In this document: positions 1-41,638 of the stretch, in pieces | Numbering within the stretch: position 1 is the first letter of the stretch | How the letters are laid out: every line of letters begins with the position of its first letter | Assembly: GCA_021204085.1 (NCBI GenBank) | Contig: JAJPZY010000061.1 | Location: 1-41,638, forward strand | DNA from: Clostridiales bacterium | GTDB taxonomy: Bacteria > Bacillota > Clostridia > Lachnospirales > Lachnospiraceae | Direction of reading: 5' to 3' | Length of the DNA stretch: 41,638 nucleotides | The notes under the pieces: generated by a model | Database searches by the model: none | The model's input: the letters and a program-made list of their open reading frames with translations, nothing else | What the model was told of the DNA's origin: nothing | Position numbers and translations under genes: made by a program

Positions 1-246
1 CATTTTTCTCCATTTCTGGTCTGCAACATTTGGTATTTTTATTATGCAACAAACATACAAGAGCTTACGGCTGCAGAAACAGTAGAAATGATGATTCAAT
101 TTCATATTGGCAGGTGCCATGCATTAAAAGGAAATCGAAAAAACCAGTATGCTTTGGATTTGGTACATCCGTATCGCCTTGTTTTTGAGAAGCAGGGAGA
201 AGAAGTGCAGATTGCTTATATTTTGGAAATTGTAGATTATCATTAG
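1..246 (+). CDS. HigB/RelE-type toxin, C-terminal part
   Basis: The frame is open from the first base and ends with TAG at 244-246, so the gene begins before the window. The last 65 or so residues fit HigB-like toxins of the RelE superfamily: an 'ELTAAE' helix, then 'GRCHALKGNRKNQYALDL', 'HPYRLVFE' and a final strand 'AYILEIVDYH'. HigB toxins are ribosome-dependent mRNA endonucleases neutralised by the adjacent HigA antitoxin. The next gene starts 23 bp downstream and encodes a HigA-type helix-turn-helix protein, which is the toxin-first order usual for higBA. The stretch is visibly more AT-rich than the metabolic genes further on, suggesting horizontal origin. The first 15 or so residues look unlike the family and I cannot judge whether the 5' part is intact. 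Confidence 0.7.
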   Translation, partial: HFSPFLVCNIWYFYYATNIQELTAAETVEMMIQFHIGRCHALKGNRKNQYALDLVHPYRLVFEKQGEEVQIAYILEIVDYH

Positions 247-269
247 ATGGAAAAGAGGAGGAATGTGTC

Positions 270-1136
270 ATGGTCAAAAGCCGCAGTGTGATTGCAATAC
301 CACCGGGAGCAACGATAAAAGAACAACTGACGGATAGAGGCATGACTCAGAAAGAGTTTGCAATCCGTATGGACATGTCTGAGAAGCATATCAGCAGGCT
401 TATAAATGGGAGTGTGCAGTTGACGACAGATATGGCAGTTCGGCTGGAAACCGTATTGGGCGTTCCGGCGGCCTTTTGGTGTAATTTGGAAGCGGTTTAT
501 CGAGAGAAGCTGGTTCGTGCCAAAGCGGAAAATGAAATGGATGTTGATGTGGAAATTGCGGATAAATTTCCGTATGAAGAGATGGCCGGGTATGATTGGG
601 TTCCGAAAACGGATAACATGAAGGAAAGAGTTCATCACTTAAGGGAGTATTTTGAAGTGGTTCGGTTGGAACTTTTACAAAATCCGATGGTCAATCCGGT
701 AGCGTGTTGCACGCAGACGGCAGTAGTTGATAAATATTCATCTCTTGCCTGGATTCAAAAGGCAAAATTGGAGGGACGAAATGTTTTGACAGAAGTATTA
801 AATATACAGGGCTTATATAATCTGCTGCCGGAGATTTATGATATGAAAAGGCAGAATCCGGAGTCACTTTGCCGGATTTTGACGGAGCGGCTTGCCGGGC
901 AGGGGGTAACGCTTGTTTTTCTTCCGCCATTGAAAAACTGTTCATTGCAAGGCGTATCTTTCAGGGATGGAAAAAGAATCGTTATGGGATTGCTGGATTA
1001 TGAACAGAATAAAGAGCGTTTTTGGTTTTGCTTTTTGCATGAATTGGCACATATTATATATGGCCATATTGATAAAGCGGGCGGGATTTCTGATGAGGAT
1101 GAAGAAGAGGCAAACCGATTTGCAAATAATTTCTAA
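270..1136 (+). CDS. HigA-type antitoxin with M78 (ImmA/IrrE) domain, C-terminally truncated
   Basis: This 288-residue protein has two parts. Residues about 14-70 form an XRE/HigA helix-turn-helix ('MTQKEFAIRMDMSEKHISRL', then 'GVPAAFW'). The rest is a zinc-peptidase-like M78 domain with the metal site HELAH at residues 257-261, followed by 'IIYGH'. It would bind DNA and the upstream toxin, and may sense or cleave a partner. The start is set by AGGAGG at 256-261. The protein stops at 'EEANRFANNF', where family members normally continue with a further segment of the M78 domain ('...LIP..'). No continuation is visible in any frame of the 73 bp before the next gene, so the 3' end is deleted or replaced. 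Whether the shortened antitoxin still works is unknown. Confidence 0.72.
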   Translation: MVKSRSVIAIPPGATIKEQLTDRGMTQKEFAIRMDMSEKHISRLINGSVQLTTDMAVRLETVLGVPAAFWCNLEAVYREKLVRAKAENEMDVDVEIADKFPYEEMAGYDWVPKTDNMKERVHHLREYFEVVRLELLQNPMVNPVACCTQTAVVDKYSSLAWIQKAKLEGRNVLTEVLNIQGLYNLLPEIYDMKRQNPESLCRILTERLAGQGVTLVFLPPLKNCSLQGVSFRDGKRIVMGLLDYEQNKERFWFCFLHELAHIIYGHIDKAGGISDEDEEEANRFANNF

Positions 1137-1143
1137 AAAATAA

Positions 1144-1172
1144 TTGCTTATCTGAATATAAGATTATATAAT
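1144..1172 (+). promoter_or_regulatory. Sigma-A promoter for aspartokinase
   Basis: TTGCTT at 1144-1149, a 17-bp spacer and a perfect TATAAT at 1167-1172 lie 38 bp before the aspartokinase start. This gives a short leader with the ribosome site GTGAGGATGAG. Confidence 0.7.
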
Positions 1173-1209
1173 AAGCGAAGTTTACAAATTTTGTAGTGAG
1201 GATGAGAGT

Positions 1210-2532
1210 ATGAGAAAGGTTGTTAAATTTGGCGGAAGTTCCCTCGCCACGGCGGCTCAGTTTGAGAAAGTGGGAAATATCATTCATGCGGACAAGGACC
1301 GCAGATTTGTCATTCCCTCCGCGCCGGGGCGGCGTTTTGACGGGGACACGAAGGTGACCGATCTGCTGTATGCCTGCTATGCTGCGGCGGAAGCGGACGA
1401 GGATTTTACGGAAAAGCTTAACGAGATTCATGACAGATATCGGGAGATTATTTCCGGACTGAAGCTGGATTTTTCTCTGGATGAAAATTTTGAGATTGTT
1501 CGTGAGAATTTTCAGGCAAAGATCGGCCAGGATTATGCGGCTTCCCGCGGGGAGTACTTAAACGGCAAGGTAATGGCCGCTTACTTAAATTATGAGTTCA
1601 TTGATGCGGCGACGGTGATTCGTTTTGATGAGAATGGTGTGTTTGATGCGGAGACGACAGACCGGATCATGTCCGCGCGTCTTGTAGATTGTGAAAACGC
1701 AGTGATACCGGGATTTTACGGCTCCTATGAGGATGGCCGCGTGAAGACATTTTCCAGAGGCGGTTCCGATATTACGGGATCCATCGTGGCGCGTGCGCTT
1801 CGTGCAGATTTATATGAGAACTGGACGGATGTCTCCGGTTTTCTCGTGACAGATCCGCATCTGGTGGAGAATCCGGAAGTGGTGGATATGATCACATACC
1901 GGGAGCTGCGGGAGCTTTCCTACATGGGCGCTTCCGTGCTGCATGAGGAGGCGATTTTCCCGGTTCGCAAGGCGGGAATCCCCATCAATATCCGGAATAC
2001 CAATCATCCCGAGGATCCGGGTACAATGATTGTTTCGACCACAAGCAAAAAGCCGCGGTTTACGATCACGGGTATCGCCGGGAAAAAGGGATTTGTGGCG
2101 GTGACGATCGATAAGGATATGATGAATTCGGAGATTGGCTTTTGCCGCAAGGTATTAAGTGTGTTTGAGGAAAACAATATTTCCATCGAGCACATGCCTT
2201 CCGGAATCGACACGATGTGCATTTTAGTGCATCAGGATGAGTTTCAGGAGCATGAGCAGGTGGTGCTTTCCGGTATCCAGCGCGCAGTTGAACCGGACTT
2301 TATCGGAGTTGAACCGGATCTGGCCCTGATCGCGGTTGTGGGGCGCGGGATGCGTGAGACGCGCGGCACGGCGGGGCGTATTTTCTCCGCACTGGCACAT
2401 GCGAAGATCAATTGCCGCATGATCGACCAGGGTTCCAGTGAGCTGAATATCATTATCGGTGTTGCGAACGAGGATTTTGAAAGAGCAACACGGGCGATTT
2501 ATGATATTTTTATCCTGACGCAGCTGAAGTAA
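1210..2532 (+). CDS. lysC: Aspartate kinase
   Basis: The protein (440 residues) phosphorylates L-aspartate to 4-phospho-L-aspartate, the first step toward lysine, threonine, methionine and diaminopimelate. The N-terminus has the amino-acid-kinase motif 'VVKFGGSSLA', and 'FSRGGSDITGSIVARAL' forms the substrate and ATP site in the middle. From about residue 290 two ACT domains follow ('FVAVTIDKDMM', 'ALIAVVGRGM'), which in this family bind feedback inhibitors. The length of about 440 residues and the 'VIPSAPGRR' variant are typical of clostridial enzymes. It has its own promoter and is followed after 18 bp by a MATE transporter, probably co-transcribed without functional linkage. It is a housekeeping gene between the toxin-antitoxin remnant and the sugar cluster. 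Confidence 0.93.
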   Translation: MRKVVKFGGSSLATAAQFEKVGNIIHADKDRRFVIPSAPGRRFDGDTKVTDLLYACYAAAEADEDFTEKLNEIHDRYREIISGLKLDFSLDENFEIVRENFQAKIGQDYAASRGEYLNGKVMAAYLNYEFIDAATVIRFDENGVFDAETTDRIMSARLVDCENAVIPGFYGSYEDGRVKTFSRGGSDITGSIVARALRADLYENWTDVSGFLVTDPHLVENPEVVDMITYRELRELSYMGASVLHEEAIFPVRKAGIPINIRNTNHPEDPGTMIVSTTSKKPRFTITGIAGKKGFVAVTIDKDMMNSEIGFCRKVLSVFEENNISIEHMPSGIDTMCILVHQDEFQEHEQVVLSGIQRAVEPDFIGVEPDLALIAVVGRGMRETRGTAGRIFSALAHAKINCRMIDQGSSELNIIIGVANEDFERATRAIYDIFILTQLK

Positions 2533-2550
2533 AAAGCGGGTATTGTATCT

Positions 2551-3912
2551 ATGGGGAAGATATTTGTTCGTGACAAACAGTTTTACCGCCAGACGGCAGC
2601 GGTTGCGGTTCCGGTTGCGCTTCAGTCGGCGATTACAGTCGGCGTGAATATGACGGATAATGTGATGCTCGGCAGCCTCGGTGAAATACAGATGAGCGGG
2701 GCGACGCTCGCCAACCAGTATATTTCCATTTTTCAGATTTGCTGTATGGGGCTCGGTATGGGAGCCAGCGTCCTGACAAGCCGCTATTTTGGTATGAAGG
2801 ACAGGAACAGTCTGAAGAAAGCGGTTGTTTTGATGCTTCGGCTGATGTTGGCCGTTGCGGCGGGGTTTTTCGTGGCAACGCTGTTTGTGTCCCGCGGGAT
2901 TATGAGTATTTTTACGGAGGAAGCGGATGTCATAGCGGCAGGTACGAACTATCTGCACATTTCTCTTCCGACCTTTTTTCTGCTGGGGTTTTCCCTGACA
3001 ATCAGTCTTGTGCTGCGCAGTGTGGGGCGGGCGAACATCCCGCTGATTTCTTCTATATTTGCTTTTTTTATCAATGTTTTCTTTAACTGGATGTTTATTT
3101 ACGGTAACCTGGGTGCGCCGCGCATGGAAGTGCGCGGCGCGGCACTCGGTACGCTGATCGCGCAAGCTTTCGAATTTCTTTTTATCGCAGGGTTTTTCTT
3201 TTTCCGGGAAAAGGTAGTGCATATGAGGCTGCGGGATCTGTTTTTACCGTGCGGTGATCTGTTGCCCGAGTATGTAAGAGTCGGAATGCCGGTGCTGGTG
3301 AGTGATACTCTTCTTGGGCTGGGCAACAGCGCGGTGGCTGTGGTAATGGGGCATATCGGTGCGGTTTTTGTGGCTGCAAATGCGATTACGACGGTCACAC
3401 AGCAGATGGTTACTGTGGTCACACAGGGCATCAGCCAGGCAAGCTGTGTTGTGACGGGCAATACCCTTGGAGAGGGGGAGGCAAAGCAGGCACAGAGACA
3501 GGGCGTTACCTACGCGGCGCTGGGATTACTCATAGGTGTTATCGGCAGTGTGATTATTCTTCTGATCAGCAGATCCATTGTGAATATCTATAATGTCAGC
3601 TCTGAGACGAAAGAATTGGCATATGAGTTGATGCACGCGCTTGCGATAACGGTTATTTTTCAGTGCCTGAACAGCATTTTGACCAAAGGAGTGTTGCGCG
3701 GCGGGGGAGATACCAGGTTCCTGATGGTCGCTGATATTCTGTTTCTCTGGTGCGCAAGTATTCCGCTTGGCGCGATGGCAGGGTTGGTGTGGCACTGGTC
3801 CGGCGGGTATATATACATCGCGCTGAAGATTGACCAGTTTATAAAAGCAATGCTTTGTCTCTGGCGGCTGCACAGCGGGAAGTGGATTAAAAAAATTCGG
3901 CAGGCAGGATAA
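2551..3912 (+). CDS. MATE family multidrug/metabolite exporter
   Basis: A 453-residue polytopic membrane protein with about twelve hydrophobic segments in two repeated halves. Family features are 'AVPVALQSAITVGVNMTDNVMLGSLG' at the N-terminus (cut here to the usual MATE pattern), 'GASVLTSRYFGMKD' after the second helix, and 'GISQASCVVTGNTLGEGEAKQA' at the start of the second half. MATE proteins export cationic compounds in exchange for sodium ions or protons; the substrate cannot be read here. The gene starts 18 bp after lysC with no good Shine-Dalgarno sequence, so translation may depend on coupling to lysC. A rho-independent terminator overlaps its stop codon, closing this two-gene unit. 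Confidence 0.88.
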   Translation: MGKIFVRDKQFYRQTAAVAVPVALQSAITVGVNMTDNVMLGSLGEIQMSGATLANQYISIFQICCMGLGMGASVLTSRYFGMKDRNSLKKAVVLMLRLMLAVAAGFFVATLFVSRGIMSIFTEEADVIAAGTNYLHISLPTFFLLGFSLTISLVLRSVGRANIPLISSIFAFFINVFFNWMFIYGNLGAPRMEVRGAALGTLIAQAFEFLFIAGFFFFREKVVHMRLRDLFLPCGDLLPEYVRVGMPVLVSDTLLGLGNSAVAVVMGHIGAVFVAANAITTVTQQMVTVVTQGISQASCVVTGNTLGEGEAKQAQRQGVTYAALGLLIGVIGSVIILLISRSIVNIYNVSSETKELAYELMHALAITVIFQCLNSILTKGVLRGGGDTRFLMVADILFLWCASIPLGAMAGLVWHWSGGYIYIALKIDQFIKAMLCLWRLHSGKWIKKIRQAG

Positions 3913-3936
3913 ATATTTAATGCCTGCCATTTTTTT
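3899..3936 (+). terminator. Rho-independent terminator after the MATE gene
   Basis: GGCAGGCA at 3899-3906 pairs perfectly with TGCCTGCC at 3921-3928 across a 14-nt AT-rich loop that contains the MATE stop codon. A run of seven T follows at 3930-3936. It separates the lysC-MATE unit from the glycosidase region. Confidence 0.88.
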
Positions 3937-3937
3937 G

Positions 3938-3966
3938 TAGACAATTTAAAATAAAGATGTTAGTAT
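3938..3966 (+). promoter_or_regulatory. Possible promoter for the first apiosidase-like gene
   Basis: TAGACA at 3938-3943, a 17-bp spacer and TAGTAT at 3961-3966 lie just after the terminator, 135 bp before the ATG at 4102. The match to consensus is moderate. The leader contains the short palindrome ACGATCGT near 4007, which could be an operator. Confidence 0.4.
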
Positions 3967-4101
3967 GCTGAATATATAGTAAAATGAAAAAACAAAATTT
4001 ACTAAACGATCGTGAAGCCGGCAATATTTTAACGGTTCTATTCCAAATTAAGATAAAAAATGCTGCCGGTATTGTCTGAACAGGAAAAGGAGACGCAGCG
4101 T

Positions 4102-5628
4102 ATGACAGTTGAAAAATGGGGCGTTTTTGAGATTGCCCTGCAGGGGAAAAGTGACGGAAACCCGTTTACGGATTATGAGATCTGCGGGACATTTCAGAAT
4201 GAAAATGAGTCAAAAACCGTAGATGGTTTTTATGACGGCGATGGTATTTACCGTGTGCGTTTTATGCCTTCTTTTGAGGGGGAGTATACCTACACAATTT
4301 CCGGTAGTTTCTCGGAGAAAGAGACGAAAGGCTGTTTTACCGCAGTGGCTCCGACGGGAAATAACCACGGACCGGTGCGTGTGGCGAACAAATACCATTT
4401 TGCCTACGAAGACGGAACCCCGCATTATTCTTTCGGGACTACCTGTTATACGTTTGATCTGATTCCGCAGGAGATCGTAGAGCAGACCTTTGAGGAACTG
4501 AAAAAGGGATATTTTAATAAGATGCGGTTCTGCATTATGCCGAAGCACTATGATTTCTGCCTGAAAGACCCGGTGGCCTTTCTTTACGAGGGGACACCCA
4601 TGGATGCTTCTGTACTGACCCGGGATAATTTCAGTGCGTATAACGGAGCGGCGGAAGGAAATGACTGGGATTTTACGCGTTTTCATCCGGCCTTTTTTCA
4701 GATTCATGACCGCACGGTGCAGCGGCTGATGGATTTGGGGATGGAGGCGGATATGATTATCTTCCACGCATATGACCGGTGGGGATTTTCACGGATGTCC
4801 ATGGAGGATAATCTCCGATATGTCCGCTATGTTACAGCCAGATACAGTGCGTACCGCAATGTCTGGTGGGCGCTTGCCAATGAGTATGAGATCCTGGGGC
4901 ATTTAAAAGAGGCTGACTGGGAGCGCCTGGCACAGGAACTGACGTCGCATGATCCGTATCATCATCTGGCATCGATTCATAACTGTGAGACGTTTTATGA
5001 TTACACAAAACCCTGGATTACGCATTGCAGCTGCCAGCGCTGCGACCATTATCGGACTTCCGAATATACAGATGATATGCGTGCACAGTATGGCAAACCG
5101 GTTGTCTGGGATGAATTCGGATATGAGGGAGATTTTCCCCACTGCTGGGGGAATTTTACTCCGGAAGAGGTTGTCCGGAGATCGTGGGAGGCCATCCTCC
5201 GCGGGGGATATGCCGGCCATGGGGAAACCTTTCAGAGTGAAGATGACATTATCTGGTGGTGCCATGGCGGGAAGCTCAAGGGAGAAAGCGCCGAGCGGTT
5301 CCGCTTTATGCGGGAGTTCCTGGAGGATGTGCCGGGGTGCGGCTAAAAGTTTGCTCACTTAAGAGATGATCTGCACTTCCAGTGGGACGATAAGCTGGCG
5401 ATTCCGGAAGACCCTGCTTACGAGGGCGATTATTATTTCTATTATTACAGCATATGGAGACCTTCGTTCCGTCAGATCTGGGTGGATGATGAGACAGAGT
5501 TTGACGTGGAAGTGATCGATACCTACGATATGACGGTGACGCCGGCGGGGCGGTTCAAAGGAAGATTTAATGTGCCGCTGCCCGGGAAACAGTACATGGG
5601 AATACGGCTGAAGCGGGTAAAAAATTAA
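4102..5628 (+). pseudogene. DUF5060/DUF4038 apiosidase-like glycosidase with in-frame stop
   Basis: An N-terminal DUF5060 beta-sandwich (from 'VEKWGVFEIALQG') leads into a DUF4038 apiosidase-like TIM barrel. Probable acid/base is Glu261 in 'WWALANEYE' and probable nucleophile Glu338 in 'VVWDEFGYEGD'. A TAA at 5344-5346 stops translation after 'EDVPGCG'. The same frame stays open to 5626-5628, and its last part ('FDVEVIDTYDMT', 'PLPGKQYMGI') matches the C-terminal beta domain of the intact paralogue at 17123-18625. One substitution, for example TTA to TAA, explains it. The start at 4102 is preferred because AAAAGGAGA lies just upstream; an ATG at 4060 lacks a ribosome site. No signal peptide is seen. 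The truncated product keeps both catalytic residues, so partial function is possible, as are readthrough or a sequencing error. Confidence 0.8.
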
Positions 5629-5660
5629 AACATTAATTTAGCTGAGGAAGGGTTTTATAT

Positions 5661-5709
5661 ATACAGAAAAGACGGGCGGAGAGAAATCTTCTGCCCGTCT
5701 TTTCTGTAT
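5661..5709. terminator. Bidirectional terminator between converging genes
   Basis: A perfect 17-bp stem pairs 5661-5677 with 5693-5709 around a 15-nt loop. The arm contains AAAAGAC on one side and GTCTTTT on the other, so a T-rich 3' arm forms on both strands. It lies between the stop of the apiosidase-like gene and the stop of the LacI-type gene on the opposite strand. Confidence 0.88.
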
Positions 5710-5710
5710 C

Positions 5711-6730
5711 TTAAAGCGTTTTGTCCAGAACACTTTCCCTCACCACCAGTGAGGTGGACAGGGATGTTTTTGTGTGAAAGCCATAGCTTTTCTCCGCGCG
5801 GCTCAGGAGCTTTCGGACTCCCATTGCGCCGAGCTCCTTTTTGGGTACATTCATGGTAGACAGCGCCGGGTTCATCATATCACAGAGCGGCATATCATCA
5901 AAACCGATGATGGAGATATCCTCCGGAATCCGGTATCCGTGTGCCTGAAACGCTTTCATGGCTGCCGCCGCGATAATATCGTTATCCGCAAAGTAGGCTT
6001 CCGCCAGCTCAGGTTCTTCCTCCAGTATCTGCATCATATCCTGGAATCCTCTCTGTGAGGTGGGGGAGAGCTTATGCGTGATGGCATCCGCAACCGGCAG
6101 ATCATGCGCGAACAGTGCGTCGCGGAAACCGGTGGCACGCTCGTTGAAATTCCCGCAGATGACGTTGGAGTGGAGATGCCCGATTCGGGTGTGGCCGCAG
6201 CGAATCAGGTAGTTCGTCGCCTGGTAGGCTCCCTGTGTATTGTTGATCAGGACACAGTCAAAGTCGATGCTGTCATAATAGCAGTCCAGAACGACAATAG
6301 GTACCGGAAAATCCCGGAACCAGTTGAAATCTGAAGGAGCCATCTCTGTTGCCAGAAGCAATATGCCGATACAGTTGATGCTTTTTAAGGCTTCAATCTG
6401 TTCTCCGATATTTCCCGGTTCGTGGATGTAGGACATGTGCAGGGCGCAGTGTTGGAGCGAACTTTCCTGGGTAATGCCCTCTGTGAGTTCCGAAAAGAAC
6501 GGCGTGTTGGCAATGATCTGCTCATGTTTTTTGTAGGTAACGAACTGTATGACGGGAGCGTCAGCGGTGTTTTTCTCTGCTTTCTTATTTACATAGCCAT
6601 ATTGCGCTGCGGCATTGTATACCATTTCCCGTGTGGCTTCGCTGATGCCGGGCTTGTTGTTAAATACCATAGAAATTGTTGCAGGGGACACGCCCAGAAT
6701 CGCGGCCAGTTCTTTTGCTGAGATGGACAT
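5711..6730 (-). CDS. LacI/GalR-family transcriptional regulator
   Basis: A 339-residue repressor-type protein. Residues 1-50 are the LacI helix-turn-helix ('MSISAKELAAILGVSPATIS', 'MVFNNKPGISEATREMV'). The remainder is a periplasmic-binding-protein-like effector domain with 'GILLLATEM', 'YFADNDIIAAAAMKAF' and 'DISIIGFDDMPLCDMMNPAL'. The start at 6730 is supported by AAGGAGG 11 bp upstream. The in-frame ATG at 6850 would lie inside the -10 region of the gene's own promoter and has no ribosome site. It is transcribed divergently from the GH13 operon, where repeated operator-like elements overlap the transcription start, so it probably controls that operon and perhaps the isomerase operon. The effector is unknown, presumably an imported sugar or its phosphate. 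Confidence 0.92.
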   Translation of the reverse strand: MSISAKELAAILGVSPATISMVFNNKPGISEATREMVYNAAAQYGYVNKKAEKNTADAPVIQFVTYKKHEQIIANTPFFSELTEGITQESSLQHCALHMSYIHEPGNIGEQIEALKSINCIGILLLATEMAPSDFNWFRDFPVPIVVLDCYYDSIDFDCVLINNTQGAYQATNYLIRCGHTRIGHLHSNVICGNFNERATGFRDALFAHDLPVADAITHKLSPTSQRGFQDMMQILEEEPELAEAYFADNDIIAAAAMKAFQAHGYRIPEDISIIGFDDMPLCDMMNPALSTMNVPKKELGAMGVRKLLSRAEKSYGFHTKTSLSTSLVVRESVLDKTL

Positions 6731-6845
6731 TGTAAATGGAACCTCCTTGGGGTCATGTATGATGAAGCAGTCGTTTGGCACAGAAGTAAAATAAAAGTGT
6801 GCCGAATATATCAAAATTTCATGTCGATTAAATCTGATTATTTCT

Positions 6846-6874
6846 ATCATATCGTTAAATATTCAATTAGTCAA
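6846..6874 (-). promoter_or_regulatory. Sigma-A promoter for the LacI-type gene
   Basis: On the minus strand TTGACT (6874-6869), a 17-bp spacer and TATGAT (6851-6846) form a near-consensus promoter. The leader is about 110 nt. It supports the shorter reading frame for the regulator. Confidence 0.72.
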
Positions 6875-7014
6875 ATACTATCTTGGGAAAATATTAAATA
6901 GTAGAATTGCACAATGACCAGAATGAAAAAACAATCGTTTTTTTTATTGTGGATGTGAACAATTGGGAAGAAATACTAAAAATAAAACTCAAATGTGAAA
7001 TTTAACAGAAACTA

Positions 7015-7043
7015 TTGACAATAACCGGAGGGTTACCTATAAT
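7015..7043 (+). promoter_or_regulatory. Consensus sigma-A promoter for the GH13 operon
   Basis: TTGACA at 7015-7020, a 17-bp spacer and TATAAT at 7038-7043 match the full consensus. Such a strong promoter normally needs a repressor, which fits the operator-like repeats directly after it. The 491-bp gap 6731-7222 holds this promoter, the divergent regulator promoter, the two repeats at 7051-7097 and an AT-rich leader of about 170 nt; no further gene is seen in it. Confidence 0.88.
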
Positions 7044-7050
7044 TAATTTA

Positions 7051-7097
7051 ACTAAATTCATTAAAACAAAGCGATATTTCACTAAATTAATTCAAAC
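7051..7097 (+). promoter_or_regulatory. Tandem operator-like repeats
   Basis: ACTAAATTCATTAAAAC at 7051-7067 and ACTAAATTAATTCAAAC at 7081-7097 agree at 15 of 17 positions and are exactly 30 bp apart, about three helical turns. Each is the core of an imperfect palindrome (arms TTTAA/TTAAA around the first; TTT/AAA around the second). They begin 7 bp after the -10 box, at the predicted transcription start, which suits a repressor. The LacI-type protein encoded next door is the likely binder. Confidence 0.6.
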
Positions 7098-7222
7098 TTT
7101 AAACAGCGCGGCATAGTTTTCTTCGGGGCATAACGCGACGGTGAAAAATATGTGTTTACAACAGTTAAGTTATTAAACAGCTGCAAATCAATATATGAGA
7201 ACATCGAAAGGATATCGGAAGC

Positions 7223-8914
7223 ATGAAAAGAGTATGGTGGAAAGAGAGCGTGGTCTATCAGATCTATCCGAGAAGTTTTAAGGACAGCAATGGGGATGGA
7301 ATAGGAGATCTGAACGGTATTACGGAGAAACTGCCTTACATTAAGGAACTGGGAGCAGATGTGATCTGGCTGTCGCCTATTTATCAGTCGCCGAATGTGG
7401 ATAATGGGTATGATATCAGTGATTACCAGAGCATCATGGATGAGTTCGGGACTATGGAGGATTTTGACCGCATGCTTGCGCGGGCTCATGAGCTGGGACT
7501 GAAGATTATGCTGGATCTGGTTGTGAACCATACCTCGGATGAGCACCGATGGTTTGTGGAAAGCTACTCCGGCAGAGACAATCCATACCGGGATTTTTAT
7601 ATCTGGCGGGAACCGAAGGAAGGAAAAGAGCCGAATAACTGGGGGGCAAATTTTGGCGGCAGCGCCTGGACTTTCGCGGAGGAGACGGGGATGTATTATC
7701 TGCATCTGTTTGCGGAGAAACAGCCGGATCTGAACTGGGAGAATGAAGCAGTACGTGATGCTGTGTATGAGATGATGACCTGGTGGTGTGATAAGGGGAT
7801 TGACGGCTTTCGCATGGATGTGATCAGCCTGATTTCCAAAGTACAGGAAATGCCGGACGGGCCGGTGGGAGCCAACGGGCTGGGTGCGCCTTATCCCTAT
7901 GTAGTAAGCGGGCCTCGTGTCCATGAATTTTTGCAGGAGATGAATGAGAGGGTTCTGTCCCGTTATGATCTGATCACGATCGGTGAGGCATTCGGTGTGA
8001 CCTTGGATGAAGCGAAAAAATATGCCAACTCTGAGGGGACAGAACTGAATATGGTGTTCCATTTTGAACATATGGGTCTGGATAGCGGGGAGGATTTTTC
8101 CAAATGGTGTGATAAAAAGATTTCTCTTCCGGAGTTGAAGCAGGTGATGACCCGCTGGCAGAAAGGACTGGATGGGAAAGGGTGGAACAGCCTGTACTGG
8201 TGTAACCACGACCAGCCCCGGATTGTGTCGAGGTTTGGCAATGACGCTCCTGAGTATCGGGAAGTGTCCGCTAAAATGCTGGCGACCTGCCTGCACATGA
8301 TGCAGGGGACCCCTTATATTTTTCAGGGAGAAGAGCTGGGGATGACGAATTATCCGTTTTCTTCTATGGAAGAATACCGGGATGTTGAAAGCATTCAGGC
8401 TTTTGAGGATAACGCCGCGTCCGGTACGGTTGATCCGGAGACTATGCTTCGCTATATCGCTTACAAGAGCCGCGACAATGCGAGGACGCCGATGCAGTGG
8501 GATGATACGGCACAGGGCGGTTTTACCGCGGGAACGCCGTGGATTGGCGTGAATCCGAATTACAGACTGATTAATGCGGCAGAGCAGATGGGGCGGGAGG
8601 ATTCCGTTTTCCATTATTATCAGAAGCTGATCCGGCTGAGGAAAGAGTATCCGATTATTGTGTATGGTGCTTATGACCTGCTTTTGCCGGACAGTGAAGA
8701 AATCTATGCCTATTTGCGGAGATATGAAGGACAGACATTGCTGGTGGTTTGTAGCTTTACGGAAAAGAAGCAGATTTTTGAAGTGCCGGGAGAACTGGTG
8801 AATAAAGACGGGAACCTTTTGATCAGCAATTATGAAACCGCGGATGATGAGCGGGGGAAAGGCGTATCAGTTTTATCATTGAGACCTTATGAGGCGGATG
8901 TTATTTTGTTTTGA
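7223..8914 (+). CDS. malL: GH13 oligo-1,6-glucosidase / alpha-glucosidase
   Basis: A cytoplasmic 563-residue GH13 subfamily-31-type enzyme that releases glucose from the non-reducing end of short alpha-glucosides. The N-terminus 'WWKESVVYQIYPRSFKDSNG' is characteristic. Catalytic residues are Asp199 (nucleophile, 'GFRMDV'), Glu255 (acid/base, 'IGEAFG') and Asp330 ('NHDQPR'); the first two have the same numbers as in the Bacillus oligo-1,6-glucosidase. Valine follows the nucleophile (residue 200), the residue linked to alpha-1,6 preference in yeast isomaltase versus threonine in maltases. A close alternative is trehalose-6-phosphate hydrolase, but no trehalose PTS gene is nearby. It is the first gene of a three-gene operon with a binding lipoprotein and a hydrolase. 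The ribosome site AAAGGA lies 10 bp upstream. Confidence 0.87.
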   Translation: MKRVWWKESVVYQIYPRSFKDSNGDGIGDLNGITEKLPYIKELGADVIWLSPIYQSPNVDNGYDISDYQSIMDEFGTMEDFDRMLARAHELGLKIMLDLVVNHTSDEHRWFVESYSGRDNPYRDFYIWREPKEGKEPNNWGANFGGSAWTFAEETGMYYLHLFAEKQPDLNWENEAVRDAVYEMMTWWCDKGIDGFRMDVISLISKVQEMPDGPVGANGLGAPYPYVVSGPRVHEFLQEMNERVLSRYDLITIGEAFGVTLDEAKKYANSEGTELNMVFHFEHMGLDSGEDFSKWCDKKISLPELKQVMTRWQKGLDGKGWNSLYWCNHDQPRIVSRFGNDAPEYREVSAKMLATCLHMMQGTPYIFQGEELGMTNYPFSSMEEYRDVESIQAFEDNAASGTVDPETMLRYIAYKSRDNARTPMQWDDTAQGGFTAGTPWIGVNPNYRLINAAEQMGREDSVFHYYQKLIRLRKEYPIIVYGAYDLLLPDSEEIYAYLRRYEGQTLLVVCSFTEKKQIFEVPGELVNKDGNLLISNYETADDERGKGVSVLSLRPYEADVILF

Positions 8915-8973
8915 TTATCAAATATATTCGACTCTGAGTAATAAAATATTTTAAGAAGGAGGCTTTTTGTAGC

Positions 8974-10596
8974 ATGAAAAAGAAAGTAATCAGCAGTCTG
9001 TTGGTGGCTGCGCTGGCGGGTAGTCTGCTCACGGCCTGCGGATCGGGGAGCAGCACGTCGACTTCCGACGCGGCTTCGGATTCCAGTGTCACCGAGAGTG
9101 AGGAGGGTGTGACTACGACTTCGTATGGTGAGTACACCGAGGAAGATCCCTATCATCTGGTATTCTCATATATTGAGTTTTATACTCAGGATGAGAGCGC
9201 GAGGGAGGCGGTAGAGGAAGCAATCAACGAGTATATGATTCCTAACTATCATATTGAAGTGGAATTGTTGCCGCTGGAGTACGCTGAGTATGCCACAACC
9301 GTGCAGTTGATGATGTCCGGCGGGGACGAGCTGGATGTTGTCCCGATTTATTATACTTATGCAGCCAGCTGGATCAATATGGGCGGTGTCTATGACATGT
9401 CGGAATTTATGGACACGGAAGAAGGTCAGATGATCGTGGACGTTCTCGGTGAGGAAAACGCTTATGTTGGTGAGATGAATGGCATTCTCTATGGATTCTC
9501 TGCGAATAAGGAATCTGTAAACCTGAGTGGCCTTTGCATGAGGGCTGACATTTGTGATGAACTTGGACTCACAGAGGAATATAATCTGGATGAAAACGGA
9601 GATACTTTCACAGAGGCTTATGACTGGAGCGTGGCGACAGAAATCTTTGCGAGAGTGCAGGAGGCTTATCCGGATATGACGCCGCTGTACCTTTACAGCT
9701 CTGATCAGCTGGGGAACATGGTGGACTATGATGGTCTGCAGGACAACTTCGGCGGCCTGATTCTGCAGGAAGACCGGGAAAGTCTGGAAGTGGTCAATCT
9801 TTACGAGACCGAGAGTGTGTATGATATGCTCTATACGCTGGCGAAGTGGTATGATGCGGGATATATTTATCAGGATGCTGCTACAGATACGCAGGGAACC
9901 GCTACGATGATGAAGGCCGGCAATACTTTCAGTTATGTGACATCCATCAAGCCGGGATTCCTGGCTGAGGCTGAGGCGGCCAACGGCTGTGACTGCTATG
10001 TGATGTATTTCAAACAGGATGGCGGCACCGATGGTATGATCGCGACGACAAATGTATCATTCTTTAACACAGGTATCGCTTCCAACAGCGAAGATCCGGA
10101 GATGGCCTTTAAATTCGTTTCCGCACTTTACAACGATGCAACTCTTATGAATCTGTGGCAGTACGGTATTGAAGATGTCAACTATCAGGTGTTGGACGAT
10201 GGTACTGCTTACTACATAGACGGTGAGGGTGACGGCAACTACGCATATCATCAGAACACCGGCTGGGCCATGGGCAACCAGTTTATCAGCTATGTGTGGA
10301 ACGACGGTACAAAGACAGCGGATTACTGGGATCAGCTGGCAGCCTTCAATGATAACGCATACTATTCGCCGGCTTTCGGCTTTATGTGGGACAGCTCGGA
10401 TTATTCTACCCAGATAACGGCTTTATCCAATGCTCTTGAAACCTATCGCGCGACTTTGACGACAGGCAGCTGCGGAACGGCAGGGTTGGACAGCACATTG
10501 CAGTCCCTGAATGATGCGCTCTACGCGGCCGGCCTGGAAGAAGTAATGGCGGCCAAGCAGGAGCAGCTGGATGCCTGGGCTGCAGAGCAGGAGTAA
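8974..10596 (+). CDS. Sugar ABC transporter substrate-binding lipoprotein (orphan)
   Basis: A 540-residue extracellular solute-binding protein of the large LplA type in the CUT1 family. A lipoprotein signal ends in the lipobox 'SLLTAC', giving lipidated Cys22, followed by a Ser/Thr/Asp-rich linker. The mature domain has 'LVFSYIEFY', 'MMSGGDELDVVPIYYTYAASW' (split here only by reading) and 'MMKAGNTFSYV'. It closely resembles the binding protein at 22285-23904 along its whole length, including the C-terminus. Unlike that one it has no permease genes beside it, so it may share the permeases at 20339-22185 and widen their ligand range. It sits between the GH13 enzyme and an alpha/beta hydrolase, with a strong AAGGAGG ribosome site and no promoter of its own visible. 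Confidence 0.9.
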   Translation: MKKKVISSLLVAALAGSLLTACGSGSSTSTSDAASDSSVTESEEGVTTTSYGEYTEEDPYHLVFSYIEFYTQDESAREAVEEAINEYMIPNYHIEVELLPLEYAEYATTVQLMMSGGDELDVVPIYYTYAASWINMGGVYDMSEFMDTEEGQMIVDVLGEENAYVGEMNGILYGFSANKESVNLSGLCMRADICDELGLTEEYNLDENGDTFTEAYDWSVATEIFARVQEAYPDMTPLYLYSSDQLGNMVDYDGLQDNFGGLILQEDRESLEVVNLYETESVYDMLYTLAKWYDAGYIYQDAATDTQGTATMMKAGNTFSYVTSIKPGFLAEAEAANGCDCYVMYFKQDGGTDGMIATTNVSFFNTGIASNSEDPEMAFKFVSALYNDATLMNLWQYGIEDVNYQVLDDGTAYYIDGEGDGNYAYHQNTGWAMGNQFISYVWNDGTKTADYWDQLAAFNDNAYYSPAFGFMWDSSDYSTQITALSNALETYRATLTTGSCGTAGLDSTLQSLNDALYAAGLEEVMAAKQEQLDAWAAEQE

Positions 10597-10599
10597 GAA

Positions 10600-12075
10600 A
10601 TGATTACAAGAACGGAACGGATTCCGGTTACGAAAGACAGTTATCCCTTCGCCAGCGCGGAAAGGCTTTGCGGCCTTTCCGCCCGGGGATACTGTGAAAA
10701 AGAATATTATATGTACGGTACAGCCAATGTGTATCGGTCCGTGAATGAGACCGGCGAAGTCGAAATTGTGACGTCGGACGCGCCCTATGTGAACCGTTTC
10801 ATCGTGCGGGGGCCGGAGAAGCCGGAGAATTGCAGCGGGAATGTGGTTGTGGAGATCATCAATCCGACCGCTTTTATGGAAATTGACCGGATGTGGATCC
10901 TGGGACATGAGCAGTTCATCCGGAACGGCGATATTTACATCGGCATTACCAGCAAGCCGAATACCATTCCGAAGCTGCAGGAATTTAATCCGCAGCGTTA
11001 TGGGAAGCTGGACTGGAGCAATCCGATGCCGGAGAAGCCGTTTCCTTTTGATCCGGAGGAGCTGATTCGGGAAAAAGGCGTTCTGCCCGATCTGAATATC
11101 AGTTATGAGACGGGTTTGTTCTGGGATATGCTGACAGACCTTGCGTGGCTGCTTCGATCGGAGGATGAGAAAAATCCGCTTCTGGGATTTCCGCGGGACT
11201 ACCTTTACCTGACCGGATGGTCTCAGTCGGGATGCTACCTGCTGCGCTATCTGAACAGCTTTGCTTATCGTCCTGAGGTTGCGCGTGGGGGAGCAGTGTT
11301 CGACGGATACCTTACCGAAGGCGCGGTTCGCAATGTGGTGACGCCGGTGAATCAGTATGAAGCCGGAACGGCTTGCAGTTATCGCCTGTATCGTGTGGAA
11401 AAAGTGAGAGAGCCGTATATTGCTGTTCAGACTGAGAGCGAGAACGGGCGTTACGGAGCCTGGCAGACCATGCGTGCGGACAGCGATGCGCCGGATTTCC
11501 GTTATCGGCTCTATGAGGTGACTGGTGTCAGTCACGACAGCGTGTACAGCCTGGTGCGGTATTATCAGAATGACCCGGACATGGAGCGGACTCACTGCCT
11601 GCCGTCCTACAGCGGTCTGGAGCCGGAGGGGAATGATTATCCCTCGGAGATCCTGTTTGCGGCGGCCTTCCGGAATCTGTTTACCTGGGTCAGGACGGGT
11701 GTCGGCCCTAATCACTGTGACAGGATTCCGACGGACTCAGAAGGTGAGAATCGAAAGGATGCCTTTGGAAACACGCGGGGCGGCCTTCGTACCTGCCTGC
11801 TGAATTATCCTACTGGCCGTTACAACAGCACCAGTACGATCCCGAAGGGGAGCAATCTGCTGGATCCGGAGAGCGATAAGAACGGTCTGTTCGGGTATCA
11901 GGAAGGTTTTTCCGCGGGAATGCTGGCGGAACTGTATGGTTCTCTGGAACACTACCGGGAGCTAGTAACGCAGGATACACAAGAGCAGGTAAGCCGGGGA
12001 TTTGTCTGCCGCGAGGATGCACAGCGGCTGGTGGAAATCGCAGTTGCGCTGGCGAAAAAACGCGGGCTGGAATAA
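10600..12075 (+). CDS. Alpha/beta hydrolase domain protein (Abhydrolase_10-like)
   Basis: A 491-residue cytoplasmic protein resembling the 'alpha/beta hydrolase domain-containing' family. The nucleophile elbow is 'GWSQSG' with candidate Ser208, and a candidate catalytic histidine lies in 'EVTGVSHDS'. 'GNVVVEIINPTA' and 'MWILGHEQFIRNGDIYIGIT' are N-terminal family segments. Members are poorly characterised; esterase or amidase activity is expected but the substrate is unknown. The start lies 3 bp after the binding-protein stop, and its ribosome site AGGAG is inside the end of that gene, so translation is coupled. In this context removal of acyl groups (acetyl, malonyl, aromatic acids) from imported plant glycosides is a reasonable guess, not shown by sequence. 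Confidence 0.72.
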   Translation: MITRTERIPVTKDSYPFASAERLCGLSARGYCEKEYYMYGTANVYRSVNETGEVEIVTSDAPYVNRFIVRGPEKPENCSGNVVVEIINPTAFMEIDRMWILGHEQFIRNGDIYIGITSKPNTIPKLQEFNPQRYGKLDWSNPMPEKPFPFDPEELIREKGVLPDLNISYETGLFWDMLTDLAWLLRSEDEKNPLLGFPRDYLYLTGWSQSGCYLLRYLNSFAYRPEVARGGAVFDGYLTEGAVRNVVTPVNQYEAGTACSYRLYRVEKVREPYIAVQTESENGRYGAWQTMRADSDAPDFRYRLYEVTGVSHDSVYSLVRYYQNDPDMERTHCLPSYSGLEPEGNDYPSEILFAAAFRNLFTWVRTGVGPNHCDRIPTDSEGENRKDAFGNTRGGLRTCLLNYPTGRYNSTSTIPKGSNLLDPESDKNGLFGYQEGFSAGMLAELYGSLEHYRELVTQDTQEQVSRGFVCREDAQRLVEIAVALAKKRGLE

Positions 12076-12140
12076 AGAAAGTTTAAAAGGGAAAAGGGAA
12101 TTGCAATAGAAGGAAAAGTGTGCCGGTGTGAAAAACACGG

Positions 12141-12174
12141 AAAAAGGGATCTGGGAATGCTCAGATCTCTTTTT
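12141..12174 (+). terminator. Rho-independent terminator after the GH13 operon
   Basis: AAAAAGGGATCTG (12141-12153) pairs with CAGATCTCTTTTT (12162-12174), with one G-T pair, around an 8-nt loop. The 3' arm itself ends in five T. It closes the GH13, binding protein and hydrolase operon. Confidence 0.85.
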
Positions 12175-12210
12175 GGGGAAAAACAACTTCTAAAATTTAT
12201 AGATTTTATA

Positions 12211-12239
12211 TTGACATGCAGAGGTAAATTTAATAAAAT
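12211..12239 (+). promoter_or_regulatory. Sigma-A promoter for the isomerase-transketolase operon
   Basis: TTGACA at 12211-12216, a 17-bp spacer and TAAAAT at 12234-12239. The leader to the ATG at 12338 is about 90 nt and carries an operator-like element at 12253-12269. Confidence 0.78.
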
Positions 12240-12252
12240 TATACTTAATAAT

Positions 12253-12269
12253 ACTGAATTTATCAAGAC
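12253..12269 (+). promoter_or_regulatory. Possible third operator copy
   Basis: ACTGAATTTATCAAGAC agrees at 13 of 17 positions with the repeat at 7051-7067 and lies 13 bp after the -10 box, a position similar to that of the GH13-operon repeats. It suggests that one regulator controls both operons. The AT-rich background makes chance similarity possible. Confidence 0.4.
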
Positions 12270-12337
12270 ATAAAATTTAATTCAACTAGTTGCCAAATAA
12301 TAAACTGTAAAATGAAGACAGGAGGGTTTTTACGGAG

Positions 12338-13741
12338 ATGAAGAAAGTAAAGATCGGTTTTGTACCTACCAGAAGAAGCATCTTCAGCGCGCCGGATGCG
12401 ATCAAGTACGCGAATCTGACGAGGAAGAAGCTGGAAGAGCTCGGTGTTGATTTTGTGGATATCACGGATATCAACGAGGAGGGGCTTTTTTACGATGAGG
12501 GAGATCGGGAGGCCATCCGGGCGAAGTTTACCGCAGCGGGCGTGAAGGGACTTTTCTTCCCGCACGGGAATTTCGGTACCGAGTATGTCTGCGCCAGACT
12601 GGCGAAGGATATGGGGCTGCCGGTTCTGCTGTGGGGACCGCGGGATGAGCGCCCGGAGGAGAACGGCGTCCGCCTGCGCGACAGTCAGTGCGGCCTGTTT
12701 GCTACGGGAAAAGTGCTGCGCAGATTCCGGGTACCGTTTACTTATATGACAAACTGCAGACTGGAGGATGAGGAGTTTACCCGCGGATTGTTTAATTTCC
12801 TGGCGGTCTGCAACGTGGTGGATGTGTTCCGCCATATAAGAATTCTTCAGATCGGCCCCCGCCCCTTTGATTTCTGGTCCACGATGTGCAACGAGGGCGA
12901 ATTGCTTGAGAAGTTCAATATTCAGCTTTCCCCGATTCCTCTTTCCGAGCTGACTTCCATGATGAAGACGGTCCGCGCAGATCATGCGGATGAGGTGCAG
13001 GAGGTCGTGGATTATTGCACGGCCAATATGAATATCTGTGTAAAACCGGAGGAGCTTAACACCATCGCGGCGCTGAAGGTGGCAATCCGAAAGCTTGCGG
13101 ATCAGTATGGCTGCAATGCGGGTGCCATCCAGTGCTGGAATGCCCTGCAGACGGAGATCGGTATCATGCCCTGCGCGGCGAACTCTTTATTAAATGAGGA
13201 AGGTTTCCCGGTCGTCTGCGAGACCGATATTCACGGAGCCATCACGGCGCTGCTTGTGGAGGCGGCCAGCTTAAATGAGACGAGAAGTTTCTTTGCAGAC
13301 TGGACGGTGCGCCATCCGGACAATGAGAACGGCGAGCTTCTGCAGCACTGCGGACCGTGGCCGATTTCCGTGGCGCAGGAGAAGCCGACCATCGGCTATC
13401 CGCTGGCATTCGATCATCCGGGTGCGGTAGAGGCACAGGCGAAGTTCGGCGATGTGACGCTGGCGCGGTTTGATGGCGACAACGGGGAATATTCCATGCT
13501 GCTCGGCAATGCGAAGGGCGTGGAAGGACCTTATACAAAGGGAACCTATCTCTGGGTGGAAGTGCAGAACTTAAAGCGCCTGGAGGCAAAGCTGGTGGAG
13601 GGGCCTTACATCCACCACTGTGTCGGCATTCATGAGAATGTGGTGCCGGTGCTCTACGAGGCTTGCAAATATATAGGGGTTGCTCCGGATCTGTATGACC
13701 CGATTGAGGAAGATGTGAAAGCATATTTGAGAGGTGAATGA
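12338..13741 (+). CDS. FucI/AraA-like sugar isomerase family protein
   Basis: A 467-residue cytoplasmic protein of the L-fucose/L-arabinose isomerase superfamily (COG2407 type), which interconverts aldoses and ketoses with a divalent metal. Visible family signatures are 'TEIGIMPCAANSLLNEEG', 'CETDIHGA' with probable metal ligands Glu295 and Asp297, and the C-terminal histidine pair 426-427 in 'GPYIHHCVGIHEN'. It is shorter than classical FucI (about 590), so its substrate is likely different. Directly downstream lie a two-gene transketolase and an FGGY kinase. The set isomerase, ketose kinase, transketolase A and B equals that of the non-oxidative D-apiose route, so apiose-to-apulose isomerisation is the leading guess. 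Other branched or short sugars cannot be excluded. Its 3' end overlaps the next coding region or abuts it closely. Confidence 0.8.
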   Translation: MKKVKIGFVPTRRSIFSAPDAIKYANLTRKKLEELGVDFVDITDINEEGLFYDEGDREAIRAKFTAAGVKGLFFPHGNFGTEYVCARLAKDMGLPVLLWGPRDERPEENGVRLRDSQCGLFATGKVLRRFRVPFTYMTNCRLEDEEFTRGLFNFLAVCNVVDVFRHIRILQIGPRPFDFWSTMCNEGELLEKFNIQLSPIPLSELTSMMKTVRADHADEVQEVVDYCTANMNICVKPEELNTIAALKVAIRKLADQYGCNAGAIQCWNALQTEIGIMPCAANSLLNEEGFPVVCETDIHGAITALLVEAASLNETRSFFADWTVRHPDNENGELLQHCGPWPISVAQEKPTIGYPLAFDHPGAVEAQAKFGDVTLARFDGDNGEYSMLLGNAKGVEGPYTKGTYLWVEVQNLKRLEAKLVEGPYIHHCVGIHENVVPVLYEACKYIGVAPDLYDPIEEDVKAYLRGE

Positions 13742-13743
13742 TC

Positions 13744-14574
13744 ATGTATACGAACAAAGAACTGGCGAAACTGGCGTATAAGCTGAGAAAAGATACGCTG
13801 GACATTATCATGGCCGGCAAGGCGGGACATATTGGCGGCGATATGAGTGAGATGGACATTCTGGTGCAGCTCTATTTTAAGCATATGAATATCTCTCCGG
13901 AAAACGCGGACGATGAGAACAGAGACCGTTTTGTCTTAAGCAAGGGACATTCCATGGAGGCGTATTACGCAGTCCTCGCGGAGAAAGGATTTTTTCCGCT
14001 GGAGGAGGTTCTGGAGAAATTTTCCAAATTCAACACAAAATTTATCGGACATCCCAATAACAAGCTGCCGGGAATCGAGATGAACTCCGGCTCTCTTGGT
14101 CATGGGCTGCCGGTTTCCATCGGCATGGCTCTCGCGGGGAAGATGAACAAAAAGGATTATCGGGTCTATACCGTCATGGGCGACGGTGAACTGGCGGAAG
14201 GTTCCGTCTGGGAAGGCGCGATGGCCGGCGGACATTACAAGCTGGATAATCTCTGCGCGGTGGTTGACCGCAACCGTCTGCAGATTTCCGGTTCTACGGA
14301 GGATGTGATGAGCCAGGATGACCAGGCGACCAGATGGAGCGCATTCGGGTGGAATGTGATCGAGGTAAACGGCAACGATATGGAAGAGCTGGATGCTGCT
14401 TTTGACAAAGCGGCTGAAACCAAAGGATGCCCTACTGTGATCATCGCCAATACCACAAAGGGCTGCGGCGCGTCCGTAATGGAGAATAAGGCGGCGTGGC
14501 ATCACAAGGTACCGACTGCGGAGGAATATACGGCAATCGTGGAAGAACTGAAGGCGAGAGAGGAGGCTATCTGA
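13744..14574 (+). CDS. Transketolase, N-terminal (TPP pyrophosphate-binding) subunit
   Basis: The N-terminal half of a split transketolase, 276 residues. The thiamine-diphosphate motif begins at Gly146-Asp147-Gly148 ('MGDGELAEGSVWEG') and ends near 'VVDRNRLQ'. 'AGHIGGDMS', 'FVLSKGHS' and 'NSGSLGHGLPVSIGMA' are further cofactor and substrate-site segments. With the next gene it would transfer a two-carbon ketol unit between sugar phosphates. The start at 13744 is chosen because GAGGTG (13731-13736) is 7 bp away; an ATG at 13738 overlaps the isomerase stop and is too near the ribosome site. Beside a dedicated isomerase and kinase this is more likely a pathway-specific enzyme, such as apulose-4-phosphate transketolase (AptA-type), than the housekeeping one; sequence alone cannot separate them. 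Confidence 0.9.
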   Translation: MYTNKELAKLAYKLRKDTLDIIMAGKAGHIGGDMSEMDILVQLYFKHMNISPENADDENRDRFVLSKGHSMEAYYAVLAEKGFFPLEEVLEKFSKFNTKFIGHPNNKLPGIEMNSGSLGHGLPVSIGMALAGKMNKKDYRVYTVMGDGELAEGSVWEGAMAGGHYKLDNLCAVVDRNRLQISGSTEDVMSQDDQATRWSAFGWNVIEVNGNDMEELDAAFDKAAETKGCPTVIIANTTKGCGASVMENKAAWHHKVPTAEEYTAIVEELKAREEAI

Positions 14575-14576
14575 TC

Positions 14577-15512
14577 ATGGCGAAAATTGCGAATAAACAG
14601 GTAATATGTGATGTGCTGATGGAGCATGCGAAGGAAGATAAGGATATCGTGGTTCTCTGCAGTGACTCCAGGGGGAGCGGTTCCATGACTCCCTTTGCGA
14701 ATGAGTATCCGGAGCAGTTTGTGGAGACCGGTATCGCGGAGCAGAATCTGGTAAGCATCTCTGCAGGTCTGGCAAAATGCGGGAAAAAGCCTTTTGCGGT
14801 TTCCCCGGCCAGTTTTCTCTCTACCAGAAGCTATGAGCAGGCAAAGGTCGACTGCGCGTACTCTAATACAAATGTTACGCTTGTCGGCATCAGCGGCGGC
14901 GTCAGCTATGGCGCCCTTGGCATGAGCCATCACTCCGCGCAGGATATCGCGGCGATGTCGGCGATTCCGAATATGCGTGTTTATCTGCCGAGTGACCGGT
15001 TCCAGACCGGAAAGCTGATCGAGGCACTGCTTCAGGATCAGAAGCCCGCCTACATCCGTGTGGGAAGAAATGCGGTGGATGATGTTTACACCGAAGATAA
15101 TGTCCCGTTCGAGATGGATAAGGCGACTGTGGTCGCGGAGGGAACCGATGTACTGATCGTAGCCTGCGGCGAGATGGTGGGTCCGGCCAAAGCGGCGGCG
15201 GAGCTCTTAAAAGAGCAGGGAATTTCTGCCGGCGTACTCGATATGTACTGTGTAAAGCCGCTGGATGAGAAGACACTGGTTGAGAAGGCGTCAAAAGTCA
15301 AAGCGGTAATTACCGTGGAAGAACATGCGCCCTACGGTGGACTTGGCTCCATGGTCTGCCAGGTCATCTGCAGGGACTGCCCGAAAAAAGTCGCGGTAAT
15401 GGCGCTTCCCGACGCACCGGCTGTATCCGGCACATCGAAGGAAGTATTTGCGTACTACGGCCTTTCCGCGGAAGGAATCTCCGCGAAGGCGAAGGAACTG
15501 TTAAATAGGTAA
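14577..15512 (+). CDS. Transketolase, C-terminal (pyrimidine-binding) subunit
   Basis: The C-terminal half of the split transketolase, 311 residues. The pyrimidine-binding domain carries the catalytic glutamate Glu55 in 'TGIAEQNLVSISAGLA', and the final third is the usual transketolase C-terminal domain ('LIVACGEMVGPAKAAAELL', 'VITVEEHAPYGGLGSM'). It starts 2 bp after the first subunit, with AGGAGG at 14561-14566 lying inside that gene, so the two are made together. An in-frame ATG at 14496 is rejected because it overlaps the first subunit by 79 bp and adds 27 residues unlike the family. It is the AptB-type counterpart if the apiose assignment is right. The 83-bp gap to the kinase holds only a small hairpin near 15543. 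Confidence 0.9.
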   Translation: MAKIANKQVICDVLMEHAKEDKDIVVLCSDSRGSGSMTPFANEYPEQFVETGIAEQNLVSISAGLAKCGKKPFAVSPASFLSTRSYEQAKVDCAYSNTNVTLVGISGGVSYGALGMSHHSAQDIAAMSAIPNMRVYLPSDRFQTGKLIEALLQDQKPAYIRVGRNAVDDVYTEDNVPFEMDKATVVAEGTDVLIVACGEMVGPAKAAAELLKEQGISAGVLDMYCVKPLDEKTLVEKASKVKAVITVEEHAPYGGLGSMVCQVICRDCPKKVAVMALPDAPAVSGTSKEVFAYYGLSAEGISAKAKELLNR

Positions 15513-15595
15513 ATAAAAGACGGCGGAGGAAAATAAGGAAATCAACGTGCCTGCGTTGAAAAGGAACGTCGAATTCTTTATAGAGGTAGCTAAAT

Positions 15596-17077
15596 ATGAT
15601 GAAAGAATATGTTATCGGCATCGACCAGAGCACGCAGGGTACAAAAGCGCTTCTGTTTGACCGCTGCGGGAAGCTGATTGCCCGCTGTGACATTCCCCAT
15701 GCACAGATTATCAATGATCTGGGATGGGTATCCCATAATATGGAGGATATTTATCACAATGTTCTGCATGTGACGCGGGAACTTTTGCAGCTGATAAAAG
15801 TATCGCCGGAGCAGGTGGCATGCATCGGACTCAGCAACCAGAGAGAGACAACCTGCATGTGGCAGAAAAGCACAGGGAAACCTCTGGATTACGCCGTGGT
15901 CTGGCAGTGCAGCCGCGCAAAGGATATCGAGGAGCGCGTGGCGTCTTTGGGACAGGCGGAAGAGATTCGCCGGAAAACGGGAATCCCGTTGTCTGCGTAC
16001 TATCCGGCCTGCAAGATGGCATGGCTTCTTGCCGCACATCCGGAGGCGTTATCCGATCCGGAGGATATCTGCCTGGGGACGGTCGACGCATGGCTGGTAT
16101 TTAAACTGACGGAGGAACATGCGTTTCGGACGGATTATTCCAACGCTTCCCGGACGCAGCTGTTCAACATCCATACCCTGGAGTGGGATGAGGAACTCTT
16201 AAGTCTCTTCGGAGTATCGAAACAGATGCTGCCGGAGGTTACAGATTCCGACAGCGTTTTCGGGTATACAACGATGGAAGGCCTTTTCCCGGAGGCAATC
16301 CCTGTATGCGGTGTGCTTGGAGATTCTCACGGCGCTCTTTTCGGACAGGGCTGCCATGAGGCAGGCATGGTGAAGACAACCTACGGGACCGGATCTTCTG
16401 TGATGATGAATATCGGCGATGCGCCGATCTTAAGCGAAAACGGGATGGCGACATCCCTTGCATGGAAGAGAAATGGCCGGGCGGAGTATGTGCTGGAAGG
16501 AAATTTAAATTACACGGGTGCTGTGATTACCTGGCTGAAGGATGATCTGGGACTGATCAATTCTGCCGGGGAAACGGATGCCCTGGCGAGGTCTGCCAAT
16601 TCGGCGGACCGGACGTATCTGGTGCCGGCCTTTTCCGGCCTGGGCGCTCCCTACTGGGATTCGGAGGCACTGGCAAGTTTCTGCGGGATGAGCCGGACGA
16701 CGCGGCGTGCGGAACTGGTAAAAGCCGGTCTGGAGAGCATCGCGTATCAGATTACAGACCTGATCTTTGCGATGGAAGGAGATACGGGTATTAATATAGA
16801 AGAAGTCCGTGTGGACGGCGGACCGACGAAAAATACCTACCTGATGCAGTTCCAGAGTGATTTGCTTCAGAAGAAAATTGCAATCCCGGAGTATGAGGAA
16901 TTGTCGGGCATCGGGGCTGCTTATATGGCGGGCATCAGCTGCGGATTTTATGAGGAGAAGACGCTGTTTGCGGGAATGAAACGCTCCCGTTTTTCTCCGG
17001 AGATGAATCCGTCTGTCCGCGATGAAAAATACAGCGGATGGAAATCAGCGGTTTCGACAGTGTTAAGTAATAAATAG
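15596..17077 (+). CDS. GlpK-like FGGY carbohydrate kinase
   Basis: A 493-residue FGGY kinase close to glycerol kinase in architecture: 'GIDQSTQGTKALLFD' phosphate-1 loop, 'GLSNQRETT', 'TYGTGSS' and the adenosine-site 'VRVDGGPTKN'. In glycerol kinase the pocket is Arg83, Glu84, Trp103, Tyr135, Asp245, Gln246 and Phe270. Here Arg83, Glu84, Trp103, Tyr135 and Asp243 are present at matching places, but the Gln is Ser244 and the Phe is replaced by serine in 'GTGSS'. 'WQDRR' has become 'WQCSR'. A larger, more polar substrate with a glycerol-like end is therefore likely. Given the neighbouring isomerase and transketolase, a ketose such as apulose is proposed (ApsK-type). The second ATG at 15599 is an equally possible start. 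Confidence 0.85.
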   Translation: MMKEYVIGIDQSTQGTKALLFDRCGKLIARCDIPHAQIINDLGWVSHNMEDIYHNVLHVTRELLQLIKVSPEQVACIGLSNQRETTCMWQKSTGKPLDYAVVWQCSRAKDIEERVASLGQAEEIRRKTGIPLSAYYPACKMAWLLAAHPEALSDPEDICLGTVDAWLVFKLTEEHAFRTDYSNASRTQLFNIHTLEWDEELLSLFGVSKQMLPEVTDSDSVFGYTTMEGLFPEAIPVCGVLGDSHGALFGQGCHEAGMVKTTYGTGSSVMMNIGDAPILSENGMATSLAWKRNGRAEYVLEGNLNYTGAVITWLKDDLGLINSAGETDALARSANSADRTYLVPAFSGLGAPYWDSEALASFCGMSRTTRRAELVKAGLESIAYQITDLIFAMEGDTGINIEEVRVDGGPTKNTYLMQFQSDLLQKKIAIPEYEELSGIGAAYMAGISCGFYEEKTLFAGMKRSRFSPEMNPSVRDEKYSGWKSAVSTVLSNK

Positions 17078-17122
17078 GAAGAAAGATTTTTCGTAAGAAT
17101 AAATCACGGGAGGAGTTGCCGG

Positions 17123-18625
17123 ATGAGACAATATGAAACATTTAAGTTAAAGTTTAAAGGTGCGGCACCGGAGAGTTCTCAGGCTGCTGTCAATCTGGAG
17201 GCTGCGTTTACGGTCGGTGAGGAAACGGTAAAGGTAAAGGGATTTTACGCCGGAGATGAATCCTATGCGGTGCGTTTTTATCCGGTGAAACCGGGATGCT
17301 ATACATGGAAAGTGACCGGCGCTGTGGAAGCGGAGGGCAAGGAAGTCTGTGATGCGGCGGTGTACCCGGGCATGGTAAAAGCAGAAGAAACTCATTTTGC
17401 CTATGAGAATGGGGAGCCGTTTTATCCGTTCGGAACGACCGTCTATGCCCTTGCGCATCAGAGTGAGGAGATCATTGAGCAGACGTTCGCGTCGCTTGAA
17501 AAATCGCCTTTTAATAAGGTTCGGCATTGCATTTTCCCGAAACATTATTCTTACAATCACAATGACCCGGAGCTTTATCCTTTTGAGAAGAAGGAGGATG
17601 GCAGCTGGGATGTGCACCGTCCCTGCTTTGCCTACTGGGACCATATGGAGAGTATCATCCGCCGCCTGGGGGAGATGGGCATCGAGTCCGATTTAATCCT
17701 GTTTCACCCGTATGACAACTGGGGCTTTGCAACGATGAGTATGGAGGAAAATCTGGTCTACCTGGACTACCTGCTGCGCAGACTTTCGGCAATCCCGTAT
17801 ATCTGGTGGAGTCTGGCCAATGAGTATGATATCATGTTTTCCCGCACGAAGGAGGATTGGTATGTGATTGAGGATTACGTGGCGGCAAACGATCCGTATC
17901 ATCACCTGCTCAGCAACCATAACTGCATGAAATTTTATGATTTTTCAAGACCGAATATTACGCACTGCTGCATCCAGACGCCGGCGATGCATCTGACCGG
18001 AGCAATGATGGAGCGTTACGGCAAGCCGGTTGTATTTGACGAGTGCGAATATGAGGGCGACATCGAGTTTAACTGGGGAAATATCTCGGCATTCGAGATG
18101 GTTAACCGTTTCTGGAAGGGGTGCGTGGCCGGCGGTTATGCGACGCACGGCGAGACTTTCTGGTCGGAGGATGAGGTGCTCTGGTGGGCGAAAGGCGGCG
18201 TGCTGAAAGGGGAGAGTCCGCAGCGGATTGCTTTTCTGCGTGATATCATCTCCGAATTGCCGGGCGCCTTAAAACCCTGGCAGGAGCCGATCTATGAGGA
18301 TTACGGAGAAATGCCGGATAATGGCACATTTGAGATATTTATGGCTCTCAGGGCGTCGCTTACTGAAGAGGAGCGGATCAACCTGGAGTGGAAGGACGCG
18401 CAGTATGCCGGACACATAGAGGACGAGGTGTTTTTGAAATACCTCGGAAACCAGTGCTGCAGTGTCTCTGCAATCCGTCTGCCGAAAGATCATACCTATA
18501 AGGTGGAAGTCATTGACGTGTGGGAGATGACAAGGACGACGGTTTATGAGGAGGCAAAAGGGAAAACCATGCTGAAGCTTCCGGGGAAGGCCGGCATGGC
18601 GGTTCTGGCGACCAGGGTAGAATAA
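17123..18625 (+). CDS. DUF5060/DUF4038 (apiosidase-like) glycoside hydrolase, intact
   Basis: A 500-residue protein with an N-terminal DUF5060 beta-sandwich (to about residue 85), an apiosidase-like DUF4038 TIM barrel (from 'FYPFGTTVYAL') and a C-terminal beta domain of the DUF5605 type. Candidate acid/base is Glu234 in 'WWSLANEYD' and candidate nucleophile Glu307 in 'VVFDECEYEGD', the arrangement of clan GH-A enzymes. The fold contains the GH140 apiosidase family, though many members have other or unknown activity. There is no signal peptide, so it acts in the cytoplasm on imported oligosaccharides or glycosides. It is the last gene of the isomerase-transketolase-kinase operon, 45 bp after the kinase, which links the released sugar to that pathway. 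The related gene at 4102-5628 is broken. Confidence 0.82.
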   Translation: MRQYETFKLKFKGAAPESSQAAVNLEAAFTVGEETVKVKGFYAGDESYAVRFYPVKPGCYTWKVTGAVEAEGKEVCDAAVYPGMVKAEETHFAYENGEPFYPFGTTVYALAHQSEEIIEQTFASLEKSPFNKVRHCIFPKHYSYNHNDPELYPFEKKEDGSWDVHRPCFAYWDHMESIIRRLGEMGIESDLILFHPYDNWGFATMSMEENLVYLDYLLRRLSAIPYIWWSLANEYDIMFSRTKEDWYVIEDYVAANDPYHHLLSNHNCMKFYDFSRPNITHCCIQTPAMHLTGAMMERYGKPVVFDECEYEGDIEFNWGNISAFEMVNRFWKGCVAGGYATHGETFWSEDEVLWWAKGGVLKGESPQRIAFLRDIISELPGALKPWQEPIYEDYGEMPDNGTFEIFMALRASLTEEERINLEWKDAQYAGHIEDEVFLKYLGNQCCSVSAIRLPKDHTYKVEVIDVWEMTRTTVYEEAKGKTMLKLPGKAGMAVLATRVE

Positions 18626-18645
18626 GCATCATTTTTGTGACCATT

Positions 18646-18665
18646 CTGTGAAATACAGGTTTTTT
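18646..18665 (+). terminator. Weak terminator after the isomerase operon
   Basis: CTGT-GAAAT-ACAG is followed closely by six T. The stem has only four perfect pairs, so termination may be partial. Confidence 0.35.
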
Positions 18666-18667
18666 GC

Positions 18668-18696
18668 TTGCACCGTATTGGATTTGATTTTATAAT
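18668..18696 (+). promoter_or_regulatory. Sigma-A promoter for the membrane-protein pair
   Basis: TTGCAC at 18668-18673, a 17-bp spacer and TATAAT at 18691-18696. The leader to the chosen start is about 95 nt and begins with a perfect inverted repeat. Confidence 0.72.
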
Positions 18697-18700
18697 TTGT

Positions 18701-18737
18701 AATTATTCAGCATTTCCGAGCCTGGTTCTGAATAATT
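18701..18737 (+). promoter_or_regulatory. Perfect 10-bp inverted repeat at the transcription start
   Basis: AATTATTCAG (18701-18710) and CTGAATAATT (18728-18737) are exact reverse complements separated by 17 bp. The first arm lies at the predicted transcription start, so it may be an operator; in RNA it could form a 10-bp hairpin with a 17-nt loop. Confidence 0.55.
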
Positions 18738-18797
18738 CACGATTTGAAGGAAAATTAACAACTCGGTGCAGGTGTTTTTGAAAGGATGGGATTGAAC

Positions 18798-19439
18798 ATG
18801 ACGGATGCGGATAAAGAATGGTCAAAGGAAGTATACCATACCCTGCCGTTGGGGAAGAAAATTCAGTATATTGTACAGTATTACAGAGTAGTGCTGATCC
18901 TGATTGCCGCCGGTATTGTGATTTTAATCTGGGGGATCTATAAAATCCTTCATCCGGATCCGACGTCCCTTTTAGAGGTGACGCTGGTGGAGGCCGCGAC
19001 GCCTCTGGGAGATGAGGCGGATGTCTTCGACCGGTTTTTCGAGGAGAACGGGTATAATGCCGAGGAGGAAGAGATCAGCGTGACGGTGATGGATTCCACA
19101 ACATATACGTCACAGCTGCTGATGGCACGCCTGATGACAGCTGAGATCGATCTGTTGGCCGGGGATGAAGATACTGCGGAGATGCTGGTGGAAGGCGAGG
19201 GACTGCTCGAACTGGAGGAGCTTTTGCCGGACGACGTGCTGGAAGAGTATGCGGACAGTCTGTATTATGCGGAAGATCCGGAGACCGGCGAAGAACATGT
19301 CTATGCGGTGCTGCTTCCGGAGGGCAACGTGCTGGTGCAGGATGGATATTATGCAGATGCCGTGTATGTCGGTATTGCCTACACGGCGGAGCATTCGGAG
19401 ATGGCGGAGACGATGATAGAATATCTGCTGGAACAATAG
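18798..19439 (+). CDS. Membrane-anchored protein with binding-protein-like outer domain
   Basis: I do not recognise a named family. The 213 residues comprise a short cytoplasmic N-terminus (about 30 residues), one membrane helix ('VVLILIAAGIVILIWGIYKI') and a strongly acidic outer domain. That domain resembles a half-size sugar-binding-protein lobe: 'SQLLMARLMTAEIDLLAGDE', 'LELEELLPDDVL', 'EEHVYAVLLPEGN', then 'VYVGIAYTAEHSEMAETMIE'. The start at 18798 is preferred over 18786 because AAAGGATGG lies just upstream of it. It stands between the isomerase operon and the ABC permeases, with its own promoter. A role as accessory or sensor in sugar uptake is possible but unproven. The second arm of the gene pair follows after 67 bp. 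Confidence 0.6.
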   Translation: MTDADKEWSKEVYHTLPLGKKIQYIVQYYRVVLILIAAGIVILIWGIYKILHPDPTSLLEVTLVEAATPLGDEADVFDRFFEENGYNAEEEEISVTVMDSTTYTSQLLMARLMTAEIDLLAGDEDTAEMLVEGEGLLELEELLPDDVLEEYADSLYYAEDPETGEEHVYAVLLPEGNVLVQDGYYADAVYVGIAYTAEHSEMAETMIEYLLEQ

Positions 19440-19506
19440 AACGATTCGTGTGATTGTCCGGCAGTTCTTGAAACACATACTTTGTTACAGGACAGGAGGA
19501 AGGGCT

Positions 19507-19983
19507 ATGGTAATAGAAGACGCGGCGGACAGACTGATCGAATGGTCTGCCGATTTGGAGGAGAGTGAGAGACACAGGAGGCTGCGGATATTTTTTCTCG
19601 TGGCGACAGTTGCCGCTTTTGTGTGGTTTATGATTGTGGCGATTCCGTTTTTCCTGTTGCTGACGCCGATATTTCTGGTGATTTTCCTGGTGTTCCGATT
19701 GTATAAAACGACAACATTTGATTTTTCCCTGAATGGAGATGTTTTCCGCGCTTCCGTAATTTACAACCAGAGAAGACGCAGAAAGAAGATAAAGTTTCGG
19801 GTCTCGGATATCAATTATATCGTCCGGAAAGTAGAGCAGGAAGGAAAGACAAAATTCTACTGTGATAAAACGGACGAGGGCAGCCTGTGTACGATTGTAG
19901 CGAATTATAAGGGCAGCCGTCTGTCTCTGGTAGTTCCGTTAAACGATGAGTTCCTGAGGGCGGTTCGGACGAAGGTGCGGTAG
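19507..19983 (+). CDS. Two-helix membrane protein of unknown function
   Basis: This 158-residue protein has a short N-terminal cytoplasmic helix, then two closely spaced hydrophobic segments ('FFLVATVAAFVWFMIVAIPF' and the following 'LLLTPIFLVIFLVFRLY'), and a basic C-terminal domain of beta strands. That domain ('FDFSLNGDVFRASVIYNQRR', 'VSDINYIVRKV') could be a pleckstrin-like fold, as in bacterial membrane proteins with a cytosolic PH-like domain. The start at 19507 has AGGAGGAAGG just upstream; an in-frame ATG at 19450 does not. It is co-transcribed with the binding-lobe-like protein. No function is assigned; Lachnospiraceae often carry such a pair near sugar transporters, but that is only an impression. 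Confidence 0.6.
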   Translation: MVIEDAADRLIEWSADLEESERHRRLRIFFLVATVAAFVWFMIVAIPFFLLLTPIFLVIFLVFRLYKTTTFDFSLNGDVFRASVIYNQRRRRKKIKFRVSDINYIVRKVEQEGKTKFYCDKTDEGSLCTIVANYKGSRLSLVVPLNDEFLRAVRTKVR

Positions 19984-20166
19984 CTGCTGAGACTGATTCG
20001 GCATCGAAAATCAAGTGCGGCGGAGTGCAGTATAATAGAATAACATGGTATAGCTGGGAGTGCAATCTGCCGGCTATTTCTGTTGCATTCATAAACCTTT
20101 TTGTGCTTTATGCTTAAAAGTGTGGCGAAATGATGGTGAAAAAATGAAATTTTTGTTAAAAACGGG

Positions 20167-20195
20167 TTGACAGTTAGATATGGTGGGGTTACAAT
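20167..20195 (+). promoter_or_regulatory. Sigma-A promoter for the ABC transporter operon
   Basis: TTGACA at 20167-20172, a 17-bp spacer and TACAAT at 20190-20195. The 355-bp gap 19984-20338 otherwise holds no gene: its first half shows only small imperfect hairpins, its last part a leader of about 135 nt with a structured element at 20254-20306. Confidence 0.82.
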
Positions 20196-20253
20196 ACTTG
20201 TGTATTTTACATGAAAAGATTTATTTTTTTTGTGCGAATTAACAAACTCTTTG

Positions 20254-20306
20254 CCTGCGGGCGCGGAGAAAATTGTAAATGCCGGACAATTTTCCGACGG
20301 CGCAGG
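20254..20306 (+). other. Structured mRNA leader element
   Basis: GAAAATTGT (20268-20276) pairs perfectly with ACAATTTTC (20286-20294) around a 9-nt loop, and an outer stem CCTGCG (20254-20259) pairs with CGCAGG (20301-20306) across an internal loop. It ends about 18 nt before the ribosome site AAAGGAGAG. No T tract follows, so it is not a terminator; it may stabilise the mRNA or control translation. Confidence 0.45.
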
Positions 20307-20338
20307 TGGAAGGAAAAAGGAGAAAGGAGAGAAAGTAT

Positions 20339-21283
20339 ATGGATGCAAAATCCGAAACAAAACAGTTGGGGCATAAGGCAGCTGTGTTCAAACGTTATCT
20401 GCCCCTGTATCTGATGTTCCTGCCCGGCGCGATCTATCTGGTGATCAACAACTATATCCCGATTGGCGGCCTGATTGTTGCGTTTAAGTCTTATAACGTG
20501 CGTCAGGGACTCTTCGGCAGTGACTGGTGTGGTTTTCAGAACTTCCGGTTCTTATTTGCCACATCGGATGCCTGGGTTATCACGAGGAACACGATTCTTT
20601 ACAATGCGGCCTTCATTATCATTAACCTGGTCGTAGGTATTGCGTTCGCTATCTTCATCTGCGACACGGTTCACAGACGGCTGAGCAAGGTTTACCAGAA
20701 CGCGATCCTCTTCCCGTATCTGATGTCGGCCGTGGTTCTTGGCTATATCGTATACGCGTTTTTCAGCCAGAGCCTTGGTATCGTGGACAACACGATTCTT
20801 CCGTTCTTTGGAAAGGAATCGATCGCCTGGTACTCGGAGGCGAAGTACTGGCCGGCGATTCTGATCTTCTTCAATACCTGGAAGGGTGTGGGTTACGGAT
20901 GTCTGATCTATATCTCGACGATCAACGGCATTGATCCGACGTTATATGAGGCAGCGAGCCTGGACGGTGCGACAAAGTGGCAGCAGATCCGCAACATCAC
21001 GCTTCCCGAGCTGACCCCCACCATTATTACTCTGACCCTGATGAATGTCGGACGTATCTTCTATTCCGACTTCGGTCTTTTCTATCAGGTTCCGAGAAAC
21101 TCGGGCGCGATTTTCTCGACGACGAACGTTATCGATACATACGTGTACCGCGGCCTGATGGAGCAGTCGAACATCGGTATGTCGGCGGCGGCGGGCTTTT
21201 ACCAGTCCATCGTAGGTTTCTGCATTGTGCTTTTGGCGAACGCGATCGTCCGTAAGTTCAGCAGAGAGAATGCATTGTTCTAG
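20339..21283 (+). CDS. ABC sugar transporter permease, LplB-type
   Basis: A 314-residue inner-membrane permease of the CUT1 family, about six helices. The cytoplasmic EAA loop that docks the ATPase reads 'LYEAASLDGATKWQQIRNIT'. The N-terminal helix begins 'YLPLYLMFLPGAIYLVINNY', as in LplB/YteP proteins. Start at 20339 follows AAAGGAGAG; the in-frame ATG at 20279 sits inside the leader hairpin and is rejected. It pairs with the next permease (17 bp on) and the binding lipoprotein to import an oligosaccharide or glycoside. No ATP-binding subunit is encoded in the window, so a multitask ATPase of the MsmX type must be supplied from elsewhere. Confidence 0.92.
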   Translation: MDAKSETKQLGHKAAVFKRYLPLYLMFLPGAIYLVINNYIPIGGLIVAFKSYNVRQGLFGSDWCGFQNFRFLFATSDAWVITRNTILYNAAFIIINLVVGIAFAIFICDTVHRRLSKVYQNAILFPYLMSAVVLGYIVYAFFSQSLGIVDNTILPFFGKESIAWYSEAKYWPAILIFFNTWKGVGYGCLIYISTINGIDPTLYEAASLDGATKWQQIRNITLPELTPTIITLTLMNVGRIFYSDFGLFYQVPRNSGAIFSTTNVIDTYVYRGLMEQSNIGMSAAAGFYQSIVGFCIVLLANAIVRKFSRENALF

Positions 21284-21300
21284 GGCGGAGGTGAACAGAG

Positions 21301-22185
21301 ATGAAGAAAAAACCATTTTCCAAATTTGAGATTGGCGCGAATGCGATCATGATTATCTGGACGATCCTGATCATCCTTCCGTTTGTACTTTTGTTTATGT
21401 CCTCGATCACTGAGGAGAACACGCTGGTGGCCAACGGTTACGCGTTCTTCCCTGAGAAGTTCTCCGGCGCGGCGTACGTGTACCTGTTTAAATCCGGCAC
21501 GACCATTATCCGTGCTTACGGCGTCAGTATTCTTGTGACAGCCATCGGTACTCTGGCGAACGTGGCACTGTGTGCGCTGATGGCGTATCCGCTGTCCCTG
21601 CAGAATCTGCCGGGGCGCAGAGCACTGAACTTCTTCGTATTTTTCACGATGCTGTTCAACGGCGGTATCGTTCCTTCCTACCTGCTGTGGACGTCATTGG
21701 GAGTGAAGGATACGATCTGGGCGCAGATCCTGCCGAACTTCCTGGTCAGCGCGTGGAACGTAATTATGATCCGTACATACTTTGCCAATAGTATTCCGGC
21801 TGCTCTTTATGAGGCGGCGGAGATCGACGGCGCTTCCCAGATGACGATTTTTACAAAGATTGCACTGCCTCTGGGCAAGCCGATTCTGATCACGATGGGA
21901 ACCTTCGCGGGTCTGACTTACTGGAATGACTGGACGAATGGACTGTACTATATTGTAAAGAATAAGAATCTGTATAATGTACAGAACCTCTTAAACCAGA
22001 TGGTCAGCAATATTCAGTATCTGGCAAACAGCAGCGACTCCAACGTGAGTTCGGCGGCGGCCTCGATTCCTTCGACGGCTATCCAGATGGCAATCGCGAT
22101 TGTCGCGATTCTCCCGATCATGGCCATCTTCCCGTTCTTCTCCAAGTACTACACCAAGGGTCTTACTCTCGGCAGCGTGAAGTAA
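21301..22185 (+). CDS. ABC sugar transporter permease, YtcP/LplC-type
   Basis: The second CUT1 permease, 294 residues and six predicted membrane helices. It starts 'KFEIGANAIMIIWTILIIL', has the periplasmic segment 'SITEENTLVANGYAFFPEKF' and the EAA loop 'LYEAAEIDGASQMTIFTKIA'. It ends 'FSKYYTKGLTLGSVK', the usual terminus of YtcP/LplC proteins. With the upstream permease it forms the membrane channel. A 12-bp hairpin in the following gap separates it from the binding-protein gene and may protect or process the message. Confidence 0.93.
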   Translation: MKKKPFSKFEIGANAIMIIWTILIILPFVLLFMSSITEENTLVANGYAFFPEKFSGAAYVYLFKSGTTIIRAYGVSILVTAIGTLANVALCALMAYPLSLQNLPGRRALNFFVFFTMLFNGGIVPSYLLWTSLGVKDTIWAQILPNFLVSAWNVIMIRTYFANSIPAALYEAAEIDGASQMTIFTKIALPLGKPILITMGTFAGLTYWNDWTNGLYYIVKNKNLYNVQNLLNQMVSNIQYLANSSDSNVSSAAASIPSTAIQMAIAIVAILPIMAIFPFFSKYYTKGLTLGSVK

Positions 22186-22204
22186 CAGGGCAAATATGTG
22201 ATTG

Positions 22205-22247
22205 ACCGTGCGGCTATTGACCGGTATACTGTTTTTAGCCGTGCGGT
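22205..22247 (+). other. Intercistronic hairpin before the binding-protein gene
   Basis: ACCGTGCGGCTA (22205-22216) pairs with TAGCCGTGCGGT (22236-22247), ten standard and two G-U pairs, around a 19-nt loop. No T tract follows. It lies 26 nt before the ribosome site AAGGAGGA. Such structures between permease and binding-protein genes often raise the amount of binding-protein mRNA. Confidence 0.55.
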
Positions 22248-22284
22248 TATCGATAGTATATTAATTTTAATTAAGGAGGAAACT

Positions 22285-23904
22285 ATGAAAAAGAAAATTA
22301 TCAGCAGTCTTTTGGTGATGGCTCTGGCAGGTTCCCTGATCGGAGTTGCCGGCTGCGGGAGCAGCAGCTCTTCCAGCGGCTCCAGTACCGGAGCGACCAG
22401 TTCTACGGATGAGGTGACCGTCACATCCTATGGCGAGTACACAGCGGATGATCCGTATCATCTTACCTTTGCTTTTGTTGAGTTCTATGAGCAGGATGAC
22501 GATGCGAGAGCGGCGGTTGAGGATGCCCTGAACGAGTATCTGACCGAGAATTATCACATCGAGGTAGAGTTCCTTCCGCTGCAGTATGCGGAGTATCAGA
22601 CGACCCTTCAGCTGATGATGTCCGGCGGCGACGCTCTGGATGTTATGCCGATCTACTACACCGATACTTCCAGCTGGATTTCCATGGGCGGCGTCTATGA
22701 CATGAGCGAATTTATGGACACCGCTGACGGCCAGGCGATTATCGATGCGCTGGGTGAAGAGAACGCGTATGTTGGTACGATGAACGGCACGCTGTATGGC
22801 TTCCCTGCAAACAAAGAGTCTGTGGAACTCGGCGGCCTGTTCATGCGTGCGGATATCTGTGATGAGTTGGGGATCACCGAGGAGTACAATCTGGCGGACT
22901 ATGATTCCGGCGAATTCCCCGGCGAGTGCTATGACTGGTCTGTAGCGACTGAGATTTTTGAAAAAGTACATGAAGCATATCCGTCCATGACCTGCCTGTA
23001 TATGTATCAGTCCGATCAGCTGAACCGTTTTGCAGACTTTGACTATCTGGTAGATTACTTCGGCGGCCTGGATCTGCAGGCAGATCGGACCAGCACAGAG
23101 GTCGTAAATATCTTTGAGACAGATACTTTCTACGATGAGGTTTCTCAGCTTGCTGAGTGGTACGACGCGGGTTACATTTATCAGGATGCGGCTACCGATA
23201 CCCAGGGTACCGCTACCATGATGAAGGCCGGCAATACTTTCAGCTATGCGACCGCAATCAAGCCGGGCTTCCTGGCTGAGGCCGAAGCATCCAACGGCTG
23301 TGAAGGCTATGTTATGTACTTCAAGACCGGCGGCGGCACAGATGGTTATATCACAACCACCAACGTATCCTTCTTCAACACCGGTATCGCGACCAACAGC
23401 GAAGATCCGGAGATGGCGTTCAAGTTTATCTCTGCGCTGTACAGCGATCCTACCGTAATGAACCTGTGGCAGTATGGTATCGAGGATGTCAACTATCAGG
23501 TACTTGACGACGGCACGATCTACTATGTGGACAGTGAGGATAACGGCAACTTTGCTTATCATCAGAACAGCGGATGGTCCATGGGTAACCAGTTCATCTC
23601 CTATGTATGGAATGACGGCACCAAAGAAGCGGACTACTGGGATCTGTTAGCTTCTCACAATGACAATGCTTACTATTCACCGGCATTCGGATTTATGTGG
23701 GATTCCTCGGATTACTCCACACAGATCACGGCTCTGTCGAATGCATGGTCTACCTATGAGTACACACTGCTGACCGGCAGCTGCGGCACCGCAAATCTGG
23801 ACAGCACCATCGAGGCCTTAAACAATGCACTCTATTCTGCGGGTCTGGAAGAGGTAATGGAAGCAAAGCAGGCGCAGCTGGATGAGTGGCTTGCGGAGCA
23901 GTAA
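22285..23904 (+). CDS. Sugar ABC transporter substrate-binding lipoprotein
   Basis: A 539-residue extracellular binding protein of the LplA type. The signal peptide ends in 'GVAGC', so Cys24 is lipidated, followed by a serine/threonine-rich linker. The mature part begins 'DDPYHLTFAFVEFYEQDDDA' and contains 'MMSGGDALDVMPIYYTDTSSW' (one residue over the family core) and 'MWDSSDYSTQITALSNAW' near the end. It is a full-length paralogue of the protein at 8974-10596, with long identical stretches. It is the third gene of the permease operon and would deliver ligand to them. The start is fixed by AAGGAGGA at 22273-22280; an upstream in-frame extension to 22198 runs through the hairpin and is rejected. 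Confidence 0.93.
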   Translation: MKKKIISSLLVMALAGSLIGVAGCGSSSSSSGSSTGATSSTDEVTVTSYGEYTADDPYHLTFAFVEFYEQDDDARAAVEDALNEYLTENYHIEVEFLPLQYAEYQTTLQLMMSGGDALDVMPIYYTDTSSWISMGGVYDMSEFMDTADGQAIIDALGEENAYVGTMNGTLYGFPANKESVELGGLFMRADICDELGITEEYNLADYDSGEFPGECYDWSVATEIFEKVHEAYPSMTCLYMYQSDQLNRFADFDYLVDYFGGLDLQADRTSTEVVNIFETDTFYDEVSQLAEWYDAGYIYQDAATDTQGTATMMKAGNTFSYATAIKPGFLAEAEASNGCEGYVMYFKTGGGTDGYITTTNVSFFNTGIATNSEDPEMAFKFISALYSDPTVMNLWQYGIEDVNYQVLDDGTIYYVDSEDNGNFAYHQNSGWSMGNQFISYVWNDGTKEADYWDLLASHNDNAYYSPAFGFMWDSSDYSTQITALSNAWSTYEYTLLTGSCGTANLDSTIEALNNALYSAGLEEVMEAKQAQLDEWLAEQ

Positions 23905-24024
23905 ATCAAATGACATGAAAAGCAAACAGTAAAGCGTATCGTTGATAAACGGACGTGATACGAACATGGCAAACGACATTTGTCATAACAATTACAGCGG
24001 CGGAATCGGCGCGTAATACACGGG

Positions 24025-24062
24025 AAGGGAGCTGGCCGGAGAAAAAGGCCGGCTCCTTTTTT
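24025..24062 (+). terminator. Rho-independent terminator after the ABC operon
   Basis: GGAGCTGGCC (24028-24037 region) pairs with GGCCGGCTCC (24047-24056) around an A-rich loop, followed by TTTTTT. The next gene begins 50 bp later with no clear promoter, so part of its transcription may come from readthrough. Confidence 0.88.
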
Positions 24063-24111
24063 CAAAAGTTTATTGTTTTTTCAGTAAGGAGAATAAGGAG
24101 GAAGTGAGGCT

Positions 24112-26721
24112 ATGGCGAAATTTCACACCACGACAAATCCCGAAATGAGCGAGCGGGAGAAAAGAAACGCTACGCGCGCGAGAAAGATCGCTGCGCAGGG
24201 GATGGTGCTTCTGGAGAATGACGGAGTGCTGCCTCTCGCGAAGGAGACAAAAAAGCTGGCGCTTTTCGGAAACGGCGCACGCAGGACCGTCAAGGGCGGC
24301 ACCGGTTCCGGCGACGTGAACAGCCGCTTTGTCGTCAATGTGGAACAGGGGCTGGAAGCAGCGGGATATGAAATCACTACCAAATCATGGCTGGACGCGT
24401 ATGACGCACAGGTAGAGGGCGCGCAGAAAGCCTATTATCTGGGTGTCAAAAAAGCGATGGATACTGTGGGAGAAGTGGCGGGAATAATGGAATTATTCAA
24501 TCATCCCTTTACGGAACCGACGATTCAGGTGATCACAAAAGATTCCTTAGATGCAGGGGATTGTGTTACAGCGATTTTTGTGATTTCCCGTAATTCCGGG
24601 GAGGGGAAAGACCGTTCTCCCGTTGCAGGGGATTATGAGCTGAATGAGGAGGAGAAAAACTCCATCCAGGCGTTGACAGAGGTTTATGATAAGGTGATCA
24701 TTGTACTGAATGTGGGCGGTGTGGTCGACACAAAGTTCCTGCGGGGATGCAAGGGAATCAACGCGATCCTTCTGATGAGCCAGGCCGGAAACATCGGCGG
24801 TTATGCTCTGGCGGATGTGCTCACCGGAGCGGTCACGCCCAGCGGACATCTGACCGATACATGGGCGGAGAATTATACCGATTATCCCGGTTCCGATGTT
24901 TACAGCCATATGAACGGAAATGTGGACGACGAGTATTATAATGAGGGGATTTACGTGGGATACCGGTATTTTGATACGTTCGGCATTACGCCTGCGTATC
25001 CGTTCGGCTATGGTTCTTCTTATACGACGTTTTCCGTGGAGACGAAGGATGTGTCTGTGGAAGAAAATCAGATCACTGTGAAGGCGGCGGTAAAGAATAC
25101 CGGAGATGTTTACAGCGGACGTGAGGTCGTGCAGGTGTACTATTCCGCATCGGACGGGAAGCTGGAGAAGCCTTATCAGGAGCTGGCGGCATATGCGAAG
25201 ACCGGAGAACTGGCTCCGGGTGAGGAAGAGGAACTTACAATCTCATTTAAGGCAGAATCTATGGCATCCTATGATGAGAGCCGCGCCGCTTACGTGCTGG
25301 AAGCGGGAGACTATTATATCCGTGTGGGTGTAAATTCCAGAGCAACGAAAGTTGCGGCTGTGATCGAGCTGGTGGAGGAAGCTGTTACGGAGAAGCTGGC
25401 AAATAAGCTGCCACTCGATTGCGAGCTTGACCTGATTTCCGCGAAAGATGCGGTTCCGTACACGTATGATGAGGAAAAACAGGAGATGGCTTCAGCGAAG
25501 CGTCTCGCGCTCAATGCAGAGAATCTCACATATAAGGAAGCAGTCTACAGCGGGATGCCGGAGCCTCTGGCAAAAGCGGATACCGACCGTGTGCTGACGG
25601 CTGACGATGTGCGGTCGGGAAGAGCTTCTCTCGATGATCTGGTTTCTCAGCTGACGGTGGAGGAGATGGCGCTTCTCTGCGTCGGAACCGCCCGCGGCGG
25701 GATTGGCACGGGATCGGTGATCGGATCTGCCTCCGCGGTCTGCCCCGGTGCGGCCGGCGACACGACTTCTGTCATGATTGACGATCGGGACATCCGGAAT
25801 ATGATCCTCGCGGACGGCCCGGCAGGCCTGCGTCTGATCACGGAGTTTCAGGTTGGCCCGGACGGGGAAAAGATTCCCGGCAACGATATGGCAATACCTG
25901 GAATGGAACTGATTGCAGGTGACGCTCCGAAGCCGGAGATTCCGGATGGAACAGTCAGTTATTATCAGTACTGCACCGCGATTCCCATTGCCTCTCTTCT
26001 GGCGATGACCTGGGACGAGGCGGTGATCGAGGAAGCCGGAGATATCGTGGGCGAAGAGATGATTGAACTTGGGATAACCTTGTGGTTGGCGCCGGGCATG
26101 AACATCCACCGGAATCCGCTGTGCGGACGGGATTTTGAGTATTATTCGGAGGATCCGCTCATTGCCGGAAAGTGTGCGGCGGCGGATACCCGCGGCGTAC
26201 AGAAACATGCCGGTATAGGGACAACGATCAAGCATTTTGCATTCAACAACCAGGAGGATAACCGGATGCATACGAACGCACATGTCAGCGAGCGGGCAGC
26301 CAGAGAGATTTTCCTGAAGGGCTTTGAGATTGCGGTGAAGGAGTCGCAGCCGCTGTCTATGATGACGTCTTACAACCTGATCAACGGCATCCATGCGGCG
26401 AACAATTACGATATGCTGACCTCCCTTTGCAGAGACGAGTGGGGGTTTGAAGGCTTCGTTATGACCGACTGGGGGACGACCGGAAGCATCGAGATGGAGC
26501 CGGGCAAGACCTTTAAGTACGGCTGCTCGAACGCTGCGGGCTGTGTCAAGGCCGGCAACGAGCTGACGATGCCGGGCTGCCAGGCGGATGTGGATGAGAT
26601 CATTCGTTCTGTCGGTGCGAAAGAAGGGGAAGTGGAGTATCCGCTGACTCTGGGAGAGCTGCAGAATGCCGCGAAGCGGATGCTGCGGGTGATCTTAAAC
26701 AGCGCTGCCTACGAAGCGTAA
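24112..26721 (+). CDS. Domain-permuted GH3 glycosidase (beta-glucosidase type)
   Basis: An 869-residue cytoplasmic GH3 enzyme with reversed domain order. The C-type alpha/beta sandwich comes first (residues about 20-300, 'AAQGMVLLENDGVLPL'), then a fibronectin-III-like domain (about 310-410, 'GREVVQVYYSA'), a linker, and last the TIM-barrel catalytic domain (about 510-865). The latter has 'GRDFEYYSEDPLIAGK', 'KHFAFNNQEDNRM' and 'GFVMTDWG' with nucleophile Asp786. Such permuted GH3 proteins are known in rumen and gut Firmicutes. The family removes terminal beta-glucose or similar residues; exact specificity is open. No signal peptide is present. It opens the long glycosidase run and has the ribosome site AAGGAGGAAG. 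Confidence 0.9.
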   Translation: MAKFHTTTNPEMSEREKRNATRARKIAAQGMVLLENDGVLPLAKETKKLALFGNGARRTVKGGTGSGDVNSRFVVNVEQGLEAAGYEITTKSWLDAYDAQVEGAQKAYYLGVKKAMDTVGEVAGIMELFNHPFTEPTIQVITKDSLDAGDCVTAIFVISRNSGEGKDRSPVAGDYELNEEEKNSIQALTEVYDKVIIVLNVGGVVDTKFLRGCKGINAILLMSQAGNIGGYALADVLTGAVTPSGHLTDTWAENYTDYPGSDVYSHMNGNVDDEYYNEGIYVGYRYFDTFGITPAYPFGYGSSYTTFSVETKDVSVEENQITVKAAVKNTGDVYSGREVVQVYYSASDGKLEKPYQELAAYAKTGELAPGEEEELTISFKAESMASYDESRAAYVLEAGDYYIRVGVNSRATKVAAVIELVEEAVTEKLANKLPLDCELDLISAKDAVPYTYDEEKQEMASAKRLALNAENLTYKEAVYSGMPEPLAKADTDRVLTADDVRSGRASLDDLVSQLTVEEMALLCVGTARGGIGTGSVIGSASAVCPGAAGDTTSVMIDDRDIRNMILADGPAGLRLITEFQVGPDGEKIPGNDMAIPGMELIAGDAPKPEIPDGTVSYYQYCTAIPIASLLAMTWDEAVIEEAGDIVGEEMIELGITLWLAPGMNIHRNPLCGRDFEYYSEDPLIAGKCAAADTRGVQKHAGIGTTIKHFAFNNQEDNRMHTNAHVSERAAREIFLKGFEIAVKESQPLSMMTSYNLINGIHAANNYDMLTSLCRDEWGFEGFVMTDWGTTGSIEMEPGKTFKYGCSNAAGCVKAGNELTMPGCQADVDEIIRSVGAKEGEVEYPLTLGELQNAAKRMLRVILNSAAYEA

Positions 26722-26746
26722 TTTAGGTAATAGAAAATAAGACGCG

Positions 26747-26817
26747 CACAGGATGTGTAACCGGGTTTTTACGGAGATTGGGTTGTGATGTTCGGAATGT
26801 CCGGTTCGTGTCCTGTG
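26747..26817 (+). other. Imperfect intercistronic hairpin before the GH5 gene
   Basis: CACAGGA (26747-26753) pairs with TCCTGTG (26811-26817), and AACCGG (26759-26764) with CCGGTT (26801-26806), separated by an internal loop. The loop is long and no T tract follows. Weak but repeated pairing suggests a folded spacer. Confidence 0.35.
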
Positions 26818-26851
26818 TGTATTCCCAAGGTAAGAAAGGAGAAGGAACGGA

Positions 26852-27982
26852 ATGAAAATCAGAGGTGTGAACCTGGGGAATTGGCTGGTCCTGGAGAAGT
26901 GGATGAGTCCGGAGCTCTACTCCGGAACGACGGCGGAGGACGAGACATACCTCTGCCTCCAGCTTTCCGAAAATGAAAAGCGGGCGCGTTTAAAAGCGCA
27001 CCGTGACCATTATATTACGAGCCGTGATTTTGCGTATCTGGCGGAAAAAGGTTTTAATGCCATCCGCCTGCCGGTGCCGTTTTTTGTGTTTGAGGATATC
27101 GGACCTTATGTGAGCTGTTCCGAATATGTGGATAAGGCGATGAAGTGGGCGAATCAGTATGGCCTGAAGGTGCTGCTGGATCTCCACACGGTTCCGGGCA
27201 GCCAGAACGGCAGTGATAATGCGGGAATCTGCGGCATCGTCCAGTGGGCAAATCATCCGGAGCGTGTCGAGCTTGCGCTGACTGTGCTGGAGCGTCTGGC
27301 ACTGCGCTATGGAAATGATCCGGCGCTTTTCGGCATTGAAGTCTTAAATGAGCCGATGACGACGGACGGTGCGATGGCGCAGATGATGGCACAGTCCGGT
27401 ACGAACATTATTGACCGTTATCCGGCGGTGGACAAGGAGGCGGCAAAGCTGAACGAGGGATACGATAATGCGTGGCTGGAGGGATTTTACCGGACAGCCT
27501 ATGCCCGTATTCGAAATTATCTGCCGAAGGATAAAGTGGTAGTCTTTGACGACGCGTTTGACATTCATCATTTTGCGGACTGGGTTGCGGCGCAGGAGGA
27601 TTTTGAAAACGTCATGATGGACACGCACCAGTACGTGATGATGGCAGACTGGATGAATCTGTGCGATCCCGGGGCGGATTTCTATGTAAAGTTTATTCAG
27701 GAACATTTCGTCTCCGAGGTTTCCTACGGGCAGTCCAAGGTGCCGACATTCTGCGGTGAGTGGAGTCTCTACAGCGAAAAGTGCGGGATGCAGGACAAGA
27801 GCACCGAAGAGCGGCGCGCATTTTACCGTGCGCTCGGGGATGCGCATCTGGCCGCTTTTGAGGAGAACTGTGAGGGGTGGTTCTACTGGTGCTATAAGAC
27901 ACATCTGGATGATCCGAACTGGGATTGCTGGGACATTGGGAAGTGCATATCCAATCAATGGATGCCCGACAGCTACAAATAA
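26852..27982 (+). CDS. GH5 family glycosidase, exo-beta-1,3-glucanase-like
   Basis: A 376-residue single-domain GH5 enzyme. The N-terminus 'RGVNLGNWLVLEKWMSPELY' is that of the yeast exo-1,3-glucanase subgroup (GH5_9 or near). Acid/base is Glu167 in 'EVLNEP' and nucleophile Glu303 in 'FCGEWS'. 'LDLHTVPGSQNGSDNAG' lines the active site. It lacks a signal peptide and a binding module, so it acts in the cytoplasm on small beta-glucosides rather than on polymers. Related GH5 proteins also remove disaccharide or glucose units from plant glycosides, so beta-glucosidase or diglycosidase activity is possible. The ribosome site is AAAGGAGAAGG. Confidence 0.86.
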   Translation: MKIRGVNLGNWLVLEKWMSPELYSGTTAEDETYLCLQLSENEKRARLKAHRDHYITSRDFAYLAEKGFNAIRLPVPFFVFEDIGPYVSCSEYVDKAMKWANQYGLKVLLDLHTVPGSQNGSDNAGICGIVQWANHPERVELALTVLERLALRYGNDPALFGIEVLNEPMTTDGAMAQMMAQSGTNIIDRYPAVDKEAAKLNEGYDNAWLEGFYRTAYARIRNYLPKDKVVVFDDAFDIHHFADWVAAQEDFENVMMDTHQYVMMADWMNLCDPGADFYVKFIQEHFVSEVSYGQSKVPTFCGEWSLYSEKCGMQDKSTEERRAFYRALGDAHLAAFEENCEGWFYWCYKTHLDDPNWDCWDIGKCISNQWMPDSYK

Positions 27983-28016
27983 CAGAATGTGCGGAAGTTT
28001 CGGTTTATAAAGTGAA

Positions 28017-28048
28017 TCCCCGGTTTCCGGGAAAACCGGTGCCGGGGA
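28017..28048 (+). other. GC-rich intercistronic hairpin before the second GH3 gene
   Basis: TCCCCGG (28017-28023) pairs with CCGGGGA (28042-28048), with an inner CCGG/CCGG stem around GAAAA. It ends only 4 nt before the ribosome site AAGGAGAGG. No T tract follows, so it is not a terminator. Confidence 0.55.
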
Positions 28049-28065
28049 ATTAAGGAGAGGTAAAT

Positions 28066-30351
28066 ATGGCTAAGACATCAGAAGAAATTCAGACCATTGT
28101 GGATGACCTGACACTGGAGGAAAAAATTCGCTGCTGCGCCCTGTATCAGGACCGCTTCGGAAATATTCCCCGCTACGGGATTGCTTATCGTTCCTGCGAC
28201 AATCCGTCTGGAGGATGGTGTGATTATTTCCGCCTGCCCCGTGAGGAGATGGAAGATAAGTTCTGGGGGACCTGTTTCCCGCAGGCGGCGGCGCAGGGGG
28301 CGACCTGGGATCCCAATCTGGCGTATGAGATCGGCGAGGCACAGGGAAAAGAGTGTAAAAATCAGGATGTGGACATCATTCTGCGTCCGGGCGTGAACAT
28401 GAAGCGCAGTCCCTTAGGCGGGCGCAACTTTGAGTATTACTCGGAGGACCCCTGGCTGGCGGCGGAGATGGGCGCGAACTATATTAACGGCGTGCAGAGC
28501 CAGCATGTGGCTGCGAACCTGAAGCATTTTGTCTGCAACAATCAGGAATATGAGCGGATGACCACGAACGCGGTCGTGGACGAGCGCACCTTTAATGAAC
28601 TTTACCTGCGTGTGTTCCAGCTGATTCTGGAAAAATCCGATCCCTGGACGATCATGAGCTGTTATAATAAAGTAAACGGCAAGTGGGTTCATCAGAATCC
28701 CTACATCATGAATAAGCTGCGGAAGGACTTCGGTTATACCGGCGTGGTGATGTCCGACGCGTTTGCGGTTCACTATAAGGAAGATAAGGTGGAGGGGCAC
28801 ATCTGCGGCCTGGATGTGGAGCTTGCCGAGGAAGATAACCACGTGCATCTGCTTCTCGACGCGTTTAACAACGGAGAAATCTCCGAGGATGTGCTTGATG
28901 CGATTGCGTACCGCGTGATTGACTGTTATTATAAGATTCATGACGGGTACACGGTGTCTGAGCTTGATCTTGCGGCACACCATGCACTGGCAAAGCGGGC
29001 GGCTCTGGAAGGTGCGGTTCTTCTGGAAAATGACGGAGTTTTGCCTCTGGACGCGAAGACACTTGAGGGTCTGGCGGTCATCGGCGCGTTTGCAAAGGCG
29101 CCCTGCTATATGGGCGGCGGCTCCGGTCACATGAACGGGCATACGCTGGACATTCCGACGGACGAGATTGATAAACTGATGGAAGGAAAGCCTTACGCCT
29201 ACGCGGCGGGGTATCAGATTAACGCCGGATTTCCTCCGGAGGATACGCCGCGCCCGGATCTGATCGCCGAGGCGGTGGAGGTTGCAAAGGCAGCGGAGAC
29301 AATCATTCTGTTTACCGGTTACCCTTACGGTGTTGAGTCCGAGGGATATGACCGTACGGATCTCTTCCTGCCGAAGAGTCAGCGCGATTTGCTGGATGCA
29401 GTACTGGAAGTTAATAAAAATGTGATTCTGGTGGTAAACACGGGCGCTCCGGTTGACATCAGCGCTTATAATAAGAGAGTAAAGGCCGTGCTTCAGGGCG
29501 GTTATGCCGGTGAGGCATCCGGAAGTGCGACGATCGATGTGCTCTTTGGCCTGGCAGAGCCCGGCGGACGTCTCCCTGAGACCTATCCGTGCAGGCTGGA
29601 AGATACGCCCGCATACCTGAACCTTCCTCATTATCCGGATACGGTGCCGAATGTTGTCTACGGCGAGGGCCTCTATATCGGTTACCGCTGGTATGACGCC
29701 CGGAAGATGGTAGTGGAGTATCCGTTCGGCTACGGATTGTCCTATACGACATTTGAGTACAGTGATATCCGTATGGATCAGACGGAAATTACCGCGGACG
29801 GCAGTGTGACGGTTTCCTTTACCGTGAAAAATACGGGCAGCCGTCCGGGCTCCGATGTGGCTCAGGTCTATGTGCATGCGGCGGACGCGACGATCAACCG
29901 CCCGGTAAAGGAGCTTCGCGGATTTAAAAAGGTCCGGCTTGTGCCTGGAGAGGAGACCACCGTTTCCGTAACACTCGGCCGCAGAGCGTTTGAGTGTTAC
30001 ACACCCGCCCTGCATAAATGGGTTGTGGAAGGCGGCACCTATGAAATCCTGGTTGGCAGGAATTCCCGCGACATCAAACTTACGGCGGCAGTAAAGATTT
30101 CATCCGACGAGGTGGTGAAGAGGTTCAGCCCGCAGATGCAGATCGGACATTTTATCAAATCGCCTGATTTTAAGGAAGCGATCGCGGATCAGCCGCAGGA
30201 ACTCCGCGACTGGCTGGATGAGGAAAAGAACCCGGTGCTTCCGCTGGGCGTGGCCATTCCGTTCGGACAGTTTGGCGAGGCAGACCTCGGGCAGGGAAAA
30301 CTGTCGCAGGAAACGATACAGAAGATTGTAAAAAATATGAATCATAAGTAA
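28066..30351 (+). CDS. GH3 beta-glucosidase-type enzyme
   Basis: A 761-residue cytoplasmic GH3 enzyme in the usual order: catalytic TIM barrel (about 1-300), alpha/beta sandwich (about 310-530), fibronectin-III-like domain (about 580-680), and an extra C-terminal helical segment (686-761). Nucleophile is Asp231 in 'VVMSDAFAVH'. 'GRNFEYYSEDP' and 'KHFVCNNQE' bind substrate, and 'GGGSGHMN' marks the sandwich active-site loop. It should remove terminal beta-linked glucose or a related sugar from imported glycosides. The C-terminal segment has counterparts in the GH78 and third GH3 proteins of this cluster. Starts after AAGGAGAGG; YesL follows immediately. Confidence 0.92.
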   Translation: MAKTSEEIQTIVDDLTLEEKIRCCALYQDRFGNIPRYGIAYRSCDNPSGGWCDYFRLPREEMEDKFWGTCFPQAAAQGATWDPNLAYEIGEAQGKECKNQDVDIILRPGVNMKRSPLGGRNFEYYSEDPWLAAEMGANYINGVQSQHVAANLKHFVCNNQEYERMTTNAVVDERTFNELYLRVFQLILEKSDPWTIMSCYNKVNGKWVHQNPYIMNKLRKDFGYTGVVMSDAFAVHYKEDKVEGHICGLDVELAEEDNHVHLLLDAFNNGEISEDVLDAIAYRVIDCYYKIHDGYTVSELDLAAHHALAKRAALEGAVLLENDGVLPLDAKTLEGLAVIGAFAKAPCYMGGGSGHMNGHTLDIPTDEIDKLMEGKPYAYAAGYQINAGFPPEDTPRPDLIAEAVEVAKAAETIILFTGYPYGVESEGYDRTDLFLPKSQRDLLDAVLEVNKNVILVVNTGAPVDISAYNKRVKAVLQGGYAGEASGSATIDVLFGLAEPGGRLPETYPCRLEDTPAYLNLPHYPDTVPNVVYGEGLYIGYRWYDARKMVVEYPFGYGLSYTTFEYSDIRMDQTEITADGSVTVSFTVKNTGSRPGSDVAQVYVHAADATINRPVKELRGFKKVRLVPGEETTVSVTLGRRAFECYTPALHKWVVEGGTYEILVGRNSRDIKLTAAVKISSDEVVKRFSPQMQIGHFIKSPDFKEAIADQPQELRDWLDEEKNPVLPLGVAIPFGQFGEADLGQGKLSQETIQKIVKNMNHK

Positions 30352-30366
30352 TTGGAGGGGACAGAC

Positions 30367-31044
30367 TTGCGCTTTTTTGATTATAACGGCGGCTTTATCA
30401 CCTGGTTTAACCGGATCACGAACATGATATTTATCAGTATCCTCTGGGTGATCTGCTGCATCCCCATCGTGACGGCGGGAGCGTCCACGGCGGCTTTGTA
30501 TTATACCATTCAGAAGAACATCAAAAATGACAGAGGCAACACGGGTGCCGTGTTCTGGGAAGGCCTGAAGCAGAATTTTAAGCAGTCTTTCCTGGCGGAC
30601 CTGATCCTTTTGGCCGTCGCCGGCATCTTTTACGCGGATATGACTATGGCACAGAGCTTTTCCTCTGCACTGGCAATGCTGTTCCGTTTTTTGATCCTGC
30701 TGGTCTGCGTGTATGCGTTCTGGATTTTTGCATACATCGCCCGCTTTGACTGCAAACTCGGGACTTATCTGAAAAATACGGCGTTTATGATGTTCCGCCA
30801 TTTGAGCGTTACGGTTTCCATCGCACTGCTCGGAATCGGGTCCGTGGTATTGATCTGGACGATGAAGTTTTTGATCCTGATTCTTCCCTCAGTCACGGTG
30901 CTGGTCATGAGCATCCTGACGGAACGTGTTTTCCGGCGTTATATGTCTGAGGAGGACAAGGCGATGGAGGATGAGCGCAACCGGGATTATCGGGATGAGT
31001 ATATCGGCAAGCGCAGGGACATGAAGAATAAGAAACAGCAGTGA
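30367..31044 (+). CDS. yesL: YesL/DUF624 membrane protein
   Basis: A 225-residue protein with about five membrane helices, matching YesL (DUF624). The N-terminus 'RFFDYNGGFITWFNRI' and the helix-loop 'CCIPIVTAGASTAALYY' are characteristic. YesL genes accompany LplABC-type sugar transporters and plant-polysaccharide genes in Bacillus and Clostridia; their function is not established. The start is a TTG at 30367, chosen because GGAGGGG (30354-30360) lies 6 bp upstream and the family begins exactly here; an upstream TTG at 30352 would overlap the ribosome site. It lies 15 bp after the GH3 stop, in the same operon. Confidence 0.87.
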   Translation: MRFFDYNGGFITWFNRITNMIFISILWVICCIPIVTAGASTAALYYTIQKNIKNDRGNTGAVFWEGLKQNFKQSFLADLILLAVAGIFYADMTMAQSFSSALAMLFRFLILLVCVYAFWIFAYIARFDCKLGTYLKNTAFMMFRHLSVTVSIALLGIGSVVLIWTMKFLILILPSVTVLVMSILTERVFRRYMSEEDKAMEDERNRDYRDEYIGKRRDMKNKKQQ

Positions 31045-31073
31045 AAAGGTTTATGATATAAGGAGGAAATATT

Positions 31074-32624
31074 TTGAAAAGACAGGCGTTTAATCCATAT
31101 CTTCCGTCCGGCGAATATGTGCCGGACGGAGAGCCGCATGTGTTTGGCGACAGAATTTATATTTACGGCAGCCATGACCGCGCCGGCGGCGCGACTTACT
31201 GTGAAAATGACTATATAAGCTGGTCTGCTCCGCTAATCGATCCGTCCGACTGGAGATACGAGGGCATCATCTTCAGGCGTGAGCAGGATCCGATGAATGC
31301 GGACGGCAGGATGGAGCTTTGGGCGCCGGACATCATGCAGGGAAAAGATGAGCGGTATTATCTTTATTACTGCTTCCCGTTTCAGCCGTTCATCGGTGTG
31401 GCAGTCTGCGACTCCCCCTGTGGGAAGTTTGAATTTTACGGACATGTGCAGTATGGCGACGGAACAATATACGGGATGCGGGAGGATGATACCCTGCCGT
31501 TTGACCCGGCGGTGTTAAATGATGACGGACGGTTTTACTTATATTCCAACTACTCTCAGGATGTGATGCGGATGCTTCCGCCGGAGGCAACGCAGCCGGT
31601 GAGGGACGGCCGGATGACGCTCGAGCAGCTGGCGGAGCGGATGGCAGAAGAAACAGGCGTACATTTTCCGATTACGAAATTGAATGGCGAGGGGAGTATG
31701 GTCCTTGAGCTTGCGGATGATATGCTGACGGTTTTGTCGGTTAAGCCTCTGATTCCGGGAATTGCAAACAGTGACGGGACCGGGTTTGAAGGCCATGAGT
31801 TTTATGAGGCTTCATCAATCCGCAAAATTGACGGCAGGTATTATTTTGTCTATTCTTCCTATCTGAGCCATGAGCTGGCTTATGCTGTCAGTGATCGACC
31901 GGACGAAGGCTTCGTATACGGCGGAATGATAACCTCGAACGGAGACATCGGATATCAGGGGAGGACAAAGGAAGAGGCGCTCAATTATTTCGGAAATAAC
32001 CATGGCGGGCTGGAAAATATCAATGGGCAGTGGTATATTTTTTATCACCGTCAGACAAACTGCAATGAGCAGAGCCGGCAGGGATGCGCGGAGCCGGTGA
32101 CGATCGCGGCGGACGGTACGATTGCTCCTGTGGAAATAACTAGCTGTGGATTAAATGGCGGACCGCTTCGCGGGGAAGGAACCTATCCGGCGTATATCGC
32201 ATGTAATTTAAGAAGCAAAAACGGGGCATGTAAGTACGATGTTTCCAGGCCGGAGATCGCAAAAGCACTTCGGGAGGAGAACCCCTATATCACGCAGGAT
32301 ATTGAAGATATTGAAGTCCCGGTTTACGGTAACTTTGCCCAGTATATCAAAAATATGAAAAACGGTTCTGTGGCTGGCTTTAAATATTTTGACATCAAGA
32401 GAGTCACTGCGTTGGAGGCAACGGTTCGGGGTGATGCCGGAACGCTGCGGGTTCTGCTTTCGCCGGATAGCGATTCTGTGGGCGAGAGTATGTTTGAGGC
32501 GTCTGCCGAATGGCAGAAAGTTCGGATTCCGGTCAACATCCCGGATGGGGAACAGGCAGTTTATTTTATGGCCCTGGGAGACGGTTCATTTGATCTGAAG
32601 GAATTTGCGTTTTTGACAGATTAG
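31074..32624 (+). CDS. GH43 family glycosidase with C-terminal carbohydrate-binding-like domain
   Basis: A 516-residue protein whose first 320 or so residues form a five-bladed GH43 propeller. General base is Asp18 in 'YVPDGEPHVF', the pKa-modulating residue Asp144 in 'FDPAVLN', and the acid probably Glu245 in 'EFYEASS'. The remaining 190 residues are beta-rich and resemble CBM6-like modules ('GFKYFDIKRVTALEATVRGD'). GH43 enzymes act on alpha-L-arabinosides or beta-D-xylosides. The start is a TTG codon with AGGAGG at 31061-31066. No signal peptide is visible, so it acts inside the cell. It lies between YesL and the rhamnosidase in one operon. Confidence 0.88.
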   Translation: MKRQAFNPYLPSGEYVPDGEPHVFGDRIYIYGSHDRAGGATYCENDYISWSAPLIDPSDWRYEGIIFRREQDPMNADGRMELWAPDIMQGKDERYYLYYCFPFQPFIGVAVCDSPCGKFEFYGHVQYGDGTIYGMREDDTLPFDPAVLNDDGRFYLYSNYSQDVMRMLPPEATQPVRDGRMTLEQLAERMAEETGVHFPITKLNGEGSMVLELADDMLTVLSVKPLIPGIANSDGTGFEGHEFYEASSIRKIDGRYYFVYSSYLSHELAYAVSDRPDEGFVYGGMITSNGDIGYQGRTKEEALNYFGNNHGGLENINGQWYIFYHRQTNCNEQSRQGCAEPVTIAADGTIAPVEITSCGLNGGPLRGEGTYPAYIACNLRSKNGACKYDVSRPEIAKALREENPYITQDIEDIEVPVYGNFAQYIKNMKNGSVAGFKYFDIKRVTALEATVRGDAGTLRVLLSPDSDSVGESMFEASAEWQKVRIPVNIPDGEQAVYFMALGDGSFDLKEFAFLTD

Positions 32625-32674
32625 AGTGAAACGAACCAGGAAAAAAGTAATTTGTATGAAGGAGAACTTGAAAA

Positions 32675-35500
32675 ATGAGAATTACTGACCTGAAACTTAA
32701 TGGCATTACCAATCCGGTCGGCTTTTCCTGTGAAAGCCTGGTGTGTTCCTGGAAAGTGCGGGACACGGAGGCGAAAAAACAGAAAAATGTCGTGATCGAG
32801 ATTGCCGATTCGCCGGATTTTTCCTGTATTCTGGAGAAGAAAGCCGGGAGCGACCTTCTCTCGGAAGGGACGGAAGTTTCCATGGAAGTAAAACCGTACA
32901 CGACGTATTACTGGAGAGTCAGGGTGACGGCGGACAATGAGGAGACGGCGGAAAGTGAGGCAGCTTTTTTTGAAACCGGAAAGATAGGAGAGCCGTGGAT
33001 GGCGCAATGGATCAGCGCGAACCCGAAGGATACGTTCCACCCGGTTTTCGAAAAGGAGTTCTGTGCCGGATCGAAAATCGCGGGAGCCCGCATGTATATC
33101 AGCGGCGTCGGTCTTTTCGAGGCGTATATCAATGGGAAAAAGGTCGGTGATGAATATCTGACGCCGTATCTCAATGACTATGTGGAGGCTTATCAGTATC
33201 TGACTTTTGATATTACGGATATGCTGAAAGGAGCGGACGGAGACGTACGGCAGAACCGGGTAGAGATCATGCTCGGAAAAGGCTGGTATATGAGCGTTTA
33301 TGGGTTGGATCTTACAAGCTGTGTATTCGGTGATCAGATGAAGGCAATCGCGGAGATTCACATTCGTTATGAAGACGGCAGCACAGAGGTGATCGGGACG
33401 GACGATTCCTGGTCCGTACGTGGCAGTGATGTCGCCGAGAGCGGGATTTATTTTGGTGAGATCTTTGACCGAACGCTCTGGAGCGGGAAGGAGAATACGT
33501 CTTATCCGGCGCAGATCACTGAAGCTCCGGGAAAACTTACCGATCGTTACAGCCTGCCGGTTGTGGTGAAAGAGACCCTGCATCCGGTGGAGATTATTCA
33601 CACGCCGGCCGGCGAGACAGTGCTGGATTTCGGTCAGAACTACGCGGGCTTTATGGAGTTTGACGCGGACTTTGCGGCGGGAACCCGGGTGAAGTTTGAG
33701 TGCGCGGAGGTGCTGCAGGAGGGGAATTTTTATCACGCGAACTACCGCGACGCCGAGTCAGAGTTTGTCTATGTCTCGGACGGACGAAACGAGCGTGTGC
33801 GCCCGCATTTTACCTATTTCGGGTACCGTTATCTGAAAGTGACGGGGTGGCCCGGTGAGATTACAAAGGAAGATGTCTGGTCAAATGTGATGTATTCCGA
33901 CCTGGAGCGGATCGGCTATCTGGAGACTTCTGATGCGAAGATTAACCGCCTGTATCAGAATACCTTATGGTCGATGAAATCCAATTTTATCGATCTGCCG
34001 ACAGACTGCCCGCAGAGGAGTGAGCGCCTCGGGTGGACGGGCGACGCGCAGATTTTTGCACCGACGGCCTCCTGGCATATGGATACCCGGGCGTTTTACC
34101 GGAAGTTCCTCCGCGATCTGCGCACAGAGCAGGTTCGGGCGGACGGAGCGGTTCCCAACTACATCCCGACGAAAGGTACGTCCATGGCCGGGTTTGCCAG
34201 TGTATGGGGAGACGTTTCGACGTTTATTCCGGAAGCGATGTATAAGTTTTACGGGGCGACGGCCGACTGCAGAGAATATTATCCGTTGATGAAGGACTGG
34301 GTAGAATTTATGCGCCGGTTTGATGTCAATACCGGGGATACGAAACTGCTGAAATTCCCGTTCCAGTTCGGCGATTGGGTTGCGCTGGACGGCATCGGCG
34401 AGATGAGTTACAAGGGCAGTACCGATGATGATTTTATCGGAAGCGTATATTATTATCGCTCTTCGGAGATCGTGGCGGATATGGCGCAGCGCCTCGGAAA
34501 GATGGAGGACGCCAATTTTTATCGCAGACTGTCCGTTGAGATTCGTACGGCGATTCTGAATGAGTATTTTTCTCCGTCCGGACGGCTGACGGTGGATAAT
34601 CAGGCGGCGTATGTCATTGCGCTGAAATTCGGTATTTATATTGATAAGGAGAAACTTATTACGCAGTTTAAGACCCGCCTGAAAAATGACTGCTATAAAA
34701 TCCGCTGCGGGTTTGTCGGAGCGCCGATTCTGTGTATGACGCTCTGCGAAAATGGGATGTCGGATTTGGCGTATAAATTCCTCTTCCAGGAGGACTTCCC
34801 CAGCTGGCTCTATGAGGTCAATCTGGGTGCGACGACGGTCTGGGAGCGGTGGAATTCCGTGATGCCGGACGGAATCATCAGCAAAAACGAGATGAATTCC
34901 CTGAACCATTATTCTTACGGATCTGTGGTAGAGTTTTTCTACACGTTTATCGCGGGGATAAGCTCGCAGGCACCCGGATTCCGGAAGGCGCGCATCGCTC
35001 CGATTCCGACTTCGAAGTTCCGTTTTGTGAACTGCAGTTATGATTCGATTTGCGGGAAGTATGTTTCCAACTGGAAGATCGCGGATGACGGAGCATTTTC
35101 CATGGAGGTGGAAGTGCCGTTCGGATGCGAGGCGGAGATTGTGCTGCCGGATTGTGACGGGAAAGACGTGGTGATGAATGGGGATCTTGGTGAGGACGGC
35201 AGTATTTCCGGAGCGGGGAGCATTACGGTTCCGGCCGGCAGATATACGTTTTCCTATCGGCCGCTGAAGGATTACCGCAGAGTTTATGATGAGACGACGA
35301 CGCTGGCGGAAGTTGCGGAGGATGAGGAAGTGCTGGAGATTTTAAAGGAGGATCTGCCTCAGATTTATGGCACGATCCTTGACAATAATATGGAGCGTAT
35401 GGTGGCTTCTTTTGCCGATCTGTATCAGATGGGCTTTATGGGATTTACGCCGGAGCAGGTGGACCGGGCGACAAAGAGGATCTATGCGATTCGCAGGTAA
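32675..35500 (+). CDS. GH78 alpha-L-rhamnosidase
   Basis: A 941-residue cytoplasmic enzyme that releases L-rhamnose from glycosides. Two beta-sandwich domains come first (to about residue 320, 'AWMAQWISANP'-like entry, 'FEKEFC', 'YINGKKVGDEYLTPYLNDY'), then the (alpha/alpha)6 barrel with the acidic cluster Asp444, Glu450 and Asp457 in 'TDCPQRSERLGWTGDAQ', and a C-terminal sandwich. An extra helical segment occupies 870-941 and resembles the tails of two GH3 proteins here. Rhamnose occurs at the end of many plant flavonoid diglycosides and pectic side chains. A ribosome site GAAGGAGA lies before the ATG. No rhamnose-catabolic genes are in the window. Confidence 0.92.
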   Translation: MRITDLKLNGITNPVGFSCESLVCSWKVRDTEAKKQKNVVIEIADSPDFSCILEKKAGSDLLSEGTEVSMEVKPYTTYYWRVRVTADNEETAESEAAFFETGKIGEPWMAQWISANPKDTFHPVFEKEFCAGSKIAGARMYISGVGLFEAYINGKKVGDEYLTPYLNDYVEAYQYLTFDITDMLKGADGDVRQNRVEIMLGKGWYMSVYGLDLTSCVFGDQMKAIAEIHIRYEDGSTEVIGTDDSWSVRGSDVAESGIYFGEIFDRTLWSGKENTSYPAQITEAPGKLTDRYSLPVVVKETLHPVEIIHTPAGETVLDFGQNYAGFMEFDADFAAGTRVKFECAEVLQEGNFYHANYRDAESEFVYVSDGRNERVRPHFTYFGYRYLKVTGWPGEITKEDVWSNVMYSDLERIGYLETSDAKINRLYQNTLWSMKSNFIDLPTDCPQRSERLGWTGDAQIFAPTASWHMDTRAFYRKFLRDLRTEQVRADGAVPNYIPTKGTSMAGFASVWGDVSTFIPEAMYKFYGATADCREYYPLMKDWVEFMRRFDVNTGDTKLLKFPFQFGDWVALDGIGEMSYKGSTDDDFIGSVYYYRSSEIVADMAQRLGKMEDANFYRRLSVEIRTAILNEYFSPSGRLTVDNQAAYVIALKFGIYIDKEKLITQFKTRLKNDCYKIRCGFVGAPILCMTLCENGMSDLAYKFLFQEDFPSWLYEVNLGATTVWERWNSVMPDGIISKNEMNSLNHYSYGSVVEFFYTFIAGISSQAPGFRKARIAPIPTSKFRFVNCSYDSICGKYVSNWKIADDGAFSMEVEVPFGCEAEIVLPDCDGKDVVMNGDLGEDGSISGAGSITVPAGRYTFSYRPLKDYRRVYDETTTLAEVAEDEEVLEILKEDLPQIYGTILDNNMERMVASFADLYQMGFMGFTPEQVDRATKRIYAIRR

Positions 35501-35508
35501 GTAAAATC

Positions 35509-35556
35509 GGCAGCGAGACTGGATGTACGTCTGTTTCGCTGCCACTTTGGATTTTA
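35509..35556 (+). terminator. Hairpin between GH78 and the third GH3 gene (possible terminator)
   Basis: GGCAGCGA (35509-35516) pairs with TCGCTGCC (35536-35543), extended inward by AGAC/GTCT. The following stretch ACTTTGGATTTT is only partly T-rich, so this could be a weak terminator or a processing hairpin. Confidence 0.5.
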
Positions 35557-35586
35557 TAATTTGTTTTGAAGAAGGAGGGGGTTTAT

Positions 35587-37875
35587 ATGAGTCAGAAATC
35601 AAGAGACATCCTGGCGCAGCTGACGTTGGAGGAGAAATGTGAGCTCTGCGCGCAGGATGAGGGAAGCTTCGGCCGAGTGCCGCGGCTTGGCCTTACAGGC
35701 AGTGTGCCGCAGGATAACCCGCGGGGCGGCGAAGATTATTTCCGCGCCGGTGCGCCGAAGGAAAACGACGGGAAGTATCATCCGGTGGCGTTTCCCTCGG
35801 ATGCGTGTCTGGCGATGAGCTGGGATGAGAGGCTTGCCTATGAGACGGGGGTATATTTTGCAAAGGAGTGCCGCGCCAACCCGACCATGGTCAACTGGCT
35901 GTTTCGGCCGGGGGTAAATATCAAGCGCAGTCCGCTGTGCGGACGGAACTTTGAGTATTTTTCCGAGGATCCGCTGCTGGCCGGCGAGATGGCCGGTTCT
36001 TACATACAGGGACTGCAGGATAACGGTGTGGCAGCGACCTTAAAACATTACATCTGCAACAACCAGGAGTTTGAGCGTATGACGACGAATTCCGTGGTTT
36101 CAGAGCGGGCGCTGCGTGAGATCTATCTGCGGGCGTTTGAGATTGCGATTCAGAAGGGGAATCCGCTTTCAATCATGTCCTCTTATAACCAGGTCAATGG
36201 CGAGTGGGTGAATTCCAATCAGCATATCTGCGACCTGCTCCGCAAAGACCTCGGCTATGAGGGGGTGGTCGTCTCTGATTTCGGGGCGGTGCATCACAAC
36301 AAAGTACAGAGCCATAACTGCGGTATGATGGACATTGAACTGGCGCCGGTGCCGGTTCACTCCGGGGAATTATTGCAGGCGGTGAAAGACGGGCGCGTCA
36401 GCGAGGCGTCCATAGATGCGGGACTGGAGCGGGTCTTTGATCTGGTAGATCAGCTCTATGCCACAACCCCGGCAGAGGCGGATATGGAGAAACTTCATGA
36501 GGCTGCGAAATCTGCCGCGGAGCAGTGCATCGTTCTTTTGAAAAACGACGGCGTACTTCCGCTGACGGACACTCAGGAAGGTCTCCTGATCGTCGGCAGT
36601 CTGGCAGAGGATCCGTCTTATATGGGCGGCGGTTCCGGACACATGAACGGCTATCGGGTGGATAATTATCTCGACGCGATCCGGGCGTACGTTCCCGATG
36701 CGGATTATGCGCCGGGATATCAGCTGTCGGAAGGCTTCCCGCCGGTGGAGCCGGTGGTTCCGGAGCTGATCGCGGAGGCAGTTGAAGCTGCGAAGAAGGC
36801 AAAGACTGTTCTCGTATTTGCCGGACTCGGATACAGCTATGAGTCAGAGGGATATGACCGCGCGTCCATACAGCTTCCCGAGGCGCAGCAGATGCTGCTG
36901 GATGAGCTGGTTCGTGTGAACAGCAACATCATTTTAGTGCTTTCCTGTGCGAGCGTCCTCGACATTACACGCTGGAATGACCGCGTTTCTGCTATTGTAT
37001 ATAACAGTCTGGGCGGAGAGGCGGTCGCCCCGGCGACAGTGGATATCCTGTTTGGCCGTGCGGAACCCGGCGGACGCCTTGCGGAGTCCTGGCCGGTCTG
37101 TGAGGAACACAATCCTGCACATATGAACTTTACCCGTTCCTGCCAGGATAAGCCGGATGTTATATACGGGGAAGATATTTACGTCGGCTATCGCTGGTAT
37201 GAGACCAGAAAGCTGCCGGTATTATATCCGTTTGGACATGGACTTAGTTATACTTCTTTTGAAGTAGGGGAGCCGGATCTTTCCGCTGCGGAGATCACAC
37301 CGGCGGACACGCTGACGGTTCGTGTACCGGTGACAAATACCGGCGATCGGGCGGGCAGTCAGGTGATACAGCTTTATATCGCCCATAAGTCTCCCTCTAT
37401 CTGCGACCATCCGGAGAAGGAACTGAAAGCGTTTGCGAAGGTGTCGCTGGAGAGCGGCGAGTCGAAGGAGGTTGTCCTGACATTGGATCGCAAGGCCTTT
37501 GAATTCTTTGCACCTTCGAAAGATCAGTGGATTGTGGAGGATGGCGCTTACGAACTGAAAATCGGCACATCTTCCGCTGATATTGTTTCGGAAAAACTGA
37601 TCATGATTACGGGCGGCGACGTGCCTTATGTATACACGGATATGACGCCGCTTGCATGGTTTGTGGCAAGTGAAAAGTTCCATGCGATTTTGAAAAAATA
37701 TATGTCGGAGGAGCTTTGCCAAAGCATGAATGCGGATACGAATCCGTTCCTCTGCCTGCTTGTACCGCTGCCGTTCTACAAAGTGACGGAAAGCTATATG
37801 GGTGCGCCGATGATGTCACAGGAGCAGATGGAACTGGTTCTTAAAAAAATGAATGAGCCGCAGGAACAGCTTTGA
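35587..37875 (+). CDS. GH3 beta-glucosidase-type enzyme (third GH3)
   Basis: A 762-residue GH3 enzyme in the usual domain order and with the same layout as the one at 28066. Nucleophile is Asp231 in '[10 protein letters not shown]', the identical residue number. '[11 protein letters not shown]', '[13 protein letters not shown]' and '[11 protein letters not shown]' are shared signatures. Residues 679-762 form the extra C-terminal segment. The two genes probably arose by duplication and may differ in the sugar or aglycone accepted. There is no signal peptide. The start at 35587 follows AGGAGGGGG; a TTG at 35566 in frame is upstream of that site and rejected. It is the last sugar gene before nucleoside salvage begins. 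Confidence 0.92.
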
Positions 37876-37933
37876 TAATCAGCTTGTAAGTCAAACGTCA
37901 GGCGGAAAAAGAAGAAAGGGGGAGACGGAAACC

Positions 37934-38710
37934 ATGAAAAACTATTCCGAGGACGCCGCCAGGCAGTATCATATTCAGGTGGCTGCCGGGGAGGTGGGAC
38001 GCTATGTGATTCTGCCGGGTGATCCGAAAAGGTGCGAAAAGATTGCGAAGTATTTTGATGATCCGGTATTTATCGCTGACAATCGTGAGTATGTGACGTA
38101 CACCGGAACGCTGGACGGTGTCCGGGTTAGCGTGACGTCTACCGGGATCGGCGGCCCGTCTGCCTCGATTGCCATGGAGGAGTTATATCGCTGCGGGGCG
38201 GATACGTTTGTCCGTATCGGTACCTGCGGCGGTATACAGCCTGAGGTAAAAAGCGGAGATCTTGTGGTTGCGACCGGTGCAGTGCGCATGGAGGGAACCA
38301 GCAGGGAGTATGCTCCGATCGAATATCCCGCGGTGGCGGATCTGACAGTAACCAATGCGCTTGTGCGCGCCGCGGAAAGAAAAGGTGTTCCCCTTCATGC
38401 AGGAGTTGTGCAGTGCAAGGACGCGTTTTACGGCCAGCATGAGCCGGAAAAGATGCCGGTGTGCTATGAACTTATGAATAAGTGGGAGGCCTGGAAGCGC
38501 CTCGGCTGTCTGGCGTCCGAGATGGAATCGGCGGCTTTGTTTATTGTCGCGAGCCATCTGCATGTGCGGGCGGGTTCCTGTTTTCTGGTTATGGCGAATC
38601 AGGAGAGGGAAAAGCTGGGACTGGAGAACCCGGTGGTTCATGATACGGATCTGGCGATTCAGGTAGCAGTGGAGGCAATCCGGGAGCTGATCCGGACAGA
38701 TATGGAATGA
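37934..38710 (+). CDS. udp: Uridine phosphorylase
   Basis: A 258-residue nucleoside phosphorylase that splits uridine with phosphate to uracil and ribose 1-phosphate. Typical segments are '[19 protein letters not shown]', '[20 protein letters not shown]', '[20 protein letters not shown]', '[14 protein letters not shown]' and the substrate-site '[12 protein letters not shown]'. The length is standard. The start at 37934 has AAAGGGGGAG upstream; an in-frame ATG at 37853 inside the GH3 gene is rejected. It is 58 bp after the GH3 stop without a visible terminator, so readthrough from the sugar operon is possible. It forms a pyrimidine-salvage pair with the next gene. Confidence 0.92.
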
Positions 38711-38755
38711 GTGCAAGTGAGCGAAGCGGGTATGTTGAGAACGCGGAGGAATCGC

Positions 38756-39202
38756 ATGAGAACAGACATAGAAACCATTGATACAGATAAGGAATTAGTG
38801 GAGCAGCTGATTGAGACGGCAATCCGGCAGCTGGACTTTTCCTATGCGCCGTATTCGGGATTTAAGGTGGGAGCCGCACTGTTGACGCAGGAAGGCGAAA
38901 TCTATACGGGCTGCAATATCGAAAACGCGGCTTTTTCCCCCACAAACTGTGCGGAGCGAACTGCGATTTTTAAAGCGGTGAGTGAAGGAAAGCGAAAGTT
39001 TAAGGCAATCTGCATTGTGGGCGGAAAAGACGGTGTCCTGACGGAATACGCCGCGCCCTGCGGGGTCTGCAGGCAGGTGATGATGGAGTTCTGTGATCCG
39101 GATACCTTTCAGATTATCCTTGCCATCGGGAAAGAGAAGTATGATATTTTTACCCTGAACGAGCTGCTGCCGATGGGATTCGGATCCGCGAATTTGGCGT
39201 GA
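38756..39202 (+). CDS. cdd: Cytidine deaminase
   Basis: A 148-residue zinc enzyme that converts cytidine and deoxycytidine to uridine and deoxyuridine, feeding the uridine phosphorylase upstream. Zinc and catalytic motifs are 'NCAERTA' (Cys and Glu) and 'PCGVCRQ'; 'SYAPYSGFKVGAAL' and 'YTGCNIENAAF' bind substrate. It has the size of the small tetrameric class, with a slightly longer N-terminus. The start at 38756 follows GGAGGA; a GTG at 38711 and an ATG at 38732 are in frame but have no better ribosome site. It probably shares a message with udp. Confidence 0.93.
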   Translation: MRTDIETIDTDKELVEQLIETAIRQLDFSYAPYSGFKVGAALLTQEGEIYTGCNIENAAFSPTNCAERTAIFKAVSEGKRKFKAICIVGGKDGVLTEYAAPCGVCRQVMMEFCDPDTFQIILAIGKEKYDIFTLNELLPMGFGSANLA

Positions 39203-39325
39203 CTCTGTATGGCGGTTGCAGAGATTATTTGAAAATTTTCTGATATGCAGTTGCACGACGTGTTGCAGCCCGGATTATTTTTCTGCCGGCGGTGCTTCTT
39301 GCAGCAGATGGAACATGGTGAGCAT

Positions 39326-40069
39326 ATGATACATAATTACAAGATGATTCTGTCTTATGACGGAACGCGTTATTTCGGCTGGGAGCATCAGCCGAACACG
39401 GATATGACCATTCAGGGCAAGCTAGAGCAGGTGTTATCCCGGATGACAGAACAGGAAGTGGAGGTCATCGGCGCAGGAAGAACGGATGCCGGCGTCCATG
39501 CCAGAGGGATGGCCGCAAACGCCCGTCTGGAGACCGAATTTTCGGAAACAGAGATTCGGGATTATATGAATCACTATCTGCCGGACGACATTTGTGTCCG
39601 CGAGGTGCGGCAGGCATCGGATCGTTTTCACAGCCGATACAATGCACTGGGCAAGACGTACCGCTACACCTGCTATGTAGGTGATACAAAGCCGCTCTTT
39701 GACCGGAAGTATGTCTATGTTCCGGAGGAGCGTCCGGATGCAGAGCGGATGCGCCGGGCAGCGGAATATCTGGTGGGAACGCATGACTTTGCAAGTTTTT
39801 GCAGTAATCCGAAGATGAAAAAATCCACCGTTCGGAAGGTGGATCGGATTGAGATTGTGCAAAAAGGGCCGTACCTTACCTTTACGTATCACGGCACCGG
39901 GTTTCTGCAGCATATGGTGCGGATCCTGACTGGTACGCTTCTAGAGGTGGGCTATGGAAAGCGGGAGCCGGAGAGCATGGAATCGCTGCTCGAGGCGCGG
40001 CAGCGCGCTCTGGCCGGATTCACAGCCCCGGCGAAGGGGCTGTGCCTGATGCGGGTCGACTACGACTAA
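39326..40069 (+). CDS. truA: tRNA pseudouridine synthase A
   Basis: A 247-residue enzyme that forms pseudouridine at positions 38-40 of tRNA anticodon arms. The catalytic Asp54 is in 'GAGRTDAGVHA'. Other signatures are 'ILSYDGTRYFGWEHQPN', 'RFHSRYNALGKTYRYTCY', 'GTHDFASFCS' and 'GTGFLQHMVRILTGTLLEVG'. The start at 39326 fits the family N-terminus; the ribosome site is weak (GGTGAG only 3 bp before). Upstream in-frame starts at 39245 and 39308 add residues unlike the family. It is a housekeeping gene, convergent with the next one. Confidence 0.93.
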   Translation: MIHNYKMILSYDGTRYFGWEHQPNTDMTIQGKLEQVLSRMTEQEVEVIGAGRTDAGVHARGMAANARLETEFSETEIRDYMNHYLPDDICVREVRQASDRFHSRYNALGKTYRYTCYVGDTKPLFDRKYVYVPEERPDAERMRRAAEYLVGTHDFASFCSNPKMKKSTVRKVDRIEIVQKGPYLTFTYHGTGFLQHMVRILTGTLLEVGYGKREPESMESLLEARQRALAGFTAPAKGLCLMRVDYD

Positions 40070-40116
40070 GGCTGGCTGAGTGAGAAACGTTTTACGAACT
40101 CATTAAAAAGCGTGAA

Positions 40117-41070
40117 TCAGTAGTTGTCCTCCAGTGCCGCGATCAGTTCGCAGATCATCCGGTGCGTCGGTACTTCCATCTGATGCTCTTTTGCAAGACG
40201 GACGATACACCCGTTTAAGGTGTTGATCTCCGTCTTTTGTTTTTTCTCCATATCCTGCAGCGTGGAGGAGCGGTGGGCGTAGGTATCGGGCACCAGTTTC
40301 CCGTAAAACTCGCGGCGGTACGCCTCCGGCGTCTCCCAGAAGGTGCGGTATCCGCACTGCTCCATGACCAGAAACGTCTCATCAATGAGGCGGTTCATAA
40401 TCGACCGGGAGGATTCTGACTCTGTCAGCTTCCCGTAAGGGACCCGAAGAATGGCGCCGAGCGGGTTTAATGTCGTGTTGTAGAGCATTTTTGCCCAGAG
40501 CGCCTCGGAGAGAACTTCCGTGGTCTCACAGGGAATGCCGGACGCGGCGATGGCCTCGGCCAACGGTTCCATACAGTCGATATTCTTCCCGTATAAAGAA
40601 CCCAGCAGAATCGGGGCAGTATGAACGGTAATATTGCTGACATTGGGGGCTGTCCGGGCAAAGCCGGTGATCACCCGCGCCTGATACAGCTGATCTTCGG
40701 AAAAAAAGGAGCGAAACGGCGTATCGTTGCCCCAGCCGTTCTGCAGGATGACAATTTTACCGTTTGCCGACAGTTTTTCCCGGTGTGCCGCCAGCGTTTC
40801 CGCGACGTCTGCGTTGGCCAGCGTCTTTGTGCAGACCAGAGCATAGTCAATGCTTTGATCCGCCAGCTCAGTCAGCTTTTGAATCGCTGCGGCTTCTCCC
40901 GCAGGAATGGTAATGTTCCCGAAAAGTCCGGTGCGCCGGACGCCTCCCTCCTGGATTGCTTTTTTCGTATTTTCCCTCGCAAGAAATGTGATATCCATAC
41001 CCTGAGAACGGAGGGATGCCCCCAGAGAGATGCCGATCGCTCCGGCACCGATAATGAGTGTGTGTATCAT
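40117..41070 (-). CDS. panE: 2-dehydropantoate 2-reductase family protein
   Basis: A 317-residue NADPH-dependent reductase of the ApbA/PanE family, which makes D-pantoate in coenzyme A synthesis. The N-terminal Rossmann motif is 'LIIGAGAIGISLGASL'. 'VCTKTLANADVAETL' and 'ILQNGWGN' follow, and the catalytic lysine is in 'EALWAKMLYNTTLNPLGAIL'. The C-terminus has 'EINTLNGCIVRLAKEHQMEV', usual for the family. Many organisms carry several paralogues, and those far from panB/panC may reduce other keto acids, so the pantoate role is probable rather than certain. Ribosome site GAGGAG lies on the minus strand just before the start; the promoter is listed separately. Confidence 0.85.
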   Translation of the reverse strand: MIHTLIIGAGAIGISLGASLRSQGMDITFLARENTKKAIQEGGVRRTGLFGNITIPAGEAAAIQKLTELADQSIDYALVCTKTLANADVAETLAAHREKLSANGKIVILQNGWGNDTPFRSFFSEDQLYQARVITGFARTAPNVSNITVHTAPILLGSLYGKNIDCMEPLAEAIAASGIPCETTEVLSEALWAKMLYNTTLNPLGAILRVPYGKLTESESSRSIMNRLIDETFLVMEQCGYRTFWETPEAYRREFYGKLVPDTYAHRSSTLQDMEKKQKTEINTLNGCIVRLAKEHQMEVPTHRMICELIAALEDNY

Positions 41071-41131
41071 AGTGACTCCTCTTCTGGCCCATTTTACTGT
41101 CTATGAAGAAAGGTGTTCATCGATAATTTAC

Positions 41132-41160
41132 AGTATAATGTTTTTTTGAGGTATCTGCAA
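41132..41160 (-). promoter_or_regulatory. Sigma-A promoter for the panE-type gene
   Basis: On the minus strand TTGCAG (41160-41155), a 17-bp spacer and TATACT (41137-41132). It lies 62 bp before the start codon and back to back with the nth gene. Confidence 0.62.
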
Positions 41161-41247
41161 CCGGTATCAAGTGTTTTTGATGGTAATATCAGCTGGAATA
41201 TGCTATGATAAATTACAGAAAAAAACAGATAATCTGAGGTATGCAAT

Positions 41248-41631
41248 ATGTCAAAAGAAGATTTAACTCTGGAAGTAATCGATCGTTTGAAACGGGAATA
41301 CCCTGACGCGGACTGTACGCTGGATTATGATGACGCCTGGAAGCTTTTAGTCAGCGTCCGCCTGGCCGCGCAGTGTACAGATGCCAGAGTAAATATAGTG
41401 GTTCAGGATCTGTATGCGAAGTATCCGACGGCGGAGGCGCTGGCGGAGGCGGAGCCGGAGGAGATTGAAGCGATCGTCCGCCCCTGCGGTCTTGGAAAAA
41501 GTAAGGCGCGGGATATCAGCGCCTGCATGCGGATGCTTACGGGTGTATATGGCGGGAAAGTACCTTCTGACTTTAATGAGTTGTTAAGAGTGTGTGAATT
41601 TATTTCTGTAAATATATCAGATCTTCTATGA
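41248..41631 (+). pseudogene. nth: Endonuclease III, truncated
   Basis: The 127-residue product matches the first half of endonuclease III, a base-excision-repair glycosylase/AP lyase: 'WKLLVSVRLAAQCTDARVN' (usual LLSAQTTD region), 'EEIEAIVRPCGLGKSKARDI' and 'YGGKVPSDFNELL'. The family then continues with the helix-hairpin-helix 'LPGVGRKTA', the catalytic Lys and Asp, and a 4Fe-4S cluster. Here the sequence changes at about 41590 to AT-rich codons ('RVCEFISVNISDLL') and stops. All catalytic residues are lost. The abrupt change suggests an insertion or rearrangement whose remainder lies past the window end. A contig-end or assembly error is an alternative. Confidence 0.75.
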
Positions 41632-41638
41632 TAAGTTG

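Follow-up and report, generated by a model that had tools for sequence, protein, structure and literature searches.

A predicted D-apiose catabolic operon of the transketolase type in a Lachnospiraceae genome, with a distant isomerase and a candidate intracellular apiosidase

The window analyzed here, a stretch of 41,638 nucleotides from a member of the Lachnospiraceae (GenBank assembly GCA_021204085.1, contig JAJPZY010000061.1), carries a five-gene core at positions 12338-18625 that is predicted from its sequence to be a module for D-apiose catabolism by the transketolase route, with a probability that we put at roughly 0.86. Apiose, a rare branched plant sugar, is a constituent of rhamnogalacturonan II and of apiosides of flavonoids and saponins, apiin among them. 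The D-apiose transketolase pathway, with the reactions of ApsI, AplK and AptA/AptB, was reportedly described by Carter et al. in 2018. The operon very probably represents this known three-enzyme pathway with an unusual first enzyme, alongside a possible new family of apiosidases. The apiose reading draws its support from gene order and tree position, from a residue signature, and from conservation and co-occurrence. The pathway put forward in the original prediction is supported by the grouping of the transketolase and kinase with AptA/AptB and AplK and by the conservation of the core, from which we infer the substrate.

In the proposed route, ABC transporters would import apiose-carrying plant glycosides or oligosaccharides, which a set of glycoside hydrolases would trim inside the cell and from which the DUF5060-DUF4038 proteins would release apiose. 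The AraA/FucI-fold isomerase would convert D-apiose to D-apulose, and the GlpK-like kinase, judging from its clade and pocket residues, would phosphorylate D-apulose to D-apulose 4-phosphate. As its grouping with AptA/AptB suggests, the two-subunit transketolase would then use apulose 4-phosphate as the donor of a two-carbon unit and glyceraldehyde 3-phosphate as its acceptor, so that xylulose 5-phosphate and dihydroxyacetone phosphate are formed. If this is correct, the combination of isomerase, Ser/Ser kinase and AptAB would serve as a marker set for apiose users, and functions could be predicted for groups that carry the broad names “L-fucose/L-arabinose isomerase family”, “glycerol kinase”, “DUF5060” and “DUF4038”.

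Organization of the locus

All of the predicted genes are present, and all five lie on the forward strand. The predicted D-apiose isomerase of the L-fucose/L-arabinose isomerase superfamily (12338-13741; 467 aa), assigned by family matches, orthologues and invariant residues, is followed by the predicted D-apulose-4-phosphate transketolase, composed of an AptA-like N-terminal, ThDP subunit (TKN; 13738-14574; 278 aa) and an AptB-like C-terminal subunit (TKC; 14577-15512; 311 aa). A predicted GlpK-like D-apulose kinase of the AplK type (15596-17077; 493 aa) and a DUF5060-DUF4038-DUF5605 protein (17123-18625; 500 aa) complete the set. The TKC gene starts at the ATG at 14577, the listed GTG start at 14496 being unnecessary; with this start, the successive intergenic gaps are -4, +2, 83 and 45 bases. 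The core is flanked by 262 bases upstream and 160 downstream. Pfam matches score 172, 102 and 109 bits for Transketolase_N, Transket_pyr and Transketolase_C, and 216 and 121 bits for FGGY_N and FGGY_C in the kinase. DUF5060, Apiosidase and DUF5605 each exceed their cut-offs in the last protein (51-54 bits), and Fucose_iso_C falls below its own in the isomerase (22.2 versus 29.3 bits).

A promoter-like site, TTGACA-17-TAAAAT, is situated upstream of the isomerase (12211-12239, forward strand) and matches 11 of 12 consensus positions. It is only suggestive as the operon promoter because such sites occur at near chance level (a scan of 15.5 kb gave 22, with 16.2 expected).

Transketolase and kinase

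The transketolase is encoded by two adjacent genes that group with AptAB, apart from other split transketolases. In the tree of joined TKN and TKC sequences, ten clusters and five AptA/AptB-type pairs (from E. coli, three other enterobacteria and Rhizobium) fall on one side, and 14 of 14 other split transketolases fall on the other. This division has support of 99/97 and is recovered in 100% of 200 bootstrap trees. The window subunits are 44% (TKN, to AptA) and 36% (TKC, to AptB) identical to those of the E. coli SE15 apiose cluster, but TKN is 50% identical to the other split transketolase of its own genome, such that pairwise identity does not separate the TKN types and the trees alone do. 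With TKN only, the clusters are poorly supported as one group (22/0) and well supported together with AptA (95/88), and L131, one of the other split transketolases, is placed with the apiose type, an ambiguity that is resolved once TKC is joined. The AptA branch is long in these trees. Together, the TKN and joined trees rule out a housekeeping transketolase, the placement that had been named as fatal to the apiose reading, and the enzyme is predicted to be of the AptA/AptB D-apulose-4-phosphate type, on the evidence of Pfam matches, identity and trees.

The kinase likewise falls with AplK, apart from the glycerol kinases, with support of 100/99, despite being about equally similar to both E. 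coli enzymes (41% to AplK of the SE15 cluster, 40% to GlpK). Two of the seven glycerol-contact positions checked distinguish the types: all 16 apiose-type kinases, among them E. coli AplK, carry Ser/Ser there, and 11 of 11 GlpKs carry Gln/Phe, which suggests a larger substrate. The window type retains Tyr at a third contact position, which is Leu in the kinases of the enterobacteria and Rhizobium. Trees and residue signature thus rule out a plain GlpK and, with the Pfam matches, lead to the prediction of a D-apulose kinase of the AplK type.

Isomerase

The isomerase belongs to the L-arabinose/L-fucose isomerase superfamily by its fold and its conserved acid and His residues. E295, D297, D321, H337, H426 and H427 are among the invariant columns of the alignment (33 of 33 isomerase rows), and presumably these conserved residues act as metal ligands. 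The enzyme is 29-30% identical to the isomerases of the Sodalis, Klebsiella and Rahnella clusters and forms a separate clade; its closest paralogues (53-58% identity) lack the core, and one such locus, L063, has two XylB-like kinases and an aldolase-type gene. Owing to this distance from the enterobacterial enzyme and the absence of the core beside the nearest paralogues, its own substrate assignment rests on context. Moreover, the isomerase of L062 (62% identity), which does bear the core, clusters with paralogues L063 and L064 (98/94), such that isomerase clade and core presence are not perfectly matched. On the suggestion that the enzyme may differ from characterized apiose isomerases, the comparison covers the enterobacterial cluster isomerases, whose fold family it shares and from which it is a distant clade. 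A search for characterized ApsI found no Pectobacterium or Actinobacillus title among the 80 loci retained out of 87, a PDB sequence search with the window isomerase gave no matches, and a PDB search with the enterobacterial isomerase profile gave a single meaningless one (E 0.92).

Apiosidase-fold proteins

The DUF5060-DUF4038-DUF5605 protein, which Pfam and profile searches make a candidate for an intracellular apiosidase outside GH140, has a second relative in the window, a DUF5060-DUF4038 protein (4060-5346, forward strand; 40% identity) for which no DUF5605 match is listed. The PF13204 fold is shared with the GH140-type apiosidases (BT1012, 3kzs/5msy; 8t9w, titled “Apiosidase”), with a profile-profile probability of 99. 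However, the window type has additional DUF5060 and DUF5605 domains, and its invariant Asn-Glu (233-234) corresponds in GH140-type rows to Gly and an almost invariant Asp. PDB searches with the window protein and with the window-type profile matched 4n0r only, whereas a GH140-type profile from sister genomes scored 417-440 bits with 3kzs, 4qfu and 8t9w and 29 bits with 4n0r. GH140 membership is thus rejected for both window proteins; of the apiosidase originally proposed, the fold stands and the family does not. The two DUF5060-DUF4038 proteins stand out as the leading candidates for apiose release.

Conservation and co-occurrence

All 30 of the orthologous loci fetched retain the core, and none of 10 paralogous loci has it, which makes the gene set more than a chance assembly. 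The isomerase occurs at ≥62% identity in 67 of 397 sampled genomes of the family, the source genome included. PF13204 proteins were found in 43 of these 67 (24 lacking a match), compared to 1 of 67 genomes without the isomerase, the latter being G001 to G082 minus those with isomerase-family matches at 1e-60 and minus G006, G020 and G023 (60-67% complete). The 64 PF13204 rows were split by score, in a hand count, into 27 DUF5060-type (24 genomes; E 1.1e-20 or weaker) and 37 GH140-type rows, fragments included, a split that agrees with 18 fetched proteins (10 GH140-type, 8 DUF5060-type). DUF5060-type proteins are therefore present in 24 of 67 isomerase-bearing and 0 of 67 isomerase-less genomes, and 14 of the 27 rows lie within 10 kb of the isomerase. 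The lone isomerase-less genome with PF13204, G036, has a broken, higher-scoring match counted as GH140-type. This co-occurrence is confounded by lifestyle, as GH78 is also enriched (33/40 isomerase-bearing versus 9/40 isomerase-less genomes, tallied by hand over 80 of 134 genomes). Nevertheless, among GH78-bearing genomes PF13204 is still found in 27 of 33 with the isomerase and 1 of 9 without it (hand tally).

Comparison with known apiose systems

PMC13001218 names the D-apiose transketolase pathway as MetaCyc PWY-8089. The window has the same gene set, and its split transketolase and kinase group with the E. coli members. A binding protein of the E. coli apiose-cluster type accompanies 7 of the 30 orthologous loci, and the transporter type of that pathway 7 to 8 of them. 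It differs in the distant isomerase clade, a LacI-type regulator, a transporter made up of a permease pair and DUF3502 binding proteins, and the presence of genes for apiosidase-fold proteins within the operon or close to it. Unlike the window, the E. coli SE15 cluster is without a FucI-type isomerase, in place of which two putative oxidoreductases are proposed (PMC13001218); for E. coli, the evidence reviewed for apiose consists of cluster presence and growth, with no knockout among it. The Sodalis, Klebsiella and Rahnella clusters resemble the window in their transketolase N and C genes, FucI-type isomerase and FGGY kinase, the Sodalis isomerase having a stronger Fucose_iso_C match (110 bits); they also contain an ABC transporter and DUF2291. 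The cluster of Rhizobium sp. CC-CFT758 shares transketolase N and C and a kinase with the Ser/Ser change, but a xylose-isomerase-like TIM barrel replaces the isomerase and tpiA is included; DUF2291 and ABC transporter genes are found there as well.

We give about even odds to a broader proposal, namely that apiosidases include a second family, intracellular and separate from GH140, made up of the DUF5060-DUF4038-DUF5605 proteins, and that the 467-residue isomerase clade was recruited separately as a D-apiose isomerase. Apiosylated plant compounds would then be broken down wholly inside the cell, and the first step would have an evolutionary origin separate from the other FucI-type clade of the remaining enterobacteria, from the step in E. 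coli (perhaps the oxidoreductase pair) and from the TIM barrel of Rhizobium. Up to four different enzymes at one isomerization step would provide a test case for non-orthologous replacement.

Alternative readings

The same sugar might be degraded in another order, with the transketolase converting unphosphorylated D-apulose to xylulose 5-phosphate plus dihydroxyacetone. The GlpK-like enzyme would in that case be a dihydroxyacetone kinase. GlpK-type enzymes accept dihydroxyacetone, and among NCBIfam models the kinase best matches NF000756 for the GlpK subfamily (557 bits, above the cut-off of 498), although the glycerol kinase equivalog TIGR01311 is missed (545 versus 590 bits). The Ser/Ser pocket and the grouping with AplK render this order very unlikely. 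It is likewise very unlikely that the operon degrades a different branched or linear plant sugar for which an apiose-type transketolase and kinase were recruited. The distinct isomerase clade, with close paralogues in other contexts, would fit such a sugar, as would the ribose-binding titles that the PDB relatives of the binding protein from a sister locus bear. An RbsB-type binding protein had no match in this genome, an empty answer that is uninformative by itself. Against this, the apiose-cluster transporter accompanies orthologous cores, as do GH140-type proteins in Listeria and some sister genomes. One of the PDB relatives, 5ibq (“Probable ribose ABC transporter, substrate-binding protein”), which we take to have apiose as its ligand, was found by sequence and is absent from the structure lists.

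A sulfoquinovose transketolase pathway, pairing a sulfoquinovose isomerase with a split transketolase, might also be considered, since split transketolases occur in sulfoquinovose clusters and the sole NCBIfam match of the isomerase is the sulfoquinovose isomerase SftI (NF048012). That match reaches just 100 bits where the cut-off is 700, less than the 119 that the model gives for the isomerase of the Sodalis cluster; the GlpK-like kinase is kept at all 30 loci, and the co-occurrence is with apiosidase-fold proteins. The sulfo-transketolase reading, to which we accord almost no probability, is rejected on the SftI score and the conserved kinase.

Transport, regulation and accessory enzymes

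Assigned by family matches, the genes around the predicted apiose module include a lipoprotein-type solute-binding protein with a DUF3502 C-terminus (8974-10596), an ABC permease pair (20279-21283 and 21301-22185, for which LplB and YtcP are our own labels) and a second DUF3502 solute-binding protein (22198-23904), all on the forward strand. Also on this strand, a series of GH3, GH5, GH3, DUF624, GH43, GH78 and GH3 genes (24112-37875) probably serves to trim plant glycosides. In agreement with the claim that these hydrolases lack secretion signals, the hydropathy of their N-terminal 45 residues, a crude measure rather than a signal-peptide predictor, revealed no signal-like stretch.

A LacI-family regulator, possibly of this gene set, is encoded on the reverse strand (5711-6850), with three genes between it and the isomerase. 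No palindrome common to the window and 29 sister loci was found upstream of the isomerase as a shared LacI operator. LacI-like genes adjoin the isomerase divergently in several sister loci, and likewise in Listeria and Monoglobus. An alpha/beta hydrolase of family PF20091 (10600-12075, forward strand; family match) could be a deacylase of acylated glycosides, and a homologue of it (37% identity) adjoins a DUF4038 homologue in L048.

The predicted apiose operon and its surroundings

Genes for the isomerase, the transketolase N and C subunits, a GlpK-like kinase and a DUF5060-Apiosidase-DUF5605 protein are tightly packed on the forward strand of the window (12338-18625), and are read here as a predicted D-apiose catabolic module of the transketolase type, with a probability of roughly 0.86. 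The reactions of the known D-apiose transketolase pathway serve as background to this reading. The source genome comprises 2.93 Mb on 151 contigs and is 95% complete; its gene content suggests Lachnospiraceae as the family. The upstream flank holds another DUF5060-DUF4038 protein (4060-5346) and a LacI regulator, along with a GH13, a DUF3502 binding protein and an alpha/beta hydrolase; an ABC permease pair and a second DUF3502 binding protein follow downstream, and then, in order, GH3, GH5, GH3, DUF624, GH43, GH78 and GH3. On the subfamily model for alpha,alpha-phosphotrehalase the GH13 (7223-8914) reaches 679 bits against a cut-off of 535, but it falls below the equivalog cut-off (707 of 799). 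One GH3 protein (24112-26721) carries its C-terminal domain (31-284) ahead of its N-terminal domain (612-859). The PF20091 alpha/beta hydrolase (10600-12075), a homologue of which (37%) adjoins a DUF4038 homologue in another fetched locus (L048), might have a putative role in acyl removal from acylated apiosides.

Conservation of the core

Of 397 genomes sampled from the source family, 67, the source genome counted, have an isomerase orthologue with at least 62% identity. Up to 20 kb was fetched around the isomerase in 30 of the other 66, and both transketolase genes and the kinase are near it in all 30 loci, with the kinase separated from the rest by a transporter in some and truncated by the end of the fetched stretch in L056 and L057. 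Around 10 isomerase paralogues (40-58% identical), none of these three genes was detected at E 1e-40, except one full-length transketolase (L067); other FGGY kinases (19-25% identity) occur at four of these loci. Two FGGY kinases accompany the paralogues (55-58%) of L063 and, by similarity, L064; in L063 these are XylB-like, and an aldolase-type gene is also present. Both loci appear to encode a sugar pathway that is so far unassigned. Sampling 397 other genomes across the phylum yielded three more orthologues (E 1e-190), each with the core; in one, the transketolase N gene lies across two overlapping frames. The core is a conserved unit. Listeria monocytogenes and Monoglobus pectinilyticus both encode LacI, isomerase, both transketolase subunits and a "glycerol kinase", followed by PTS and DUF4038 genes in the former and a DUF5060 protein in the latter. 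The window gene set also resembles a reported Lactobacillus jensenii cluster of rhamnosidase, transporter, isomerase, DUF4038 and DUF5060 genes, interpreted as amylase-like in its source (PMC10711310).

Relationship to the known apiose pathway

A study of Escherichia (PMC13001218) names aplK, aptA and aptB in E. coli SE15 and describes growth on D-apiose for one E. fergusonii and for three further E. coli strains with the cluster; in place of apsI, which it states Escherichia lacks, it proposes two oxidoreductases. The window kinase is 41% identical to its SE15 counterpart and the transketolase subunits 44% and 36%, although pairwise identity alone cannot tell apiose-type from other transketolases, nor apiose-type kinases from GlpK. 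Phylogeny separates them: apiose-type kinases split from GlpK at 100/99 in an unrooted tree, the window-type cluster joins AplK at 99/99 when outgroups are included, and the joined transketolase N and C tree supports the apiose-type grouping at 99/97. At two glycerol contact positions, where GlpK has Gln and Phe, all 16 apiose-type kinases compared have Ser and Ser, against 0 of 11 GlpKs; a third position is Tyr in window-type kinases and Leu in the four enterobacterial and the Rhizobium kinases. A separate GlpK scores above the equivalog cut-off in the source genome and in seven of eight sister genomes searched. A Rhizobium apiose-type cluster (L138) contains a xylose-isomerase-like TIM barrel (3154-4134) and a tpiA gene.

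Relatives of the E. coli apiose-cluster transporter occur in sister loci, as a binding protein (39-44%) in 7 of 30 and an ATPase (46-48%) in 8 of 30. Among these binding proteins, one shares 60% identity with Rhizobium etli RHE_PF00037, whose entry is titled ribose transporter protein; apiose is the presumed ligand of 5ibq. A search of the source genome gave no match to the RbsB-type binding protein, and import there would presumably run through ABC transporters. Confidence in the apiose reading is slightly reduced by such "ribose" titles, by the Tyr/Leu difference and by L062, a core-bearing isomerase (62%) that groups with the L063 and L064 paralogues.

Apiosidase-fold proteins

PF13204 (Apiosidase/DUF4038) was found in 43 of 67 genomes with the isomerase versus 1 of 67 without (Fisher p 3e-16). 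Because GH78 is commoner in isomerase-bearing genomes (33/40 vs 9/40), the counts were stratified by it, giving 27/33 versus 1/9 among GH78-bearing genomes and 3/7 versus 0/31 among the rest. Matches within 10 kb of the isomerase number 19 of 64, in 18 of 67 genomes; sorted by hand, 14 are of DUF5060 type, two of them from the window alone, and five of GH140 type. By hand tally, DUF5060-type matches occur in 24 of 67 isomerase-bearing genomes versus 0 of 67 isomerase-free ones.

Judged by their profiles, the window and GH140 types are distinct families sharing one fold: profile-profile probability is 99, the sole PDB match of the window type is 4n0r (524 bits), and the GH140 type scores 417-440 bits with BT1012 (3kzs), 4qfu and 8t9w but 29 with 4n0r. 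Asn233-Glu234 and Glu307 are invariant in the window type, as are Gly157, Glu244 and Glu248 in the GH140 type, where Asp158 is nearly so; these are putative catalytic residues. The PF13204 active site is described as varying between Glu and Asp in one report (PMC4032388). The L. monocytogenes DUF4038 protein matches Apiosidase over almost the entire profile (313 bits), its best PDB match being 8t9w, "Apiosidase". A third PF13204 protein of the source genome, of GH140 type by score, lies outside the window (contig C101, 2400-5400; reverse strand, 676-2310 of this stretch, L220).
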